From NCBI RefSeq assembly GCF_000022085.1, contig NC_011894.1, positions 584,501 through 648,500 on the forward strand: 64,000 bases of DNA. Direction: 5' to 3'. Shown here piece after piece: positions 1 to 64,000 of this stretch. Made by a program: the position numbers and the translations under genes. The stretch's first letter is position 1; every line of letters starts with the position of its first letter. The notes below the pieces were generated by a model, which was not told where the DNA came from, ran no database searches, and saw only the letters and a program-made list of their open reading frames with translations. The stretch comes from Methylobacterium nodulans ORS 2060. GTDB taxonomy: Bacteria > Pseudomonadota > Alphaproteobacteria > Rhizobiales > Beijerinckiaceae.

Positions 1-1
1 G

Positions 2-241
2 GCGGGCTTTCCGGGCGCCTTCATCTCGGCCTTCTTCGCCGGCTCGCTCCTGATCGAGACCATCTTCTCCCTGGACGGGCTCGGCCTCCTCTCCTTCGAG
101 TCGATCGTGAACCGCGACTACCCGGTCGTGTTCGCGAACCTCTACATCTTCTCGCTGCTCGGGCTGGTGGTGAACCTGATCTCGGACCTCACCTACAGCT
201 GGATCGACCCGCGGATCGACTTCGAGAGCCGGGCGGCCTGA
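2..241 (+). CDS. ABC transporter permease, YejB-like, C-terminal end (partial)
   Basis: Only the last 79 codons are in the window; the gene runs off the left edge. The segment has two hydrophobic helices and the signature [16 protein letters not shown], followed by NRDYPVV and a terminal [13 protein letters not shown]. This pattern is characteristic of the inner-membrane permeases of oligopeptide/microcin C-type ABC importers (YejB/DppB family). The role would be to form the membrane channel for peptide uptake together with a partner permease and ATPase. Partners are not visible because nothing related follows downstream; they would lie to the left. The family is clear from the motif, and assignment to YejB rather than a close paralogue is an inference. 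Confidence 0.8.
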
Positions 242-323
242 GGGGTCCGGCGGCCTGCGCGATGCGGCACCGGGGGAGAGGATCCCGCGCCTGATCCTGC
301 CGGCCCGGATCGGAGAGAGAGAC

Positions 324-878
324 TCAGTGCCGCGTGCCGGCCGTCAGGGCGACCGGCCCGTTCTGGCCGCGCCCGCGGCACGGGATGCTCATCACGCGGC
401 CGAGATCGTCCGGCCGCGGTAGGCGTGCGTGGCTGGCCTTCATCACGGCGAGATTCGCCATGATATCGTCCGGGAAGGACGACACCCGCCGCGTCGTCGC
501 ATCGACGTGGAGCGACATGTTCTCGGACGAGGCCGCGACCCAGCCGTCCTGCGCGTGGCGGATCTCGGAATAGAAGTGCAGCCGCTTCTCGTCGAAGTCG
601 ATCAACTGCAGCGTCACCCGCACGCGATCGTCACGCGTCAACTCTCGCCGGTACCGCACATGGACTTCGGCGGCAAAGTAACTTGCCTGACGCTCCACCA
701 CGTAGTCCGGCCCCAATCCGACGATGCCGAAGGCTTCATCGACCGCGCGGTCGAACAACACGTGATAATAGGCCATGTTCAGATGGCCATTGTAGTCGAT
801 CCAGTCCGGCTCGACCGCCATCGTCGATGAGACGAAGGGGGCGAAGAAGAACACCGATGCGGTTCGCTCGTGTGCCAT
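324..878 (-). CDS. Hotdog-fold acyl-CoA thioesterase
   Basis: A 184-residue protein of the 4-hydroxybenzoyl-CoA thioesterase/YbgC-like hotdog superfamily. Near the N terminus it has the motif DWIDYNGHLNMAYY, typical of this group (an acidic residue and N-G-H-x-N around the active-site helix). Further on are EVHVRYRREL and the strand FYSEI. It would hydrolyse acyl-CoA thioesters in the cytosol. Similar stand-alone enzymes act in carnitine/betaine CoA metabolism, but the substrate cannot be read from the sequence. The start MAHERT is chosen because the longer reading adds a low-complexity Arg/Ala-rich stretch. The gene stands alone, convergent with the permease gene and divergent from the FAD oxidase. 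Confidence 0.8.
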   Translation of the reverse strand: MAHERTASVFFFAPFVSSTMAVEPDWIDYNGHLNMAYYHVLFDRAVDEAFGIVGLGPDYVVERQASYFAAEVHVRYRRELTRDDRVRVTLQLIDFDEKRLHFYSEIRHAQDGWVAASSENMSLHVDATTRRVSSFPDDIMANLAVMKASHARLPRPDDLGRVMSIPCRGRGQNGPVALTAGTRH

Positions 879-1130
879 GGCGGACTCCCTGGCAAGCGCG
901 GCGGGATCTCTGGATTCCGCGGTCCGGCGTAACATGCTCGTCCGATAGGTCTACCCCCCAGGAAGGGGGGCGATGCGCCACAAGGGCGATTTACAGAGGC
1001 TTGACTGTGATTTTTGCACAACATATCAGCACCCGCGACATTACGCCGCAAGCAGTGTGACAGGAGGATGAAGGATGCGTAGACGGCGTGACGACACGAG
1101 CCGGGCGAGCCGGCCGCGCCGGGAGGCCCG

Positions 1131-2555
1131 ATGATCATGAATGCACCCAGTCCCGCCCCGCTGCGCGAGCGCCCGAGCCAGGAGACGGTGGCGGCGGTGA
1201 CCGCCGCGCTTGCCGCCCGATTCGGCAACCGCCTCGTCACCTCGCAGGCCGTGCGTGAGCAGCACGGGAGCACCCTGACCTGGGTGCCGAACCAGCCGCC
1301 GGACGCGGTGGTCTTCGCGCAGAGCACCGAGGAGGTGCAGGAGATCGTGCGGATCTGCGCCGCGCACCGGATGCCGGTGGTCGCCTTCGGCACCGGCACC
1401 TCGCTCGAGGGCCACGTGAATGCCCCCTTCGGCGGCGTGTCGGTCGACCTCTCGCAGATGAACCGGGTGCTCGCCGTCCATGCGGAGGATCTCGACTGCG
1501 TGGTGCAGCCGGGCGTGACCCGCAAGGCGCTGAACGAGCATCTGCGCGACCAGGGGCTGTTCTTCCCCATCGATCCCGGCGCCGACGCCTCCCTGGGCGG
1601 CATGGCGGCGACGCGGGCCTCGGGCACCAATGCGGTGCGCTACGGGACCATGAAGGACAACGTGCTGGCGCTGACCGCGGTGCTCCCGAGCGGCGAGATC
1701 GTCCGCACCGGCTCGCGGGCGCGCAAGAGCTCGGCGGGCTACGACCTGACGCGGCTCCTCGTCGGCTCGGAGGGGACGCTCGGCATCATCACCGAGCTGA
1801 CCCTGCGGCTCTCTGGGATTCCGGAGGCGATCTCGGCCGGCATCTGCCCGTTCCCGACCATCAAGGCGGCCTGCGATGCGGTGATCATGACGATCCAGTC
1901 CGGCCTGCCGGTGGCGCGGATCGAGCTCCTCGACGAGGTCCAGGTCGCGGCCTGCAACGCCCATTCGAAGCTCACCCTGCCCGAGACGCCGCTGCTCCTG
2001 GTGGAGTTCCACGGCTCGGAGGCCGGGGTCGCCGAGCAGGCGGAGCGCTTCGGCGAGATCACCGCGGAGTTCGGCGGCGGCCCCTACGAATGGGCGACGA
2101 AGGCCGAGGAGCGCTCGCGCCTCTGGCAGGCCCGCCACGACGTCTACTGGGCGGCGAGCGGGATGCGCCCGGGCGCCAAGGTGATCGCCACGGATGTCTG
2201 CGTGCCGATCTCGCGGCTGGCCGAATGCGTGGACGAGACCAAGCGCGACATCGTCGCGAGCGGCATCGTCGCGCCGATCGCGGGCCATGTGGGGGATGGC
2301 AACTTCCACACCTCGCCGCTCGTGATGATGGACGATCCCGACGAGATCGCCCGCGTCACCGCCTTCATCGAGCGCCTCGTCGCGCGGGCCATCGCCATGG
2401 AGGGCACCTGCACGGGCGAGCACGGCATCGGCCAGAAGAAGATGCGCTTCATGGAGATCGAGCACGGCTCGGCCGCGCTCGAGCTGATGCGCAGCCTCAA
2501 GCGCACCATCGATCCGGACAACATCATGAATCCGGGCAAGGTGCTGGCGGTCTGA
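1131..2555 (+). CDS. FAD-linked oxidase, D-lactate dehydrogenase (cytochrome)-like
   Basis: A 474-residue flavoprotein of the GlcD/DLD family. The N-terminal FAD-binding-4 domain (about residues 55-235) carries the nucleotide-binding run FGTGTSLEGH and VLPSGEIVRTGSRARKSSAG. The C-terminal FAD-oxidase domain has HVGDGNFH and the closing signature GEHGIGQKKM followed by DPDNIMNPGKVL. These enzymes oxidise 2-hydroxy acids such as D-lactate and pass electrons to cytochrome c or quinone. The start ATG is preceded by GGGAGG at 1121-1126, five bases of spacing. No GlcE/GlcF partners are adjacent, which fits a single-subunit D-lactate dehydrogenase better than a glycolate oxidase subunit, though the substrate is inferred. 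Confidence 0.85.
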   Translation: MIMNAPSPAPLRERPSQETVAAVTAALAARFGNRLVTSQAVREQHGSTLTWVPNQPPDAVVFAQSTEEVQEIVRICAAHRMPVVAFGTGTSLEGHVNAPFGGVSVDLSQMNRVLAVHAEDLDCVVQPGVTRKALNEHLRDQGLFFPIDPGADASLGGMAATRASGTNAVRYGTMKDNVLALTAVLPSGEIVRTGSRARKSSAGYDLTRLLVGSEGTLGIITELTLRLSGIPEAISAGICPFPTIKAACDAVIMTIQSGLPVARIELLDEVQVAACNAHSKLTLPETPLLLVEFHGSEAGVAEQAERFGEITAEFGGGPYEWATKAEERSRLWQARHDVYWAASGMRPGAKVIATDVCVPISRLAECVDETKRDIVASGIVAPIAGHVGDGNFHTSPLVMMDDPDEIARVTAFIERLVARAIAMEGTCTGEHGIGQKKMRFMEIEHGSAALELMRSLKRTIDPDNIMNPGKVLAV

Positions 2556-2587
2556 GACGCCGGCTCCAGGGCGCGGCCGGGCGCCCC

Positions 2588-3982
2588 TCAGGCACCGGGC
2601 GCGTGAAGCGTCAGCACCCGCGCGATGCGCTCCCGCGCGCTCCCGTCGTCCCGGGCCCGCCGGCAATCCGCCACCGCGGCGCGGGCGGCATCCACTGCAA
2701 GAATGAGCGCGCTCATGGTGCGGATGTCGGTGGCATGCGAGCGGGCATGGCCCACCACGTCGACCACGAGGCCGTCGATCTCGATGGCGAGCGCATCGAG
2801 GGTGGCCGCGTCCGGGGCCGTGCGGGCCTCCGACAGGATCGAGAGGAGGCGGTCGAGCACCGCGTCGATGCGCGCGCGCTTCTCGCGGGCGAAGCGCTGC
2901 CCGAGCCAGGCCCCCGCGGAGCCGAGCCCGCCGCCGAAGAAGGCCACGAGGTAGATCCAATCCTCGTAGCGCTGCAGGAAGGTCTGCTGCTCGCGCTCGA
3001 AATAGTCGACCGCGCCCGGATGGTTCGGCAGCCGGGCGCTGGTCGCGGCGACGGAGCTGTCGAAGTCCGGCGCCTTCATCAGGTTGGCGGTGGTGGTGCG
3101 GGCGGCGAGCCGCGAGCGCAGCTCGAACAGGTGCTGGGTGACCCGCGCGGCGGTGTCGCGGTCGAGGGAAGCGCGGGCCATCAGCCGGTAGGAGGCGCCG
3201 ACCGTGCGCACCTCCTCCTCGGGCCGCTTGGGCCGCCCGCCGAAGGTGCCGGCCGGGATCGTCATGGCCTGGAGCTCGGGCAGGCGCTGGATGATGGCCT
3301 CGCCGTCCGGGATCGCCACCAGGACGGCGCTCCGGTCGGGCGCCGCGGCCTCCACGGCCCGGACCACATGCCCCGCCCGGCGGGACGAGGGGGCGGCGAT
3401 CACCGCAACCGCGTCGATCCGGCCGCTCGTCAGTGCGGCGGTGATCTCCTCCGCCCGCAGCGGCACCAGGGTCACCGTCCCGGGCGCCCCGGCCCGCTCG
3501 GCCGGCGCCTGCGCGAGGTCGTAGTAGGTCAGCAGGCTCGTCACGAAGGGCTGGTCGGCCCCGTGATGGGCGACGAGGCCGAGGCGCTTGCCCGTGAGTT
3601 CGTGAAAGGCGGTGATGCCGGCGGCGGCGGGCGCGGCGACCACCAGCGCCTCGTCCTGCAGCACCGCGAGGGTGAGGCCGTTCTCGGGCAGCCGCACGTC
3701 GGGACGCACCACCGCGAGATCGGCCTGACCCGCCTGCAGCGCCGCGGCGCTGTCGCGCACGTCGTCGAACGGGACGACCTTCAGGCGTATATCCTCCTGG
3801 CCGCGGGCGAGAGCCTCCGCGTAGGCCTCGATCAGCCGGGCCTCGACCCCGTCGCGCGGGCCCACCGCCACCCGGAGGGTCGTCGGCCGCGTGAGCACGA
3901 GCACGAGGGCGGCGAGCGCGAGGAGCAGGAGCCCGCCGGTCAGCAGAAGGGTATCGCGCCTGTGGAGAATCGTCGGCATCAC
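2588..3982 (-). CDS. TAXI family TRAP transporter solute-binding protein, membrane-anchored
   Basis: A 464-residue protein with an N-terminal membrane segment (about residues 12-31), then a periplasmic TAXI-type binding domain. Typical elements are the opening TTLRVAVGPRDG, LQAGQADLAVVRPD and the helix/strand pattern around LTGKRLGLVAHHG. A second hydrophobic segment (about 343-362, WIYLVAFFGGGLGSAGAWLG) is followed by a cytoplasmic helical tail of about 100 residues. TAXI receptors normally feed fused DctQM (TRAP) permeases, but none is adjacent here. A C-terminal membrane anchor with a cytoplasmic helical tail would also suit a sensor. It is convergent with the FAD oxidase and divergent from recX, with only 12 bases between the two start codons. 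Confidence 0.8.
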   Translation of the reverse strand: MMPTILHRRDTLLLTGGLLLLALAALVLVLTRPTTLRVAVGPRDGVEARLIEAYAEALARGQEDIRLKVVPFDDVRDSAAALQAGQADLAVVRPDVRLPENGLTLAVLQDEALVVAAPAAAGITAFHELTGKRLGLVAHHGADQPFVTSLLTYYDLAQAPAERAGAPGTVTLVPLRAEEITAALTSGRIDAVAVIAAPSSRRAGHVVRAVEAAAPDRSAVLVAIPDGEAIIQRLPELQAMTIPAGTFGGRPKRPEEEVRTVGASYRLMARASLDRDTAARVTQHLFELRSRLAARTTTANLMKAPDFDSSVAATSARLPNHPGAVDYFEREQQTFLQRYEDWIYLVAFFGGGLGSAGAWLGQRFAREKRARIDAVLDRLLSILSEARTAPDAATLDALAIEIDGLVVDVVGHARSHATDIRTMSALILAVDAARAAVADCRRARDDGSARERIARVLTLHAPGA

Positions 3983-3994
3983 TCCTCACACCGG

Positions 3995-4615
3995 ATGCGG
4001 GTCAAAACCATTGAAGACGCCTCCGCGATCCCTGCGGCGCACGAGGATGCCGACCGGCATGGCGGAATGACGGCGCTTCCGATCAGCGCGGCCTCTCTGG
4101 AGCGGGCGGCCCTCGCCTATCTGGAGCGCTACGGCGCCTCGACCGACATGCTGCGGCGCGTGCTGCTGCGCCGGGTCGCCGGGCGCTGCCGCCTGCGCGG
4201 CGAGGATCCGGCCGATTTCGCCGCCCTGGTGGAGGCGGTGGTCGCGAAGGCAGGCCGGGCCGGCCTCGTGGACGACACGATCTTCGCCGATGCCAAGGTC
4301 CGCACCTTACGCCGCCGCGGCGGCTCGGCCCGGGCGATCCACGCGAAGCTCGCGGCGAAGGGCGTCGATCGCGAGACCGTGCAGGCGGCCCTCGCCGCGC
4401 ACGAGGCCGACAGGGGGGAGGACGACGAGGCCGCCGCGGCCCGGGCCTATGCCCGCCGCCGCCGCCTCGGCCCCTGGCGCCGGGCGGAGGAGCGGGCGGA
4501 GGCGCGAATGCGGGATCTGGCCGCGATGGCCCGGGCGGGCTTCGCCCCCTCGCTCGCGCGGCGGGTGATCGACGGCGAGGGCGAGACCGGAGCCGCTGCG
4601 CCCGACAGGGAGTAG
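3995..4615 (+). CDS. recX: Regulatory protein RecX
   Basis: A 206-residue RecX/OraA homologue. It has the repeated three-helix modules of the family: ERAALAYLERYGAS-x-DMLRRVLLRRV, then LVDDTIFADAKVRTLRRRGGSARAIHAKLAAKGV, then a final module ending FAPSLARRVID. RecX binds RecA filaments in the cytosol and modulates their activity. In this window it is not next to recA, which is common in alphaproteobacteria. The upstream ATG at 3995 gives the listed length; a second in-frame ATG at 4067, just before the first conserved helix, is an equally possible start, and neither has a strong ribosome binding site. Confidence 0.85.
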   Translation: MRVKTIEDASAIPAAHEDADRHGGMTALPISAASLERAALAYLERYGASTDMLRRVLLRRVAGRCRLRGEDPADFAALVEAVVAKAGRAGLVDDTIFADAKVRTLRRRGGSARAIHAKLAAKGVDRETVQAALAAHEADRGEDDEAAAARAYARRRRLGPWRRAEERAEARMRDLAAMARAGFAPSLARRVIDGEGETGAAAPDRE

Positions 4616-4680
4616 CGCCCCCGGCGGCCGGCCGCGCTCACAGGGGTCTTGTTCACATGCGCCTGTTCACATGCGCCTGC

Positions 4681-4944
4681 TCACATGGGCCTAGCGTGGA
4701 GGATCGCGGTCCTGACCGCATTGCGGCGGGCCCGCTCGATTATCGCCTCGTCCTCCACGATGCGCCTGGCCCAATCATGTGCCGCGACGGCCGCGGCGAC
4801 GTCGATCCTGATGCCGCGCGCGATCTCGCGCGGCCCCGGTGTCGGGTCGGCGAAATAGGCCGCCACGGCCGCGCTGAGGTCGTGGTCCGTCACCGCCTTG
4901 ATCCTGAACAGCTCGCCCAGCGTCGGGCGCTCGCTCCCAGTCAT
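4681..4944 (-). CDS. Small hypothetical protein, member of a local paralogous family (NAVRTAI family)
   Basis: An 87-residue soluble protein of unknown function. It reads as a PTLGELFRIKAVT-like opening helix, a DPTPGPREIARGIRIDVAAAV core and a C-terminal NAVRTAILHARPM. Related copies occur at 21133-21573 (intact or extended), 27142-27402 (truncated) and 31501-31551 (a scrap). All share the (D/N)PxPGxRxIAxxxxxDxAAxV core and the ending AxRTAIL(L/M)A. The start has a good ribosome binding site (GGAGAG upstream). A motif of about 27 bases, about 80 bases upstream of the start, is shared with the 21.1-kb copy. I do not recognise the family. Confidence 0.65.
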   Translation of the reverse strand: MTGSERPTLGELFRIKAVTDHDLSAAVAAYFADPTPGPREIARGIRIDVAAAVAAHDWARRIVEDEAIIERARRNAVRTAILHARPM

Positions 4945-5020
4945 CGGCTCTCCTGCGTGATGCCGCCGGCCGCCCCGCGAGGCCCTCGCGGTGCGCCGGC
5001 CGGCCCAGGACCTGCCCGAT

Positions 5021-5047
5021 GCGCGTTTCAGCAGAATTGCGTGGACG
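5021..5047 (-). promoter_or_regulatory. Conserved upstream element of the NAVRTAI paralogue family, copy 1
   Basis: On the plus strand this stretch contains GTTTCAG, then A and ATT, then CGTGG at fixed spacing. It matches the upstream region of the paralogue at 21133-21573 at about 20 of 27 positions, although the sequence between element and start codon is unrelated and differs in length. This suggests a shared promoter or operator. The cognate factor is unknown. Confidence 0.4.
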
Positions 5048-5091
5048 TCGCTCGCCGCGACACACGCCCGCCCGGCCCGCTGCCGCAGGGT

Positions 5092-5376
5092 CTATAGCCT
5101 GCGGCCCCCGACAGAGCGGTAGGGGCGCAGCCGCGCCTTCAGGATCTCGCGGCCCCCCACCTGCCGGCCGTCCCGGCTCTCCTGACCCCTCGCCCGCTCG
5201 GCAGCCGCGAGCGGCACGATCGCCAGCCCCGCCGCCGCGAGCGCGTCCCCGTAGGCTCCGATCGCGGCGCGCGCGAGATCCTCCGCGTCACGGGCCTCGA
5301 TCCCGTACGGGGTGCGGAGCTGGCCATCCTGATGCCGGATCGCCTGCGCCACGAGGGTGGCGATGACAGAGCTCAT
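5092..5376 (-). CDS. Small hypothetical protein
   Basis: A 94-residue protein, MSSVIATLVAQAIRHQDGQL onward, mostly helical, with an Ala/Arg-rich middle (LARAAIGAYGDALAAAGLAIVP) and a basic C terminus. No family is recognised. The start is well supported: the purine-rich AGGTGAGGTGAGA lies directly upstream of the ATG. Longer in-frame readings beyond this ATG are low-complexity. It probably encodes a short soluble protein, and the neighbours give no functional clue. Confidence 0.55.
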   Translation of the reverse strand: MSSVIATLVAQAIRHQDGQLRTPYGIEARDAEDLARAAIGAYGDALAAAGLAIVPLAAAERARGQESRDGRQVGGREILKARLRPYRSVGGRRL

Positions 5377-5708
5377 TCTCACCTCACCTGAACTGGCCGA
5401 TCGCGAGACCGGGAACGGGGCATGCGGCCGTCGCAGCGGTCGGTGCAACAGCGCACATCGGCCGTCCCGGGAGATGGCCGCAGCATGCGCCCCTTGCGAT
5501 AAGGTCCGATGACGCCCTTCCGCCAAGGCCCTGTGGCCGACGGTCACGGTCCAGGCTCGTCTCGGGATGCGGTCGCCTCCCGGATCGGCCCTTCGTCGCC
5601 GGCCCGATCCGCCGCACCGCTCGCGAGTTCCTGCGGTGTCGCGCTCTCCTGCGCCGAACCGGTTCTCCGTCCGGACATCCGACGCCTCGAAGGCGTGGGA
5701 GTCCGGCC
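5377..5708. other. Intergenic stretch without a supported gene
   Basis: About 330 bases between two minus-strand genes. Open frames here look like GC-driven shadows. I see no tRNA, repeat or strong terminator. Confidence 0.4.
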
Positions 5709-6236
5709 TCACGCCACCTCCCGGCGCTTGTCCCCGTCCCTCCCCGTGTCATCGTCGTCGCGCCGGATCACGCTGATGCGTCCGTCGCCCTCGATGGATG
5801 CAATCCGCACCATGGCGGGATCCTCGATGCCCTGCTGCCGGAGCTGGCTCATCAGCTCCGCATGCGTGATCATTTCCCGGCGCATGTTCCTCCAGCAGAT
5901 CTCGCCATCGACGACCAGCGGCAATCGTCGCGGCGTGATGAAGCGCTCGAAGGCCGGGAACCGGTAGCCGAGCCAATCGATGCCGTAATTCCAGCCCACG
6001 ATGGTCAGGACGAGCAGCACACCTTCCGTGAGCGACTTGTACTCGTTGGAGAAGGCGTTCTGCGATACGTCCGCGATCAGAACGATCACCAGCAGGTCCG
6101 CCAGGCCGACCGCTCCGGCCTGGCGCTGCATCACGAAGCGCAGGATGACGAAGAGGGCGAGGTACATGATGGTGCCGCGCAGGGCGATTTCCACCAGGGA
6201 ATGCTCCGGCACGAACAGGGCTCGCCAGTCAGGCAT
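5709..6236 (-). CDS. DUF421 (YetF-type) membrane protein
   Basis: A 175-residue protein with three N-terminal membrane helices (about residues 20-90) and a cytosolic C-terminal domain. Diagnostic features of the DUF421/YetF family are the FVILRFVMQRQAG, LADLLVIVLIADVSQNA and VLTIVGWNYGIDWLGYRFP helices, followed by PLVVDGEICWRNMRREMIT, which opens the YetF C-terminal fold, and LMSQLRQQGIEDPAMVRIASIEGDGRIS. Its biochemical role is poorly known; members are often linked to stress or spore functions. The acidic/basic tail after SVIRRDDDD is poorly conserved. GGAGG seven bases before the ATG supports the start. Confidence 0.85.
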   Translation of the reverse strand: MPDWRALFVPEHSLVEIALRGTIMYLALFVILRFVMQRQAGAVGLADLLVIVLIADVSQNAFSNEYKSLTEGVLLVLTIVGWNYGIDWLGYRFPAFERFITPRRLPLVVDGEICWRNMRREMITHAELMSQLRQQGIEDPAMVRIASIEGDGRISVIRRDDDDTGRDGDKRREVA

Positions 6237-6562
6237 ACCATCCTCCTTGCGCGGCGGGTGCCGCTCCGATCACCTCCTCCGATGAGCCGGTCCTCGCGTG
6301 CCGGGGAGTGCCGTCGTGTCCGGCCACCGGCCGCTATGGGGATCAGGCGCAATGGAAGATCGGGGAGCGGGCCCGGTGGTTCGGCCCGTCACGGCAGCGC
6401 AGTTCCTCCGGGAGGCCCCGCCGCCAGGATCGCTCCGCCCGTGCAGGCGGCCCTGAGCCGGCGCCCGCTGCCGATCGTCGGCCTGTCTCAGCCGCGGCGA
6501 TGCCGCGCCGAATGCCCGCCCATCACCTGCGGCTGGCTGATGCCGGGAGCGGGGATGACGGC
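6237..6562. other. Intergenic stretch without a supported gene
   Basis: About 325 bases between two minus-strand genes. No coding signal, repeat or RNA gene that I can support. Confidence 0.35.
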
Positions 6563-6982
6563 CTACAGGGAGGTCCATAGCCTCTGAAGCCGCTGGCAGG
6601 CGAGCTGGCCCAGCAGCTCGGCGTGGCTGAAGGCCCGCTGATCCTGCGCCAGGTAGGCCCGCTGCATCCGGCCCGTGGCCCATTCAAGGCGACGGGTCTC
6701 CCGGTCGATCCGGTGCACGATCCCACGGATACGGCGGCAGGTCTCGTCGCGGGCCCTGTCGGCTGCGAGGGGCAGGCGCTGGCCCAGATAGACCGCGCGG
6801 CGGTCCTGCAGGGTCGTCCAGACCTCCAGATGACGCAACAGGCCGCGGTGATCACGCCGCCTCCGGGCTTGGTCCAACCGCCAGCCGGTCACCCCCAGGC
6901 GCATGTCGGTGGCGAAGAGTTTTAGCCTGCTGGTGAACGGGACCGCCGGAGGAAAAGGCTCGCGAGGAAGGTCGATCGGCAT
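6563..6982 (-). CDS. Hypothetical protein, Arg-rich helical
   Basis: A 139-residue protein, MPIDLPREPFPPAVPFTSRL onward. After a proline-rich start it is strongly helical and basic (RLDQARRRRDHRGLLRHLEVW, RRIRGIVHRIDRETRRLEWA). No transmembrane segment, signal or known motif is seen. The start is supported by GGAGG five bases upstream of the ATG. Reading further upstream in frame gives only low-complexity sequence. Function unknown; it is transcribed in the same direction as the DUF421 gene. Confidence 0.6.
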   Translation of the reverse strand: MPIDLPREPFPPAVPFTSRLKLFATDMRLGVTGWRLDQARRRRDHRGLLRHLEVWTTLQDRRAVYLGQRLPLAADRARDETCRRIRGIVHRIDRETRRLEWATGRMQRAYLAQDQRAFSHAELLGQLACQRLQRLWTSL

Positions 6983-7458
6983 CGGATCCTCCGTTCTCGG
7001 CGGCCATATGGGCAAAACTCGCCGGCCAACCGCCGGCGAATAGTCTAGGATGATCTCACGCTCTGACCAGAGCACGCAGGAAAACCTGAGCAGCAGGGCG
7101 CAAGCGTCCCCGGAACGGCACGGCTTGTGAGGGTTCGGCCGGAGCAACGATCCCCTGCGCTCCGAAGATCGTTCGTGGATCGCGTCGAAGGGCCTGGGCG
7201 GACCGGAGGGTTGCCGTCGCGGCTGATCGCGGTCGCCGCGCGCGACCGGCTGAAGCACGCCGGGATTCATCGCGGCCGAGAGCGTCCAGCCGTTTCGGGC
7301 GAGCGCGGCGATGCGCACCCGCCGCGACGATTCCGCCATCCCCCTGCGCGCCGCCAGCCACGCGATGCCCGACGCACCGTCCGAGCAGCCTCAGCCCCTC
7401 CCGCGCGTTCCCGTGGAGCGTCCCGGGGCGGTGCAGGGAGCGTAGTCTCGGCGCTGGC
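6983..7458. other. Intergenic stretch without a supported gene
   Basis: Nearly 480 bases separating two minus-strand genes. It probably holds the promoter of the 6563-6982 gene. No further gene, repeat or RNA is supported. Confidence 0.35.
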
Positions 7459-7590
7459 CTAAGCCTTCGCCGCGCCCCGCCTCAAGGCGAGCAGGGCGCG
7501 GAACGGCAGGGTCAGGCCCCGCAGAATGCTGCTGACCAGCAGGACGACGACGATCGGCAGGAGTGCCAAAGATACGCCGATCACACGCAT
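7459..7590 (-). CDS. Very small membrane protein
   Basis: A 43-residue protein, MRVIGVSLALLPIVVVLLVS then SILRGLTLPFRALLALRRGA. It has one hydrophobic helix (residues 4-23) followed by a basic amphipathic tail, the usual layout of a small inner-membrane protein with a cytosolic C terminus. The start is unusually clear: AGGAGG lies six bases upstream of the ATG. A longer in-frame reading lacks any ribosome binding site. No family is recognised. Confidence 0.6.
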   Translation of the reverse strand: MRVIGVSLALLPIVVVLLVSSILRGLTLPFRALLALRRGAAKA

Positions 7591-8493
7591 GGCCCGCCTC
7601 CTTGCAACTGGCGCAATGTCACCGGTGCGCCCTGCCCGATGCGGCCGTAGAAACGTGGCAAGACTGAGGTCGCGACAGCCATCTCGCCGGGCGATGCTCA
7701 CACCGGAATGGATCGCGAGCTGTCAGCCCGCCCCGGCGCCGCGGAGTCGACGCCTGCGCAGGCCGGAGCCGGGCCTGTCATGCTCACAGACAACCAGTGC
7801 CAGTTCGCGCAACTCAGCAAGATATAGCAAGGCAAACCGCCAACCGGCCGAACCCGCCTCTATATGGTCTCCGATATCGGATTTGCTGCCCGCTTTTGGA
7901 TTCGTCAAATTTTGCACGCCAATCAATAAGCTCCAGACTTTCGGCGTCAGGAGACCCTCTCGGACGAGAACTTCGACCATCCGAAAAGTGAAAGCGCGGA
8001 ACGCTCCCAGGCCCCGGACCTCCAATGCACAGGCAGCTCTGGAGCCGGTCTTCCGTTATGCGAGGCGATTTAACAAATATCAGTCAGGATCGCATTCAAA
8101 CATCACATAACACAGATACCGATATCGATTGAATGATACAGCAAATATGAAGATATCGACTGCCTATACATATTGATCAATGTTTAAAATCGGAATAATT
8201 GCGTTCCGCGATTCACGTGATAAGCTCCATAATGAAGGTTATCATGCAGGCCCGGGGCCGCAACCGCCAAGGATCAAAGGTATGTAGAACGATCCGTTCC
8301 ACGCAGAACCCGGGCAAGTCTCGAAATCGGCCTCAATCACGCAGCTACGGCCTGCCGGTCACGCACGACCTGCCGGCCGACTATTTGCGCCCGAGCTTTG
8401 TACAACTGCCCAGTCGGAGGGTGGCAACACAGCATATTCATAAGCGGAGACGCACAGCCGAACAATAGAGCAAGATCGCAGGGAGGCGACGTC
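7591..8493. other. 900-base gene-poor, locally AT-rich intergenic region
   Basis: No well-supported gene. One minus-strand frame at 7723-8025 looks faintly protein-like but begins at TTG without a ribosome binding site. The part from about 8085 to 8230 is distinctly AT-rich and contains several dyads such as GATATCGAT. It probably includes the promoter of the 8494-10799 operon. Confidence 0.4.
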
Positions 8494-9606
8494 ATGCGAG
8501 GGGAACTGCACGCTTCACCGGGCCAGAGCAACAGGCTCGTGTCATCTTTCACGGTGGTTTGCTTGTCTGCCTGTCTTCTTGCAGATCCGGTCGCCGCCCA
8601 AGATCCGTCCGACCCCTCTGGAAGCCCGGTCTCGGCGACGAAATCGGACAGCGTTGCAGGCGGCAGCCTCTCCATGGCAACGATCAGAGTCCCGCAGGGG
8701 GAGCGAATCGTTCTGCCGATCACCAACGCATCCACGCAGAATCGCAATTTCAGATCGATCTATATGGTCGGTCTACCACCCGGCGCCATGGTATCCGACA
8801 ACATCCATGATGCAACGATTACCAGCGAAAGCCGAACGCTGGACGTCAGCAACTGGAATCTTGAAGGGATTTCATTGCTTTTGCCGGACGATATAGCGTC
8901 ACGCTTTCCGGATCCTATCGTGACGAGCATTGTCGCCATTCTGCCGCGATCGGAAAAAGCCGGTTCCATAAGAACCGAAACGCTGTCGACGACAGTTATC
9001 ATTCCCGAGATCAAGGCGACGAAATCACCCGAAACGGTGAGCACGCAGCCGAGCGCTCAACCAGACAATCCACCACCTCCGGCACTCACCCCGCAACCCG
9101 CGTCGCAACCCACGCCGAAAGACGACAAGCCCGAGACTCCCTGGCTCAATCCCAAATCCGCCGAAGGAAAACCGAAACCGGACAACACCGGCGAGCCAAC
9201 CTCGGCACAACTAAAACAAGCCCCGAGCACAGCAGAGAAAACACGGGACACCGCGCAGGATCAGGCAACCGCATCCAGTCAGGCCCCCGATACGGCGGCA
9301 CAAGCCGGGCCGACAACGGCTCGGGATGCAGGCGAGAGCGCCCTGGCCAAGTCGCTCACTCAGAGAGCGCAGCAAGCACTCCGACTTGGCAATGTGAGCG
9401 GAGCCAGATTGCTGCTGCAGAGAGCGGCGTCGAGTGGCGATGCCGAAGCCACGTTCATGCTGGCGCAGACATATGACGAGAGCTTCCTGCGGCATTTGGG
9501 AGTCCGCGGTCTGAAAGCCGATCCGGAACAGGCCCGCACCTATTACGACGCTGCAGCCCGCGCCGGCTATGCCGGCATTCAACGCCAAGCGAAATCGGGC
9601 AGATAA
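8494..9606 (+). CDS. Exported Sel1-repeat protein with a long Pro/Thr-rich linker
   Basis: A 370-residue protein. Residues 12-36 form a signal peptide (LVSSFTVVCLSACLLADPVAAQ). A small beta-rich domain (about 50-175) is followed by a linker of about 110 residues rich in Pro, Gln, Lys and Thr. The C terminus (about 290-370) is helical with Sel1/TPR-like spacing: SGARLLLQRAASSGDAEATF and ADPEQARTYYDAAARAGYAG. It is probably periplasmic. The start ATG follows GGGAGG. It lies 29 bases upstream of the TAXI receptor gene with the same orientation, so the two are very likely one transcript. Sel1 repeats usually mediate protein-protein contacts. Confidence 0.7.
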   Translation: MRGELHASPGQSNRLVSSFTVVCLSACLLADPVAAQDPSDPSGSPVSATKSDSVAGGSLSMATIRVPQGERIVLPITNASTQNRNFRSIYMVGLPPGAMVSDNIHDATITSESRTLDVSNWNLEGISLLLPDDIASRFPDPIVTSIVAILPRSEKAGSIRTETLSTTVIIPEIKATKSPETVSTQPSAQPDNPPPPALTPQPASQPTPKDDKPETPWLNPKSAEGKPKPDNTGEPTSAQLKQAPSTAEKTRDTAQDQATASSQAPDTAAQAGPTTARDAGESALAKSLTQRAQQALRLGNVSGARLLLQRAASSGDAEATFMLAQTYDESFLRHLGVRGLKADPEQARTYYDAAARAGYAGIQRQAKSGR

Positions 9607-9635
9607 AGACAATAAAACATCGGACGGAGGACACG

Positions 9636-10799
9636 ATGGACAGAAAGCGCGCCAGGATCTTCACGACGGCCGCCTTGTGCGTTCTCAGCATCGGCTGGAC
9701 AGCCGGCTCGGTCGCAGTCGCCCGTGATCAAACCCAGAGTTCCAACAGCGCCACGGCCAGCGACAAGCTCGAAACCGAGGCGGCCATCACCGATCACATG
9801 AATTCCTCCACCGTGTCCATCATCACCGGCACGCCGGGAGGCACCTATTTCCGCATCGGGGCAGATCTTGCCTTCGTGCTGGACGACGACAGCAAGCTGC
9901 GCATCCTGCCGATCCTGGGCAAAGGAGCCGGCCAGAATGCCTACGATCTGCGCTTTCTGAAGGGAGTCGATCTCGCGTTTCTGAGAACCGATACGCTTGA
10001 GCAGCTTCGACAAGACAAACGCCTCTCCAGAATTGAATACCACATTCACTATATTGCAAAGCTGTTCGATGATGAACTTCATGTCATTGGACCGAACGAC
10101 ATCACCGATGCTCGGCAGCTGGCGGGCAAGAAAGTGACCTTCGACGTCAAAGGGAGCGGCACCGATTACAGCGGCAAAGCGATGTTCCGCAACCTTGGGA
10201 TTTCCGTGCAGGCAATCAATGTCGACCAACCAACCGCATTTGAGATGTTGCGAAAGGGCGAAGTCGACGCCGTCGTTTCAGTGGCTGCAAAGCCGGTGGC
10301 CGTGGTCGCGAATTTCGATCCAGCCGATAAATTTCACCTCATCCCGGTGAAATACTCGGAGTCGATAAACGAGTCTTACGCGCCAGCATCTATCTCAAAG
10401 AAGGATTATCCCAAGCTGATCAAGGACGATGGGCAAGTCGAAACACTGGCGGTCGGCACGGTGCTCGGTGTCTACAACCACCCGAAAGGATCCTTCCGTT
10501 ACAAGAAACTGTCTCGTTTCGTGGAATCCTTCTTCAGCCGGTTCGACGAGTTCCTCTCCCCGCAGCGCCATCCGAAATGGCGCGAGGTCAACCTCGCGGC
10601 CGAAGTGAGCGGGTGGACGCGGTTCCGGCCCGCCCAGGACTGGCTCGACAGCCAGCGCGAGCATCAGGTTTCATCCAACGACAATCTTACCAAGTTCTTG
10701 AACGAGCAGCAGCCAGGTGCAGCAACCGACAAGGAAGAGCTTTATCAGGCCTATTTGAAATGGCGGAACGCCCGTCGAAACACGACCAGCGGCCTGTAG
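9636..10799 (+). CDS. TAXI family TRAP transporter solute-binding protein
   Basis: A 387-residue periplasmic receptor. It has an N-terminal signal (TAALCVLSIGWTAGSVAVA), then the TAXI hallmark TGTPGGTYFRIGADLAF-like strand (here SIITGTPGGTYFRIGADLA), LRFLKGVDLAFLRTDTL, LAGKKVTFDVKGSGTDYSG and FEMLRKGEVDAVVSVAAKP. Such proteins bind small carboxylates for TRAP importers, but no DctQM permease gene is next to it. A GGAGG ribosome binding site precedes the ATG. Its co-transcribed Sel1 partner hints at a role in a periplasmic complex or in sensing rather than simple uptake; this is inference. Confidence 0.85.
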   Translation: MDRKRARIFTTAALCVLSIGWTAGSVAVARDQTQSSNSATASDKLETEAAITDHMNSSTVSIITGTPGGTYFRIGADLAFVLDDDSKLRILPILGKGAGQNAYDLRFLKGVDLAFLRTDTLEQLRQDKRLSRIEYHIHYIAKLFDDELHVIGPNDITDARQLAGKKVTFDVKGSGTDYSGKAMFRNLGISVQAINVDQPTAFEMLRKGEVDAVVSVAAKPVAVVANFDPADKFHLIPVKYSESINESYAPASISKKDYPKLIKDDGQVETLAVGTVLGVYNHPKGSFRYKKLSRFVESFFSRFDEFLSPQRHPKWREVNLAAEVSGWTRFRPAQDWLDSQREHQVSSNDNLTKFLNEQQPGAATDKEELYQAYLKWRNARRNTTSGL

Positions 10800-10925
10800 C
10801 GCTCGCAAGACCCGACCGGTCGCCGCGCGAGGTGCGCTCCGCGTCGAGGCGGCGGGTTCCCGCGGCCCGCGGGACCGTCCGGCTCGGGGCGAACCCGCAC
10901 GGCCTCGGCCGGGATCACGGTCCCC

Positions 10926-11214
10926 CTATCCGCGTGCGGGCTGCCTGAACCCCTCGACCAGGCTGTCGACGAACAGGCGCGTGGCCCGCGCGAGACCGCG
11001 ACGGGACGGCAGGACGGCGTGGATGATGCCGCTGCGCGGCGTCCAGGCCGGAAGCACGGCTTCGAGGTCGCCCTTGTCCAGGGCCGCCTGCACCAGATAG
11101 GTGGGCAGGCGGACGACCCCGACCCCCTCCCGGGCGGCCTGGCGCAGGGTGAGCATGTCGTCCGACACAAGGCGCGGCGCAAAGGGAATCGCGACGCTGC
11201 GCCCGTCCTACGGC
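10926..11214 (-). pseudogene. LysR-type regulator, C-terminal fragment
   Basis: About 95 residues of the C-terminal part of a LysR effector-binding domain: PRLVSDDMLTLRQAAREGVG, then VVRLPTYLVQAALDKGDLEAVLP and the closing PSRRGLARATRLFVDSLVEGF. The DNA-binding half and most of the effector domain are missing. Homology stops at about 11214, right where the stop codon of the next minus-strand gene lies, so this is a recombination breakpoint. There is no plausible start for the whole fragment. Remnant only. Confidence 0.7.
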
Positions 11215-11760
11215 TTACAACCCGATCACGTACAGGGAGACACTGACAGCAAAAAGGATGGCTCCTGCATTATACAGCCTGATTTTCCTTTTGAGGAATT
11301 CGCCAACGACGCGCGTGTTGGCGATCATCTGACGGAACAGGTCATCGATCTGAGAGCCAACGTACCTGTCCTGCAAACTTCCGATATCGAGATCAGAGAA
11401 CGCTATCCGGCTGAACAGGTCATCCGCCCTCCGAACCCTCGCCAGATCGGACCATAATAATATTATCATTCCAGCAACGCCGATCAGTAGAGATGGATGA
11501 GAGAGAACAAATTCGACCTTCTCGGATACCGAAGCGGCGTCTCTTTTCATCAAGGGCGACATCGCGAAGCCGAGGAACGAGGCAAGGAAGGCCATCAGAA
11601 GAGAAGACCGGCGTGCGACCGAGTCGATCCGTCCACCAAGATAGCCATAGAACGCGGCCAGGAGCGCGGCCTTGTCCTGCTTCGGATGAGCAGGGACTGG
11701 CGGTGCGGTCACCCTCACCTCCGGTTCGTCGGATGAGCGTTCCTGGCTCACTATCGGCAA
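11215..11760 (-). CDS. Membrane protein resembling the Pycsar effector PycTM (DUF5706-like)
   Basis: A 181-residue protein. After a charged N terminus come two membrane helices (about 54-72 SSLLMAFLASFLGFAMS; 90-108 LLIGVAGMIILLWS). Then follows a cytosolic helical segment (DLFSRIAFSDLDIGSLQDRY and DDLFRQMIANTRVVGEFLKR) and a final helix (IRLYNAGAILFAVSVSLYV). This order, with a Q/N-x-x-hh segment leading into an RK-x-R-L-x-x-A helix, is the layout of the Pycsar effector transmembrane family. Such effectors permeabilise the inner membrane on binding cCMP/cUMP. No nucleotide cyclase is next to it. It begins at TTG (or GTG nine bases later) directly after the stop of the solute-binding protein gene, so both are co-transcribed. 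Assignment is by architecture only. Confidence 0.5.
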   Translation of the reverse strand: MPIVSQERSSDEPEVRVTAPPVPAHPKQDKAALLAAFYGYLGGRIDSVARRSSLLMAFLASFLGFAMSPLMKRDAASVSEKVEFVLSHPSLLIGVAGMIILLWSDLARVRRADDLFSRIAFSDLDIGSLQDRYVGSQIDDLFRQMIANTRVVGEFLKRKIRLYNAGAILFAVSVSLYVIGL

Positions 11761-13074
11761 TCACGCATTGCGGAAAATGCGTTGTGCTGACCGCTCCGCC
11801 ATCCGCATCGCCCCTCGCACATCCTCGCGCCCAGTGCAGTAACCGGCATACATGTCGACGACGATGAACTCAGCCAGAGCCGCTGCTATCCGCTCGCTCA
11901 CGGGCGCACTCCCACCAGCGGCGAGAGAGCGTTTGACGCCTCCGGCGATTGCGCCCAGCTTCGGATCCTTCGCCCAGACCGGGTTTGCCGGATAAGCCGA
12001 AAGGGGTTCCACCAAGTAGCCTTGAGCATCGTTCAGCCAGGGGCAGTAATTCGCGGCGTCCATCATGAATGCCATGAATGCCTTACAGGCGTTTGGCGCC
12101 TTGGTGTATGTGTAGGCGAGTATCGGGAAGGCCAGGGTGAACTCCGTCGGCTTCCCTGCTGGGCCAATCGGCAGCGGCGCGTGATCCATATCCTCAGCGA
12201 TCCGAGGATTGTCCGTCTTTGCCGTTGCGTAGATCGACACGCCATTGACGGTAAGATGAAGGTCGCCGGCCAGAAAAGCCTTGTTGTTTGATGAATCATT
12301 CCAAGACACGGTGCCCGGAATGAAGGTTTCATAAAGCGCTTTCACATATTCCAGCGACTTGGTGGTCTCGGGCGAATTGATGACGATCTTTTCGTTCCGA
12401 TCCACGAGGCCGCCACCGTGAGCCCACAAGGCCCAGTGCAGCCAGGAATTTGCATCGCCCGTGGCATGGCCCAGCGCCATTCCTGCAGGAGTGTTATTCC
12501 GCTTCAGACCTTTACAGAGTTCCAGGAACTCTTCTGTGTTGGCCGGAAACGAACTGAATCCCGCCTTCTTCAGGGATGAGATGCGATAGTTGATCCCCGA
12601 ACCGGTGAAAGCCACTGGTATGGCGAGCCACCTGCCTTTGATCCTTCCATAGGCCGCGGCGGCCGGAAGCCAGGGACCATACTTCCTTTCGAGAGATGCA
12701 GCCACGTCGTCGACGGGGAGACATTTGGAGGGAAACAATGCCGGGAAGGAGTAGAGCCCCCAAACCAGGTCGGGTCCTTGCCCCGTATTCGCAGCGACGG
12801 ATGCCTTGGGCTGGATGTCGTCATAGGACTCGTTGGTGACACTGATTCTGACGCCGGTCGCCTTGATGAACGCATCCACCAGTCGCATGAATGCCTCATC
12901 CTCCGAGGGAACGAACCGCTTCCACCGCAGCAGCGAGAGGCTCGCATTGGGTTCAGGCTTCCACTCGGCTGTCTCAGCCCAAGCCCTGGCGAAGACGTCG
13001 AGGTGGCCGGCTCCGATCACGCCGGATACCGCAAGACCACCCAAGAAAGATCGACGTCGCATGCTGACGGCCAT
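11761..13074 (-). CDS. Extracellular solute-binding protein family 1 (sugar ABC type), Tat-exported
   Basis: A 437-residue periplasmic binding protein. The N terminus MRRRSFLGGLAVSGVIGAG is a twin-arginine signal. The body has the family-1 pattern: SLLRWKRFVPSEDEAFMRLV, FIKATGVRISVTNESYDD, GQGPDLVWGLYSFPALFP, and a C-terminal domain with GPAGKPTEFTLAFPILAYT. It would bind a sugar or polyol for an ABC importer. No permease or ATPase gene is near, so it is an orphan receptor. It is followed without a gap by the Pycsar-effector-like membrane gene. A MAVS pre-start of four residues is possible; MRRRSF is the more natural signal start. Confidence 0.8.
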   Translation of the reverse strand: MAVSMRRRSFLGGLAVSGVIGAGHLDVFARAWAETAEWKPEPNASLSLLRWKRFVPSEDEAFMRLVDAFIKATGVRISVTNESYDDIQPKASVAANTGQGPDLVWGLYSFPALFPSKCLPVDDVAASLERKYGPWLPAAAAYGRIKGRWLAIPVAFTGSGINYRISSLKKAGFSSFPANTEEFLELCKGLKRNNTPAGMALGHATGDANSWLHWALWAHGGGLVDRNEKIVINSPETTKSLEYVKALYETFIPGTVSWNDSSNNKAFLAGDLHLTVNGVSIYATAKTDNPRIAEDMDHAPLPIGPAGKPTEFTLAFPILAYTYTKAPNACKAFMAFMMDAANYCPWLNDAQGYLVEPLSAYPANPVWAKDPKLGAIAGGVKRSLAAGGSAPVSERIAAALAEFIVVDMYAGYCTGREDVRGAMRMAERSAQRIFRNA

Positions 13075-13262
13075 GTGAATCCTCCCTCTATACCCATACC
13101 CTGGTTTCTATTTTTTCGGTGATTAGAACGCAGCAACACCATACCACGCGACAGCTCGGCCAGACAGATCAGTTACTGGCCGGAGCACTCTGGCGGATGC
13201 TGTCGACTCCGGGACGAAAGCCCTTCGTGACGAGATCATCGGCGCCTCGATGATCGGGTTGC

Positions 13263-16200
13263 TCATGCTGGCTCGATTCCTGACGCTTGCTTCCGTCCCC
13301 ACAGCGATGCCAGCGCGCCGCTAAGCCGATCCATGGAGAGGTAGACGACCGGTGTCGTGAACAGCGTGAGAGCCTGCGACACGAGAAGGCCACCCACGAT
13401 GGCGTAGCCGAGAGGTTGCCGGATCTCCGAGCCCGTCCCGGTCCCGAGCATCAACGGCACGCCGCCCAGCAGCGCGCACATCGTGGTCATCAGGATCGGC
13501 CGAAAGCGCAGCAGGCAGGCGTCGTAGATCGCTTCCTCCGCCGATGCATGGCCGTGCCGCTCGGCGTCGATCGCGACATCGACCAGCATGATGCCGTTCT
13601 TCTTCACGATGCCGATCAGCAGGATGATGCCGATGATCCCGATCAGATCGAGGGGGCGGCCGAACAGCATCAACGTGGCGAGCGCCCCCAAACCCGCGGA
13701 CGGGAGCGTCGACAGGATGGTCAGGGGATGGATCGTGCTCTCGTAGAGCATGCCCAGGATGACGTAGACCGCGAACAGGGCCGCCAGGATCAGCGGCGGG
13801 GTGCTGCCGAGCGAACTCTGGAAGGCCTGCGCGTTGCCCTGGAAGCTCGTCGCGATCGAGGGCGGCAGGTGGAGATCCACCGTCGCCTTCTGCACCGCGG
13901 CGACCGCCGCCCCGATCGTCGCGCCCGGCGCCAGGTTGAAGCTCAGGGTGACGGACGGAAACTGGCCCTGGTGGTTGACAGCCGCCGGCGCGACACCCGG
14001 CACGAGACGGGCGATCTGGCTGATCGGAACCGAGGTGCCGCTCTGCGAGCGGACGTAGATCCGGTTGAGCGCCGCCGGGCCGAGTTGGTAGCTCGGGGCG
14101 ACCTCCAGGATCGCGTAGTACTGGTTGAGCGCCGTGTAGATCCGCGCCACGTGGCGCTGTCCGAACGCGTCGTAGAGCGTCGCGTCCACGAGCGACGGGT
14201 CGATCCCGAGGCGGGAGGCGGCGGCGCGGTCGATCTCGACGGTGAGCGTGCGCGCGGTCGATTGCTGGTCGCTCGCCACCGCGGTGAGTTCGGGCAGCCT
14301 CCGGAGCGCCTCCAGGAGCTTCGGCGCGTAGAGGTTCAGCTCGTCGAGATTCACGTCGGTGAGCGTGTACTGGTACTGCGTCTTCGACAGGCGGCTACCA
14401 ATGGTGATGTCCTGCGCCGCCTGCATGTAGAGCGTGATGCCCTGGACCTGCTCCAGTGCCTTGCCGAGGCGGACGATGACCTGATCCGCGGTGACGTCCC
14501 GCTCGCCCTCGGGCTTCAGGGTGATGAAGACGCGGCCGTTGTTCTCCGTGACGGTCGGGCCGCCCGGCCCGATGTAGCCGACCGCAGAGGCCACTGCCGG
14601 GTCGCGGCTGGCGATGGCGAGGATCGCCTCCTGGCGCTGGCGCATGCCTTGCGGAGAGACGTCCTGGGCCGCCTCGCTGATGCCGATGATCAGGCCCGTA
14701 TCCTGCTGCGGGAAGAAGCCCTTCGGGATGATCACGAAGAGGTATCCGGTGAGCGCGACCGTGGCGAGGAAGCTCATCAGCGTGAGGAAGCGGTGGCGCA
14801 GAGCAACCCGGAGCCCGCGCCCGTACGCCCGGGTCAGCCAGGTGAAGAAATCCTCCAGGAGACGCGACATCCGCCCGGGACTGCCCTCGCCGGCCGGGAG
14901 CAGCCGCGCGCAGAGCATCGGGGTCAGCGTCAGCGATACCACCACCGAGACGAGGATCGAGACTGCCACCGTGACGGCGAACTCGCGAAACAGCAGGCCG
15001 ACGACGCCGCCCATCAGGAAGAACGGGATGAACACCGCGATCAGCGAGATCGAGATCGACAGGATGGTGAAGCCGATCTCGCCCGCCCCCTTGAGCGCGG
15101 CCTGCAGCGGCGCCGCGCCCTCCTCGATGTGGCGTACGATATTCTCGACCATGACGATCGCGTCGTCGACCACGAAGCCGATCGCGATGGTGAGCGCCAT
15201 CAGGGACAGGTTATCGAGCGAGTAGCCGAGCGCATCCATGACCGCGAAGGTGCCCACCAGCGAGATCGGCACGGCGATCGCCGGGATCACGGTCGCCCAG
15301 AGCTTGCGCAGGAACAGCGCGATCACCCCGACCACCAGCGCGATCGTGAGGAGGAGCGTGAACTGGACGTCCGCGAGGCTCGCCTGGATGGTCTGAGTGC
15401 GGTCGGAGACCATCTCGACTTGGATTCCGGGTGGGAGCGATGCGCGGAGCTGCGGCAGGGCGGCCTTGATCGCCGCAACGGTCGAGGTGACGTTGGCGCC
15501 CGGTTGGCGCTGGACGGCCAAGAGCACGGCGGGCTTCTCGTTCAGCCACCCGGCGAGTGTGGTGTCCTGCGGGGCCTTGACCACACGGCCGATGTCGCGG
15601 ACCCGGATAGGGGCGCCGTTGCGGTAGGCAACGATGGCGTCCTCGAAGCCGGACACGGTCATAAGCTGGTCGTTGGTCTGCAGGGCGACCGCCTGCTGGG
15701 GGCCGTAGAGCTGGCCCTTCGGCTGGAGGACGGTCAGGTTCGCGAGGGCAGAGCGGACGGTCTCGAAGTCGAGGTTCTCGGCCGCGAGCTGCGCGGGATT
15801 GACCTGGATGCGGAGGGCCGGGCTCTGCAGGCCGCCCACCCCGACGAAGCCGACGCCCGGGATCTGCGAGATCTTCTGGGCGAGGATCGAGTTCGCGTAG
15901 TCGCTGACCGTCATGATCGGCAGCACGTCCGAGGTCAGCGCGATCAGCAGGATCGGCGTGTCGGCCGGATTGGTCTTGTGGTAGGTCGGCGGGTTGAGAA
16001 GAGCGGCCGGCAGCTGCCCCTGCGTGGCGTTGATCGCGGCCTGCACGTCGCCAGCCGCCGAGTCGACGGTGCGGCTGCGGTCGAACTGCAGGGTGATCTG
16101 GGTGAAGCCGGTGCCGCTGCTCGACGTCATCTGAGTGAGACCGGGGATCTGGCCGAACTGCCGTTCGAGCTGAGTCGCGACCGAGGAGGCGACCGTGCTC

Positions 16201-16367
16201 GGATCGGCGCCCGGGAGCTGGGCCGTGACCTGGATGGTGGGCGTGTCGATGTTCGGCAGCGCCGCGACGGGGAGCAGCGTGTAGCTAATCGCGCCCAGCA
16301 CCACGATGGCGACCATCAGAAGCGCGGTCGCGATCGGGCGGGTGATGAAGCCGGCCGAGAGGTTCAT
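13263..16367 (-). CDS. RND multidrug efflux permease (MdtB/MdtC-like)
   Basis: A 1034-residue inner-membrane proton antiporter of the AcrB/MdtBC class. It has the usual 12-helix layout with two large periplasmic loops: N-terminal FITRPIATALLMVAIVVLG, the TM4 proton-relay motif IAIGFVVDDAIVMVENIVRH with both Asp residues, and the TM10 region with a Lys (GIIGIILLIGIVKKNGIMLV). The periplasmic VASSVATQLERQFGQIPG is typical of MdtB/MdtC. It would export drugs through a tripartite pump. Its start overlaps the stop of the adaptor gene by four bases (ATGA), showing translational coupling. No outer-membrane factor is adjacent. Confidence 0.92.
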   Translation of the reverse strand: MNLSAGFITRPIATALLMVAIVVLGAISYTLLPVAALPNIDTPTIQVTAQLPGADPSTVASSVATQLERQFGQIPGLTQMTSSSGTGFTQITLQFDRSRTVDSAAGDVQAAINATQGQLPAALLNPPTYHKTNPADTPILLIALTSDVLPIMTVSDYANSILAQKISQIPGVGFVGVGGLQSPALRIQVNPAQLAAENLDFETVRSALANLTVLQPKGQLYGPQQAVALQTNDQLMTVSGFEDAIVAYRNGAPIRVRDIGRVVKAPQDTTLAGWLNEKPAVLLAVQRQPGANVTSTVAAIKAALPQLRASLPPGIQVEMVSDRTQTIQASLADVQFTLLLTIALVVGVIALFLRKLWATVIPAIAVPISLVGTFAVMDALGYSLDNLSLMALTIAIGFVVDDAIVMVENIVRHIEEGAAPLQAALKGAGEIGFTILSISISLIAVFIPFFLMGGVVGLLFREFAVTVAVSILVSVVVSLTLTPMLCARLLPAGEGSPGRMSRLLEDFFTWLTRAYGRGLRVALRHRFLTLMSFLATVALTGYLFVIIPKGFFPQQDTGLIIGISEAAQDVSPQGMRQRQEAILAIASRDPAVASAVGYIGPGGPTVTENNGRVFITLKPEGERDVTADQVIVRLGKALEQVQGITLYMQAAQDITIGSRLSKTQYQYTLTDVNLDELNLYAPKLLEALRRLPELTAVASDQQSTARTLTVEIDRAAASRLGIDPSLVDATLYDAFGQRHVARIYTALNQYYAILEVAPSYQLGPAALNRIYVRSQSGTSVPISQIARLVPGVAPAAVNHQGQFPSVTLSFNLAPGATIGAAVAAVQKATVDLHLPPSIATSFQGNAQAFQSSLGSTPPLILAALFAVYVILGMLYESTIHPLTILSTLPSAGLGALATLMLFGRPLDLIGIIGIILLIGIVKKNGIMLVDVAIDAERHGHASAEEAIYDACLLRFRPILMTTMCALLGGVPLMLGTGTGSEIRQPLGYAIVGGLLVSQALTLFTTPVVYLSMDRLSGALASLWGRKQASGIEPA

Positions 16368-17527
16368 GGCAGCATCCCCGCGCTCGCCGTAGTGGTGTTC
16401 GGGACCTCGGAGGCCGGTGCGCTCACGACGGCCGTCCCGGGCGTGAGGCGGTACTGGCCCTGCACCACCACGCTCTCGCCGGCGGTGAGGCCCGACGCGA
16501 TCAGGGCCGTGCCCCGCACGCGCTGCGCGACGCGGACCGGGCGCATCGAGACCGTGCGGTCCGGACCGACGACGAAGACGTACTGCCCTCGGTCGTTCTG
16601 CTGCACGGCGTCGGTCGGGATGGTCAGGGCGCCGCGGCCGACCGAGGTGATGACCTGGGCGTTCACGAAAGTACCCGGCCAGAGCTGCCGGTGCGCGTTC
16701 GGGAAGGTCGCCTTGAGCTGGACCGTGCCGGAGTTCGGGTCCGCCTGGTTGTTGATCAGGAGCAGGGTGCCGGTGTCGAGCTGGCGCGTGCCCGACTGGT
16801 CGTAGATGGCGGTCTGGACGGGTCCGCGCGCCAGCGCCTCTTGCACGGCCGGGATGTCCGCGGACGGGAGAGTGAAGATCACGCTGATCGGTTGCACCTG
16901 GGTCAGCACCACGATGCCGGTCGGGTCCGTGGGATGAACCACGTTGCCGACGTCGATGAGCCGCACGCCCGTGACGCCGTCGAAAGGTGCGCGCAGAGTC
17001 GCGAAGTCGAACTGCGTCGCGGCGTTGTCGATCAGGGCCTGGTCAGCCCTCAAGGTGCTCTGCGTCTGCGCGATCTGGGCCCGCTCGGTGACGACCTGCT
17101 GGTCCGTGGCGAAGCCGCGCTGGAGGAGCGGCTCGTCGCGCCTGAGGTTCGTCTCCTGGTTGGTGAGGAGGGCTTGATCGCGGGCGAGCTGGGCGCGGGC
17201 CTGATCGAGCTGCGCCTGGTAGATGCGTGGATCGATCGTCGCCAGCACGTCGCCGCGCTTGACGAACTGCCCCTCGGTGAATTCCACGTTCTCGAGGATG
17301 CCCGTGACCTGTGTCCGGACGGTTGCCGCATTGAGCGCCTGAACTGTGCCGACCCCGCTCAGGACCAGCGGCACGTCGTGCTGCTGGACGGTGGCGATGA
17401 CGACCGGAACAGGTGATGGCGGAGCAGGCTGAATTTGGTGCTGCTGGCCCGCAAGGTGGAGTTCAGCAGCAAATCCGACAGCAGCAAGCGTCAGGCTCGC
17501 CACGAGCACGCGAGACCAGATCCTCAT
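16364..17527 (-). CDS. RND efflux periplasmic adaptor subunit (MdtA-like)
   Basis: A 387-residue membrane fusion protein: signal/anchor at residues 8-25, then the lipoyl-like half VLSGVGTVQALNAATVRTQV and GQFVKRGDVLATIDPRIYQA. An alpha-hairpin (about 120-175) with QLDQARAQLARDQALLTNQE follows, then a beta-barrel domain with LRAPFDGVTGVRLIDVGNVV and a C-terminal membrane-proximal domain. It links the RND pump to an outer-membrane channel. It is the first gene of a two-gene operon with the permease. No regulator is adjacent; the LysR gene at 18114 lies 586 bases upstream in the same orientation. Confidence 0.92.
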   Translation of the reverse strand: MRIWSRVLVASLTLAAVGFAAELHLAGQQHQIQPAPPSPVPVVIATVQQHDVPLVLSGVGTVQALNAATVRTQVTGILENVEFTEGQFVKRGDVLATIDPRIYQAQLDQARAQLARDQALLTNQETNLRRDEPLLQRGFATDQQVVTERAQIAQTQSTLRADQALIDNAATQFDFATLRAPFDGVTGVRLIDVGNVVHPTDPTGIVVLTQVQPISVIFTLPSADIPAVQEALARGPVQTAIYDQSGTRQLDTGTLLLINNQADPNSGTVQLKATFPNAHRQLWPGTFVNAQVITSVGRGALTIPTDAVQQNDRGQYVFVVGPDRTVSMRPVRVAQRVRGTALIASGLTAGESVVVQGQYRLTPGTAVVSAPASEVPNTTTASAGMLP

Positions 17528-18113
17528 GGATTATCTGCCCGGGTCAGAAGAATGACGATCTCTGCTCATCAGAGCGTCTTTGCATTCGGACGATCTGGCG
17601 TTGGCAGCACTCCCCAACGGAGGCGGTGCGGTCCGGATAGGACATCGCTGAGGCAGTGATCGGCCTGTGTTCCGGGCGGCATTGATTGGGGGCCTGCTCG
17701 AACGAGCCGACCGTTACCATTGCAGCGAGAACCGCTGCCGCCATACACGAATCAACAAAGGCATGACGGATTGTGACGACACGATCCTGCCAGCGATAAT
17801 CATCGAGTCTGCAGAGTGACAACACGGTGCATACTCCAGGTGATCTACGACGCTCTCGTTACCGTAGAACCCAGGATGCATGATGAAGTCTCATGCAGAG
17901 CCTTCATGGCGATATTCGGTATGCGACATGTGAGGTGGTCTTGGTGAAGTGGTCTTGGGCGACAACAGGCACGGGACCACAAACATAAGTTGCAGAGACT
18001 TCGGCGCCCGGAGGTTGGTGCTTCGCGGCCATGAGTGTGGTGCATGAAGTAGGCGAGCACAGCAGCCGGAAGCTGTATGACCGCGTGTGCAACGTGACGC
18101 GATCGGGCGGGCC
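17528..18113. other. Intergenic stretch upstream of the efflux operon
   Basis: About 586 bases with no convincing gene; it likely carries the promoter of the efflux operon. Short open frames show no ribosome binding site or recognisable motif. Confidence 0.4.
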
Positions 18114-19088
18114 TCACGAGGCGGCATCGTGACGAGGCCGTCTGAACGCCCGGGCGACTCGCAACACGATGCTGCGCAACCATGCGTGTGCGGCGACATC
18201 GTCGAACCGGCGGTGCCACAGCATGGCCGTTTGCAATCTCGGCGATACGAATGGCAGCTGAAGCACCTCAAGTGGCGCCACGCGCGCAAACTCACGGGCC
18301 GCGCGCTCTCCGAGCACGGCGAGCATGTCGGACTGTGCCAGTACGGCGGGGGTTGCAAGCAGTGGGGCTCGCAGCGCGATGTGCCGCTGCAAGCCATGGC
18401 GGGCCAGCTCGACATCGACGAACTCAGTGCCTTCGCGCGTAGAGGACACGATCAGGTGGGGGAAGGCTCCGAGTGCATCGAGATCGAGAGTTTCGTTCCG
18501 CTCGGCAGGGTGCCCACGCCGCAGGAGAACCGCGAATCCGCCGTCGAAGAGCCTACGGTCTGCGAACCGCTCGCCCGGCGCAGCGAGGCCACCGAGTGCG
18601 AGATCAATCTCACCGCGGTCGAGTCGCTCGGCAAGGTCGATGGTACCGCTTGGGCGCAGATTGAGACCAATACCCGTAGCCTCTGCGGCGATGGCGGCTG
18701 CAAGCGGCGCCGCGAGGATCAGCGCCGCGCTATTGTCGACCGCAATCGTGAAACAACGCTCGGCAGTATTCGGGTCGAACTCCGCCGCACCTTCTAATCC
18801 GAGCCGCAGGTTTTCCAGTGCGGCGCGAACGGGACTGGCAAGCCGCTCTGCATATGGCGTCGGCTCCATACCACTTGGAGTTCTCACGAAGAGTTCGTCA
18901 CCGAGCGAACTGCGCAGACGCGCCAAGGCGTGGCTAAGAGCCGGCTGAGACATGTTGAGCCTGGCGGCGGCTCGACTGGCGCTCCGCTCTTGGACGACCG
19001 CGTCGAAAATGACGAGGAGATTGAGATCGAGTTGGCGCCAGTTCACGTACGTCCTCCGCCAGCCTTCCCGTCGATCGGTCGTGGCCAT
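18114..19088 (-). CDS. LysR family transcriptional regulator
   Basis: A 324-residue LTTR. The winged-helix domain (about 18-80) has LDLNLLVIFDAVVQERSASR, AAARLNMSQPALSHALARLR and the ELFVRTPSGMEPT wing. The effector domain follows, with ERCFTIAVDNSAALILAAPL and RLDRGEIDLALGG. It resembles the NodD/PcaQ-like subgroup that begins LDLNLL. A later start near VNWRQLDLNLL (GTG) is possible and would remove a basic extension of about 15 residues. LTTRs often control a divergent neighbour; here the divergent gene is the aldo/keto reductase at 19633, about 540 bases away, a plausible but untested target. Confidence 0.88.
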   Translation of the reverse strand: MATTDRREGWRRTYVNWRQLDLNLLVIFDAVVQERSASRAAARLNMSQPALSHALARLRSSLGDELFVRTPSGMEPTPYAERLASPVRAALENLRLGLEGAAEFDPNTAERCFTIAVDNSAALILAAPLAAAIAAEATGIGLNLRPSGTIDLAERLDRGEIDLALGGLAAPGERFADRRLFDGGFAVLLRRGHPAERNETLDLDALGAFPHLIVSSTREGTEFVDVELARHGLQRHIALRAPLLATPAVLAQSDMLAVLGERAAREFARVAPLEVLQLPFVSPRLQTAMLWHRRFDDVAAHAWLRSIVLRVARAFRRPRHDAAS

Positions 19089-19632
19089 CTCATGCGGCTT
19101 TTATCAGCTGCGTAAGGGTTCGAAACCGTCGCACCGCACAGCGAAGATTGAGCCTCCGCCGGTCAGGCTGGGGTCGGCGTGAGGTGATTCGGCTACCGAC
19201 CCCATACGGGTCATGCCCCAGCAGCGACATGAAAACTGTGCATCCTACCGTGCAACATGTCAATTATCACCTTCATTACTGATCACATCGATAAACAGGC
19301 GATGACACCAGGCGTATCGAAAATCAAGAAATGACAAGATCATCTTTCTTTGAATGAACGATGACCGACATGAGCAAGCTGAATTTTGTTCTATCCGGCA
19401 TGGCGATATTTTGCGACTACTGTCGTTTCTGCTCAGACCGCTAAAGAGAGGTTCAGCTACAAAGCTCCGTCCGGCGTGTTCAGCGAGGGCACCACGAAAT
19501 GCCGGCCCAGGTGGCGGCTCCGTGCACGTCCCCTACGTTCGAGAGTTGTTGATCGCGGCTCAGCGCAACATCGCCTGCATACCGCGGGTTTCGCAGTCAT
19601 ATCCGCGTTCGTCACACCAGTGGAGTTGCTGT
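19089..19632. other. Divergent intergenic region between LysR and aldo/keto reductase
   Basis: About 540 bases holding the divergent promoters; the part around 19250-19370 is AT-rich. No gene is supported; an in-frame upstream extension of the reductase lacks coding character. Confidence 0.45.
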
Positions 19633-20508
19633 ATGACCGAACTCAATCCGTCCGGCACCTTCGCAATCGGCGGCGACTTGGTGGTGCACCGTCTCGGCTT
19701 CGGTGCCATGCGCATCACCGGGCCAGGCATATGGGGCGAGCCGGCCTCCCGAGAGGCAGCGATCGCGACCCTGAGACGCGTGCCGGAGCTTGGCGTCGAC
19801 CTGATCGACACCGCTGACAGCTACGGTCCGTTCGTCAGCGAGGACCTCATCCGCGAGGTGCTGCACCCGTACACGGGTCTTGTGATCGCGACAAAGGGAG
19901 GTCTGACTCGCCATGGGCCGGATATCTGGCGTCCGGTCGGCAACCCCGATTACCTGCGCCAATGCGTGCTGATGAGCCTTCGTCGGCTCGGCCTGGAGCG
20001 CATTGATCTTTGGCAGCTCCACCGCATCGGCCCTGACTGTCCCCGCGAGGTCCAGTTCGAGGCGATTGCGCGGATGCGCGACGAGGGCTTGATCCGGCAT
20101 GTCGGCCTAAGCGAGGTCTCGATCGACGACATCCAGGCTGCGCAGCGATTCTTCCCCGTCGCGGCAGTGCAGAACCGGTACAATCTGGTCGACCGAACCA
20201 GTGAGGCGGTGCTCGACTACTGCGAATCGGCCGGCATTGGGTTCATTCCATGGGCTCCTCTGGATCGTGGGGCGCTGGCCCGCTACGGCTCAGCCATCGC
20301 TCAAGCTGCAGCCCGGCACAGTGTGGGAGAAGGAGCCATAGCGCTCGCTTGGCTCCTCAAGCGCTCTCCTGTCATGCTGCCAATCCCGGGTACGGGCGAC
20401 CCTGAACATCTTGCCGAGAACATGCGGGGCGCCACCGTTGAGCTGACTTCTGAAGAGTTTAACGCTCTTGATCAGGAGGGGCGGGCCGCTTGGCAGGCGG
20501 CACGGTAG
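19633..20508 (+). CDS. Aldo/keto reductase
   Basis: A 291-residue (alpha/beta)8-barrel oxidoreductase. The catalytic tetrad can be traced: Asp in the VDLIDTADSYGPF segment with its Tyr, Lys in LVIATKGGL, and His in DLWQLHRIG. The NADPH-binding C-terminal part is PGTGDPEHLAENM. It would reduce aldehydes or ketones with NADPH in the cytosol; the substrate is unknown. The start ATG at 19633 has GGAG seven bases upstream. A longer in-frame reading from 19354 is low-complexity and rejected. The divergent LysR regulator is a candidate controller. Confidence 0.9.
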   Translation: MTELNPSGTFAIGGDLVVHRLGFGAMRITGPGIWGEPASREAAIATLRRVPELGVDLIDTADSYGPFVSEDLIREVLHPYTGLVIATKGGLTRHGPDIWRPVGNPDYLRQCVLMSLRRLGLERIDLWQLHRIGPDCPREVQFEAIARMRDEGLIRHVGLSEVSIDDIQAAQRFFPVAAVQNRYNLVDRTSEAVLDYCESAGIGFIPWAPLDRGALARYGSAIAQAAARHSVGEGAIALAWLLKRSPVMLPIPGTGDPEHLAENMRGATVELTSEEFNALDQEGRAAWQAAR

Positions 20509-20710
20509 CACCCGCGCCGCGGCGCGTTGTGCAGCCGAGGCTGTCAGCCGGACTGAGGCGGCTTCTCGCTGTGAGGTTCGGCGACATCGTTTCAATTTCA
20601 CCGCCCCAGTGTCTGGCTGATCTGGCCTTCTGATGCTGTTGCGGCTGTGGAGCTGTGGGCAGCGCGGCACGCGCTGTCCATCAGATCCACAGCCGGGGCG
20701 GGAGACGGCC

Positions 20711-20884
20711 ATGGATCTGGCGAAGGCACGTCTGGGATGGGTCGAGCTCTATGCCCAGACCGGCGATGCCGGCCTCGTCTGCCAGCGCTGCGGCATCTCG
20801 CGCCCGACGCTGCGCAAATAGTGGCGGAGGTATCAGGCCGCCGATCCCGCGGGGCTGGTGGAGCCGAGCCGCCGGCCGAGGTGA
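20711..20884 (+). pseudogene. IS481 family transposase, N-terminal fragment with in-frame stop
   Basis: Reads MDLAKARLGWVELYAQTGD, then AGLVCQRCGISRPTLRK, a TAG stop at 20819-20821 where a Trp is expected, then WRRYQAADPAGLVEPSRRPR before a second stop. This is the helix-turn-helix start of an IS481-type transposase. The DDE domain is absent here. A matching C-terminal piece lies 2.8 kb away at about 23680. Inactive remnant. Confidence 0.75.
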
Positions 20885-20971
20885 AATGATCTCCCCAGAC
20901 CCTACATGTCAGCACAGTCGCCGCGCAACCGTCGGGCTCTACCTATCGCTGCCCCAGCCATGGAGGCCCCA

Positions 20972-21127
20972 ATGCCCGACAACGGTAAGAAGGCCGATTT
21001 CCAGACCCCGCCCGCCACGGATCCAACTGCGGCCGGCCCGCCCCCGCCTGCCGCGAAGATCAGCCCGGACGGGAAGGCCACCTCGGAGGTGAAAGGCACC
21101 GGCAGCACAGACAAGGCAAAAAGCTGA
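20972..21127 (+). CDS. Small Pro/Lys-rich hypothetical protein
   Basis: A 51-residue hydrophilic protein, MPDNGKKADFQTPPATDPTA onward, ending KGTGSTDKAKS. It is probably disordered; no family is recognised. The start is supported by GGAGG five bases before the ATG. It is convergent with the NAVRTAI-family gene, with only five bases between their stop codons. Confidence 0.5.
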   Translation: MPDNGKKADFQTPPATDPTAAGPPPPAAKISPDGKATSEVKGTGSTDKAKS

Positions 21128-21132
21128 CTGCT

Positions 21133-21573
21133 TCAACGATGGTCTGGCAGCAAAACGCCCGGCGGAGGGTTCCGATCCTGCTGGGCGCCTGACTGCATGG
21201 AAAGGCGCCTCTCAGCTCGCGAGGGCCAGAGGTCTTCCTGCATTTGTGGCATTGCGCTGACCACCCGAGCAATCCCTCTTGGGCGTGGCAACCTGGTCCG
21301 CCACATGCCCTCCGGCTTGGCCATTAGGATCGCTGTCCTTAGCGCCATCTCACGCGTCGCCAACGGCACATCCGACCACCTCATCAGCTGCTTTGTATGG
21401 GCGTCAGCGTTGACAGCCGCCGCGATGTCGATGCCGACCCCGCCTGCGATTTCACGCCAGCCCGGCTTCGGGTCAGCAATGTAGCCGTCCACGGCCGCCT
21501 GCAGCTCGTCGCGGCTCACGATCTTGAGTCTGAGCAAGTCGCCAATGGTGGGCCGGTCCGTCATGCCGGTCAT
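21133..21573 (-). CDS. NAVRTAI-family small protein with a C-terminal extension
   Basis: A 146-residue protein. Residues 1-86 match the paralogue at 4681-4944: PTIGDLLRLKIVSRDELQAA, YIADPKPGWREIAGGVGIDI and ALRTAILMAKP. The remaining 60 residues (MWRTRLPRPRGIARVV onward) have no counterpart in the paralogue and are Arg/Pro-rich, so the ancestral stop was probably lost. The start ATG follows GAGGGG. The shared upstream element at 21617-21643 lies 44 bases before it. Function unknown. Confidence 0.6.
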   Translation of the reverse strand: MTGMTDRPTIGDLLRLKIVSRDELQAAVDGYIADPKPGWREIAGGVGIDIAAAVNADAHTKQLMRWSDVPLATREMALRTAILMAKPEGMWRTRLPRPRGIARVVSAMPQMQEDLWPSRAERRLSMQSGAQQDRNPPPGVLLPDHR

Positions 21574-21616
21574 GTCATTCCCCTCGCCCTGAGTATGTGC
21601 GCGGGCAATGCACCAC

Positions 21617-21643
21617 GCATGTTTCAGTAAGATTACGTGGGCG
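21617..21643 (-). promoter_or_regulatory. Conserved upstream element of the NAVRTAI family, copy 2
   Basis: Same pattern as at 5021-5047 (GTTTCAG, A, ATT and CGTGG on the plus strand at the same spacing), in front of the second intact family member. The flanking sequence is unrelated, which argues for selection on the element itself. Confidence 0.4.
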
Positions 21644-21740
21644 AGGAGGCAGTTGCAGCTCGAGATCGGCAAGACGCAGGTGCAGCGCGTGCTGGTCCGT
21701 TTTTGATCGATGAGAGCAGTTGGGCGCCTTTGAGGATGGA

Positions 21741-22112
21741 TTACTCCTCCACGACAGACAGCTTGATTCCGAACTCAAGCGCGCGGTCAAGTACTCGCTT
21801 CAGACTAGCGCGGTGGCTAGAAAGCTGCCGCCGATCCCACTCACTCAAGCGGCCCGTTTGCCCCCGATCCTCAAGGCGGTCCATCTCTTCTAAATGGTGG
21901 TCTGCACACTGCATCAGTGCGGCCACGCGGTCCTTGAACGACATGGCCACCAGTTCTCTTTTAAGAGGCATTCGACCAACATAGTTCCTTGCCGAGCCGT
22001 GCGTTATGAAATTATCCACAACAAAGGTTTCATCTTGATGATATTGTGCATCAACATCTGACAAATTAGCCAGATGGCCTGATTCATGTTCTTTCAGCAT
22101 GAGAGTCGCCAT
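21741..22112 (-). CDS. Hypothetical protein
   Basis: A 123-residue soluble protein. The first half contains DETFVVDNFITHGSARNYVG, and the second half is helical and charged (MSFKDRVAALMQCADHHLEE, MDRLEDRGQTGRLSEWDRRQ), ending LEFGIKLSVVEE. Codon composition is more AT-rich at its 5' end than in its neighbours. No ribosome binding site is obvious, so the start could also be MLKEHESG four codons later. Family not recognised. Confidence 0.45.
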   Translation of the reverse strand: MATLMLKEHESGHLANLSDVDAQYHQDETFVVDNFITHGSARNYVGRMPLKRELVAMSFKDRVAALMQCADHHLEEMDRLEDRGQTGRLSEWDRRQLSSHRASLKRVLDRALEFGIKLSVVEE

Positions 22113-22329
22113 AGCTAACGCGGCGATCTATTTCAGAGATCGCGGGATAGCTCGTTATGGAGCCGATAACGATTCGATATAATCGCTGTTTTGCGGATTT
22201 CCAACGACTAGACTCGCCGGCCGCCGCACTCTGCGGGACATGTCGGCCGAGTTGGCGTGGCGGGCCACGTCTCGTCGGCGGGGGCGCCATTCGGCGCCGC
22301 TGCGATCAAGCTCATGATCGAAGTCGCGC

Positions 22330-22500
22330 ATGCCGATCGCGCTTGCCCAGCTCATGGCGGGCACCGATCCGATCCTGCCGACGCCGCATCCGGATGCGGA
22401 ATTGCTCGCGCTGGCACCCGAGTTCGATCGGGCCTGCGCTGTCCGTTGCGGAACACAAGCACACGAAACCGCTTGCTCCCCCATGCATCAGCTTCCATCC
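22330..22500 (+). pseudogene. Fragment of a small hypothetical gene family (HPDAELLAL family), copy 1
   Basis: Reads PTPHPDAELLALAPEFDRA and then loses similarity. The same HPDAELLA motif begins the broken copy at 24028-24220. The sequence after the motif does not resemble that copy, so this is taken as a truncated remnant. Function unknown. Confidence 0.35.
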
Positions 22501-22712
22501 GCATCTCTCCGTTCTGATCCGCCCCACGTTCGGGGACGTTATTGGCCTCTCAATAGCAGAAATCCGGCAAGACTGGAACGAACTGGTTGCTTACGCGCTG
22601 AAGCAGTCCTACCTGCGCTTGTCACGCCTGCCCTGCCTCTTTGCTCGGCGGGTGTCATTAGCGTCCGGTCTTACCCCATCGGCCCGGCCGTCATCCTCCT
22701 AGAGGCGTGAAG

Positions 22713-22743
22713 GAAAGCCGGCTCGGGCAGGACCCAGCCGGCA
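22713..22743. repeat. GC-rich hairpin repeat, family B
   Basis: GAAAGCCGGCTCGGG, a short loop, then CCAGCCGGC: a strong stem after a run of A. Similar hairpins of the form GAA(A)CGCCGGC...GCCGGCG occur at 30185-30223 and 30335-30370. Possibly terminators on the minus strand or a dispersed repeat. Confidence 0.4.
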
Positions 22744-23679
22744 GTGCGTTGGGTAATCCAGGCTCAACTCCGCCGATTATCGTGGGGCGGACTGGCATGT
22801 AATGCACAAAGAGATGCCGGCATGGAAGCAAATATTGTCCGGAAGCATCGCCTTTAGAATGACCTCAGTGTGGACCATCTACATGGTGTCACCCCAAATA
22901 TTTAAAATTTAGACCGTCCCGTGAGCTGAAATTGGGCGACGCAGTGCTCTGATTGCAACCTCAATCGCTCACCATACCAGGGATTTGATGATCATTACTG
23001 TCATTCATACCATTGATGAGCACTGCACTGTATCCGCTGGTGTGCGGGTCCTGAGCCCCGGCCGGGCGTTCAGCTGTCGGTAAGGCTTCATCAACCATTC
23101 CGCCACAGCCTGCCGACAGCCGAACCGGAGACCCCGAGCTGGCAAAGGCTACGACCCAGAGTCAACCTGTTGGCAGAGCGCTGGGCCGTTGCTCCTGAAT
23201 TTCCGAGACCGCCTGCTCTTGTCATCACGGATCTGAGCAGGCGAAGGCAGCGACCGGCAGACCGCCACGAGGGCTCGGCGGACTGGTTGCTGCAGCTGGT
23301 GGCCGGGCTGATCCGGACCTGTCGGCCTGGCCGCCGGTTCAATGCTGCGTTAGTGCTGGCTCGTCCGTGCCCGTGCAGCACGCGCCATCGCGATCAGCTC
23401 TTGAGCGGTGAGGCTGCGGTCGGCCGGCGGCGGCTCGTTCAGCAGCTTGTACGCGGCGAGGGACGCTCGATGACCACACTCGCCTTGTGCTGGGCGCCTC
23501 TCTGGTAGCGGAACGTTGTTGGGATCAGGTACGTTGGGAGATCGAGGAGCAGGCTTGGTGCTTCGAGCCGACACGGCGGCGCTCCTCGTCCCGGAGGACG
23601 CGCTGATGCTCGCAATCCATCCCAATGCCCGCACCACCCCGGCCGTGCGCGCCGAAACCGCTCGCTCCCCGAGCCCTCC
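22744..23679. other. Gene-poor, decayed accessory segment
   Basis: Nearly 940 bases with no intact gene. A minus-strand frame ending near 23350 reads NEPPPADRSLTAQELIAMAR, which looks like the tail of a lost gene, but nothing upstream supports it. This stretch separates the two IS481 remnants. Confidence 0.4.
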
Positions 23680-23990
23680 GGCGTGCTCGCCAAGCGCTAC
23701 ACGCCGCGCACCAGCATCATGGTTGAGCACTTCAACGGGCGGGTGCCGCGCGAGGTTTTGGGCATCACACTCGATAGCCATCGTGATCTTGAAGCGGTGC
23801 TGGCCGGCTTCAACACGGCCCACAACGGCCGCCGTCAACGTGTCCTGAAGGGCCGCTCCCCAGACCTGGTGCTGCGTGATCGCCTGAAGGTGAAACCCAC
23901 GTTGGCCAAGCCCGTCACGCGACCGCCTGACCCGGACGCGCTCCCCAAAGCCTCAAGGTTGTTGCGGCCGCCAAGGAGGTTTCGCATCCA
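23680..23990 (+). pseudogene. IS481 family transposase, C-terminal fragment
   Basis: Reads TSIMVEHFNGRVPREVLGIT, DLEAVLAGFNTAHNGRRQRV and LKGRSPDLVLRDRLKVKP. This is the end of an integrase-type DDE domain, with the final catalytic Glu in MVEHFNGR. No start codon or N-terminal part is present. It may be the other end of the element whose N terminus lies at 20711, separated by insertion or rearrangement. Confidence 0.7.
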
Positions 23991-24027
23991 GACACAATCG
24001 CATTTGCGCGCATGCTGGCCGGCGTTA

Positions 24028-24220
24028 TCGCCTCAACGCCGAGGCGCACCCAGATGCCGAACTGCTGGCGCCGGATCCCGCCTTCGCCGAGCGCTGGGCT
24101 GAGAATGAACGCACCTTCTACGGCGAGGAGGCGGCGATGGATGCCGCCGAAGCGAGATACGGGAAGGGCACACCCGAGTTCCGCGCTGCGTGGGATGCCT
24201 ACAACGCGCGCATGGATTAG
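24028..24220 (+). pseudogene. Fragment of the HPDAELLAL family, copy 2
   Basis: Reads HPDAELLAPDPAFAERWAEN, RTFYGEEAAMDAAEARYGKG and TPEFRAAWDAYNARMD, then an early TAG. Upstream there is no start, only a join to the IS481 remnant. A further 50-codon frame just downstream (24255-24404) may be its continuation after mutation. Function unknown. Confidence 0.4.
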
Positions 24221-24254
24221 ACCTATCACGCCATGATCGACGTGGGTTCGCCCG

Positions 24255-24404
24255 ATGGAGCGCATGCCCGCCACGACCCTGGAGGGAGTCATTGTTAAAG
24301 CGAAGGCGGTCAGTTCCGGGCAGACGGACCTTGCGCTCAACATCATCAACGACCTGCGCGCCATGGGTAACGCCGAACCGCTGGAAGGCGAGTGGATCCC
24401 ATAG
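24255..24404 (+). pseudogene. Small frame, probable tail of a degraded gene
   Basis: A 49-residue frame with ATTLEGVIVKAKAVSSGQTD and LALNIINDLRAMGNAEPLEG, ending EWIP. It has a natural protein-like composition but no ribosome binding site, and it directly follows a disrupted frame. I read it as the C-terminal part of a lost phage- or plasmid-type hypothetical gene. Confidence 0.3.
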
Positions 24405-24534
24405 TGATTCGGTTTGAGCCCGGTGTCAGCCGGAGACCCGGCCCACGAATCGAGATGCCTCAGTGGACGGCAGCGCTGTTACCCGCTGCGTTACCCTGAT
24501 CCTATAAACCGAATGGGAAAAATCAGCTAGTTGG

Positions 24535-24580
24535 TGGTGCCGCAAGAGGGATTCGAACCCCCGACCCTCTCATTACGAAG
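24535..24580 (-). tRNA. 3' half of tRNA-Thr(CGT), probable integration (att) scar
   Basis: Read on the minus strand this gives the anticodon loop TTCGTAA, the anticodon-stem 3' side, a five-base variable loop, a T arm with GGGGG-TTCGAAT-CCCTC, the 3' acceptor strand TTGCGGC, A and the CCA end. The 5' half is missing: sequence before the anticodon loop does not pair with the stem. A lone 3' tRNA half is the classic footprint of an element that integrated at the 3' end of a tRNA gene. The intact tRNA-Thr should lie elsewhere. Confidence 0.75.
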
Positions 24581-25124
24581 ATGTTGGCGAGGGCAAATTC
24601 CTGAAGCGTTTCAGTGCTCTGGTTGCCAAACATCGCGCCGGGAACGGGCGAACACCCGTCGTGCGGAGGCGGGGTTTGGCAACCGCAGAGCAGGCCTGTG
24701 AGGTAGCCGTGGAGCGCCCTTGCCGACACTTGGGCACGCACCGTACCCCGGTGCATGAGCACCGTTGATTCGCCCTCCCCGACCGTCCTCGAATGGTCCC
24801 GCGGACTCGCCTCCCTCTCGCCCGGCCAGCCGCCGTGCCCTGGCTTCCGGCCTGACGAGTGGGGCGAGACGTATCCAGAACGATCACATCGCTCGCAAGC
24901 CTGTGCCCGACACGCATATCTGCGCGCTGGCCGAGGCAGCGAAAACTGCTGAAGGAATATGGGCAAGAGGTGCCTTCGTTGGTGGCTCCGGTTGTGGAGC
25001 AGCGCTCGGCCCCCCGCTGCGGAAAGCAATGGACCGGAGAGTGCGCCGGAGATGCTGTCGTAGATGGCTTTCTGCGGGATGATCGCACTGTGGGCAACTA
25101 GCTCAACAGTAGCTGGGCTATATC
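24581..25124. other. Non-coding segment beside the tRNA scar
   Basis: About 540 bases between the tRNA half and the deaminase stop codon. Open frames are GC-shadow-like. No integrase or repeat was recognised. Confidence 0.4.
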
Positions 25125-26726
25125 TCAAAGCTGCAAAAACTTACCAGAGACATCCTGTGGCGCATCCGTAGAAGAAGTGCTAGCAGATTCCCCTCCCGAT
25201 GTCTCAGGATCCAGAACAGAAGGATCTATACCCTTGTTCTTGAGTTGCCCTCCAAGATAATCTTCAAAAATTAGCTTTTCAATCTGCTGATAGAAGGGTA
25301 CGTTCACGCCCAAATTTGGTTGAGGTGATGGTAGATTTCCCTTGTTCCACTGTCTGAATTTGCCATTATCATCCTTTCTCTTGCCACGCTCAAAAAGCTC
25401 ACGATACCTGCGCGGCGTAATTCCATGGAAGTGCTCGAAATCAACTGCCTGAAAATCTTCATACCGGCCGCGATCGCTATTTTCGATGGAAATTGAGTCG
25501 CTATGAAGATCGGCCACCAAGCTTTTAGGATAAGGCTCTAGAAAGACTACTTTTTTGACCCCTGATGCCACAATGTGTTTTGCGCACATATGGCAAGGAA
25601 ACGTAGTACAGTAAAGTACCGTGTCGTGAGTAGATCTCCCAAGTCTAGCGGCATCTGAGATTGCAAGTATTTCCGCATGAACAATTCTGCCATACTCCAA
25701 AGCATCCATAAATTGAGAGTCTCTAATTCCCTTTATCTTCATAACATCTTCAATTTTTAAGTTCAATATTCCTGTTATTTCCGAAAGTATTTCTAACTTT
25801 CTTCTATCGTTCGAGTCGTGTTCGCGAACATACTCACGATCGTCAAGACCATCATCGCCCCAATAAGTCCCTCCTTGTCCTTTGGGGACCTCGTTAGAGC
25901 CCATCGAAACTATCTCGCCGTTATTGGTAAAAATCGCCGCACCCACTTGTCTTGAGAGATCCAAGGTCCGCAATGCGGCCGCCTTCGCTATGAACATTCC
26001 ATATTCTACTTTTGTTGGCGATATGCTATTCGATCCAAAAAGAAGATCACAAAATCTTATTATTTGATTTTCAATCGAGGGGCTACGAATATCGCTGTTG
26101 ATTATGAAATCTGCATCATGAAACACCTTAGAGACCTTCTGACCATGTTCATCTTTTTCGTTTTCATCGCGCTGAACTAAGTTTTCAGCATGATAGCGGT
26201 ACATATTTGGATTTGCAGAATTATCGCTATTTGCAAACCTCTGCGCCAGATAGTCGACTCTAGCCCCGCGACGCGAATAAACTGAAACTTGAAAGAACAA
26301 CCTGCCGTAAACTGCACGGAAAAGGTCAATTTCCTCCTTCCTCTTGAACTGATGAACAATGTAAACGACGCGCTCAAACGCACGCTGCCCATGTTGACGC
26401 GGAAGATTAGGGCGCGATTTGACAATTCTACCAAGCGAGGTAGCAGCTAGAATATCATCAGAAAATTCAGAACGAAGCTGATTTCCGTACGAAGTATATA
26501 TGTCATACCTCACAAATAACGGGGCCTCTTCTAAATTTGTGGTCGGCTCAATGTAATTTTTTAGCTTTCTAAAAACATCAGTAACCTTGATTTCTACAAC
26601 CTCATACTCTGCTTTCTTGAAATATTTAACGAACTCGCGAACACAGGCATTCACTTCAGCGCCTATTGGCGCCACAATACCGATAATGATTTCCGGGAAT
26701 TTTATCTCGGGGACTGTAGCAACCAT
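25125..26726 (-). CDS. Anti-phage dCTP deaminase (AvcD/DCD-like)
   Basis: A 533-residue two-domain protein. The N-terminal nucleotide-binding-like domain begins IIIGIVAPIGAEVNACVREF, matching the G-x-V-x-P-x-G segment of anti-phage dCTP deaminases, followed by YEVVEIKVTDVF. The C-terminal cytidine-deaminase domain has the zinc motif H-A-E (H350, E352) and P-C-H-M-C (C378, C381), then VVFLEPYPKSLVADLHSDSI. On phage infection such enzymes deplete dCTP and so block phage DNA synthesis. The gene is strikingly AT-rich against its host, a sign of transfer, and it sits next to a tRNA integration scar. I start it at 26726, where GGTGAAGAGC precedes the ATG; a 37-residue upstream extension looks non-native. 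Confidence 0.88.
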   Translation of the reverse strand: MVATVPEIKFPEIIIGIVAPIGAEVNACVREFVKYFKKAEYEVVEIKVTDVFRKLKNYIEPTTNLEEAPLFVRYDIYTSYGNQLRSEFSDDILAATSLGRIVKSRPNLPRQHGQRAFERVVYIVHQFKRKEEIDLFRAVYGRLFFQVSVYSRRGARVDYLAQRFANSDNSANPNMYRYHAENLVQRDENEKDEHGQKVSKVFHDADFIINSDIRSPSIENQIIRFCDLLFGSNSISPTKVEYGMFIAKAAALRTLDLSRQVGAAIFTNNGEIVSMGSNEVPKGQGGTYWGDDGLDDREYVREHDSNDRRKLEILSEITGILNLKIEDVMKIKGIRDSQFMDALEYGRIVHAEILAISDAARLGRSTHDTVLYCTTFPCHMCAKHIVASGVKKVVFLEPYPKSLVADLHSDSISIENSDRGRYEDFQAVDFEHFHGITPRRYRELFERGKRKDDNGKFRQWNKGNLPSPQPNLGVNVPFYQQIEKLIFEDYLGGQLKNKGIDPSVLDPETSGGESASTSSTDAPQDVSGKFLQL

Positions 26727-26781
26727 GCTCTTCACCAACCGTTTACAGTTTGGTAGCACCGTGACGGTAAGAGGATCAGCG

Positions 26782-26994
26782 ATGCGACCTGCCGACAAGC
26801 CCCAGGGTGCCACACCTAGCGCCATTGAAGCGGCCATTCGCGAAACTGTTCGAGCGCACGACGCTGTCGTCGCAGATTGGGTGAGTAGTTGGAAAAGCGA
26901 GGTGTCCCGGGCAATTTCAGGCTCCTACGGGCACGACACTGAAGAACCTCAGTCGCCTCCAGAAGCCAACTCGAGCCCGCCACTGTCTTGCTAG
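26782..26994 (+). CDS. Small hypothetical protein divergent from the deaminase
   Basis: A 70-residue protein, MRPADKPQGATPSAIEAAIR onward, with an amphipathic helix (ETVRAHDAVVADWVSSWKSE) and a Ser/Pro-rich tail. GAGG lies nine bases before the ATG. Its start is only 55 bases from that of the deaminase on the other strand, so they share a promoter region. It could be a regulator or partner, or a chance frame; no family is recognised. Confidence 0.4.
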   Translation: MRPADKPQGATPSAIEAAIRETVRAHDAVVADWVSSWKSEVSRAISGSYGHDTEEPQSPPEANSSPPLSC

Positions 26995-27141
26995 CGAATG
27001 GGCTGCATCGCTAAGCCTAGAATGACCGGTCATTCGTCATTCGGGGTTGATGGATGAGAAACGGGCTTGATGCCCGCTTCATCGTTTGGGGTTGATTTCA
27101 CCCACACGCCGCCGCACCACGAGTACAGAACGTCAGCGTAG

Positions 27142-27402
27142 CCCTGGTTCTCCAGCATCCAGATCGTCGAGCTCTACAAGCTCAAGCACGTCACGGATGA
27201 GCAGCTTGATGCGGCCGTCGCTGACTACCTGAACGACCCGACGCCCGGCATGCGGCTGATCGCAGAGAGCGTTGCCCTCGACGTCGCCGCGGTCGTGCTG
27301 GCCCACCCCTATGTCCGCGAGGTGCTCGCACGGGAGAGCGCGCCCGAAGCGCAGCGGCACAATGCGGTGCGGACCGCGATCCTGCTGGCGAGGGCGGCAT
27401 AA
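27142..27402 (+). pseudogene. NAVRTAI-family gene, 5' truncated
   Basis: Reads IQIVELYKLKHVTDEQLDAA, DYLNDPTPGMRLIAESVALD and NAVRTAILLARAA, clearly a family member. An in-frame stop (27139-27141) precedes it, and no ATG or GTG occurs before the conserved part, so the 5' end and promoter are gone. The upstream element seen at the two intact copies is absent. Confidence 0.6.
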
Positions 27403-27492
27403 CAGAGATGCCCGCGAACTCGGTCGCGGCGCCGCCGGCCAAAGGTGCTATCGATCTGGTGCCATGCTTATTCATGCTCAGGAGAGAGCGTG

Positions 27493-27891
27493 ATGAGAGT
27501 TCTGCTGATTGGGTACGATCCGGACACGGTCGACTTTTCTGACCCGGCTTTGCCGCCTGGGCTTGACGCTGAGAAGATCCACACGGGCATTGCGCTCGCG
27601 CTAAAACAGATGCGAGAGCGCGGATGGAAGGTCGATCATTGCTTCATCCACCCTGATGCGACGGCTGCCGCTGCGGTCAAACAACAGGTGATGTCGGAAA
27701 CCTACGACTGCATCGTCATTGGAGCCGGTGTTCGTCTCTGGTCCCGCCACATCGCAGTGTTTGAGGCAGTCATCAACGCGGTGCACAAGGCTGCCCCACA
27801 GGCAATGATCGCCTTCAACACGCGCCCTGAGGACAGTGCTGATGCCGCGGAGCGCTGGTTGCCATTTTCTCAGGACCGTCCAAGCTCGTAG
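27493..27891 (+). CDS. Hypothetical protein, Rossmann/flavodoxin-like fold
   Basis: A 132-residue protein. It alternates strands and helices as in a Rossmann or flavodoxin fold: MRVLLIGYDPDTVDF, KIHTGIALALKQMRERGWKV, ETYDCIVIGAGVRLWSRHIA and APQAMIAFNTRPEDSADAAE. The glycine-rich VIGAGVRLW could bind a nucleotide or phosphate. It resembles a widespread Methylobacterium/rhizobial hypothetical, function unknown. The start is supported by GGAGAG upstream of the ATG. Confidence 0.6.
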   Translation: MRVLLIGYDPDTVDFSDPALPPGLDAEKIHTGIALALKQMRERGWKVDHCFIHPDATAAAAVKQQVMSETYDCIVIGAGVRLWSRHIAVFEAVINAVHKAAPQAMIAFNTRPEDSADAAERWLPFSQDRPSS

Positions 27892-28156
27892 CGCGGTGGG
27901 CCTCGTCCAGCGACCGGATGGAACCCCGCCCCGGCTGGACCGGGCGTGCCATGGCAATGGCCGAGTCTCATCGGATCAAGCGGCGCACATCACAGCATGG
28001 CACAACGCAGATGCCCCGCCGCGTTGGCGTCGCAGCGGGGACAGTCTCCTTCCTAGACTCGGGCCGCTCCGCAAGAGCGGCTTTTCCTTTTGCCTTGCTG
28101 GATTGCCTCTCGCTCGCGCGAGGCGACGCGCTACGCGTAATGGCGTCTATGGTGCG

Positions 28157-28193
28157 TAAAAGGCCCGCCACGGTCGGGGAGGCCGGGCGGGCG
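28157..28193. repeat. GC-rich hairpin repeat, family A, copy 1
   Basis: AAAAGGCCCGCCACGG, a loop, then GGCCGGGCGGGC. Family A copies (28157, 28411, 29301, 44359) share an A-tract, GCCCGCC, a short loop and GGGCGGGC. The stem is followed by T on the minus strand, so it could terminate minus-strand transcription. Confidence 0.5.
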
Positions 28194-28410
28194 AAGTGAG
28201 CTCAGCGTGGGCAGAGAAAACCCCGCCTGCCCTGCGGAGCGGGTGGGGAGGAACTGCCCCGCCGCCGATCCGGGAAGGACCTAATCGGCGCCTGATCTAC
28301 CCGCGTGAGTAGAACTGTACTTGGGCAGAGGTTGCAAACAACAAATCTTTCGGATTACCCCTATCGTTGCCAGGATCGCCGCATCAGCGGCGCGCAATGG
28401 CGTGTGTGGA

Positions 28411-28446
28411 ACGAGAAAAGCCCGCCACGGCAGGACCGGGCGGGCT
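28411..28446. repeat. GC-rich hairpin repeat, family A, copy 2 (probable terminator of the AraC fragment)
   Basis: ACGAGAAAAGCCCGCC, then ACGGCAGGACC, then GGGCGGGCT, preceded by GGCGTGTGTGGA. It lies just downstream of the minus-strand AraC-type gene, with the A-tract in the correct place to act as its terminator. Nearly identical to the 29301 copy, including the ACGAGAA(A/G)AG lead-in. Confidence 0.55.
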
Positions 28447-28510
28447 GAGGTGGACTTGTCCCAACTAGCGTCAGGCAACCACGCCTGCCGGCGCAGCGCT
28501 CTAAACTTTG

Positions 28511-28921
28511 CTAGCCGAGCGCCGTCTGGACGTTCCGCGCCACATGGCGACGCCGGTGTTCCTTCCGCCCCGCGCTCGGTGTCGTGCCGGTCCTGCGCCG
28601 GAAGGCGCGCGTGAAGGCGGCCGGCTCCGAGAACTCCAGCGTGGCCGAGATCTGCGCCAAGCTCAGGTTGGTGTCGGCCAACAGTTGCTTCGCGATGCTA
28701 AGCCGCGTTTCATCAGCGACCAGTTTGAAGCTCGTGCCTTCGGACTTCAGCAGGCGGGCCAGCGTGCGCCGATGGATCCCCATCAGCTGCGCGACGTGCT
28801 GCTTGCCGAGGGGCTTCTCAGCCACCGTGGCGCGCAAGCGCCGGCGAAGCTCGTCTGTCACGTCAGCGGGAATGGCCGTCTCAAGCTGCTGGATTAGTGC
28901 TAGATGGAAGCATTTGGCCAT
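28511..28921 (-). pseudogene. AraC family regulator, C-terminal DNA-binding part
   Basis: A 136-residue frame containing the double helix-turn-helix of AraC/XylS regulators: GKQHVAQLMGIHRRTLARLL (first HTH) and NLSLAQISATLEFSEPAAFT, then RAFRRRTGTTPS (second HTH). The usual N-terminal effector domain of about 200 residues is missing, and the first 20 residues do not resemble it. It is either a truncated remnant or a small HTH-only regulator. Confidence 0.65.
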
Positions 28922-28923
28922 GG

Positions 28924-29124
28924 CTAATGCGTCGCTTGGCCCCCGCCATCTGTAGCGGCAATTGCATTTGTAAAACGCAACAATGCTCTCTCAAGCTCGC
29001 GAGCAGCTATGCCAACATCGTCAGCTCGATCTGCAAGGATCGGAAGTTCGATGAGAAGCTTCCTAATGAGATCAACAACTTCAGCGTCAAGTTCACGAGG
29101 CACAGGCGTCTCATTGCGCTCCAA
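28924..29124 (-). CDS. Small hypothetical helical protein
   Basis: A 66-residue protein, MERNETPVPRELDAEVVDLI onward, predicted as two amphipathic helices (LIRKLLIELPILADRADDVG; ARELERALLRFTNAIAA). AGAGG lies seven bases before the ATG. It ends two bases before the AraC-type frame and may be co-transcribed with it. No family is recognised. Confidence 0.5.
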   Translation of the reverse strand: MERNETPVPRELDAEVVDLIRKLLIELPILADRADDVGIAARELERALLRFTNAIAATDGGGQATH

Positions 29125-29300
29125 TAATGTGCCTCTACATAAGCTTTTTCCATCAATTTATGCAATCCATATTGCGCATACTCACCTCGTGAACGCTGTC
29201 GAGGTTACTCCTATCGTCCACAGGTTGTCTCCGCCAACTTCAAGGCTGTATCGCCCCTCACTCGCGTGGAGGTTTCGCGAGGCCCGTAAGCCGATGTATG

Positions 29301-29338
29301 GAACGAGAAGAGCCCGCCACGGCAGGACCGGGCGGGCT
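29301..29338. repeat. GC-rich hairpin repeat, family A, copy 3
   Basis: GAACGAGAAGAGCCCGCC, then ACGGCAGGACC, then GGGCGGGCT, almost the same as at 28411-28446. It is not downstream of any minus-strand gene, which suggests a dispersed repeat rather than a gene-specific terminator. Confidence 0.5.
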
Positions 29339-29416
29339 AGGCATCGAGGCAAAGCAAGAACGAGTCGTGTTCGGCTGCCTCACGAAGAATGCGACACACA
29401 GCATCTGGAGGCCGCG

Positions 29417-29845
29417 ATGTATAGCAAGCGACCATCAAAGCTGATCTTCGGAACCTTGCTGGCCACCCCCTTTATCTCGTTGGTTGCTGTTGCAGAACAA
29501 TGCCCGCAAAGTGGTGAGGAGAGCGGGCCCGCTCGTCCAGCATCACCTTCGGTACTTGTGAGATTCAGTCAATGGTTTATCCGACATGGGATCACACAAG
29601 AAAGATACACTTTCCACGCGAGCGGAGCATATGAATACGTGAGAGCTGCGGGGGAAACGGTCCGAGCGTGGGAAGATGGTTCCTATACTGTGAAGAGTGA
29701 CCACCTCATCCTCAGCCCAGAAGGGGGGCGACCGCGGACTATTTGCTGGAGGATCGGAACTTATACAGGTGAGGGCTATCGACCTATTCTATGGTTGAGT
29801 ACTCCAGACGGAAGAGAGGAGCATTTTTCCCCCACTATGCCGTAG
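29417..29845 (+). CDS. Exported hypothetical protein
   Basis: A 142-residue protein with a signal peptide (KLIFGTLLATPFISLVAVAE). The mature part looks beta-rich: RYTFHASGAYEYVRAAGETV, WEDGSYTVKSDHLILSPEGG, CWRIGTYTGEGYRPILWLST. This pattern of a small lipocalin-like or META-like barrel is only a guess. GGAGG five bases before the ATG supports the start. The gene is less GC-rich than its surroundings. Confidence 0.55.
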   Translation: MYSKRPSKLIFGTLLATPFISLVAVAEQCPQSGEESGPARPASPSVLVRFSQWFIRHGITQERYTFHASGAYEYVRAAGETVRAWEDGSYTVKSDHLILSPEGGRPRTICWRIGTYTGEGYRPILWLSTPDGREEHFSPTMP

Positions 29846-30184
29846 TCGCTTTCTTGCGGCCGATCGCTGGAAGGCCGAACGGCTCGGCGAGTCGGCGTCC
29901 ATGGCGGGTGTGGCGCATGGCTTCGCGTGTGAGGGCGGCCCATTCGCATAATTGTCAATCTGGAACCGATTACGGGCCCTCCGGACAGTGTTCCGGAGGT
30001 CTCGCGCGGGCCTTGAGCCGGCCGCCAGTCGAAGGCCAGTTGATCGGCCTCTGGCGGGGTCTCGTGGGCGGGCGGATCTACTGCAGTGATCTGTCGGCCC
30101 GAACCGGGCAGATGCCGGGCAAAGAGACGCCGGCCGCGGGTGAGGACACTGCCCGGGGCCGGCGCGCTGTCCCTCGCTGGCTAG

Positions 30185-30223
30185 GAAAGAAGCCGGCCGG
30201 AGATGCGTCGATCCGGCCGGCAG
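30185..30223. repeat. GC-rich hairpin repeat, family B, copy 2
   Basis: GAAGCCGGCCGGAGATG, a loop, ATCCGGCCGGC: a strong inverted repeat related to the hairpins at 22713 and 30335. Confidence 0.4.
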
Positions 30224-30334
30224 GCCTAGGGGCCACCCGGTAAGAGTAAAGTGGCCCGATAGGTCAATCGAGGATCGGTGAGGCCTGTTCCGCTGCAGGG
30301 TCGTCTTCGCGGAGCAACTCGACCGGCGCACAAA

Positions 30335-30370
30335 GAAACGCCGGCTCGGGTGGGGAAGCCCGGCCGGCGT
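30335..30370. repeat. GC-rich hairpin repeat, family B, copy 3
   Basis: GAAACGCCGGCTCGGG, a loop, CCCGGCCGGCGTC, lying just downstream of the minus-strand gene at 30434-30640. It may be that gene's terminator. Confidence 0.45.
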
Positions 30371-30433
30371 CAGGGGGAATCCATTGGTGCCACCCCCTCA
30401 TCGCGTGGCGGCCCGCGACCGTTCCATTGGCCC

Positions 30434-30640
30434 TCAGGCCGCCCGCTTCACGACCTTGAACCGCTCCCGGCCTTCCTGCCGGTTCCACTCCTCGCAGATG
30501 ACGCGGGCCTCATGCTCAGTCGGGAGGGTCAGGGTCACTTCGTGGCCCTGGCGCCTGTCGATCACGTCCCAGATGCTGCCGGCCTCGAAGAGGAGGGCGT
30601 TGAACTCGGCCACGAGGTCGAAGCTCTCGGTGTCAGCCAT
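30434..30640 (-). CDS. Small hypothetical protein
   Basis: A 68-residue protein, MADTESFDLVAEFNALLFEA onward. It shows a helix, then SIWDVIDRRQGHEVTLTLP, then EHEARVICEEWNRQEGRERF and a basic end. No family is recognised. GAGGAG eight bases before the ATG supports the start, and a hairpin downstream could terminate it. Confidence 0.55.
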   Translation of the reverse strand: MADTESFDLVAEFNALLFEAGSIWDVIDRRQGHEVTLTLPTEHEARVICEEWNRQEGRERFKVVKRAA

Positions 30641-30998
30641 CCTGCAGCTCCTCGCGAGCAAAAGCCTCGCCCCAGCTCATATCCGTAGCAGGTGCGCATG
30701 ATCGCCGCTGCTCTCGCCTTGTAGCGCTTCTGGTCGAACGTCCCCTCGCGTTCCCGCAAAGTCGTTCCCGCGCGCGTGCGAGAATTTAGAACTAATCTAT
30801 GTGGGGACATCCCCTGATGGGAGTCTCGCCAGACGCAGGACAAAATTAGCGTCGCTTCCTGCAAGATGTCACGATCCGGTGTATTCTGCACTGGCAACGT
30901 TATGGCTGGTGCGGGGCCGTGCCTGAGGCGCCATCCCGCTCCAGCATCGTTGCACTCGCGAGGATGCAAGACTTGCATCACCGCATAGGGAGGGTGCC
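30641..30998. other. Intergenic stretch upstream of the MucR-like gene
   Basis: About 360 bases; it contains divergent promoter sequence for the small gene and the MucR-like gene, including an AT-richer part near 30780-30850. No gene is supported. Confidence 0.4.
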
Positions 30999-31442
30999 AT
31001 GCCCAATGACATCAGCATCACCACCGCGAATGACGCCAGCTCACTCAGCACGATCGCGATCACGGCTGACATCGTCTCGGCTTTCCTGGCGCATAACCAG
31101 ATCCCGGCAGCTAGCCTGCCGCCCCTCCTCACTAGCGTACACGCCTCGCTGGCGCGCCTGACCAAGCCGGCCGAGCCCGCGCCCGAGCCGCTCGTCCCGC
31201 CCGTGCCGATCAAGAAGACGGTGACGCCGGACGCCATCATCAGCTTGGAGGACGGCAAGCCCTACAAGACGCTGGCCCGGCACCTTGCCGGGCGCGGGCT
31301 GACCCCGGAGCAGTACCGCCAGAAGTGGGGCCTGCCGGCGAACTACCCGATGACGGCCGCGAACTACTCCTCGCAACGCTCCGAGCTGGCGAAGAAGAGC
31401 GGCCTTGGCCAGAAGGCTCCAAGCCGGAAGACCGGCACTTGA
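30999..31442 (+). CDS. MucR/Ros family transcriptional regulator lacking zinc ligands
   Basis: A 147-residue protein. The N-terminal oligomerisation segment (ITADIVSAFLAHNQIPAASL, PPLLTSVHASLARL) is followed by the MucR DNA-binding core TPDAIISLEDGKPYKTLARH, then LTPEQYRQKWGLPANYPMTA and NYSSQRSELAKKSGLGQ. In Ros the finger uses C-x2-C and two His. Here the first Cys is Ser82, the second position is Asp85, one His (H95) remains and the last His is lost. Such Ros homologues are known to fold without zinc. MucR proteins act as H-NS-like silencers of AT-rich DNA. GGGAGG precedes the ATG. Confidence 0.88.
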   Translation: MPNDISITTANDASSLSTIAITADIVSAFLAHNQIPAASLPPLLTSVHASLARLTKPAEPAPEPLVPPVPIKKTVTPDAIISLEDGKPYKTLARHLAGRGLTPEQYRQKWGLPANYPMTAANYSSQRSELAKKSGLGQKAPSRKTGT

Positions 31443-31500
31443 TCCTGTCGGCGGCCGGGTCTGGACCGGCCGCCTCCCATCCTCCGGCGTTCGGGCGCTA

Positions 31501-31551
31501 GATCGCCTGGAGGCGGTGAGGACCGCGATCCTGCTGGCGCGGGCCAGCTGA
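31501..31551 (+). pseudogene. Terminal scrap of a NAVRTAI-family gene
   Basis: Seventeen codons reading DRLEAVRTAILLARAS and a stop, the same ending as the other family members (AVRTAILLARA). Nothing of the rest of the gene is present. It lies between the MucR-like gene and a small hypothetical gene. Confidence 0.4.
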
Positions 31552-31588
31552 GGTATGATGGGGCGATCCAAGCGCAAGGGGCCGCCCC

Positions 31589-31837
31589 ATGCCGATCTAC
31601 CTCGACGACGAATGGCACGCCTTTCTGAGCGACGAAACTCGTGTGAAGCGCGTCTATCGGGACGAAGTCCTAATCGGCCGGGTGCGGCGGTGGCAGGTGA
31701 GTGAGCCGGGCGAACTGACCCGAGAGTGGTACACGGCCGAACGATGTGAAGGCAGCCTGTTCGTGCAGATCGAGGGCAAGCAGCCCGACTTCGAGGAGGC
31801 CTTGCAGCGGGTCGTTTTCTACGGCGTCGCTCATTGA
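31589..31837 (+). CDS. Small hypothetical protein
   Basis: An 82-residue protein, MPIYLDDEWHAFLSDETRVK onward, with a beta-rich pattern (YRDEVLIGRVRRWQVSEPGE; GSLFVQIEGKQPDFEEALQR). AAGGGG precedes the ATG. Its TGA overlaps the ATG of the next gene by one base (TGATG), so the two are translationally coupled. No family is recognised. Confidence 0.5.
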   Translation: MPIYLDDEWHAFLSDETRVKRVYRDEVLIGRVRRWQVSEPGELTREWYTAERCEGSLFVQIEGKQPDFEEALQRVVFYGVAH

Positions 31838-32103
31838 TGAGCTGCCGCAGCCCCCGCCGCGCCTACGACGAGAACGGCCGGGAGATCCTGCCACCGACGA
31901 TCGACATGCTCCGGGCAGAGGCCAACCGAACCGCGGCGGTCAACCTTCTGCTTCCAGCGCGTGACAAGGAGATAGGGCTCGCCCGGCTCGTGCTCAGGGC
32001 TTCGAGCGCCCCGGCGGCCCGCTCCAGGATGCCAGGGTTGTACTCGGCCCGCTCGAACCAACAATTTCACGTCAGCGCCGAAGCCAGCTCGCCCGCGGGT
32101 TAA
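31837..32103 (+). CDS. Small hypothetical protein, coupled to the upstream gene
   Basis: An 88-residue frame starting MSCRSPRRAYDENGREILPP, then IDMLRAEANRTAAVNLLLPA. The first 60 residues look protein-like; the last 25 are Ser/Ala-rich and less certain. The only initiation evidence is the one-base stop/start overlap with the upstream gene. Its last four bases overlap the end of the convergent gene. Confidence 0.4.
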   Translation: MSCRSPRRAYDENGREILPPTIDMLRAEANRTAAVNLLLPARDKEIGLARLVLRASSAPAARSRMPGLYSARSNQQFHVSAEASSPAG

Positions 32104-32333
32104 TCCTCATCGTCCTCATCGCGGCGCAGCTCCTGCTCTCGCCGGTACTCGCGGCGGCGCTCGATCGCACGGTCTCGTCTCATCTCTTGGCGTTCGATGT
32201 CGCGCTCGCGTTCCCCTCGTGAGCGGAAGTCGACGCTCGGCCCGCCAGGGCCGATTTCGATGTTCTGGGCTGAGGCTGGTGAGATCGAAAAAATCCCCAC
32301 CGCGCAAACGGCGGTCACAAGGAATGTTTTCAT
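32100..32333 (-). CDS. Small exported Arg/Glu-rich protein
   Basis: A 77-residue protein: signal peptide MKTFLVTAVCAVGIFSISPA, mature part QNIEIGPGGPSVDFRSRGER, then a highly charged helical tail of Arg, Glu and Asp (RREYRREQELRRDEDDED). GGAGG five bases before the ATG favours this start over one four codons upstream. Small periplasmic proteins with IEIGPGG-type openings and charged tails are frequent in Rhizobiales; function unknown. Confidence 0.65.
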   Translation of the reverse strand: MKTFLVTAVCAVGIFSISPASAQNIEIGPGGPSVDFRSRGERERDIERQEMRRDRAIERRREYRREQELRRDEDDED

Positions 32334-32516
32334 TTCTCCCTCCATAATGTCCTTACGGGAACAGCCTCCACGAAATTTCGTTCCTCAGCATCAGGGAAGC
32401 CTCGTTGCTTGGTGCAACACCAGAAAAAGGGGGCTGTCGCAAACGCGGACGCGACGGCATTCACGGGTCGTTAGGCAGACCCGCCCAGCTTGCCGCCTCC
32501 GCCCGAGAGCCGGCCC

Positions 32517-32680
32517 ATGATCCTCAACGCCCTCGCCCTCAAGTTAAAGCGCCAAACCCGGGGCGACTTCAAGGGACGGCACTTCGAGGCCACCCTGATC
32601 ATCCAGGCCGTCTCCTGGTACCTGCGCTACGCGCTGATCCGTGGAGCGGTGCTGTTCGCATCAACGACCTGGGACGAACT
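32517..32680 (+). pseudogene. IS6 family transposase, N-terminal fragment
   Basis: Reads FKGRHFEATLIIQAVSWYLR and YALIRGAVL, the start of an IS6/IS26-type transposase (F-x-GRHF...I...WYLRY), before the frame loses similarity. The DDE domain and terminal repeats are absent. Inactive remnant. Confidence 0.65.
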
Positions 32681-32860
32681 GCCTTCGAGCAGTTGTAAGC
32701 GGACACCCTGTCCGCCGTCGCAGCCCAGATATGCTCGCCCATAGAGCCGCTTAGCCATATCAGCGGCAAGGCTACCCCCGTACTTCGGCGATTCGGATTG
32801 GACCTGGGCTTCCCGATGCGGCTATGGAGAGGGCAGCAAACATGGTTGGGGGAAGCTGCC

Positions 32861-33394
32861 GTGCGTCATAGGGTTGCCGCGTTCGCGGCCAGCATTCTTG
32901 GATCCGCTCTTCTGGCCCCGGTAGCCGCACAGGCGCAGCTCGATTTGCAAAACCTGGTTCCTTGTGCCCAAGAAGGCGGCGTATGCCGCATGCCTCATCC
33001 AACCAACGTCTACTATGGCATCCCTGGTAAGACGGTGGGGCGACCTTTCCCTAAAGGCGGCGCCATCGCCTGCACTAACCAGAACTTCGGCGATCCAGTG
33101 CCCAACCAGAAGAAGATGTGCTGGTATGCGCCACGAATCGCGGACCGCGGACGGGGAGGCGAGGAGCGCTACCGCAGAGAGGGTGGCGAGGACTATGGCT
33201 ATGGACGTCGCGACGCGAGTGAAGGGCGCGGTCGTGACTACGACACTGGCGCTAGATACCGCCGCGAGCGCGACAGTGACAATGGGGCTGGGTCCCGTGA
33301 GCGGGATCGCGGGTATGACCGGCAACCCCCAAGCCCATCGTACGGGGGCTATGGGGAGCGCCGTCAGTACCGTGTTGATCCCGATGAAGAGTAG
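32861..33394 (+). CDS. Exported Cys-containing hypothetical protein with an Arg/Tyr/Gly-rich tail
   Basis: A 177-residue protein. The signal peptide starts at a GTG codon (VRHRVAAFAASILGSALLAP) with GGGGAAG just upstream. The mature domain has the spaced-cysteine pattern C-AQEGGVC-RMP, NVYYGIPGKTV, GGAIACTNQNFGDPVPNQKK and MCWY. The last 75 residues are low-complexity (Arg, Gly, Tyr, Asp). The pattern C-x4-G-x-C...YG...C-x2-xxFGDP...C-W occurs in many bacterial secreted proteins of unknown role. An upstream ATG (32798) would spoil the signal peptide. Confidence 0.6.
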   Translation: MRHRVAAFAASILGSALLAPVAAQAQLDLQNLVPCAQEGGVCRMPHPTNVYYGIPGKTVGRPFPKGGAIACTNQNFGDPVPNQKKMCWYAPRIADRGRGGEERYRREGGEDYGYGRRDASEGRGRDYDTGARYRRERDSDNGAGSRERDRGYDRQPPSPSYGGYGERRQYRVDPDEE

Positions 33395-33462
33395 GACCTC
33401 TTGAGCGACGTGAGACGTGTACTCGCTTGTGATGCTCGCTCTTGTTGGCGCCTGAAACCGGG

Positions 33463-33747
33463 CTAAAGCGGCTCCCACAGGTGCGCTGTCGCGACCGGCA
33501 GCTCGGCCAACTTCGTTGTGTAGCGCGGCGAGCGCATCTCGAACTTGGTCGCCCACGTCCGTTTCCTCTCCAGTCCCGCCCGCGCCGGTACCACGGTGCC
33601 GCGCCCGAAGCGCCGGTTGCACGCATCCATCGCCGCCATCAGCGGGCCGCCGCGCTCCCGGTCGAGCGCGCCGAAGAGGGCCCGCGGGCTCTCCGCCGGC
33701 GGCAAGATGTCGGTCGTGATCACGCCGGCCTTGCTGTAGAGCGGCAC
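33463..33747 (-). pseudogene. umuC: umuC, C-terminal fragment (DUF4113 region)
   Basis: Reads PLYSKAGVITTDILPPAESP, RALFGALDRERGGPLMAAMD, ACNRRFGRGTVVPARAGLER and WATKFEMRSPRYTTKLAELP. This is the conserved C terminus of the Pol V catalytic subunit of the alphaproteobacterial type. The N-terminal end lies at 37631-37924 on the same strand. The central polymerase domain (roughly 250 residues) is missing, so Pol V cannot be made here. Confidence 0.85.
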
Positions 33748-33909
33748 TTTACGCCAATTCAGTTCACCTCAGGATCAACTTTGGTATGGGTCGCCGAATA
33801 CTCGCGCAGGCGGTCCTCCAGCCGGCGCGAGCACCTCTGTTTGCTTCACCCACAGCCGGAGAGGCTGCAAGCCGGTGTCATTTATTCTTCATGCTCGCGC
33901 AACTTATCA

Positions 33910-36204
33910 TCATACGAAGGTGTAGTCTGATGAGTTTATCACTGCTGAATTAGTTAAGTTTATCACTTCATGAACTTTTCCATCTGCAGAGTTTATGCTA
34001 TACTGAGTTGCATTTATTTGCGTTAGGGTAGCGCCCTGTTCCGCTGTTCCAAAGCCTCGGAATTCAAGCCGATCTCCGGCGGATGGTCCGTTTCCTTGGA
34101 AGTCTGTTATTGTATCACCATTTGCCTGGCCCATCACAAATACGAATGTGTCATTTCCACCGTTTCCGGTAAGAATGTCTCCGCTCCTTCCAATTGGTCT
34201 ACTGAAAATTGGGGTTCCTCCTCCACCGTTGATTATATTATCCGCATCATCTCCAACGATATAATCATAGAGGTTGCTGCCATTTACGTTTTCGACATTG
34301 TAGATAGAGAAACCTAGCTGCGGGACTCTCGGTTGGGAGACATCTGCGTAAACGTAATGCGATGCAAGATTGACATTAATTCCGTTATACAAAATCGTTG
34401 TGATGTTAGAACCTGCGAGATCGAGCGTATCTAGGCCGCCCGAACCGTCGATATTTTTAACAGATCCAAAATCACTGCCAGAGACCACGAACCGATCATA
34501 TAAACCTGACCCCACTATACTCTCGATATTACTGTAATAATCAGTAGCATTTCCGTCGCTTATCGAATTGCTGCCCAGGTATACATTCAGCTCCCGAGCT
34601 GAAGAGGTATAGCTTAAAGTGTCAGTACCGGCACCCCCGTCGAATAAATTTGACCCGGAATTACCCTGGAGCGAATCGTTAAACTTGGAGCCCACCACAT
34701 TTTCGATACTATTGAGGAAGTCAAACGTCACACCATCATACGTTGCGCCAGCTGCCAAGTTGACTGAAACTCCTTGAGAGGCGGAACTGTAGCTGATTGT
34801 ATCAGTACCATCACCCCCATAAATAGTGTCGGATCCACCTGCACCACCATCAATGACATTATTTTTGAAATCTCCGTAGATCAAATCATTGAAGCCTGTA
34901 CCTTCAACGTTCTCTACGGATATAAGCGTATCATATGAATTGCCGTCGTACGCATACTCACTTGCGAGATCGAGTGTGATTGCGTGATTTGATGCGGCAT
35001 AGTTGACGGTGTCGTCGCCTGCGCCGCCATCCAAGCGGTTGGAGCCGACGCCGCCCTGAAGCGTGTCATTGAAGTCAGAGCCGACAGCGTTCTCGATGCT
35101 GCTCAGGAAGTCGAACGTGACCCCGTCGAAGGCTGCCCCAGCCGCCAGGTTGATCGAGACGCCCCGGGTCGAACTCGCATAGCTGACGGTGTCGTTACCC
35201 CCGCTCCCGTCCAAGCGGTTGGAGCCGGCGTCGCCCTGAAGCGTGTCATTGAAGTCAGAGCCGACAGCGTTCTCGATGCTGCTCAGGAGGTCGAATGTGA
35301 CCCCGTCGAAGGTTGCCCCAGCCGCCAGGTTGATCGAGACGCCCTGAGACGCATGACCATAGCTAACTGTATCGCTGCCGCCTCCTCCCTGAAGCGTGTC
35401 AGATCCGCCCGCACCCCCGTCGATCGTATTGTTTCCTGCGTCCCCGACTATGACGTCATTGAAATTTGTGCCCTGCACGTTCTCAATTGACACAAGCGTA
35501 TCAACGAACATGCCGTCATCCGCTATCTGTGTTGCGAGATTGATCGTCATCGCACGAGTTGAAGCGGCGTAGAATACAGTGTCATTACCTGCACCACCAT
35601 CTAGCCGGTTCGACCCGTATCCACCTTGGATGCTATCATCGAACTGTGAGCCAATGGCATTTTCGATGCTCGCCAGAACATCGCCAACCACGCCGTCGTA
35701 AGTGGCTTGAGCGGCGAGGTCGATCGTGACTGCGCGATTTGATGCGGCATAGCTGACGGTGTCGTCGCCTGCGCCGCCGTCCAGGCGGTTCGAGCCGGCG
35801 TCGCCCTGAAGCGTGTCATTGAAGTCAGAGCCGGCAGCGTTCTCGATGCTGCTCAGGAAGTCGAACGTGACCCCGTCGAAGGTTGCCCCAGCCGCCAGGT
35901 TGATCGAGACGCCCCGGGTCGAACTCGCATAGCTGACGGTGTCGTTACCCCCGCTCCCGTCCAAGCGGTTGGAGCCGGCGTCGCCCTGAAGCGTGTCATT
36001 GAAGTCAGAGCCGACAGCGTTCTCGATGCTGCTCAGAAAGTCGAATGTGACCCCGTCGAAGGTTGCCCCAGCCGCCAGGTTGATCGAGACGCCGCGAGGC
36101 GAGGTTATGTAACTAATAGTGTCACTTCCCCCGCTTCCATCGAAATTATCGGATACTCCTGGATTGCCATCAAAAACATCATCGTTTTGTCCGCCAGACG
36201 GCAT
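33910..36204 (-). CDS. Calcium-binding RTX-repeat protein
   Basis: A 764-residue protein built of about eight repeats of 80-90 residues. Each has an RTX-like nonapeptide core (NRLDGGAGDDTVSYAAS), a variable IDLAAQATYDGV segment and LSSIENAVGSDFNDTLQG. The end (GNGGNDTFVFVMGQANGDTI, TDFQGNGPSAGDRLEFRGF) resembles the serralysin/RTX C-terminal domain used for type I secretion. It is thus probably a secreted calcium-binding surface protein. No type I secretion genes are adjacent. The start at MPSGGQNDD has GGAG in front. The DNA is less GC-rich than its surroundings and contains near-identical internal repeats. It sits inside the disrupted umuC locus. Confidence 0.8.
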   Translation of the reverse strand: MPSGGQNDDVFDGNPGVSDNFDGSGGSDTISYITSPRGVSINLAAGATFDGVTFDFLSSIENAVGSDFNDTLQGDAGSNRLDGSGGNDTVSYASSTRGVSINLAAGATFDGVTFDFLSSIENAAGSDFNDTLQGDAGSNRLDGGAGDDTVSYAASNRAVTIDLAAQATYDGVVGDVLASIENAIGSQFDDSIQGGYGSNRLDGGAGNDTVFYAASTRAMTINLATQIADDGMFVDTLVSIENVQGTNFNDVIVGDAGNNTIDGGAGGSDTLQGGGGSDTVSYGHASQGVSINLAAGATFDGVTFDLLSSIENAVGSDFNDTLQGDAGSNRLDGSGGNDTVSYASSTRGVSINLAAGAAFDGVTFDFLSSIENAVGSDFNDTLQGGVGSNRLDGGAGDDTVNYAASNHAITLDLASEYAYDGNSYDTLISVENVEGTGFNDLIYGDFKNNVIDGGAGGSDTIYGGDGTDTISYSSASQGVSVNLAAGATYDGVTFDFLNSIENVVGSKFNDSLQGNSGSNLFDGGAGTDTLSYTSSARELNVYLGSNSISDGNATDYYSNIESIVGSGLYDRFVVSGSDFGSVKNIDGSGGLDTLDLAGSNITTILYNGINVNLASHYVYADVSQPRVPQLGFSIYNVENVNGSNLYDYIVGDDADNIINGGGGTPIFSRPIGRSGDILTGNGGNDTFVFVMGQANGDTITDFQGNGPSAGDRLEFRGFGTAEQGATLTQINATQYSINSADGKVHEVINLTNSAVINSSDYTFV
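34980..36100. repeat. Near-identical internal DNA repeats of the RTX gene
   Basis: Blocks of about 130-180 bases recur almost unchanged at about 35036, 35214, 35774 and 35964; each contains CAAGCGGTTGGAGCCG or a close variant and CTGAAGCGTGTCATTGAAGT. Identity at DNA level, not just protein, points to recent duplication or gene conversion. Confidence 0.75.
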
Positions 36205-36312
36205 ATTGCTCTCCAATACACACAGGCCACTATACAATGCTATTTACCTTAGCGCAGCTAGCGCCGCGCAGATTGGGACACTTTGTGACTGCAATCAAGC
36301 GTAAACTACGTA

Positions 36313-37654
36313 ATTACCCACGCCTGTGATGGCGGATTCAGGCGCCGATGGTCTGGAGGATGGTGGCGAACGGCCTGGCGCCGGTGAGGCGGGCTGTGTC
36401 GACGACGGTGCGGAGATCGGCCTCTCCGTTGGCCGCCCACCTCGCACGGTAGCCGTTGGTGACCTTGCGCTGCACGACAGCCGGGCGCAGCAGGCGCTCG
36501 CAGCCGTTGTTGGTAATCTCGACTGTGCCGGGATGATCGAGGAAGACCAGGAGCTGATCGCGGGCGCGGCCGATCTTGGCCTGCAGATCGCGGGTCAGAT
36601 CGCAGCGGCTCGGGGCGGACAGGATCTCCGACAGCCGCCGCTCCAGCGCCCGGCGCTTGGCCGAGAGCGTCGAGGCCGCCAAGTCGGTGACGCGCTCGGC
36701 CAGCGCGAACACCGCCTGCAGCCAGAGCTGCAGGCGAAGTGGCCCCGGGTCGTCGCTGACCTCGACCGCATAGGCGACGTCACGGGCCAGATGCGCCAGG
36801 CAGGTCTGATGTTTGGCCGCGTGGCCTTGTTGGGCGGTGTAGCGATCAGAGATCCACACCACGGGCCGATGGCCGTCCATCATCTCGTGCACCACGACGG
36901 CGCCGCGCGTCGGGGAGGCGTGATGGACCACCGCCTCGGCTGAGCGGAACACCCAATGGTAGGCGGTGCAGCCCTCGATCCGGACGCCCGTCTCGTCGGA
37001 GGCGACGACCGCGGCCCGGCGCAGCGCCGACACGGCCGCCTCGCGGCCAGGACGGAAGTAGCCCTGTGCGCGGCGGAGCATGTTCATCAGCCCGCCCTGG
37101 CTGAGCGTGAGCCCGAACAAATCCGACAGCGCCGCCTGCAGCCGCTCATACGAGAGCGCCTGGAAGGTCTTGAGGTAGGTCGCCACCGCGTGCAGCCGCG
37201 GGCCGAACGGAGTGCCGCGCGCGGCCGAAGGCACCGGAGCGACGACGTGAGCCCCGCACGACGGGCAGAGAACCGCGAGCCGCTGATGCTGGGTGACGAT
37301 CGGCGTCACCTCGGGCAACTCGACCTGCTCGGCGACGCTGACGACCTCGGCGGGAAGATCACCGTGCAGAGCGCCGCCACAGCACGAGCAGCGATCCGGA
37401 CGATGCTCGACGACCGCATCGGGATCCCCGCTGATCACCCGGCTGTGGCCTTCGTGGCCGGGCTTGGCGCCGCCGGGTCTGGCCTGCTCGCGCCGCTCCT
37501 TGCGATCGGTGGAGGGCGGCTTGGAGGAGGTGCGCGAGGTCTTCTCTGGGCGCTGCAGCCGCAGCACCAGCTCGATCAGCTCCTCCTTGCTCAGGCGCTC
37601 AAGCTCGCGGCGGCTCATCCCACGAGGGAATCAGCGAAATCCGATCCCTGCAAC
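36313..37654 (-). mobile_element. IS66 family insertion sequence inside umuC
   Basis: The element contains one long transposase gene. The right edge is set by the point where umuC homology stops (after the codons for SARAN). The left edge is approximate: an imperfect inverted match (GATGGCGGATTC against GATCGGATTTC) is seen near both ends. No target duplication could be established because the flanks differ: umuC on one side, RTX gene on the other. Confidence 0.55.
36338..37618 (-). CDS. IS66 family transposase (TnpC type)
   Basis: A 426-residue transposase. It has the N-terminal helical segment KEELIELVLRLQRPEKTSRT, the spacer SSKPPSTDRKERREQARPGG, a zinc ribbon-like part (DRCSCCGGALHGDL; AVLCPSCGAHV) and the catalytic DDE domain with VVASDETGVRIEG (first Asp), PVVWISDRY (second Asp) and the region ITNNGCERLLRPAVVQRKVT with Glu. 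The C-terminal extra domain of long IS66 proteins is short here. It appears full-length, so it may be active. TnpA/TnpB accessory genes are absent, as in single-gene IS66 elements. Confidence 0.88.
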   Translation of the reverse strand: MSRRELERLSKEELIELVLRLQRPEKTSRTSSKPPSTDRKERREQARPGGAKPGHEGHSRVISGDPDAVVEHRPDRCSCCGGALHGDLPAEVVSVAEQVELPEVTPIVTQHQRLAVLCPSCGAHVVAPVPSAARGTPFGPRLHAVATYLKTFQALSYERLQAALSDLFGLTLSQGGLMNMLRRAQGYFRPGREAAVSALRRAAVVASDETGVRIEGCTAYHWVFRSAEAVVHHASPTRGAVVVHEMMDGHRPVVWISDRYTAQQGHAAKHQTCLAHLARDVAYAVEVSDDPGPLRLQLWLQAVFALAERVTDLAASTLSAKRRALERRLSEILSAPSRCDLTRDLQAKIGRARDQLLVFLDHPGTVEITNNGCERLLRPAVVQRKVTNGYRARWAANGEADLRTVVDTARLTGARPFATILQTIGA

Positions 37655-37924
37655 GTTGGCGCGGGCGCTCATGTCCCCATAGAGCGTGTAATTCGAGGAG
37701 AACACCCGCACCTTCTCGCGTCGGCAGAGGTCGCGGATCATGAAGTAGGGCGCGCCCATCTTGATCCCGAGCGCCTTGGCCTCGCTGGTACGGGCAATGG
37801 CGCAGCCACCGTTGTTGCTCAGCACGATCCCCGGCACGCCCGTGAGGCGCGGGTCAAACACCCTCGCGCAGGAGCAGTAGAAGCTGTTGCCGTCGACCAG
37901 CGCGATGGCGCGGCCATCGCAGGG
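37631..37924 (-). pseudogene. umuC: umuC, N-terminal fragment interrupted by IS66
   Basis: Reads CDGRAIALVDGNSFYCSCAR, VFDPRLTGVPGIVLSNNGGC, AIARTSEAKALGIKMGAPYF and SSNYTLYGDMSARAN, then runs into the IS. The catalytic Asp of DGNSFY is present. In the usual operon umuC starts at an ATG overlapping the end of umuD; here no start codon is found before CDGRA, so even the fragment is unlikely to be translated. Also note GG in SNNGG, where most homologues have NNDGC. Confidence 0.8.
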
Positions 37925-38369
37925 GGCTCGGCCGGACGTGGTGCCAGCGCACCGAGAACAGCAGCACGCCCCAGATCTGGCACTCCTCCAGATCCTCCAG
38001 GCCGAAGGCGGGCATCTCCGGGTTGTCGAAGGTGAGCGCGAGGCGGTTGCCGTCGAGCACGAGGCGCTTGAGGCTCATCTCGCCGTTCACAATCGCAACG
38101 ACGACAGCGCCGGGGCTGGGGTGGAGGGAGCGGTCGACGACGGCGAGGTCCTGGTCATGGATGCCGGCGCCCTTCATGCACCAGCCGCGGACGCGCCAGA
38201 TGAAGGTCGCGGCGGGGTTGGGGGCGAGCCAGCGCGGGAGCTCGAGGGCGCCCTCGGTGAAGTCCTCGGCCGAGGACGGGAAGCCGGCGCAGAGGGTGGT
38301 GCGCATGAACGGGATGCGCACCAGCCCACTCCAGTCTGCTGCCTGCTCGCCGACCCGGTAGAGACTCAC
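37854..38369 (-). CDS. umuD: UmuD-like SOS protein with Cys at the catalytic serine position
   Basis: A 171-residue S24-family protein. The self-cleavage site LCAGFPSSAEDF (A28-G29) is intact. The catalytic Ser lies in a G-D-S-M motif in UmuD; here the sequence is RGWCMKGAGI, so Cys64 replaces Ser and Trp63 replaces Asp. Lys101 (MSLKRL) is kept at the correct spacing of 37. The start GTG follows GGAGGG, and a LexA box lies 17 bases upstream. The frame continues about 25 residues past the usual end, overlapping umuC. UmuD' supports translesion synthesis with UmuC, but umuC is destroyed here, so relaxed selection is likely. Confidence 0.8.
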   Translation of the reverse strand: MSLYRVGEQAADWSGLVRIPFMRTTLCAGFPSSAEDFTEGALELPRWLAPNPAATFIWRVRGWCMKGAGIHDQDLAVVDRSLHPSPGAVVVAIVNGEMSLKRLVLDGNRLALTFDNPEMPAFGLEDLEECQIWGVLLFSVRWHHVRPSPLRWPRHRAGRRQQLLLLLREGV

Positions 38370-38385
38370 GCTGCCCTCCGCGTTA

Positions 38386-38400
38386 GAACGAAAAGAGAAC
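38386..38400 (-). promoter_or_regulatory. LexA (SOS) box upstream of umuD
   Basis: On the minus strand GTTC, seven bases, GTTC: the direct-repeat operator recognised by alphaproteobacterial LexA. It lies 17 bases before the umuD start, the expected place. Confidence 0.8.
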
Positions 38401-38559
38401 AAACAGGCCGGCGGTTCCGGGTCAAGGTGACGGCATCGGCGTTGTGGAGAGCGGGGATAGCCCGTGAGGGCGGGCGGGACCTGCCATGGCCGGATGAGAA
38501 TGGCTGACGAGCACTCAGTGCGACCCGCCGGCCTGAGTTCGACGGAGCCGTGGGGAACC

Positions 38560-38859
38560 GTGCCAACGTCGTCAGGATCTGGCGCCTACTGCGACCGCGT
38601 GCACGCACATGCCTGGCCGACAATTGGCTTCCCGCCTGTTCGCGCGAACCTCCCTACATCTACTGCGATGGCCGCACACGTCTTCAGGAACCAGCACTTG
38701 GTGCGACCCCATCCAGGCAGTAGGCATTCCCACGGCTCCCCCGTGCCAACGAACACAGAATCCAGCGGACCCAGCACAGGCGATTGCCTGACAAGCAGTT
38801 TCCCGCTCGTCTGCGCGAGCCTCCCTGCAACGAGCGCGAGTCGTCATCTACCAGGGCAC
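38560..38859 (-). repeat. Relic CRISPR units: degenerate repeats joined to leader copies
   Basis: Degenerate repeats are seen at 38560-38595 (four mismatches or so to consensus), 38671-38706 and 38743-38778 (both strongly decayed). Two are directly joined to copies of the leader: 38601-38658 (GCACGCACATGCCTGGCC and GCGAACCTCCCT) and 38781-38840 (TTTCCCGCTCGTCTGCG, CCTCCCTGCAACGAGCG). These lie at the leader-distal end of the array. Confidence 0.65.
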
Positions 38860-39459
38860 CTGCCAGCGAGATCAGGATCTGGGATCCGTTGCGACGCGAT
38901 CGGATCCTCCGCCTCGAGGAGCGCATGCAGTGCCAACGAGCTCAGGAACTGGCGCCCGTTGAGACCATTCCCGCGGTCCGATGGACCGAGAACAGATCGT
39001 GTGCCAACGCGATCAGGATCTGGCGCCCACTGCGACCCCCCGTGTCCACATCGACGGCCGCGATGCACCAGTGCCAACGCGCTCAGGATCTGGCGCCCAC
39101 TGCGACTTCCGGCGACCCTGGATCTGCACGGCTACACAACTGTGCCAACGCGCTCAGGATCTGGCGCCCACTGCGACTTGGCCCCGCCGGCACCGGGTAG
39201 GAGACCCGCCATGTGCCAACGCGCTCAGGATCTGGCGCCCACTGCGACATAGTTCTGGCTGTTGGAGGCCAGATTGTTCTGGTGCCAACGCGCTCAGGAT
39301 CTGGCGCCCACTGCGACCTGACCTTCACGCGTGTCTACTCGGGCGTGGCCAAGTGCCAACGCGCTCAGGATCTGGCGCCCACTGCGACGTCCAGGCCGAG
39401 TTGGGCAAGGTCCGCCGGATCCTGTGCCAACGCGCTCAGGATCTGGCGCCCACTGCGAC
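38860..39459 (-). CRISPR. Type V-B CRISPR array, nine repeats, eight spacers
   Basis: Repeats of 36 bases start at 38860, 38930, 39001, 39071, 39142, 39213, 39282, 39353 and 39424. The last six are identical; the first three carry substitutions. Spacers are 33-35 bases. Read on the minus strand the repeat begins GTCGCAGTGGG and ends GCGTTGGCAC. This matches the Cas12b repeat style (GTCG at the start, TGGCAC next to the spacer), so transcription is taken as minus, the same as cas12b. The degenerate repeats then lie at the distal end, as expected. Confidence 0.95.
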
Positions 39460-39535
39460 GGCGGGCACGCACATGCCTGGCCGACAAGCGGTTTCCCGCC
39501 TGTCCGTGCGAACCTCCCTGCAATGAGCGCGAGGT
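39460..39535 (-). promoter_or_regulatory. CRISPR leader
   Basis: Sequence between the tracrRNA candidate and the first repeat, containing ACGCACATGCCTGGCC and GCGAACCTCCCTGCAATG. It is recognised as a leader because two diverged copies recur next to degenerate repeats at 38601 and 38781. Confidence 0.6.
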
Positions 39536-39627
39536 CCAACCGATGCACAACGGGCCAGAGCCGAAACCCAAGCGAAATCCGGACTCTCACTCGAGCGCGA
39601 ACGTTCGAGGAGATGCATGAGCGCTTG

Positions 39628-39737
39628 AGGTTCGCGCAGCCGCAGTGTCAAAGAGCCAGATCCAGATAAATCGTTTCGGCCGGTGGAGCTGGTCTCTTAG
39701 GCCACCCCCGAGGCACATCGAACCGACGAACGCAGGC
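39628..39737 (-). ncRNA. Predicted Cas12b tracrRNA
   Basis: Starts just after the cas12b stop codon. On the minus strand an outer stem TCGGTTCG/CGAAACGA (one mismatch) encloses TGTGCC and a hairpin GGTGG/CCACC, the same plan as the tracrRNA of Alicyclobacillus Cas12b. It is followed by a two-part anti-repeat: GGATCTGGC pairs with GCCAGATCC of the repeat, and CACTGCGGC pairs with GTCGCAGTG (one G-U), with a short internal bulge. Exact ends are unknown. Confidence 0.75.
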
Positions 39738-39738
39738 C

Positions 39739-41715
39739 CTATAGGCCAGCAGCAACAGCATAGCTTGCTTCGGCCTGAGCGTCCAAGTGCGATCTCAAGC
39801 GCCCCACCGTTTTTGCGCGGACGATCGACCAGAAGGCCGCTGACGGGAACCAGAGATCGGTCGGCAGCACGACACCGGACGGATCGCGGAAGAAGACGAC
39901 GCGCTCGCCACTCCGCTCGAGCAGTTCCTCCTCAAGGCCCTGCAGCTCTTCATCCTCCGCTGCAGCCGCCTCATCACGATCCTTCTGTGCGCCAGAGAGG
40001 CGGCGCCACTCTGCCTCAGTCGTTTTGCGCCACTGACATGAACCGCTGTCATGTCCCGTTGGCTCGAGATACCCAAACCCGCCGAGAGCGCCCGCTTGGC
40101 GCTTGCCCATGCTCAGGGGAGCCCACCGGATCTGACCTTGGACCGCCGACTTCCCGCATGGGAGGCGGAACGCGTCGCCGTGCTGCGTCCAGAAACGCCT
40201 CTGCAGGTTCTGGGCGGCGTTGATGTCGGCGTGGATGCGGGACAAGCCATTGGCGTTCAGGCAGACGAACACCTCTCCCCCGGGGAGAGGAACGAGATCG
40301 CCCGGCTTGTAGCCGTTGAGATCGAGGCCCTCGTTCTCTCGCTTGAGCAGCTCAAGGAAGCCTTGATCCTCGAATTCCCTCTTGCGCAGGGGATGACACC
40401 GAATCCCTGGCGTCATCGTGGAAGCGTGATAGCGGCTCGAGAATGCAGCCGGGGTATCGAGGCAGAATGCGGCAAGAGGCTGACGCGCATGCTTGCGAGC
40501 GCTGTCCGGATCCCGTCGATCTTGGATCCCGTAGATCTCGCCCTGCATGCCGACCATGTCGGGCACGCCACGATGGGCCCACTGCATGAGCTGGGAGTTC
40601 TCTCGACGAGGGCGGTCGGTCCGCATGCGGTACCGGCTCAGATCCTCGAACAGGATGACGTGACAAGGGGCGTGCTTCTGCACCCAGTACCCGAACTCGT
40701 TGCGCTGGAAGCCTCGAGCCGCCTGGACGATCAGGTCAGCACCCGTCTTGAGCCTGTCGTCCTTCAGGGCGTCGATGTGATCCAGGAGGTCCTTGGCGAA
40801 GACACCCCCTCGTTCGCGATCGAGCCGGCGGATGTCACCCGAGGCCCGACCCGCCAGGGACCAGCTCTGAAGGAAACGGCGGACGTCGGTCAGGTGCTGG
40901 ACCGACCACATCGACTTGCCGGCGTACTTGCGGTCTTCGCGGGATCGCGTCCGGCTGCGCCACTCGGAGACGACGGCGCCGAACTCGGTGCGATACAGGC
41001 GAGCAGCCCGTTTACAGGTGTCCTGCCAGAGCGGATCAGCGACGGTCGAGCACCGCTCCAACTCAGAGAGCAGGCTGGCCTCGAACGGCCATAGCTCCTT
41101 CGCCGACCAGGCCTCGCGGAGGTCGGTGAGATAAGCGTCTCGCTCCCCCTTCTGGACGGTCGCTGCTCGTAGAAGTTGGCGGTGCCGGTTCAGCCCACCA
41201 CGGAGCTGACGGAGTTCGGCGTCAGCCTGAGCCCGCCACTGTTGGCCAGCAGCCCCGACGTTCTCACCCGGCAGCTCGAGCGTGAAGGACCTCTCGTGTA
41301 CCGCCCACAGCCGGAACTCGGCGAGTGGAAACGCGACGCCGGTGGTTGGGGCCGTATCCTTCAACTCGAACACTGAGCACGTCGCGAACGAGCGAACTCC
41401 GAGGTCGATGGAAAGGACTCGAAGGCCGGCTTGGACACTGTCAGCGTGCTTGCTCTTGGCTCCCTTCGCCGACTGGAAGTGGAAGGCAGCCCTTGCAAGC
41501 TGATCGTCAACGCCGTCCGGTAAGACGTGAGCGACGTCGAGCGCCAGCTTGAGGAACGCTGAACCGATATCGCCAGCATCGACGCGATCACGAATGCGAC
41601 CACGCAGATGGTCCCAGTTCAATAGAAGGTCAGCGCTCCCAAGCTTGGCTTCGAACACCTCATTCATGTTGGTGCAGTAGGTGATCTTCTGCTGCTTGTC
41701 CTGCTTCGTGAGCAC
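39739..41715 (-). CDS. cas12b: Cas12b (C2c1) effector, C-terminal part with the RuvC nuclease
   Basis: A 658-residue frame that carries the catalytic half of Cas12b. RuvC-I is LRVLSIDLGVRSFATCSVF (Asp104 of this frame), RuvC-II is HVILFEDLSRYRMRTDRPRR (Glu357) followed by SQLMQWAHRGV, and RuvC-III is IHADINAAQNLQRRFW (Asp497). Nuc-domain landmarks AAFSSRY and PGIRC lie between, and FFRDPSGVV with FWSIVRAK near the end match AacCas12b. The frame is open further upstream to the C6 tract at 41755 (PYKFSLAPSDQLQGVV), so the GTG at 41715 is probably not a real start. About 20 residues after EIYGI look inserted compared with Aac. RNA-guided DNA cleavage is the role if it is produced with the N-terminal part. 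Confidence 0.92.
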   Translation of the reverse strand: MLTKQDKQQKITYCTNMNEVFEAKLGSADLLLNWDHLRGRIRDRVDAGDIGSAFLKLALDVAHVLPDGVDDQLARAAFHFQSAKGAKSKHADSVQAGLRVLSIDLGVRSFATCSVFELKDTAPTTGVAFPLAEFRLWAVHERSFTLELPGENVGAAGQQWRAQADAELRQLRGGLNRHRQLLRAATVQKGERDAYLTDLREAWSAKELWPFEASLLSELERCSTVADPLWQDTCKRAARLYRTEFGAVVSEWRSRTRSREDRKYAGKSMWSVQHLTDVRRFLQSWSLAGRASGDIRRLDRERGGVFAKDLLDHIDALKDDRLKTGADLIVQAARGFQRNEFGYWVQKHAPCHVILFEDLSRYRMRTDRPRRENSQLMQWAHRGVPDMVGMQGEIYGIQDRRDPDSARKHARQPLAAFCLDTPAAFSSRYHASTMTPGIRCHPLRKREFEDQGFLELLKRENEGLDLNGYKPGDLVPLPGGEVFVCLNANGLSRIHADINAAQNLQRRFWTQHGDAFRLPCGKSAVQGQIRWAPLSMGKRQAGALGGFGYLEPTGHDSGSCQWRKTTEAEWRRLSGAQKDRDEAAAAEDEELQGLEEELLERSGERVVFFRDPSGVVLPTDLWFPSAAFWSIVRAKTVGRLRSHLDAQAEASYAVAAGL

Positions 41716-41752
41716 GACACCCTGCAGCTGATCGGACGGCGCCAGCGAGAAC

Positions 41753-43147
41753 TTATAGGGGGGTGTCGATGCAACGGCCGTCGTCGGCAGCCTTCAGGAG
41801 CGGAAGAGTGATCTGCAGCTCACCCCCAACGGCCTCGAGTTGGTAGTTGCGGAGGTTGCTCCCACCTTCGGCTTCCCACTGCGCTGAACGGGGGTGAGCA
41901 ACCGGATCGGGCAGCGTCATCAGCGCCGTGTCGCGGGATCTCTCGACCAGCCGCTCCATGGCATTGACGCGCGCAAGAACCCCGACCGCATCAGCATGGC
42001 CGTCCGCCCAGACGTGATGGTTCTCAGGGCGAGCAAGCCAGCGGAAGAGATCCGGATCGCCGAAGCGCCCGCGCTTGCGCGTCTGTTCCGTGGCGATGAT
42101 GGCATGAAGTGCCTCTTGTCCCTTGTCTCCGCTGCGGCGCCACTTCTCGCGCAGGTCGTCCCAGCCCCGCGTCATGCGGACGGTGATGAGGAAGTCGCGC
42201 TCGCCCATCGGTAGACCGAGCTGCGCGATCTGCTCTTTGCGGGCGCGCTCATACTCGCGCAGCGTGCTGACCTTGGTCGCGAGATCACCCTTCAGGTGCG
42301 CGGAGCTGAACTGCTCAAGCCGCTGGACTCGAGCGGTGTGCTCGTCCCGGGCTCGCGTGCACCAACTCTCCCAGGACAGGAGATGGCCGACGGCAAGGCG
42401 GAAGGCGAGACGATCCCAGGGTGTGAGGCTGCTCCTCGACCCGAGGATGCGCGGTGCGAGCGACGGCTGAAAGAGCGGGAGAACACCGAAGTCCCTCTTC
42501 AGGGCCTTGATGATCGCCGAGGTGCCGCTGGCGGCCTCCTTCCTCAGTTCGCCCAACTTGCGAGCGAACTCACGCGGCCAGATCGGATCCTGTTTGGCGG
42601 CGAGACTGCGCCACCGCGGAGGCGCTCCCGTGTCGACGAGCCACGCTCGACCAGCATCGGTGTCGAGCCATGCATTCGCTTCCGCGAGAACGGCAGGATC
42701 GATCGGATCCGATGCCGGCACCTGATCGAGCCAGCTCGGAGCAGGCCTGTCGACCTTGTTGAAAGCTTCCAGAAAGCCGGCGCTGTTCGGATCCGTCAGC
42801 GGGCCGAGAAAAGCGTTCGCGAGTTGGGCATTCGCGTCGTCGGCGAGAACGATCGCCTCATACAAGGACCGGCACAATCGTACAATCTCGTCGTCAGATC
42901 CGCCTGACCCACCGTTCCGGGCCTGCGCCTCACGGGCTTGTTCGAGCAGCTGGCGTCGGACCTCGTCTTGAGGCACAGAGCCGTCACTCGTGCTGTAGGT
43001 CTCGCCCCGAAGAAGCAGCAGCTTCTGCTCGTAGAAACTGACCGCCTCATTGACGAGACGATGCGTGCTCCAGAGCGCTTGGGCCTTCTCCAGCTCGGAC
43101 GGGTGCCGAGGAACGACGATCTTCAGTTTAAGCGAGCGAACAGGCAT
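41753..43147 (-). CDS. cas12b: Cas12b (C2c1) effector, N-terminal part (recognition lobe)
   Basis: A 464-residue frame that matches the first 460 residues of Cas12b. The WED start is MPVRSLKLKIVVPRHPSELE, HRLVNEAVSFYEQKLLLLRG; REC/PI landmarks are GGSDDEIVRLCRSLYEAIVL, TPWDRLAFRLAVGHLLSWES, RGWDDLREKW, RGRFGDPDLFRWLARPENHH and TLPDPVAHPRSAQWEAEGGS. Reading ends at CIDTPL and TAA. The stop comes just after six C; a +1 shift there continues into the C-terminal frame with no gap. No Shine-Dalgarno is obvious. cas1, cas2 and cas4 are absent upstream. Confidence 0.92.
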   Translation of the reverse strand: MPVRSLKLKIVVPRHPSELEKAQALWSTHRLVNEAVSFYEQKLLLLRGETYSTSDGSVPQDEVRRQLLEQAREAQARNGGSGGSDDEIVRLCRSLYEAIVLADDANAQLANAFLGPLTDPNSAGFLEAFNKVDRPAPSWLDQVPASDPIDPAVLAEANAWLDTDAGRAWLVDTGAPPRWRSLAAKQDPIWPREFARKLGELRKEAASGTSAIIKALKRDFGVLPLFQPSLAPRILGSRSSLTPWDRLAFRLAVGHLLSWESWCTRARDEHTARVQRLEQFSSAHLKGDLATKVSTLREYERARKEQIAQLGLPMGERDFLITVRMTRGWDDLREKWRRSGDKGQEALHAIIATEQTRKRGRFGDPDLFRWLARPENHHVWADGHADAVGVLARVNAMERLVERSRDTALMTLPDPVAHPRSAQWEAEGGSNLRNYQLEAVGGELQITLPLLKAADDGRCIDTPL

Positions 43148-43479
43148 GGCTCAGAGCACCAGATTGTCCCTCACCATCGGGGGTCCAAGCTTGGCTGTCT
43201 AGGCCGAACGAGAGTGCAATGGGAATGCCGTGCTCTCACGCGATAATCGGCTCTGGCTCGACTGCTGGCTTTGGCTCCGGCACGAACATCGAGACAGGCC
43301 GATCTGACGCTCGCCAGCGGTCGAGGAATTCTCCCAAGTGAGTGTCTGAAACGCAGAGAGGGCCCCGATCGGCCATAGGTCGCCGAGGCTCTCCATCACA
43401 TGCGCCATCCGGGGCACTCGTCAGCATCGCCCGAAGTGGCGCAGCCCGCATGCCCGCTGCTGCGGTCGCGCCGGACGGA
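43148..43479. other. Region upstream of cas12b
   Basis: About 330 bases that should contain the cas12b promoter. A minus-strand frame (43236-43427) reads GPLCVSDTHLGEFLDRWRAS and could be a small gene, but it lacks a ribosome binding site. No cas gene is present. Confidence 0.4.
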
Positions 43480-43839
43480 TCAGGACGAGCCGTCGTCGTG
43501 CTCATCACCATCCGGCTCGGCATCCCCACCGTCCTCGTCGTGCTCGTCCTCCACCTCGCAATCCATCGTGCCGCCATCCCCCCAGCGGATCTGCGACGTG
43601 CTGAGGATGTGGTAGCGGTCGCCGTCGATGACGGTCACCCCGAACTCCGCCGTGCGCTCCGGGGAGCCCAGGGAGGGCTCGTCGTCGCCCTCGTCCTCCA
43701 GGTCGGGGTCGCCGTCGGCCTCGTCGAGGCAGGTGATCAAGGCCTCGATGGCATCTTCAATTAGGCGGCGGCAGCAGTAGCGGTATTGCACGGACAACGG
43801 CGCACGAGCGCGCGCCAAGAGACGGCGATCGATCGACAT
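43480..43839 (-). CDS. Small acidic protein, duplicated at 57875-58225
   Basis: A 119-residue protein. Conserved core: RRLIEDAIEALITCLDEADG, DPDLEDEGDDEPSLGSPERT, AEFGVTVIDGDRYHILSTSQ, then an Asp/Glu-rich tail. The paralogue at 57875 has the same core with a handful of base changes over about 170 bases, while the ends differ. Function unknown. The pair brackets the prophage lysis and tail-end genes. The start MSIDRR has GAGG somewhat far (11 bases) upstream. Confidence 0.6.
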   Translation of the reverse strand: MSIDRRLLARARAPLSVQYRYCCRRLIEDAIEALITCLDEADGDPDLEDEGDDEPSLGSPERTAEFGVTVIDGDRYHILSTSQIRWGDGGTMDCEVEDEHDEDGGDAEPDGDEHDDGSS

Positions 43840-44448
43840 AATAAAAGGCGACCTCAGTGCGAATACCCGGACGGGCAACGGCACGGCCAGAGCAAGTAGG
43901 GGGTGCGGTGCGGATCCGGACCTCTGCACCCGCTGACGCAGCAGGAGTTGCCTCAGTGGGTGCCGTATCGGCCGGCTCTGCACCACCTGCCGTTGAGCCG
44001 CTGACATAACGTTAGCACAGTATAGGGTGGTGTCGATATAACCCATGCAAGCAACACTGGAAAACCGGCGCCGGATCCAGTCAACCCGGAAGAAACAAAT
44101 TATCTTTTTATATCAAAAGGTTGATTGCGCCCAGCAGGTTCCAGACTCCGTCCGCACGTCCGACCGCTGCCGAATGGCCGATGAGCGAACATGCAAGTTG
44201 TACAATTATGACCTTAGGATATGCTGATAATCTAAGATTAGGCATTTAGAGATTTCAAGGTTTAGAGGTTTAGGAAATGCGAGCGCCACCACTCACGCCT
44301 AGAGTGCGAAAAAATAACCTATGGGTGCGGCCGGATCCAAGCGCGACGTCAGAAACGACGAAAAGCCCGCCGCGGCGGGGCCGGGCGGGCTCAGAGCATC
44401 GGGACAGGGCGGACTAGGAGGGCGCCGGAGGCATGTTGCCGGTTACGG
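43840..44448. other. Left border zone of the phage region
   Basis: About 600 bases with no supported gene; AT-rich from about 44085 to 44290, then a terminator hairpin. The prophage end probably lies here, but no att repeat was recognised. Confidence 0.45.
44359..44389 (-). terminator. Terminator of the phage lysis operon (family A hairpin)
   Basis: On the minus strand AGCCCGCCCGG, a loop, GGCGGGCT then TTTT. It lies downstream of the last lysis-region gene. It has the same form as the family A hairpins at 28157, 28411 and 29301. Confidence 0.65.
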
Positions 44449-44718
44449 TCAGGCACCCCCGGACTGCCTGCCGTGCGCTCCCTGGTAGCGACGCCTCAGC
44501 TCGGCGACCGCCTGCTGCAGCCATGCTGGATTCAACGCAACCGGAGTGCCCAGCTCGGCTGCCGTGCGATCGACCTCGTCCAGAGCGACCCGGATGAGAT
44601 CGCACGCCAAGCGCCGATGCCGCTGCTCGGCCAGAGCCAGCCGCAGGCGGGCACCCTGGGACGGCTCGATCAGGGGGTCGTCACAGCGCTGTGGCCAGAA
44701 CCAGCGGAACGGGTTCAC
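44449..44718 (-). CDS. Phage hypothetical protein
   Basis: An 89-residue protein, MNPFRWFWPQRCDDPLIEPS onward, with two helices (LRLALAEQRHRRLACDLIRV; NPAWLQQAVAELRRRYQGAH). Its start overlaps the stop of the upstream gene by four bases (ATGA). Its position at the end of the lysis cluster suggests an accessory lysis or late protein. Family not recognised. Confidence 0.6.
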   Translation of the reverse strand: MNPFRWFWPQRCDDPLIEPSQGARLRLALAEQRHRRLACDLIRVALDEVDRTAAELGTPVALNPAWLQQAVAELRRRYQGAHGRQSGGA

Positions 44719-45122
44719 CGGCCCATCCCCCGCCGGAGTTCGTCAATGTGCTCCAGGATCGTCTCGATGCGTCCTACCGTCATGTCGAGCTTCTCCCTGG
44801 TCCACTGGTCGTTGATGACCCCGTGATTCTTCAGGTCGGTGATCAGGGTGCGCGTTTCGGCTTTGGCCTGCTCCACCGCCTCATGCAGGCGCTCGAAGAT
44901 GCCGGTCCGGCTCTCCAAGGCTGCCGTAACGGCGGCATTCGTGCCGTTGTTCCGCTCGACCGTGACGGCGAGTTTCCCGATCAGGGCCTCCAGGTTGCTC
45001 TGGTACTTCTCGGTCACGGCATCGTAGCGTCGCTGCAGGTACGACATGGCCAGGAGCGTGAGCGCAAGAAGGCTCCAGGGACCATAGTCCTTGAGGAGAC
45101 CGGCCAGTTCGAGGGGTGTCAC
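44715..45122 (-). CDS. Membrane-anchored coiled-coil phage protein (spanin- or holin-like)
   Basis: A 135-residue protein with one N-terminal membrane helix (about residues 14-27, YGPWSLLALTLLAMSYLQ) and a long coiled coil (EKYQSNLEALIGKLAVTVER to EHIDELRRG). This is the topology of an inner-membrane spanin, although holins with one helix exist. It lies between the small holin-like gene and the last phage gene, coupled to the latter. Function inferred from topology and position. Confidence 0.55.
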   Translation of the reverse strand: MTPLELAGLLKDYGPWSLLALTLLAMSYLQRRYDAVTEKYQSNLEALIGKLAVTVERNNGTNAAVTAALESRTGIFERLHEAVEQAKAETRTLITDLKNHGVINDQWTREKLDMTVGRIETILEHIDELRRGMGR

Positions 45123-45293
45123 AGATCGGCACCTGGGCTCATGGACAAGGAGATCCCTGACGATCAGGCTCGCGGCCCGACTTGATGCGGTCTCGGGTGG
45201 AGGCGCCGGGCCGCGCGAAAGCGGCCCGGGCTCCGGGATCAGGTCTGCGGGAGCAGACTGCGCGATCGATCGAGGGCGAGGCGGCGGGCCATG

Positions 45294-45488
45294 TCAGGCC
45301 GCCCTCTTCCCGCCCCGCAGATAACCGGCGAGCAGAGCGCCGGCACCGATGAGGATGTTGGTCGCGGTGCTCGCCGTCGCCGGGTCGTTCAGGATTGCGG
45401 CAAGGGCGGGCTTTCCTGCGGCCATGGCGACCGCGGCGCCGAAGGTCAGGGCGCCGGCGACGACGCCCGGGGTCAGGAACTTGGTCAT
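45294..45488 (-). CDS. Small two-helix membrane protein, holin-like
   Basis: A 64-residue protein, MTKFLTPGVVAGALTFGAAV onward. Two hydrophobic helices (about 8-24 and 40-58, ATNILIGAGALLAGYLRGG) end with a basic tail GGKRAA. Size and topology fit a class II holin that lets the endolysin cross the inner membrane. It directly follows the endolysin gene. GGAG precedes the ATG; a longer frame upstream is Arg-rich and rejected. Confidence 0.6.
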   Translation of the reverse strand: MTKFLTPGVVAGALTFGAAVAMAAGKPALAAILNDPATASTATNILIGAGALLAGYLRGGKRAA

Positions 45489-45538
45489 CGGAGATCTCCG
45501 GAGGATGCGCCGCGGAACCCGGCGGCGCGCGGGAAGGG

Positions 45539-46297
45539 TCAGGCCGAGAGCCAAGCGAGCGCACGCCGCCACCAGGGCGCCACGGTAGGCGCAGGAGCGG
45601 TCGACAGCGTGGGGCCAGAAGAAAGCCCGCCGGAGGGGGCGGGCTGGGCGACTTTTGACGGGGACACGTCGGCGTCGGCCACCAGAGGCGGTGGAGCCTT
45701 ATCCGGCAATGACTTACCGCCGGGCGAGTTTTGACCTGGATTTGATCGCTCGGCCGCGAGGGCTCGGGCCAGCATCGCCTCGACCGTGTCGGCCGAGACG
45801 AGCGCCCTGTTGCGCCCGTCGCCCGCATAGTAGCTCTGGCCGCGCATGACCGTGCGCTTCCGGCCCTTGGTGGTCGCGAGGACCGGCAGGCTCGCCCATT
45901 CCTTGGCGAGGCTGAGCGCGAAGCCGGCCATTGTCAGCCGGCCGGCGATGAAGCTGTCCCAGCCGCGGCGACGCAGCAGGTGCATCGCCATCCGGTCCTG
46001 GAGGTCGGGGGAGAACAGTTCGCGGCCGGTCAACCCCATCTCGCCCTCGATGTCCTGGATCGTGCCGGGCTTGTCGAGGGTGTCGCGCATGAACTGGTAG
46101 CGGCCGCAGGCGCTCGATCCGAAGCGCCTGGTCCAGGCAGGCTGCTCGGCCTCGACCTGATCGAGCGTCCACGTGGTGATGTCGATGCCGAGCTTCGCCT
46201 GGCCGTTGGCGTAGATCGTGCCGTAGCCGTTGGGCGCCTCGGTCTGCCCGATGAAGTCGAGCACGATCGCGGCGCCCGGGGAGATGGAGCGGTCCAT
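45539..46297 (-). CDS. Phage endolysin, GH104/lambda-R-like muramidase
   Basis: A 252-residue protein. The N-terminal domain has VLDFIGQTEAPNGYGTIYAN (with the catalytic-type Glu) and SSACGRYQFMRDTLDKPGTI, the G-R-Y-Q-F signature of lambda endolysin-type lytic enzymes, then LFSPDLQDRMAMHLLRRRGW. The C-terminal 90 residues are Pro/Ser/Ala-rich and end in WWRRALAWLSA, an amphipathic segment that may touch membranes. It would degrade the peptidoglycan for host lysis. The start at 46297 has GAGGG upstream. A GC-rich inverted repeat lies within the Pro-rich coding part (about 45617-45645). Confidence 0.8.
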   Translation of the reverse strand: MDRSISPGAAIVLDFIGQTEAPNGYGTIYANGQAKLGIDITTWTLDQVEAEQPAWTRRFGSSACGRYQFMRDTLDKPGTIQDIEGEMGLTGRELFSPDLQDRMAMHLLRRRGWDSFIAGRLTMAGFALSLAKEWASLPVLATTKGRKRTVMRGQSYYAGDGRNRALVSADTVEAMLARALAAERSNPGQNSPGGKSLPDKAPPPLVADADVSPSKVAQPAPSGGLSSGPTLSTAPAPTVAPWWRRALAWLSA

Positions 46298-46461
46298 GAT
46301 GACCCTCACGGTGCGGGAAAAAGGAATCGGGATCCGGGACGCCCGGCGCGTGAGGCCGGGCCAATCGAAAGGAGAGCGCCCCCGCGCAGGCGTGAGGCTG
46401 CGGACCGCCGCACAGCAGCGCGGCGGCCATCACGGCGGACAGGGGCCACGGGACGGCGCGA

Positions 46462-46686
46462 TCAGTCCCGGCGCCGCTCGGCCAGGAAGCGCGGGCGGGT
46501 CCCGGCGGGCAGGAAGTCGCGCATCGCGCCGGAAGCGACCAGCGCCTCGCCCTCGGCCAAGCAGGCCGAGGGGATCGCCGAGCTGCACGGGCGCGGGATG
46601 ACATCGAGCGCCGTATTGCGGGTGCAGTCCTGGATCGCCAGCTCGACCGGGCAGACCAGGACGACGGTCAGGAGCAGCATGGGCAT
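46462..46686 (-). CDS. Small exported phage protein (possible outer spanin/lysis accessory)
   Basis: A 74-residue protein. It begins MPMLLLTVVLVCPVELAIQD, a short hydrophobic segment, followed by Cys residues (DCTRN; PRPCSSAIPSACLAEGE) and a basic end. GGAGG is five bases before the ATG. Position next to the endolysin suggests an Rz1-like role, but a clean lipobox is not seen. Confidence 0.45.
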   Translation of the reverse strand: MPMLLLTVVLVCPVELAIQDCTRNTALDVIPRPCSSAIPSACLAEGEALVASGAMRDFLPAGTRPRFLAERRRD

Positions 46687-46703
46687 GCGAGCCTCCGGGC
46701 AGC

Positions 46704-46724
46704 AAAAAGCCGCCCGGAGGCGGC
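46704..46724 (-). terminator. Terminator after the second tail fibre gene
   Basis: On the minus strand GCCGCC-TCCG-GGCGGC followed by TTTTT, 57 bases past the fibre gene stop. An almost identical terminator is at 61264-61284. Confidence 0.75.
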
Positions 46725-46780
46725 GTCGGAGAAGGCGCAGCCCGTCCGGCATCGGACAGGCCGCGGCAGGCGTGTCGGGG

Positions 46781-49135
46781 TCAGGGCGTTTCGTAAGTCA
46801 GGCTGAATAAGACGCCGCCGGCCGAAGGCGCGCCGCCGTCGTAGCGATGCACGAACGCCACACCGCCGCCGGCCGCAGCCAGTCCGGCCAGCAGGACGCC
46901 CGTGCCGATGTCGCGCCCGTACAAGGGCGCGTCGGCCGCGACGGGGACCGGCACGGTGACGTTGATGCCGTCCGCGCAGGTATTGGCGGTCAACTGCGCC
47001 TTGACGGTCACGGACACCGTCTTGCCGATGCGCTTGTAGCGGGCCGTCACCGTGCCCACGGTCAGGGAGCCGGTCGTTACGCAGGACACGGTGGGCACAT
47101 ACGCCGTCCAGGCCGCATTATCGAGGACCGTCGTGCCGCCGACCTTGTAGGTGCCGGTCACGTCGGCGCTGGCGCCGGAGAGCGCGCCCGTAGCACTGAC
47201 GCTCCCGGCTGAGACCGCCCCGGCAATGCTGGCGCTCGCCCCCGACACCGCGCCGGTCGCCGCGAGGCTGGCGCCCGAGACCGCCCCGGCCGCCGTCACG
47301 CTCTGCGCGGTCACGCTCTGAACGGTCTCATTACCGGCGCCGTCGACCTTCCAAAGGGTCGTGCCGTCGCTGGTCACGGCAAAGGCGGCAATCGAAGGCA
47401 TGCCGTTGTACGTGCCGTTGACCTGGTAGCCGTACTTCGGGATCCCGGCAAAGAGATCCGGCTGCACCAAGAACGACGCCTCGCCCGCCCCCATCGACAC
47501 GAAGCCGTAAGAGACCGATCCACGATTGAGGTAGCAAGTATTGATGTTGTTCGTGACCCCGACGCAGTCGGCAAAGGTGCCGCCCTCGTCGAGCTGATGC
47601 TTCGCTTTGAGTGCGACGCCAGTTCCCGATGCTGTCGCCGGATACTTGAGCGTCAGGGTCGAGTTGGCCGTATCGACGGCCGTCACGAGGTTGCCGGCCG
47701 GAATGCCCACCCCATAGACCATGATGCCCGAGCGCCATACCGAGATGTTCGTGACGCCCGTGATGGTGCGGCTGCTCGCGGTCACATTGCCCGTGCCGCC
47801 GGAGATCTCGGTGGGAATAAAGGGAGGGCCGGCATTGAAGATATCACCTTCGACGCCGACGCCCTTGCCGAACTCGGTGCCAGCCGAGATGACCAGGGTC
47901 ACGGTCCCCGAAGCGGTCGCCGCCTTTTCCAGGGTGATCGTATTGCCGGTGTAGTTGACGTCGGTGATGACAGTGTTCGGCTGGATACCAGGCCCGGCCA
48001 CAAGCTGACCGCCCGGATAGAGGCCGTCGGTGCTGCTGACCGAGACCGTCTTCGAGTCGGAGACCGTCGTGCCGGTGACCTTGATTGCGTTGAGGAAGGT
48101 GGTCTCTAATCTATTCCAAAGTTTATCCTGCGGGTTAATGAACGCCATCGTTCCGGCCGGCGTTCCGGCCGAGCCGCCGCGCTGCGTCCATTGGCTAACC
48201 GTGATGCTTGTGACCTGTCCATTTCCGTTCGTCGTCCAGGATTCGATCTGCCCGTTGTAGCGGGCCGGCGTGTCATTCGTGCGGATCCACATTCCCACGC
48301 CGAGATAAACGGTATCGCTAAGCGTGATCGGCGTCGTGGGAACGAAGGTGGTCGCCGTGAACGTGCCGGCGACCGCGGCCATCAGCGGCACGCTGTCGAT
48401 CTGCGTACAGAGCGCGTAGGCACCAAGCTCGTCGTATGCGCTCGCCTGCCCGGGGTGCGTGAAGCCCGCGACGCAGCCGGGCCTATCGACATTCGCCGAG
48501 ACGGTCAGCGTGCCCGAGGTGTTGAGCGAGCCATAGGTGTGCCGATTGGTCAACGCCACCGATCCATCCGGCGCGTAGAGCGTCGCGGTTGCCAGCGGCT
48601 TGATGTCATAAAAGCCGGAGTAAGGGCCGTTGCCGAGCCCGATCCCCTGCACCCACGACGGATAGGGGCCGGCGTAAGGGTTCGAGGCGCGGGTCGCAGC
48701 GCTGGCCTGGAGGCGGTCCGGCGTGACAGTGAATTTTCCGGCCTGCCACGTCCCGAGCGTCGGGCCGTTGAGCAGCGAGACGGCGCCCCCGCTGATGACC
48801 GGCACGGCCGAGAACAGATCCTTGACAGCCTGCGCCGACCCGCTGCCGCTCGGCGTGACGACGAGGTCGCCTGCATCGCCCTGCTCGACAGCTTTCTTAC
48901 CGGCCACGCTGGCGTTGAGCAGGGTCGCGACGCCGAGCGTGTTATCGGTCGCGCGAAAGAACAGCTTCTTGTCGGTCGAGTTGATCACCAACTCGCCTGG
49001 CCCGAGCGCGTAAGCGCCCGTTAGCGGTGGCTCGCCTCCAGAGTTGATATAGCGGCGCAGGTCGAGGGACACAGCAGGCGCCGCGAGGACGGCCACCGCG
49101 GCCGCGAGCCAGACCGCACGGGAGAGGTTTCGCAT
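46781..49135 (-). CDS. Phage fibre-like protein with an N-terminal signal peptide
   Basis: A 784-residue protein. Residues 1-24 form a typical signal peptide (RAVWLAAAVAVLAAPAVSLD). The body is beta-rich with many Thr, Val and Gly. Around residues 630-690 there is a repeated pattern (VTAAGAVSGASLAATGAVSG and similar), as seen in trimeric fibre shafts. The C-terminal about 100 residues (YKRIGKTVSVTVKAQLTANT) resemble the phage tail-fibre C-terminal fold. It lies between gene D and the lysis genes. A signal peptide is unusual for a virion protein, so it might instead be exported by the lysogen. Confidence 0.6.
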   Translation of the reverse strand: MRNLSRAVWLAAAVAVLAAPAVSLDLRRYINSGGEPPLTGAYALGPGELVINSTDKKLFFRATDNTLGVATLLNASVAGKKAVEQGDAGDLVVTPSGSGSAQAVKDLFSAVPVISGGAVSLLNGPTLGTWQAGKFTVTPDRLQASAATRASNPYAGPYPSWVQGIGLGNGPYSGFYDIKPLATATLYAPDGSVALTNRHTYGSLNTSGTLTVSANVDRPGCVAGFTHPGQASAYDELGAYALCTQIDSVPLMAAVAGTFTATTFVPTTPITLSDTVYLGVGMWIRTNDTPARYNGQIESWTTNGNGQVTSITVSQWTQRGGSAGTPAGTMAFINPQDKLWNRLETTFLNAIKVTGTTVSDSKTVSVSSTDGLYPGGQLVAGPGIQPNTVITDVNYTGNTITLEKAATASGTVTLVISAGTEFGKGVGVEGDIFNAGPPFIPTEISGGTGNVTASSRTITGVTNISVWRSGIMVYGVGIPAGNLVTAVDTANSTLTLKYPATASGTGVALKAKHQLDEGGTFADCVGVTNNINTCYLNRGSVSYGFVSMGAGEASFLVQPDLFAGIPKYGYQVNGTYNGMPSIAAFAVTSDGTTLWKVDGAGNETVQSVTAQSVTAAGAVSGASLAATGAVSGASASIAGAVSAGSVSATGALSGASADVTGTYKVGGTTVLDNAAWTAYVPTVSCVTTGSLTVGTVTARYKRIGKTVSVTVKAQLTANTCADGINVTVPVPVAADAPLYGRDIGTGVLLAGLAAAGGGVAFVHRYDGGAPSAGGVLFSLTYETP

Positions 49136-49144
49136 GGGGGGATC

Positions 49145-49876
49145 TCAGGCAGCGGGCGGGTTGAGCACGAAAGTCGAGAGCGCACCGCCGACCCGAGCGG
49201 CGAGTACGAAGGTCGGGGGCGTCGTCGAGGTGTCGCAGATGAGTGACCACTGCCCGTCCGCGAGGTCGCCGAGCGCCGGCGCTGTCGTCTTGGCGAGCAA
49301 TCGCCCCTTGAGGGCGGCCGCCGCGATGGCGTCCCCGATCGGATTGCCGGGCTGGGCCTTGGTCGCGTCCGAGGTGTTGTCGAGATGGTTCGTGCGCGCG
49401 TCGAGCGCAGCGAGTTCGCTCGCCGCCGCCTTGTCCGCCAGGGTGGCGGACAGGCCCGCGAGCGCCGTCTGCAGCTTGCCGAGGGTGTCGTGCTGTGCGT
49501 CGGCGGTGCCGACGAGGGCAGCCCGCAGCCCGGCGAGCGTGGCGCCTTGGGCCGAGAGGCTGGCCACGAGCGCGGCGTCGCGCGCGTCAACGTACTGCGC
49601 GATCCCGCCGCCGACGCGGGTCAGAAACACCTCCAGGGCCGCGATCACGATAGCCCGGTCGAGCGACCCGCGCCGCGTCTCGATCAGGTCCCCGTCGAGC
49701 AAGGCCGGCGGCGGGGGCGGCTGCGGCGGCTCCTGGCCGGTCGGCGCGATGGTGCCGAGGTCGAGCTCGTAGCGCGCCTCCACGTCGGTCAGCGCGATCT
49801 GGGAGCCGATCGCGACCTCCTGGCCGGCGACCCAGCCGCCCGACGCGGCGAGCACGGTGTAAAGCATGGTCGCCAT
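49145..49876 (-). CDS. Phage tail-region protein with coiled coil
   Basis: A 243-residue protein. The first 55 residues look globular (MLYTVLAASGGWVAGQEVAI), then a Pro-run (PPQPPPPP), then a coiled coil (DARDAALVASLSAQGATLAG to ALDARTNHLDN) and a compact C terminus with DLADGQWSLICDTSTTPPTF. It is likely a minor structural or fibre-attachment protein. It lies nine bases before the fibre gene and is probably co-transcribed. The start MATML has AGGA eight bases upstream. Confidence 0.6.
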   Translation of the reverse strand: MATMLYTVLAASGGWVAGQEVAIGSQIALTDVEARYELDLGTIAPTGQEPPQPPPPPALLDGDLIETRRGSLDRAIVIAALEVFLTRVGGGIAQYVDARDAALVASLSAQGATLAGLRAALVGTADAQHDTLGKLQTALAGLSATLADKAAASELAALDARTNHLDNTSDATKAQPGNPIGDAIAAAALKGRLLAKTTAPALGDLADGQWSLICDTSTTPPTFVLAARVGGALSTFVLNPPAA

Positions 49877-49905
49877 GCGTCCGATCCTGCAGGTGTGTCG
49901 GGGGA

Positions 49906-50934
49906 CTATTCGGCCGAGCGGTCGTCGCTGCCGGCCGACCCTTGCGGCTGCTTGATGCTCAGCGTGGTCTCGGCGCCGGACCGGCTGACCTTGTGGGTGA
50001 CGCTCTCGATCCGGTAGCTGCCGTCGACTCCGGGCCGCGTGCCGATGACCTCGCAGGTGCCCTCGGCGCGGGCCTCGACGGCGAGCAGCAGCGTGACTTC
50101 GCCCGAGCCACCCTCGCGCTCGGATTCCGTCTTGCGGCCCTTGCCGGCGTCCTTGGCGTGGTCCTGGGTCGCGCGCGGGGCCGCCGGCAGGTCGAGCACC
50201 TCGGGCGCGCCGGGCGCGTTGCCGATCTCGACGTCTTCCTGCTTCCACTTGGCTTCCTTGCGGTCGTACCAACGCACCCTGGCCTTGGCGTAGCGCGGGC
50301 GCGTCTCCTTGGGCGTGATCCGCCAGCTGACGAGGTTCTGGCGGCGGATAGCCCGGACGGTCGGCATCGTACCGCCGCCGGGCGTGCCGCCCTGCCCGCG
50401 CTTCGCGAACACGGCCGTGTCGCCCTGGATTTTGAATGTTGCGCCCAGCTCCTCCGCCAGCTCCTGCCCAAGCTGAAGAAAGGTCCTGCCGTCCGTCGAC
50501 CAGTACGGGCGCTTGATCGACGCGAAGCTCTTGTCGACCTTGACGTCCTTCAGGCCCGCCGCCTTCGCGGCGTCCTTGAGGAAATCTTCCAGGGTCGCGT
50601 CGTCCTTGTGCTTGTGCAGGCGCTCCTTGACCTTGCCCCGCTTGTCGACGCTCTTGCAGCTCACGGTGAGCTGCATGCCCGAGCCGCGGGCGGCGCTGCT
50701 CTCGGCGCTGTCGACCACGCCCTTGAAGACCGAGACCCCCTCCAACTCGATCTCGACCGGGTCTCCCTTGGTCGGGAGCTTCACCTGCCCGTCCGTATCG
50801 TCGAAGACGATGCTCGCGCTGTCGGACTTGCCGCCCGCGTTGTCCGTGGTCTCGATGCTCTCGATATACGGGTTCATGCGGTCGGAAGCGTCGAGCCCAT
50901 TGACGAGAACGCGCCACGACGTTGCGAGCGACAT
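49906..50934 (-). CDS. Phage late control/tail hub protein D (P2 gpD-like)
   Basis: A 342-residue protein of the gpD/gp27-like hub family: ESIETTDNAGGKSDSASIVF, DPVEIELEGVSVFKGVVDSA and YWSTDGRTFLQLGQELAEEL, then ATFKIQGDTAVFAKRG. The C-terminal half has the typical LVSWRITPKETRPRYAKARV and a final SYRIESVTHKVSRSGAETTL strand pair. gpD forms the baseplate hub that links tail tube and spike. It is preceded by X and U as in rhizobial P2-like phages. Confidence 0.88.
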   Translation of the reverse strand: MSLATSWRVLVNGLDASDRMNPYIESIETTDNAGGKSDSASIVFDDTDGQVKLPTKGDPVEIELEGVSVFKGVVDSAESSAARGSGMQLTVSCKSVDKRGKVKERLHKHKDDATLEDFLKDAAKAAGLKDVKVDKSFASIKRPYWSTDGRTFLQLGQELAEELGATFKIQGDTAVFAKRGQGGTPGGGTMPTVRAIRRQNLVSWRITPKETRPRYAKARVRWYDRKEAKWKQEDVEIGNAPGAPEVLDLPAAPRATQDHAKDAGKGRKTESEREGGSGEVTLLLAVEARAEGTCEVIGTRPGVDGSYRIESVTHKVSRSGAETTLSIKQPQGSAGSDDRSAE

Positions 50935-50946
50935 GACGGATCCTGG

Positions 50947-51174
50947 CTAGTCGAACAGGCTGACGACCTTGCGGGTCGTGGGCTTGGTTGTTGGCAGGTC
51001 GGGCAGGATCACGCGGGTCAAGAGCGGGATCTCCGGCCCCAGCGCAGCGAGGCCCGGGTTGAGCTTGAGGGCTGCCGAGAGCATGGCTGCGGTGTTGCCG
51101 GCGCGGCCGTAGGCGCGCCAGAGCAGCAGGTCCAGCACGGCATACCGGTCCTGCACGATGACGGTTAGGGGCAT
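50947..51174 (-). CDS. Phage tail protein X (gpX)
   Basis: A 75-residue LysM-like tail protein: DRYAVLDLLLWRAYGRAGNT, LNPGLAALGPEIPLLTRVIL, PDLPT. The L-x-W-R-x-Y-G and P-x-L-P-x-G/T-x-x-I-x-L-P patterns are diagnostic of gpX, which sits in the tail hub. It lies five bases after gene U. Confidence 0.85.
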   Translation of the reverse strand: MPLTVIVQDRYAVLDLLLWRAYGRAGNTAAMLSAALKLNPGLAALGPEIPLLTRVILPDLPTTKPTTRKVVSLFD

Positions 51175-51178
51175 CGGC

Positions 51179-51616
51179 TCACCCGAACAGGGATGCGACG
51201 AGGGAGGCGATCAGGCCAGCGCCCGCGTCCTCGCCCGGGTCGTCCACGCGCTCCAGCTTGATCTCGTACTTGACCTTGTAGGCGACGCCGTCCGGGGCAA
51301 TCGCGTCGGCATGGCTGTCCTTGATGGACGTGATGACGTACCAACCGAGGGCATAGCCGTCGCCTCGCATGACATACTGCGGCGAGCCGCTGTTCTTGAG
51401 ATCTCGCGCCAGTTCCAGCTCGGACATGCCGCCGATGTGAAAGGGCAGGAACTCGCCCGACAGCGTGAGCACGTCGTCGGCGGGTCCCTCGTGCTCATAC
51501 CCCCGGCGGCGGTTGAGCAGGTCGTGCTTGGCGTAGTCCTCGCCATCCTCGCGCTCGGCCCCCGTAACCGAGAACGGGAAGGTGTCGAAAGTCAGTACGC
51601 CCACGGAATACTGCAC
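51179..51616 (-). CDS. Phage tail protein U (gpU)
   Basis: A 145-residue protein: VGVLTFDTFPFSVTGAERED, a loop, HDLLNRRRGYEHEGPADDVL, TLSGEFLPFHIGGMSELELA and YALGWYVITSIKDSHADAIA. These are the landmarks of gpU, a tail terminator/completion protein that caps the tube near the tape measure. Gene order T-U-X-D matches P2-like phages of Rhizobiales. Confidence 0.85.
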   Translation of the reverse strand: MQYSVGVLTFDTFPFSVTGAEREDGEDYAKHDLLNRRRGYEHEGPADDVLTLSGEFLPFHIGGMSELELARDLKNSGSPQYVMRGDGYALGWYVITSIKDSHADAIAPDGVAYKVKYEIKLERVDDPGEDAGAGLIASLVASLFG

Positions 51617-51634
51617 CGAGCCCTCCCGCTCTCG

Positions 51635-54600
51635 TTATGCGAAGTTGTCACTGAGCGCGTCGCGCACCTTGCCGGTCGAGCCGCCGCCGGCCCCGGCGGG
51701 GCTGACGCTCGCGATCGAGGCGTTCGCGGAGGCGACCGCCCCCGGGATGCGCTGGAGCGCCGCCAGGGCTTGGTTCGCCTTCGCGATCAGGGCATCCAGG
51801 TTGCCCGTCGAGACCTGCGGGCTGATGCTGACGCCGCTTAGCGCCGCCAGCTTGTCCTTGGCGCCGTCCGCCTTGGTCCCGAGCGCGTCGAGGCCATTGG
51901 GATCGGCCTTGGGCGTGATCGCCGGCACGCCGGACGGCGTGACGCCGGGCGCGGGCCGGGTGAGACCTGGGGTGGCCTCCGGCGAGGCCGGGCGTGGGGT
52001 ATAGCGCTCCTGGATCCGACGCCGGGCGGCCTCGGCCTGCTCGGGCGTGATGCCCTCGCCGGTCGCCTTGATCCGATCCAACGCATCCTGGCGCTCGCGC
52101 ATCCGCCGCAGATCCTCGTCGGAGTAGCGCGAGAGGCCGGTCCCGCCCTGGTGCAGCGGCTTGCCGTAACCCGGATTGACCCGCTCGGCCCCCGGCATCA
52201 TGCCGGGGATCGCGGGGCGCTCCGGGGCCTTCGCCGCCGCTTGCGCCGCCGGCGCCTCGCGCGGCCTGAGCGCTTTGCGGATCAACTCGTCGGAATAGAG
52301 CCGGCCCGCCGGCCCGTGCTCCTGCGTGATGAGGGCGCGCACGAACCGCTGCATCACGGCATCGTCCGACAGGTCGATGCGCTCATGCAGCCCAACCCCG
52401 GCGCCCCGGGCGATGTTCGCCGCCGCCTGATGGTTGCCCGGCGTCCAGCCGCCACGGCGCGCGATGAGATCGGCGACCGTCTGGCGCCCGCCCTCCCACT
52501 TGCGCCGGGCGAGATCGACCAGCGCCCGCATGCCGTCTTCGGCGTTGGCAAACACCGCCTGAGGGTCACCCTGATCGGTGTTGCGCGAGGGGCCGATCAC
52601 CGTGCCGAATGCGCCGACCCGGGTGAACTTGATGTTGCCCGGGTTGTTGTTGCGCATGCCGGCCGGCAGGCGCGCGGCGTCGACCCCCGGCCCGAACTCC
52701 GCCTGCGGCGAGACCGCGGGTCCGGGAGCGCCCGCAGATGCTCCCCCGCGGTGCGCGATGCTGCCGAGGCGGCTGCGGGGGCGGCCCAAGTCCGCCCCCG
52801 CCCCGCCCGGCAGCGAGACATAGCTCGCCTTGGTGATCGCCGCCGCGCCGCTGCCGCCCTCGAAGTTGATCGGGATGTTCACCCCCTCGGCGAACACATC
52901 CTTGATCCGCTCCCACAGGGTCTTGGCCTTGTCGACGGCCTTGGGGCCTTCCTGCTCGATCCCCTTCGCGACACCCTGGCCCGCGTTCTGCCCGGCTTCC
53001 GTGCCGGCCCGGCCGGCCGCGGGGATCTGCGCGCGGATGCCGTCGGTGATCCCCTCGCCCGCGTCCGCCCCGGCCTTCTCGGCGGCCTTGATCGCGGCGG
53101 CGAAGTCCGGCGGCGCCATATCGGTCGACGCCGGCTTGATCGCCTGGAGCTTGGCCTCCAGGCCGCGGATGGTCGCCTCGACCTCGGCCTTCCGCGCCTC
53201 CAGGCCCGACAGGTCGGGCGAGAACGCCGCCTCGCCCGAGGCCTGCAGGCCGGCGAGCTGGCGCTCGATCCCGGCGAGCTCCGCGCGGTAGGTCGCGAGC
53301 GCGGACGTGGCGGCCTGGATTGCCGCGGCGTGGTCCGGCGGCAAGCCCATCTCCGGCGAGCGCGCGGGCGGGAGCGGTGCGGGGGCTTGGCCAAGTTCGG
53401 GCGGACGCGCAGGGGGAGCTGGCGCACGCACAGTCGGCGCCATCACGGGCGCGGCGGCCGGAGCCGCCTGCGACGCGCCCTCGGCGGGCTTGGGGGCCTC
53501 GCCGCCGGCCTTGGTAGCTGCGTCCGTCACTCCGGAGACCTCCGGCGGGCGGACCGACGGGGCCGGTGCCGACACGGTCTCTGGAGGCGCTTGGACCGCG
53601 GCGCCCGCCTTGCGCGCATCGAGCGCCTCGCGGGCCGCCTCGCTCAGCTTGAGCCCGGCGCGCGGACCCTCCTCGCCCTTGGTCTCTGTCCCCTGCGCCG
53701 TCGCCGCCTTTTCCAGGGCGGCGGTCAGCTCCTTGATGCGGGCCAGGGTGGCGTCGCGGCGCGCGATCTCGGCCGTCGCGTCATCGCCCTGAGACTGCTG
53801 GCGGTAGACGCTCTCGTTCTGCCGCTCGAGCCGCTTGTTCAGCTCGGACAGCTCGTCGCGCATCCGCACGACTTCTTCCGGCTGATACCGGCCGCCGGCC
53901 GCATAGACCAGCGCGGCGGTTCCGACGCCGGCCGCCACGGCTCCTGCAATCGCGCCGGCCGTGACGCCAGCCGCGCCCGCCGCAACCGGGGCGGCAGTCT
54001 TGGCGACCTCCGGCAGGACGCCCTTGCCGCCGAGCGTCGCCGCGGCCGCGCTCAGCTCAAGGGCGGATTTCGAGAGCAGACCCGCGGACCCGGTGAGCGC
54101 CTGCGCGCTGGCGCCAAAGCCGAGCAGGTTCTTCATCAGCGTCGCCGTACCCCAGACGCCGCCCGCCACCGCCGCGCCGCCGCCCACCAGCGAGAGGATC
54201 TGCTGCTGCGTCTGCGACAGGTTCGAGAACAGGTCCGTGCCCTTCGCCAGGCCGTCCGCCGCGAAGCGGATCAGGCCCTCATTCGCCTGTCCGATGCTGA
54301 GGACCATCGTCTCGAACGACCCCTTCAGGTTGTCGATCGAGCCGCCGAGGCCCTGCGTCATGTATTTCGACTTCCTCTCTGCGAACAGCGGATCCTCGCC
54401 GATCTTCTTCAGCTCCTCGACGTCCTGATTGAACTGCGCCATCTTCGGCGCAATCATGCCGGCCTTGCCGCCATGCTTGTCCGTAAAGAAGGCGTTGAGC
54501 AGAGCGGCCGTCATCTTCGGATTGCTGAAGATCGCGCGCAGCAATCCTTCCGTATCGACGCTCTCCACGGACAGTTTATGGAAGTCGCCGACCATCTTGG

Positions 54601-56266
54601 CGATCTTCTGCACGTCCTGCGCTTTGGTCTTGCCACTCTTGCCCTTGCCGAACCCCTCCGCGACGATGGCCGAGACCTGCTTGGTGAACTCATCGCGCTC
54701 GCCGACGACCTCGGAGTTTTCCAGCAGGTCGGCGAGGCGCGTGCGCTGGTCTTCGGTGAACCCCTTTCCGAACCGCCGCTTGCTGAACGCCTCCAGATTG
54801 TCGACGTTCAGACCGCCCGGCATGGTCGTGTACCGGTTGTAGTGGATGCCCGCGGCCGTCAGGGCATCGAGCCCCTTCGAGGTCGGCGCGACCAGCTTTG
54901 AGGCCATCGCCCGAGCGAAGACGCCAAGCTCATCGCCGCGCAGGCCGGCGCGGCGTCCGCTCGCGCCGAGGGCGGCGAGCGTGACGTCCGAGAGCCCGGC
55001 CTGAGTGCCGGTCGGGAAGCCGAACTTGATGAACTGCTGGGCATCCTCGTCGGACATGCCGCCGAGCTTCGCCATCTTGACGATCAGATTCGTGCCCCGC
55101 TGCGCCTCCGCGAGGGATTTCTCGGGCGTCGAGATGTCCTTGTTCGTGTTCTGGAGGAACGACCGGATGCCCTCCGACGCGCGCGTCATGTCGGACTGCA
55201 TGATCACGGCGTAGTGCCGCGCCTGATCCACCAGTGCCTCGCCCACTCGCGCCTTGAGCGCAGGGTCCTTGAAGGGCAGGCCCTGCATGGTGGCGGTCTG
55301 GGCGTGGACGATGTCCTCGTTCGAGAACTTGGTCTCCTGGCCGATCCGCTTGGCCTGCGGGATGAGCAGGCGGCGCTGATCCTCCTCGCTCACGTCGGTG
55401 GCGACGTGCTGGTAGCGCGTCGCATAGTCCATCGACGCGGCCGACTGCACGGCCTGGAGACCGATGGCCTTCCCCCGGTGTGCCGCGATCAAGCCTGCGC
55501 CCGCGCCGATGGTCTCCAGCGCCTCGCGTCGGGACGCGGCCCGGTCGGCGCGACCCTGCATGGCCGCCTTGCGATGGGCCTCGGCCGCAGCCGCGGCAGC
55601 GCGCGCCGGGGCGCTCATACCCTCAACGAGGCGCCGATTCGCCTCGACGGTGGCGAGCGCCTTGCGCCCCGCCTCGCTCATGCCGGCGGCGAGGTCGCGG
55701 TAGGCGCGGGCAGCCGTGCGCGCGCCGCCGGCAACGGACGAGAGGACGCCCGTCTGGCGTGAGAGTGCGCCGGTCGTCTGTGCGGCCGCGCCCGCGACGT
55801 TCGTCTCGGCCGAGCGCAGGTCCTTGAGCCCGCCGCTCGCTGCCGACAAGCTGGCGGTCAGGCTCGCCACCGTCCGCTTCTGATCGACGAAGATCGCGCG
55901 CGTCGCCGCCATCTGGCGTTCGGCCGCCGCATGCGCGCGCTTGGCTGCCTTCAGGCGCGCCTCGGCCTCTGCGACGAGGCCCGAGGCCTCGAAGGCCGGA
56001 TAGTTGTGCGAGCCCCGCTCCCTGCTCGCCCGGAAGAACGCGACGCGCTTCTCGGCCGCCGCAAGTTCCTTCCCCGCCCGCTCCACCTCGATCTTGGCCT
56101 GCCGCATCTTGGCGCCGAGTTGATCGAGCCCGGACGCCGCGTTCTTCAAGCGCGAGAGTCCGTCGCCGGCCGTGCTGAGCCCTTTGAGCGCCTGCGCCGC
56201 CTTCCCGGCCGGTCCGCTAACGTCGTCGGTCAGGCGGATGATGAGAGAGGCTGTCTTGCTCACCAT
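51635..56266 (-). CDS. Tail tape measure protein (gpT) with an internal cell-wall domain
   Basis: A 1543-residue protein. The first 250 residues are coiled coil (LKNAASGLDQLGAKMRQAKI). The TMP/TP901 region (about 280-640) contains VSEEDQRRLLIPQAKRIGQE and EDIVHAQTATMQGLPFKD. Hydrophobic helices at about 695-830 include LVGGGAAVAGGVWGTATLMK. A Pro/Ala-rich zone (about 900-1000) is followed by a globular domain near 1200-1340: GMRNNNPGNIKFTRVGAFGT, DGMRALVDLARRKWEGGRQT and ADLIARRGGWTP. This is the N-N-N-P-G-N-I module of phage wall-lytic proteins. It sets tail length and may help local wall penetration. ATG at 56266 has only a weak AAAGGT upstream. Confidence 0.88.
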   Translation of the reverse strand: MVSKTASLIIRLTDDVSGPAGKAAQALKGLSTAGDGLSRLKNAASGLDQLGAKMRQAKIEVERAGKELAAAEKRVAFFRASRERGSHNYPAFEASGLVAEAEARLKAAKRAHAAAERQMAATRAIFVDQKRTVASLTASLSAASGGLKDLRSAETNVAGAAAQTTGALSRQTGVLSSVAGGARTAARAYRDLAAGMSEAGRKALATVEANRRLVEGMSAPARAAAAAAEAHRKAAMQGRADRAASRREALETIGAGAGLIAAHRGKAIGLQAVQSAASMDYATRYQHVATDVSEEDQRRLLIPQAKRIGQETKFSNEDIVHAQTATMQGLPFKDPALKARVGEALVDQARHYAVIMQSDMTRASEGIRSFLQNTNKDISTPEKSLAEAQRGTNLIVKMAKLGGMSDEDAQQFIKFGFPTGTQAGLSDVTLAALGASGRRAGLRGDELGVFARAMASKLVAPTSKGLDALTAAGIHYNRYTTMPGGLNVDNLEAFSKRRFGKGFTEDQRTRLADLLENSEVVGERDEFTKQVSAIVAEGFGKGKSGKTKAQDVQKIAKMVGDFHKLSVESVDTEGLLRAIFSNPKMTAALLNAFFTDKHGGKAGMIAPKMAQFNQDVEELKKIGEDPLFAERKSKYMTQGLGGSIDNLKGSFETMVLSIGQANEGLIRFAADGLAKGTDLFSNLSQTQQQILSLVGGGAAVAGGVWGTATLMKNLLGFGASAQALTGSAGLLSKSALELSAAAATLGGKGVLPEVAKTAAPVAAGAAGVTAGAIAGAVAAGVGTAALVYAAGGRYQPEEVVRMRDELSELNKRLERQNESVYRQQSQGDDATAEIARRDATLARIKELTAALEKAATAQGTETKGEEGPRAGLKLSEAAREALDARKAGAAVQAPPETVSAPAPSVRPPEVSGVTDAATKAGGEAPKPAEGASQAAPAAAPVMAPTVRAPAPPARPPELGQAPAPLPPARSPEMGLPPDHAAAIQAATSALATYRAELAGIERQLAGLQASGEAAFSPDLSGLEARKAEVEATIRGLEAKLQAIKPASTDMAPPDFAAAIKAAEKAGADAGEGITDGIRAQIPAAGRAGTEAGQNAGQGVAKGIEQEGPKAVDKAKTLWERIKDVFAEGVNIPINFEGGSGAAAITKASYVSLPGGAGADLGRPRSRLGSIAHRGGASAGAPGPAVSPQAEFGPGVDAARLPAGMRNNNPGNIKFTRVGAFGTVIGPSRNTDQGDPQAVFANAEDGMRALVDLARRKWEGGRQTVADLIARRGGWTPGNHQAAANIARGAGVGLHERIDLSDDAVMQRFVRALITQEHGPAGRLYSDELIRKALRPREAPAAQAAAKAPERPAIPGMMPGAERVNPGYGKPLHQGGTGLSRYSDEDLRRMRERQDALDRIKATGEGITPEQAEAARRRIQERYTPRPASPEATPGLTRPAPGVTPSGVPAITPKADPNGLDALGTKADGAKDKLAALSGVSISPQVSTGNLDALIAKANQALAALQRIPGAVASANASIASVSPAGAGGGSTGKVRDALSDNFA

Positions 56267-56377
56267 CAATATTCATACCTTTAGGACAAGAGGCGCGGAG
56301 ACGAGATTCCCGCTTGCGATACAGCAGATGAGACGACAAGACTCCTGCAGCCATCCAGGCTGGAGGAGGACAAACAC

Positions 56378-56809
56378 ATGCTCTCTGGGCTTGTCCTGCT
56401 GGCGCTTGCCGAGATCGGCACTGGCGCGCCAACGGTACAAATTGTAACTCCTAGAAAATTGATAGACAATCCAAGATCATATCTGCATCAGAAGACTTTA
56501 GTCCAAAATATTCACTGCATTGATGTGCCAAGGGGGCGCCTCATCTGTATTGTTCCCATCGGCGGACAAATTATCCGACTTGAGGGGAGTGCACTGGGGG
56601 CGAAGACTCCACTTAGTATCGCTGAGCGGCTAACCGGAGATTACAAAGGTACCGCGAACATCAGCAATGCGGCATGCGTGGTCGATGTGGAGATCGAGCC
56701 CACCAGCGTCGTAAAGGATATGCTTGATACGCCTTCAGGATCGATGCCGCTTCTTACGGTCTACTCACCGCTGATCGAGATGTATCGGCCGCGAGGGCGG
56801 GAGCGTTGA
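56378..56809 (+). CDS. Prophage cargo: small exported protein
   Basis: A 143-residue protein with a short hydrophobic start (MLSGLVLLALAEIGTGAP). The mature part is beta-rich: PRSYLHQKTLVQNIHCIDVP, GRLICIVPIGGQIIRLEGSA, ACVVDVEIEPTSVVKD. GGAGGAGG precedes the ATG. It is transcribed against the tail genes, is more AT-rich, and sits between E' and T, where P2-like phages have no gene. This makes it a lysogeny-expressed cargo (moron) candidate. No family is recognised; an OB-like fold is possible. Confidence 0.55.
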   Translation: MLSGLVLLALAEIGTGAPTVQIVTPRKLIDNPRSYLHQKTLVQNIHCIDVPRGRLICIVPIGGQIIRLEGSALGAKTPLSIAERLTGDYKGTANISNAACVVDVEIEPTSVVKDMLDTPSGSMPLLTVYSPLIEMYRPRGRER

Positions 56810-56816
56810 GCGCCCC

Positions 56817-57704
56817 CTACCCCAACTGCACCTGAAGCTTCGGAATCAGCACCGCCCGGACCCGCCCGAGCGACTTCTCCTCGACGCCGTGCCCGAACTC
56901 CATCGGCCGCCGGCTCGCCTTGGCACCCTCGACGCTGAGGAGCGGCAGGAACCAATCGTCGGCCCAGCAGGTCTCGGCGAAGACCTGCTGCAGGAAGGGG
57001 TGTCTGTCGGCGATCGCGATGTGGTCGCCGCGCCGATCCCGCGCATCGAGCACTACCTTGATTCCGCGCTCGAACAACCAGGAGCGCTTCGGGCCATCCC
57101 GCCACGCCGCCTCGATCACGGTCCGAAGGCTCTGTCCGTTCCCGGCGGCGCGGCACATCAGATGGGCGAGGCAGCCAGGCCCATCGTTCTCGCGTCCTTC
57201 GTACATCATCCGCGCCGCGGGGTTCGGCACCTGCGGCAGCGGCAGGCGCTCCCACAGGGCGCGCGCCGCTTCGCGGCCGTAGACGTGGCGCGCCTCACTC
57301 ACCAGCCGGGCCATAGCGCCGATGCGCTCATAGTCGAAGGTGGACGCCTCTCCCTCCCCGGCCCGCATGCTGTATCGCCCTGTCTTGCGCAGCGCCGGCA
57401 GGACCTCACCCGTGACCCACTTGCGGAATCGGTGCGGGAGGGAGCCGGGCTTTGTCGCCTCGCGGCAGCGGAGGATGATGGTGTAGAGGCCGGGTTCCGA
57501 GATGATGGCCATCTCCTGTCTGCCGCCGGGGGTGTAAATTGAACTTACACCCTTCTCGTCGTCATCGAGCGCCTGAAGCGCCATTCGCGAGTTCGTCAAG
57601 CCGAGCGCCCGACACACGTCCGCCGCCACGAACCAGACCTGCCCGTCCCGCTCGAAGGAGCGGACCGCTTGGCTCTCGAAATCAAAGGTCTGCAACGCGT
57701 TCAT
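56817..57704 (-). CDS. BRO-family antirepressor-like protein
   Basis: A 295-residue protein. The N-terminal BRO domain has FESQAVRSFERDGQVWFVAA, DVCRALGLTNSRMALQALDD, SEPGLYTIILRCREATKPGS and FRKWVTGEVLPALRKTGRYS. The C-terminal domain (GRYSMRAGEGEAST onward) is unassigned, with FDYERIGAMARLVSEARHVY and a C-terminal LGRVRAVLIPKLQVQL. Phage antirepressors of this class counteract the lysogeny repressor. Its place inside the tail operon is unusual. The start at MNALQTF has GGAG eight bases upstream; a longer reading is rejected. Confidence 0.8.
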   Translation of the reverse strand: MNALQTFDFESQAVRSFERDGQVWFVAADVCRALGLTNSRMALQALDDDEKGVSSIYTPGGRQEMAIISEPGLYTIILRCREATKPGSLPHRFRKWVTGEVLPALRKTGRYSMRAGEGEASTFDYERIGAMARLVSEARHVYGREAARALWERLPLPQVPNPAARMMYEGRENDGPGCLAHLMCRAAGNGQSLRTVIEAAWRDGPKRSWLFERGIKVVLDARDRRGDHIAIADRHPFLQQVFAETCWADDWFLPLLSVEGAKASRRPMEFGHGVEEKSLGRVRAVLIPKLQVQLG

Positions 57705-57874
57705 GAACTGGTCTCCACGGGCTCCGGCCGACCAAGCCCGGAGCGCATCAGGGGTCGCATGAAGCGACACCGGAGCCCGTGAAGCTCGGATGTCGCGCCC
57801 TCCGCCAAGGTCGCGGCGGAACTGTCAGAAGGGGGGTGGCCGCAGCTGGAGATGTCGAGGAGCTGCGACTGGCT

Positions 57875-58225
57875 TCAGCGTTCGTCCAAGCCGTCGTCGT
57901 CGAACTCGTCGCCGTCCGGCTCGTCGTGCTCGTCCTCCACCTCGCGGTCCATCGTGCCGCCATCCCCCCAGTGGATCTGCGACGTGCTGAGGATGTGGTA
58001 GCGGTCGCCGTCGATGACGGTCACCCCGAACTCCGCCGTGCGCTCCGGGGAGCCGAGGGAGGGCTCGTCGTCGCCCTCGTCCTCCAGGTCGGGGTCGCCG
58101 TCGGCCTCGTCCAGATAGGCGATCAGGGTCTCAATCGTGTCCTCGATCAGACGGCGACGCGCCAAGCGGCGGCGCGGATGCATGGCGGTTGGGCGCGTGC
58201 TATCGTCCCCGGAAGCCTGTGGCAT
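57875..58225 (-). CDS. Small acidic protein, paralogue of 43480-43839
   Basis: A 116-residue protein with the same core as the 43.5-kb copy (RRLIEDTIETLIAYLDEADG, DGDRYHILSTSQIHWGDGGT) but a different N terminus (MPQASGDDSTRP). The two copies are nearly identical at DNA level over about 170 bases. Function unknown; negative charge suggests a DNA-mimic or partner role, which is only a guess. It is cargo within the tail operon. Confidence 0.6.
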   Translation of the reverse strand: MPQASGDDSTRPTAMHPRRRLARRRLIEDTIETLIAYLDEADGDPDLEDEGDDEPSLGSPERTAEFGVTVIDGDRYHILSTSQIHWGDGGTMDREVEDEHDEPDGDEFDDDGLDER

Positions 58226-58308
58226 CGAGCTATCCCTCGTCTGCGGGTTAGGGCCGGGTCGGAAGTAGCCGCTTCCGCCCGGCCTGATTTTAGGTTAAAC
58301 CTTAAAGC

Positions 58309-58533
58309 ATGCTGATGTCAATTCCGGTTGAACCGAAAAGGCGTGGCAGGCCGGCGACTGGCCGCGATCCGCTCGTAGGCTTTCGCGCGCCCCCGTCCCT
58401 TCTCGCGACAATTGATGCATGGCGAGAGCTGCAGCCGGACAGGCCATCCCGCTCCGAAGCTATCCGGCGGCTCGTCGAGCAGGCACTGAACGCCGGTCCG
58501 GCGATGGGCGGGGCGCATAAGGGTACGAATTGA
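58309..58533 (+). CDS. Small ribbon-helix-helix DNA-binding protein
   Basis: A 74-residue protein. The N terminus carries an AT-hook-like KRRGRPATGRDP, followed by LVGFRAPPSLLATIDAWREL and RPSRSEAIRRLVEQALNAGP, the strand-helix-helix of an RHH/CopG-like repressor. It is divergent from the acidic-protein gene, with 83 bases between starts, so it probably regulates that promoter. Ribosome binding site is weak. Confidence 0.7.
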   Translation: MLMSIPVEPKRRGRPATGRDPLVGFRAPPSLLATIDAWRELQPDRPSRSEAIRRLVEQALNAGPAMGGAHKGTN

Positions 58534-58661
58534 AAACCGACGCCCTAAGTTGAACTTAGGCCGTTAGCGAACGACCTGACGTCGGAGATTCCGACATCAG
58601 GTCCGCATTGCGCCATGATCGAACTCCATAGCCCTCGCTAGTAGCTGGGGTTTTCTCGTCG

Positions 58662-58794
58662 TCATCCGGTCGCCAACCGCTGCGCGCACCGCCACTCGCG
58701 AATGAAATCGTCCCACGGCAGCGCGTCGAGTTCTGCTCGGGTGCCCCCGATCACTCTCAAGATGTCGGCGCGGTAGTCTCGCCACTGGCGGGGG
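58662..58794 (-). CDS. E' extension of the tail assembly chaperone, read by -1 frameshift
   Basis: In the -1 frame relative to gene E, from a run of five C (58794-58790) on, the sequence reads DPRQWRDYRADILRVIGGTR, AELDALPWDDFIREWRCAQR and LATG, then stops. It has no start of its own. This is the P2 gpE+E' arrangement, where a fraction of ribosomes shift -1 near the end of E. The C run can pair equally after slipping one base. Confidence 0.65.
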
Positions 58795-59293
58795 TCGACA
58801 CGCTGTTGGGGGTCTCCGTGTGCGGCAGCATCCGGCGCGGCAAAAAATCCATCAGCCGCTCCATGATCCGGTCGTCGTCGTCGGGGTCCAGATTCTCGAT
58901 CACCTCGAAGGGGATGCGGTCCCCTTCGGGCGTGTAGAAGATAGGGAAGCCCTTGAACCCCGTCTCCGCGAGTGCGTCGTAGAATTCGGCAACCTCGCGG
59001 GCGGTCGGGCGGCGCATCACGACCGTGTCGTAGACGCGCCCCTGGAACTGGACCGGGAAATCGAGCGGGAACGCCGCCGATCGCGGTTTGCCACCGACGA
59101 AGACCGGAGGTTCGGGCGGCGGGGGCGCCTCGGGCGCAGGGGCGGCCTGGGCTGCACTTGGGGCTGCCGTCGGCGGAGATTTGCGGCGGCGCGGGGTTTT
59201 GGCCCCGGCGGGCGCCGGAGCGGCCTGTGGGGCTTCCGGCGCGGCCTTGCCGGCCGGCTCGAAGTTGGTCACGAGCTGACTGAAGCTGAGCAT
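58757..59293 (-). CDS. Phage tail assembly chaperone E (gpE-like)
   Basis: A 178-residue protein. An Ala/Pro-rich linker (about 13-65) is followed by the globular part: PLDFPVQFQGRVYDTVVMRR, PTAREVAEFYDALAETGFKG, NLDPDDDDRIMERLMDFLPR. This is the usual tail-chaperone fold (Phage_TAC). It lies between the tube protein FII and T, the position of gpE. The long Pro/Ala linker is longer than in P2. The start MLSFSQ is the natural one; upstream frame is noise. Confidence 0.75.
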   Translation of the reverse strand: MLSFSQLVTNFEPAGKAAPEAPQAAPAPAGAKTPRRRKSPPTAAPSAAQAAPAPEAPPPPEPPVFVGGKPRSAAFPLDFPVQFQGRVYDTVVMRRPTAREVAEFYDALAETGFKGFPIFYTPEGDRIPFEVIENLDPDDDDRIMERLMDFLPRRMLPHTETPNSVSTPASGETTAPTS

Positions 59294-59351
59294 GGGGTTC
59301 CCGGTCCCGGATTGGTGAGAGCTGCGGCTTTCAGGCCGCAGCCCGCTGGTC

Positions 59352-59879
59352 TCAGGCGCCCAGGGTGGCGCGGTACTCGGCGAAGACGTCCGTGTCGCCG
59401 TTGAACCACTTGCGGCCGTAGAAGTCCCACTCGAAGATCCGCTCATTGTTAACGACGAGCTTGTAATACTTGACCTCTTGCATCGTGTGATCGCAGTCGA
59501 GCAGCTCGCCGGGCGTATGTTCGCCGGGTGACCACTCGCAGATGATCCCCTGAATCGTCGCGCGGACCGGCAAGAGCACGTTCGTCTTCTTGTTGCGCAG
59601 GCTGGCTGCGAAAATCCACTTGTCGTTTGTGCCGCTCGTAAACCCGTACTTCCGCAGAACGTCGAGGTCGACGCCCTTGACCGCGAACGTGGGTTCGAGC
59701 GCATCGATCATCGGCAGGGCATAGTTCACGGTGCCGATGCCGCCGCCGGGGGTGTGCTCGCTCGTCTTCCGCTTGAGCGCCGGCAAGCCCATCTTGTTGA
59801 TCGTGAACACGCGCGTGTCTTCGGCGTCGTCCTCGCGACGCACGTCGACCTCTTCGATGATGAGAATATCCTGAGCCAC
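59352..59879 (-). CDS. Phage major tail tube protein FII
   Basis: A 175-residue protein: AQDILIIEEVDVRREDDAED, FTINKMGLPALKRKTSEHTP, GGGIGTVNYALPMIDALEPT and MQEVKYYKLVVNNERIFEWD, with the final FYGRKWFNGDTDVFAEYRAT. The order matches the P2 FII tube protein, including the LEPTF strand. Subunits stack to form the inner tube. I start it at a GTG (VAQDI) with AAGGG upstream. Located just after the sheath gene. Confidence 0.88.
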   Translation of the reverse strand: MAQDILIIEEVDVRREDDAEDTRVFTINKMGLPALKRKTSEHTPGGGIGTVNYALPMIDALEPTFAVKGVDLDVLRKYGFTSGTNDKWIFAASLRNKKTNVLLPVRATIQGIICEWSPGEHTPGELLDCDHTMQEVKYYKLVVNNERIFEWDFYGRKWFNGDTDVFAEYRATLGA

Positions 59880-59961
59880 GGCTGGGGGCCCTTTCGTAGG
59901 CGAGACGAGGGGGTGGGACGGGAGGGCGCCCGCGCCGCCTCTCGGCACGGGCTGGCTGACC

Positions 59962-61248
59962 TCAGACCGTGGCGGTCATCGGCCCGGTGCCGGCCTGGAC
60001 GGCGGCGACCAGGGCTGCCAGGGCAGGCCGGTACTGGCGCACGTCGTTCTGGGCGACCGTGAAAGCCGGGGCCTGCTGGATATAGCTCTGGATGTGCAGG
60101 TGGCCGAGGGTCAGCTCGTCGTCCGAGTTGAGCCCCTTCGGGAAGACAAGGTTGTAGCCGAGAATGTCCGGCGGATCATTGTTGACGTGATTGCGTAGCA
60201 TGTTGTTGATCGAGCCCAGCCAGCTCTCGACAAGGCGCGGATACAGGCGCCGGCCGAGGTACTGGCGGGTGATCTTCTGGTATTCGACATCGATGTAGTC
60301 CTGGCCGCGGACCTGATGGAACTGCGTCCAGGCGGCCGAGATCTCGGCCGACTCGGTGCCAATGAACACGAACCCGCCGTCCGCGATGCTGTCGACGTTC
60401 GCGGACTCGCCGCGCACGATTATCGAAACGTCCGCCGCGAGCAGCGTCTGCCCCTCCACCGAGCCGTCGGTCAGCGAGAAGGCGATCGGGCGCGAGAGGT
60501 CCGCGATGCCATAGAGCGGCAGGTTGGCGATCGTGTCGAAGGGCTTGCCGCCGTTGTTATTGTCCTGGCGCACAAACAGGCCCAGGACGCAGGGCGAGCC
60601 CGGCATGGTCGTCAGCGTCGCGGTGCTGTTGATCGTCTTGTAAGCGCGTACCCCGACCCCGAGCGGGATCAGGCGCATCGAGGACATGGTCTCACGCGCC
60701 GCAATTGCCGCTTCCCTGGTGCCGGGCGCAACGTCGACGACGCACACGGCGCGCAGGGCATCCAGGTGCTCGGGCAGGGCCGCGACGATCGGGTTGGCCA
60801 CGGTCGGGCCGTCGAGCTGCTGTGCGAGGTAGCCGGGCACGCCGACGAGCCGCGAGGTCGCCTTGACGTGATCGGTCGCGGCCCGAAGGGCGTGGAGCCC
60901 GGTCTGCGCCCCGGCCGTGCCGATGATGTTGGCGAAGGTCTGCTCGAGCTTGGTGGTCGGATCGGTGCTTGTGCCCTCCGGCACGCGCACGACGGTCACG
61001 TCGGCGCCCTTGCCTTCGAGTTGGGCGTTGATGTTCACGACGGCGTCGTAGAGGTATCCAGAGCCGAGCTTCGACAGGTAGGCCGGATCCGTCGAGGTGA
61101 ACCGCACCGGCTCATCGGGCGGGAACACCGTGGCGTCGGCGTCCTCGGAGGTCGAGCACATACCGACCTTGGAGAAATCCGCGCCGGCGACAACGACCGG
61201 ATCATCTTTGGGGCGCGTGTTGATGTAGCCGAAGGTGGGCGCGGTCAT
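59962..61248 (-). CDS. Phage tail sheath protein FI
   Basis: A 428-residue contractile sheath subunit. Landmarks: SKVGMCSTSEDADATVFPPD, PAYLSKLGSGYLYDAVVNIN, LVGVPGYLAQQLDGPTVANP, AFSLTDGSVEGQTLLAADVS, FVFIGTESAEISAAWTQFHQ and YQKITRQYLGRRLYPRLVES. These fit the P2 FI family. The sheath contracts to drive the tube through the envelope. A strong terminator just upstream (61264-61284) implies its own promoter between that terminator and the start, or read-through. Confidence 0.92.
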   Translation of the reverse strand: MTAPTFGYINTRPKDDPVVVAGADFSKVGMCSTSEDADATVFPPDEPVRFTSTDPAYLSKLGSGYLYDAVVNINAQLEGKGADVTVVRVPEGTSTDPTTKLEQTFANIIGTAGAQTGLHALRAATDHVKATSRLVGVPGYLAQQLDGPTVANPIVAALPEHLDALRAVCVVDVAPGTREAAIAARETMSSMRLIPLGVGVRAYKTINSTATLTTMPGSPCVLGLFVRQDNNNGGKPFDTIANLPLYGIADLSRPIAFSLTDGSVEGQTLLAADVSIIVRGESANVDSIADGGFVFIGTESAEISAAWTQFHQVRGQDYIDVEYQKITRQYLGRRLYPRLVESWLGSINNMLRNHVNNDPPDILGYNLVFPKGLNSDDELTLGHLHIQSYIQQAPAFTVAQNDVRQYRPALAALVAAVQAGTGPMTATV

Positions 61249-61263
61249 CAGGAGGCTCCAATG

Positions 61264-61284
61264 AAAAAGCCGCCCGGAGGCGGC
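61264..61284 (-). terminator. Terminator between the fibre module and the sheath gene
   Basis: On the minus strand GCCGCC-TCCG-GGCGGC followed by TTTTT, 40 bases after the stop of the 61324 gene and just before the sheath gene. Sequence nearly identical to the terminator at 46704-46724, which suggests module duplication or shuffling. Confidence 0.7.
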
Positions 61285-61323
61285 GCGCAGCAGGAGGGGT
61301 GAGGGTCGGCCGGAGCCGGGCGA

Positions 61324-61833
61324 TCAGAATGTCGGCCAGATGATCTCCACGCGGGCGGCCTGGGCGGCTTCGGGCGTCGCGGCGGCGGCGACAGCCGCCT
61401 TGCCGGTGAGCCGGGCCTTGCGGATCGCCGCGCCGGCCGTGAGCCAGCGCGCGGAGGCCGCGGCGACGGCGCGGGCGACGCCGAGCACGTCGACCGCCGG
61501 CGCGCCGGTCTCCGGGTCGATGTCGATGCCGACCGTAGCCGCGAGCATCGGGTAGGCGTCCGCGGTGGCACTGCCGGGCGCGGTGAGCGCCGCCGCAGCC
61601 TGGGCGGCGGCCTCCTGGTACTCCATCGCCTGCCCGGCGCCGGGCGAGGCGAGGCGGGCGCGCAGAGCCTCGGCGTCGGCGTCGATGCCGGCCTGCAGGA
61701 GGTCCTTGACGGCTGCGAGGATCACCGGCTCGGGCACGCCGGCGCGGCGCAGGGCCGGCACGTCGTGGCCGCGGTAGGAGAGGCCAGCATGCGTCAGGTC
61801 GATCGCCACGCCCGAAAGGACGGGTTGCGTCAT
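61324..61833 (-). CDS. Phage hypothetical protein (fibre module)
   Basis: A 169-residue Ala-rich helical protein: MTQPVLSGVAIDLTHAGLSY, VPALRRAGVPEPVILAAVKD, AEALRARLASPGAGQAMEYQ and EIIWPTF at the end. It lies where P2 has its fibre assembly gene G, but no sequence signature of gpG is seen. It could be a fibre chaperone; this is positional inference. GGAG precedes the ATG. Confidence 0.6.
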   Translation of the reverse strand: MTQPVLSGVAIDLTHAGLSYRGHDVPALRRAGVPEPVILAAVKDLLQAGIDADAEALRARLASPGAGQAMEYQEAAAQAAAALTAPGSATADAYPMLAATVGIDIDPETGAPAVDVLGVARAVAAASARWLTAGAAIRKARLTGKAAVAAAATPEAAQAARVEIIWPTF

Positions 61834-61863
61834 GTCATGATCTCCAGGGTCGAGCCGACGTCA

Positions 61864-62628
61864 TCAGGCCGAGGTGATGTTGGTGTCGTACTTCCAGGCC
61901 AAGTTGGGATTTCCGCCTGCAGCGACCCCGTCGAAGACATGCCCGGCCGCCCCCGTGCCGAGCACGAGGGAGAGGCTTGCGGTGACGCGGCCCAAGATAC
62001 TACCGAACAGCGAGCCGGCCGCAGGCGACCCGACCGTGAGGGTCGTGTTGTAGACGACGAAGCTCGCCTGCGCCTGGGCTGAGAAGGCATACGGATAGCC
62101 AATCCCGGCTGGAACGTCCGGCAACGCGAAGTCGATAAAGCCGAACTGAACATTTGCCGTATAGACAAACAGCCCCGCACAGAACGTTCCAACCCCGGGC
62201 TGCGGCGAATTCTCGGCCGTGCCGAGGAATGACATGCGTCTGTTGAACGGGATATAGCCCGGCGCCGCCGCTGATTTCTGCACGCCGCTGAAAATCACGT
62301 TGGCGTATAAGTTGGTCTTCTGCTTCAGCGTGACGTCGGAGAGAAGACGGAACTCGGTCGCGCTCATCCCCATGGCGGCGATGGCCGCGTCGAGCGAGCG
62401 CTTGGGCGTGTCGGCTGTCTTGCCGTCGTTGGTGTCCGAGCCGTCGATCTCGTCGATCCAGACGACCTCGTAAGCGGAGCGGTTGATGAATTGATTGACG
62501 ATGTTCGTCGTTTGCGTCACGTTCTGATTATAGGGCGCGAGCAGTTGCGATTTCAGACCAAGCACATCCGCGACGGCTTGCTCAAGCGCCGTCGTGGCGT
62601 TTTCGAGACCTTCAACGACTGTCGTCAT
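61864..62628 (-). CDS. Phage fibre/spike-like protein
   Basis: A 254-residue protein. A helical start (TTVVEGLENATTALEQAVAD) is followed by VVWIDEIDGSDTNDGKTADT, PKRSLDAAIAAMG, a phrase typical of pectate-lyase-like phage spikes (D-G-S-D-x-N-D-G...). The rest is beta-rich with short Val/Thr/Phe strands. It is likely the receptor-binding distal fibre. It follows the collar-type protein by 12 bases. Confidence 0.65.
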   Translation of the reverse strand: MTTVVEGLENATTALEQAVADVLGLKSQLLAPYNQNVTQTTNIVNQFINRSAYEVVWIDEIDGSDTNDGKTADTPKRSLDAAIAAMGMSATEFRLLSDVTLKQKTNLYANVIFSGVQKSAAAPGYIPFNRRMSFLGTAENSPQPGVGTFCAGLFVYTANVQFGFIDFALPDVPAGIGYPYAFSAQAQASFVVYNTTLTVGSPAAGSLFGSILGRVTASLSLVLGTGAAGHVFDGVAAGGNPNLAWKYDTNITSA

Positions 62629-62640
62629 TGGTGGGGATCC

Positions 62641-63210
62641 TCAATAAATGCCGTGGGCGCACATGCGCTGCTCTTGAGCGAGGTCGGCGGAGAAGGTGCG
62701 GGCTGCGGTCGCGAGCAGTTCGGCGATCGTCGCTGCCCACTCGGGGATCTCCGGGTCCAGCACCGTGAGCGTGAGAGAGCCGGTCGGGATCTGATCGAGC
62801 ACCAAGTCTAACGAGAGCGCGACGTCCGAGAGCGCCGTCTTGGACGCCAAGACAAAGCCCGGGGTCGGGTCCGACCACAGCGCAAGCAGGGTGCCGTCCG
62901 TGAGGAAGAACCCGACCTCGCGGATCGCATACTCGGCGGGCGATGAGGTCTTGGGGACCTCGGCCAGGACCCGGAAGCGGGCCTCGCCCGGAGCACCGAG
63001 CTTGGAGCCCGAGATCAGCGGGACGCGGATCACCTCGTTCTGGAGCGACGTCGCGTCCTTGCTTGGTGTGTAGCCGCCATACGTGCCGGCCGTGTTGAGC
63101 CCGCGCCCGACCGCGACGCGATCGACCACGGCCTGGAGGCCGTCGCCTTGGGCGCGCACGCAGGCCGCGAGGCCGGGGCGCGTCAGGGTGATGACGAGAG
63201 GGTCAGACAT
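62641..63210 (-). CDS. Phage tail-collar fibre protein (gpH N-terminal type)
   Basis: A 189-residue protein of the tail-collar fibre family (DUF3751-like): ITLTRPGLAACVRAQGDGLQ, VDRVAVGRGLNTAGTYGGYT, PSKDATSLQNEVIRVPLISG and AEYAIREVGFFLTDGTLLAL, WSDPT. It attaches fibres to the baseplate. Here it is a short protein with only the collar part, the distal fibre being a separate gene. Its start overlaps the end of gene I by eight bases. Confidence 0.75.
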   Translation of the reverse strand: MSDPLVITLTRPGLAACVRAQGDGLQAVVDRVAVGRGLNTAGTYGGYTPSKDATSLQNEVIRVPLISGSKLGAPGEARFRVLAEVPKTSSPAEYAIREVGFFLTDGTLLALWSDPTPGFVLASKTALSDVALSLDLVLDQIPTGSLTLTVLDPEIPEWAATIAELLATAARTFSADLAQEQRMCAHGIY

Positions 63211-63889
63211 CGGGCGGGCTCACCATTGCGACGCGGACCATCGAGCGGGCGACGGCCACGCCCGCGGCACCGAGGGTTGAGGCAAAGGCTTCGCTGTTGT
63301 CCGCGTAGACCGGGACGCGGACCGTCGAGCGGGCGACACCGATGCCGGCCGCGCCGAGGGCGCCGGGCATGTTTGCGGCGACCGTCAGGTCAAATGCGCG
63401 CGAGAGCGGCTTGGTCCGCATCACGGTCGCAAACACGACCTTGATCAGGCGGGCGTCGAGAAGGACGTGCCCGTAGATCGGAGAACGGGCATGCGCGACG
63501 ACCGAGAAGGTATAGGGCTGCGAGAAGGTATAGGGCTGCCCCTGCGGGTTTGCCTGCCACCACTCGGTGACATCCGCCTGGACCTGGAGGGCCGCGAGCG
63601 CGGTTTTGACGGCGTAGGCAGTGCCCTTGTAGGCGTGGACGGTCGGCGCCGCCGTGATGACCGCCCGCTTGACTGCCTCCGGCCACGCCGGGTCCCAGAC
63701 GTCGACCGAGCGCTCCCAGGCGAGATACGGCAGCAGGTCGACCGGGCAGGTGGTCGGGTCCTTCCGCGCCGTGATCGCCCTGGCCTCTGCGAGGCGGTCA
63801 TCGAGCCGCCCGTCCGTATCCGCGTGCGCCTTCTCTCTTGCCGTGGCGCCCTGCGGGAGCAGGTTGACGCGCTTGACCGGGTCAGCCAT
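63203..63889 (-). CDS. Phage tail protein I (gpI)
   Basis: A 228-residue baseplate protein. The first 130 residues show RVNLLPQGATAREKAHADTD, TCPVDLLPYLAWERSVDVWD, WPEAVKRAVITAAPTVHAYK and GTAYAVKTALAALQVQADVT, EWW, which is the classic gpI sequence. The C-terminal about 100 residues contain a twice-repeated segment (GALGAAGIGVARSTVRVPVY and STLGAAGVAVARSMVRVAMV). It overlaps both J and the collar gene, showing tight coupling. Confidence 0.88.
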   Translation of the reverse strand: MADPVKRVNLLPQGATAREKAHADTDGRLDDRLAEARAITARKDPTTCPVDLLPYLAWERSVDVWDPAWPEAVKRAVITAAPTVHAYKGTAYAVKTALAALQVQADVTEWWQANPQGQPYTFSQPYTFSVVAHARSPIYGHVLLDARLIKVVFATVMRTKPLSRAFDLTVAANMPGALGAAGIGVARSTVRVPVYADNSEAFASTLGAAGVAVARSMVRVAMVSPPDV

Positions 63890-64000
63890 CGCCGACCTCG
63901 ACGGTCACGACGATCTCGGTGCAGTACGGCGCACAGTAGGCGGGGCCGGGATTGTCCGGGCTGATCACGCCGCCATTGACGTCGGACGCCGGGCTGATCA
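63882..64000 (-). CDS. Baseplate assembly protein J (gpJ), C-terminal end (partial)
   Basis: About 39 codons ending NPGPAYCAPYCTEIVVTVEV and GDG before the stop; the gene runs off the right edge. The ending and the position just upstream of gene I, overlapping it by eight bases, match P2-like gpJ. Only the end is seen, so the call rests mainly on order. Confidence 0.6.
   Translation of the reverse strand, partial: ISPASDVNGGVISPDNPGPAYCAPYCTEIVVTVEVGDG

What the first reader, a model, noticed from the sequence alone, without database searches (positions are those of the whole stretch)
38560..43147. Minimal type V-B (Cas12b) CRISPR locus in an alphaproteobacterium, without adaptation genes
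Seen: cas12b, a tracrRNA candidate, a leader and an array of nine repeats lie on one strand within 4.6 kb. Upstream and downstream there is no cas1, cas2 or cas4; the flanks are a wrecked umuDC operon and a prophage. Known: most described V-B loci carry cas4-cas1 and cas2 next to cas12b. Inference: this locus can no longer acquire spacers, or borrows adaptation proteins from elsewhere.
Basis: partly seen in the sequence, partly recalled or inferred. Interest (0 to 1): 0.9.

Follow-up and report, generated by a model that had tools for sequence, protein, structure and literature searches.

The report
Frameshifted Cas12b CRISPR without adaptation genes
A bacterium carries a stripped-down Cas12b CRISPR immune system that has guide RNAs and stored spacers but no genes for adding new ones, and its cutting enzyme gene is broken in two by a one-letter shift, so it is probably a frozen and largely silenced memory rather than a new kind of system.

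Summary
The locus is real. Two adjoining minus-strand frames (41753-43147, 39739-41715) match Cas12b profiles above cut-off, followed by a tracrRNA, a leader and nine contiguous repeats (38860-39459), plus an isolated relic repeat at 38560-38595. No cas1, cas2 or cas4 was found in the window; the genome's only two cas1 loci belong to a type I-C locus (cas1 itself in two frames) and a type I-E locus, both far away. A Cas12b tree suggests a lineage trait: the sister loci in a Geobacter and a Desulfobulbaceae genome (100/100 clade) also lack them. More consequential, cas12b is split by a one-base frameshift at a C6 run, separating the nuclease half from the guide- and PAM-binding half. One spacer matches the bacterium's own chromosome at 34 of 35 bases, in a stretch with phage-like genes; a perfect 9-bp tandem duplication there separates the match from an otherwise suitable TTC PAM. 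Best reading: a horizontally acquired, adaptation-less V-B system, once active, now frozen and probably off, unless the frameshift is an assembly error. Ordinary in kind; moderate interest.

The parts
41753..43147 (-). cas12b, upstream frame (464 aa): start codon, N-terminal (recognition/PAM side) half
   Evidence: PDLC01245 positions 1-413, E 3.4e-122; NF033949 212 bits; PDB C2c1 chains E 3e-35
39739..41715 (-). cas12b, downstream frame (658 aa from a GTG): RuvC half with the three conserved acidic residues
   Evidence: PDLC01245 461-1127, E 2.1e-215; PDB 5wti E 4e-78; D104, E357, D497 of this frame invariant in an alignment of 4
41758..41763 (-). C6 run at which the two frames part; the only C or G run of 6 or more in the 3409-bp gene
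   Evidence: profile hits abut across it (positions 493 and 500 of NF033949)
39637..39735 (-). tracrRNA candidate: GTGCC motif (39712-39716) complementary to the repeat's GGCAC end, stem, then anti-repeat (about 39680-39637); ends approximate
39460..39540 (-). leader next to the first repeat
   Evidence: three-copy block; extent approximate
38860..39459 (-). CRISPR array: nine 36-bp repeats, eight spacers of 33-35 nt; repeats decay away from the leader
39178..39212 (-). spacer S4, 34 of 35 bases identical to the bacterium's own chromosome at C7:3593158-3593192
38743..38840 (-). relic unit: second leader copy with a very decayed repeat (13 mismatches; weak, as unrelated places in the window reach 13-14)
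38560..38673 (-). relic unit: third leader copy with one repeat (4 mismatches); 83% to 39424-39537 over 114 bp
37854..38402 (-). flank: UmuD-like S24 peptidase, followed by a truncated umuC
   Evidence: PF00717 E 7e-20; umuC by eye
36338..37618 (-). flank: IS66 transposase next to the truncated umuC
   Evidence: PF03050 E 2e-34
45539..61248 (-). flank: prophage genes (endolysin, tail protein, tape measure, anti-repressor, tail sheath)
   Evidence: PHROG matches in 6 of 10 proteins scanned

Best explanation
This is a type V-B CRISPR locus that reached this alphaproteobacterium by horizontal transfer and belongs to a V-B lineage whose loci consist of cas12b, tracrRNA, leader and array, without cas4-cas1-cas2. 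When intact it would work as other V-B systems do: tracrRNA pairs with the repeat, Cas12b uses the dual guide to find 5'-TTN-flanked DNA and its RuvC site cuts it. Shown here: gene content, a tracrRNA motif that follows the repeat, conserved catalytic residues, the array, missing adaptation genes here and in the two sister loci, the frameshift in this assembly, and one spacer that matches a stretch of the own chromosome with phage-like genes. Inferred: that the frameshift is real and switches interference off or very low, that the array is frozen, that the locus came by transfer, and that the self-match is tolerated because cas12b is broken and/or because the 9-bp duplication took the PAM away.
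For: Profile matches over the cut-off for both frames; RuvC residues conserved; a tracr motif complementary to the repeat's last 5 nt in 19 of 21 loci, 238-312 nt before repeat 1, following changes in the repeat (GTGCC/GGCAC; GTGCT/AGCAC in 3 loci, two of them near-identical; GTCCC/GGGAC in 1); window + Geobacter + Desulfobulbaceae clade 100/100, all three without adaptation genes; Cas12b over the cut-off in 1 of 111 genus genomes, 1 of 397 (order sample) and 1 of 385 (class sample), each time only this one; only two cas1 loci in the genome, I-C cas1 in two frames, I-E cas1 whole; self-match E 2.5e-9 in 8.8 Mb.
Against: The frameshift lies in a homopolymer and rests on one genome sequence, so it may be an assembly error; neither half has a further stop or frameshift, and GC by codon position is alike in both halves, as for an intact or recently broken gene. 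Six identical repeats at the leader end suggest the array was renewed not long ago, against a long-frozen array. No protospacer was found in phage, plasmid or viral collections with the searches made, so a history of phage defence rests on S4 alone.
Confidence: 0.68

Rival explanations
1. The frameshift is a sequencing or assembly error in a C6 run; cas12b is whole and the system is interference-competent, with the self-match tolerated only because its PAM is displaced.
For: Homopolymer position; the rest of both frames is open; the profile is continuous across the junction. The self-target already lacks a TTN PAM (flank GGC).
Against: The assembly looks finished (8 contigs, completeness 100). 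Other cas sequences of this genome look decayed too: the I-C cas1 is out of frame at a place that is not a homopolymer (itself unconfirmed), and a second copy of the cas12b start is a truncated relic.
Confidence: 0.3
2. The locus still acquires spacers in trans, using the adaptation proteins of a co-resident type I system.
For: All three genomes of the adaptation-less clade carry a Cas1 of type I kind elsewhere: I-C in the Geobacter genome, I-E in the Desulfobulbaceae genome, both here. The Geobacter array has 25 repeats without cis adaptation genes. In A. acidoterrestris V-B, acquisition needs only Cas1 and Cas2, and trans supply is proposed for type V subtypes that lack them (passages of PMC9419969).
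Against: The I-C cas1 here is out of frame; the I-E Cas1 gives no tblastn hit on V-B Cas1 at 1e-3; the type I repeats seen look unlike the V-B repeat. Of 8 genomes whose V-B loci showed no cas1, 3 had no Cas1 match anywhere (draft genomes). No base rate of co-resident type I systems was measured.
Confidence: 0.2
3. The 9-bp duplication at the self-target has nothing to do with CRISPR; the spacer came from a related element that never had it, or was acquired without PAM selection.
For: Three perfect 9-bp tandem duplications lie within about 530 bp there, so the stretch is prone to them; one further mismatch shows that the chromosomal copy is not exactly the source; the one relative found has neither the duplication nor a TTN flank (ATC); loss of Cas4 activity abolishes most PAM choice in V-B (passages of PMC9419969).
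Against: The homologous 5' leader in another genome of the genus has no such duplication, and the duplicated unit sits exactly between a TTC and the spacer match; over 182 kb of this genome such duplications are about one per 30 kb (6 found, 2 of them in this same stretch).
Confidence: 0.5

Closest known systems
Type V-B (Cas12b/C2c1) of Alicyclobacillus, Bacillus, Laceyella and relatives
   Same: Effector family, RuvC residues, tracrRNA with the GTGCC-type motif, repeats ending in GGCAC or AGCAC, array downstream of cas12b
   Different: Those loci have cas4-cas1 and cas2 between cas12b and the array; here they are absent and cas12b is in two frames
V-B loci of the Geobacter MAG (L023) and Desulfobulbaceae MAG (L024)
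   Same: Closest Cas12b (51 and 49% identity), array directly after cas12b, no adaptation genes found in about 8.5 kb before and 10 kb after
   Different: Their cas12b is one open frame
Minimal type V loci without adaptation module (subtype V-U)
   Same: Effector plus array only (passages of PMC6452270)
   Different: V-U effectors are small; the effector here is full-size Cas12b, 1122 aa in two frames
Cas12b3 (V-B3), inactivated V-B variant
   Same: V-B with impaired interference (figure legend of PMC12669027)
   Different: There key RuvC residues are substituted; here the RuvC residues are kept and the frame is broken

Membership tests
Type V-B CRISPR-Cas | Cas12b effector | tested here: met
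   NF033949 212 and 404.8 bits, cut-off 150; PDLC01245 E 3e-122 and 2e-215
Type V-B CRISPR-Cas | RuvC catalytic residues (three acidic; E848 and D977 of A. acidoterrestris are the RuvC mutants named in PMC9419969, D570 is recalled) | tested here: met
   D104, E357, D497 of the downstream frame invariant among 4 sequences; their equation with the named residues is by motif, not by structure
Type V-B CRISPR-Cas | Effector encoded by one intact reading frame | tested here: not met
   Two frames offset by one base at 41758-41763; of 30 other loci A. dauci and A. cellulosilyticus are also interrupted
Type V-B CRISPR-Cas | tracrRNA with anti-repeat | tested here: met
   Motif and position shared with 18 of 20 other loci that have an array (not L040 or L051), covarying with the repeat end; anti-repeat energy -43.7 against -37.1 +/- 3.0 for simple shuffles, 1 of 60 as low
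Type V-B CRISPR-Cas | CRISPR array with repeats of about 36 nt ending in GGCAC or a near form | tested here: met
   relatives
Type V-B CRISPR-Cas | cas4-cas1 and cas2 in the locus (usual, not universal) | tested here: not met
   No hit in the window; genome-wide only I-C and I-E cas1. Of 30 other loci 22 have cas4 and cas1, 4 have none, 4 are cut by contig ends
Type V-B CRISPR-Cas | RNA-guided cleavage at 5'-TTN targets | not testable with these tools
   Needs experiment
Phase-variable or frameshift-expressed gene | Long homopolymer tract (recalled: usually 8 or more) or conserved slippery site | tested here: inconclusive
   Only a C6 run; the sister genes are one frame; conservation of the site itself was not examined

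The most novel reading that the evidence does not exclude
There is a stable adaptation-less V-B lineage that is maintained for its effector and refilled in trans by co-resident type I adaptation machinery, and in this strain it has been caught in an autoimmune conflict: a spacer against a resident phage-like element was accommodated by two separate changes, a PAM-displacing 9-bp duplication in the target and a one-base shift at a C6 run in cas12b, the latter possibly leaky or reversible.
Probability: 0.12. Interest if true: 0.65.

Novelty: new member of a known kind. Interest (0 to 1): 0.38.

Why it matters
Most V-B loci keep an adaptation module between effector and array. A clade in three hosts of two phyla without it, each host with a type I Cas1 elsewhere, makes adaptation in trans testable for a class 2 system. 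The self-matching spacer with a displaced PAM and a broken effector is a compact natural case of possible autoimmunity avoidance. If the frameshift is only a sequencing error, the loci are still simple single-gene Cas12b systems from outside the well-studied Bacillota.

Tried and rejected
Looked for cas1/cas2/cas4 tied to the locus: none. Looked for the same repeat elsewhere in the genome: none at 3 or fewer mismatches. Protospacers: array against phages and plasmids, best E 0.3-1, taken as chance; viral contigs with a 19-mer of S4, a 23-mer of S3, a peptide-coded pattern of S2 and a 20-mer of the S4 target's start region: 0 hits each; S1 and S5-S8 were not sought there. Array against the own genome: 36 matches, of which only the array itself and S4 are below E 0.027. 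Array against 111 genomes of the genus: 17 others have a match at E 0.01 or less (6.6e-5 to 9.4e-3); among the loci fetched, besides S4 only S1 and S2 with 8 mismatches each lie within 9 mismatches of a whole spacer, taken as chance; the best other match (6.6e-5) lies mainly in a repeat. The leader homologue in G479 has E 0.0021 by itself and was kept because the likeness goes on upstream. A guess that S2 comes from an elongation-factor-like gene was dropped (one search found the pattern only in the array). The S4 target stretch has no phage match; 301 bp around it give weak DNA matches in 27 of 60 other genomes (E 5e-6 to 1e-3), nearly all in the ORF and none in the protospacer; the 74-aa ORF as protein matches only itself in 79 genomes and nothing in viral contigs. 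Rfam: nothing credible near the array. The first genome-collection scan with a single sequence found none; the alignment found 29. Phage-encoded Cas12b: one very distant hit, 21% identity, not followed. No tRNA in the window or at the target. Structure prediction was not run. Anti-repeat energies are not above shuffles for L026 (17 of 60 as low) and L048 (15 of 60), weakly so for L023 (4 of 60), clear for L024 and L042 (0 of 60). No tracr motif was found for L040 or L051; for L051 only the three motif forms of the others were looked for.

Literature: searches for the strain or genus with Cas12b/C2c1, and for likely names of the protein, gave nothing or 8 irrelevant listings; (strain with CRISPR) listed 9, of which I read the CRISPR passages of one (PMC4161386), which speak of another species; two searches were seen as listings, from which I read passages of PMC12669027, PMC9419969 and PMC6452270, no paper whole. 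I recall that early C2c1 surveys (2015-2017, not held) list a C2c1 of this strain; I could not check this.

Full report
Where it lies. The window is G000:C7:584501-648500 of an 8,839,022-bp genome in 8 contigs. The lengths match, from recall and not from any call, the chromosome of Methylobacterium nodulans ORS 2060.

Two minus-strand frames, 43147-41753 and 41715-39739, match Cas12b and nothing better. Behind them lie a tracrRNA candidate, a leader and nine contiguous repeats; the last three have 1, 5 and 9 mismatches, as expected at the leader-distal end. Further on, two relic leader-repeat units lie at 38743-38840 (weak) and 38560-38673 (83% to the working leader plus first repeat). No adaptation gene was found in the window, and the array repeat is found nowhere else in the genome at 3 or fewer mismatches.

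The tracrRNA. In the known V-B tracrRNA a GUGCC motif pairs with the GGCAC end of the repeat (recalled from the Cas12b structures). I looked for the reverse complement of the last five repeat bases in the 600 bases before repeat 1 in the window and in the 20 other loci in which one search found an array (17, 4 more). It is present in 19 of 21; L040 lacks it, and for the distant L051 only the three forms of the others were tried, without a hit. One five-base match in 600 is expected about 0.2-1.2 times by composition, so presence alone means little; but in all 19 one occurrence lies 238-312 nt before repeat 1, and the motif follows the repeat when it changes: GTGCT with AGCAC (L033, L046 and the near-identical L049) and GTCCC with GGGAC (L048). 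In the window the motif is at 39716-39712, followed by a stem and an anti-repeat at about 39680-39637 (-43.7 kcal/mol; simple shuffles -37.1 +/- 3.0, 1 of 60 as low).

cas12b is in two frames. The frames are offset by one base; profile matches abut across the junction (NF033949 to 493 and from 500), so little but the frame is lost. The junction holds a C6 run at 41763-41758, the only C or G run of six or more in the gene; the window has 12 such runs and none of seven. The upstream half holds the recognition part, the downstream half all three RuvC acidic residues. Of the 30 other Cas12b loci, A. dauci and A. cellulosilyticus are also interrupted; the Geobacter and Desulfobulbaceae genes are single frames. 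The shift may be a real inactivation or an error in one assembly; I cannot tell which.

Adaptation genes. I gathered 29 Cas12b loci from genome contigs plus one plasmid locus (A. dauci). With the window that makes 31. A. dauci Cas4, Cas1 and Cas2 were used as tblastn queries: 22 loci have cas4 and cas1 (21 of these cas2 as well); L032 has cas4 and then the contig ends; L025, L029 and L047 end too early to judge; L023, L024, L026, L048 and the window have none. L026 is weak evidence, since its contig begins inside cas12b and runs only 3 kb past it; L048 has 1.8 kb before and 10 kb after. In these five the array follows cas12b directly. In a tree of all 31 (1107 columns) the window, L023 and L024 form a clade with support 100/100, and the state 'none' needs at least three changes, one of which rests on L026. 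So the missing module looks like a trait of this lineage, not damage by the neighbouring IS or prophage. Loss rather than primitive absence is my inference, because the module is present in the outgroup and most of the tree.

Could adaptation come from elsewhere? The genome has two cas1 loci: a I-C locus at C7:864 kb, whose cas5c, cas8c, cas7, cas3 and cas4 match but whose cas1 lies in two frames, and a I-E locus at C7:5495 kb with a whole cas1 and a large array. The Geobacter genome has a I-C type cas1 and cas4, the Desulfobulbaceae genome a I-E type cas1; of the 8 genomes whose V-B loci showed no cas1, 5 have a Cas1 match elsewhere and 3 do not. PMC9419969 (passages only) reports that V-B acquisition needs Cas1 and Cas2 but not Cas12b, that Cas4 gives the PAM preference, that the A. 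acidoterrestris cas4 is itself frameshifted, and that co-occurring systems most likely serve type V subtypes lacking cas1 and cas2. Trans supply is therefore possible but unshown here.

A self-matching spacer. Spacer S4 (39212-39178) matches C7:3593158-3593192 at 34 of 35 bases (E 2.5e-9). By eye the match covers the ribosome-binding site and start codon of a 77-codon ORF in a stretch with phage-like neighbours (HTH regulator phrog_1373, phrog_12823 E 5e-55, phrog_30874 E 9e-14); the ORF itself has no PHROG match, no integrase was seen there, and the stretch has no match in the phage collection. A homologous 5' leader (12 mismatches over 35 ungapped, 88% over the aligned 34 with a gap, E 0.0021; a GTCCTAAwTT..GGACAT stretch shared upstream) lies in another genome of the genus about 0.6 kb from a phage-type integrase. 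In the window's genome the spacer match is preceded by GGC, not TTN, but a perfect tandem duplication of nine bases sits exactly between the match and a TTC. The relative lacks the duplication, though its own flank is ATC, not TTN. Such duplications number 6 in 182 kb of this genome (the I-E array stretch, with none, left out; one stretch overlaps the window by 6.5 kb), and 2 of the 6 lie in this same stretch; together three lie within about 530 bp here. PAM escape is suggestive, not shown.

Origin. Cas12b is over the profile cut-off in 1 of 111 genus genomes, 1 of 397 of the order sample and 1 of 385 of the class sample, each time this genome. The nearest relatives are in a Geobacter and a Desulfobulbaceae genome (51 and 49%). 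A 617-bp relic of the cas12b start (96.4% identical to 42726-43342, start codon lost, stop at codon 139, 20 coding changes as 5/2/13 by codon position) lies on a 458-kb contig of the same genome. This fits arrival by mobile DNA and an earlier second allele; both are inferences.

Verdict. A genuine V-B member in effector, tracrRNA and array; it fails the usual adaptation module (not universal) and the intact-effector test. It would work like V-B if whole. The most likely state today is a frozen array with little or no interference.

Noticed in passing
G000:C1:390016-390632 (L136 8017-8633): Truncated second copy of the cas12b 5' region, 96.4% identical to window 42726-43342, on a 458-kb contig beside a gene that looks like katG (by eye); start codon lost and an internal stop.
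   Followed up: partly
L012 8230-9467 (C7:864.2-865.5 kb): The type I-C cas1 of this genome is in two frames, at a place that is not a homopolymer, while the other I-C cas genes match their profiles.
   Followed up: partly
L013 4459-8277 (C7:5490-5494 kb): Large type I-E array of some 50-60 units beside a whole I-E cas1; its spacers were not compared with anything.
   Followed up: no
L018 7451-10880 (Alicyclobacillus dauci plasmid NZ_CP104065.1); L043: cas12b of A. dauci in three frame pieces, annotated as two overlapping cas12b genes; in L043 (A. cellulosilyticus) cas12b is interrupted by about 1.4 kb.
   Followed up: no
L052 4675-5203 (C7:3592.7-3593.2 kb): Three perfect 9-bp tandem duplications within about 530 bp, against about one per 30 kb over the stretches sampled.
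   Followed up: partly
window 33910-36237: 775-aa protein with RTX calcium-binding repeats (PF00353), next to the IS66 element.
   Followed up: no
leader ends of the window, L042, L045, L018, L048: The last bases of the leader before the first repeat look alike (GCCCGCC or similar) in the window and in Alicyclobacillus loci that have their own cas1, but not in L023 or L024; by eye only.
   Followed up: no
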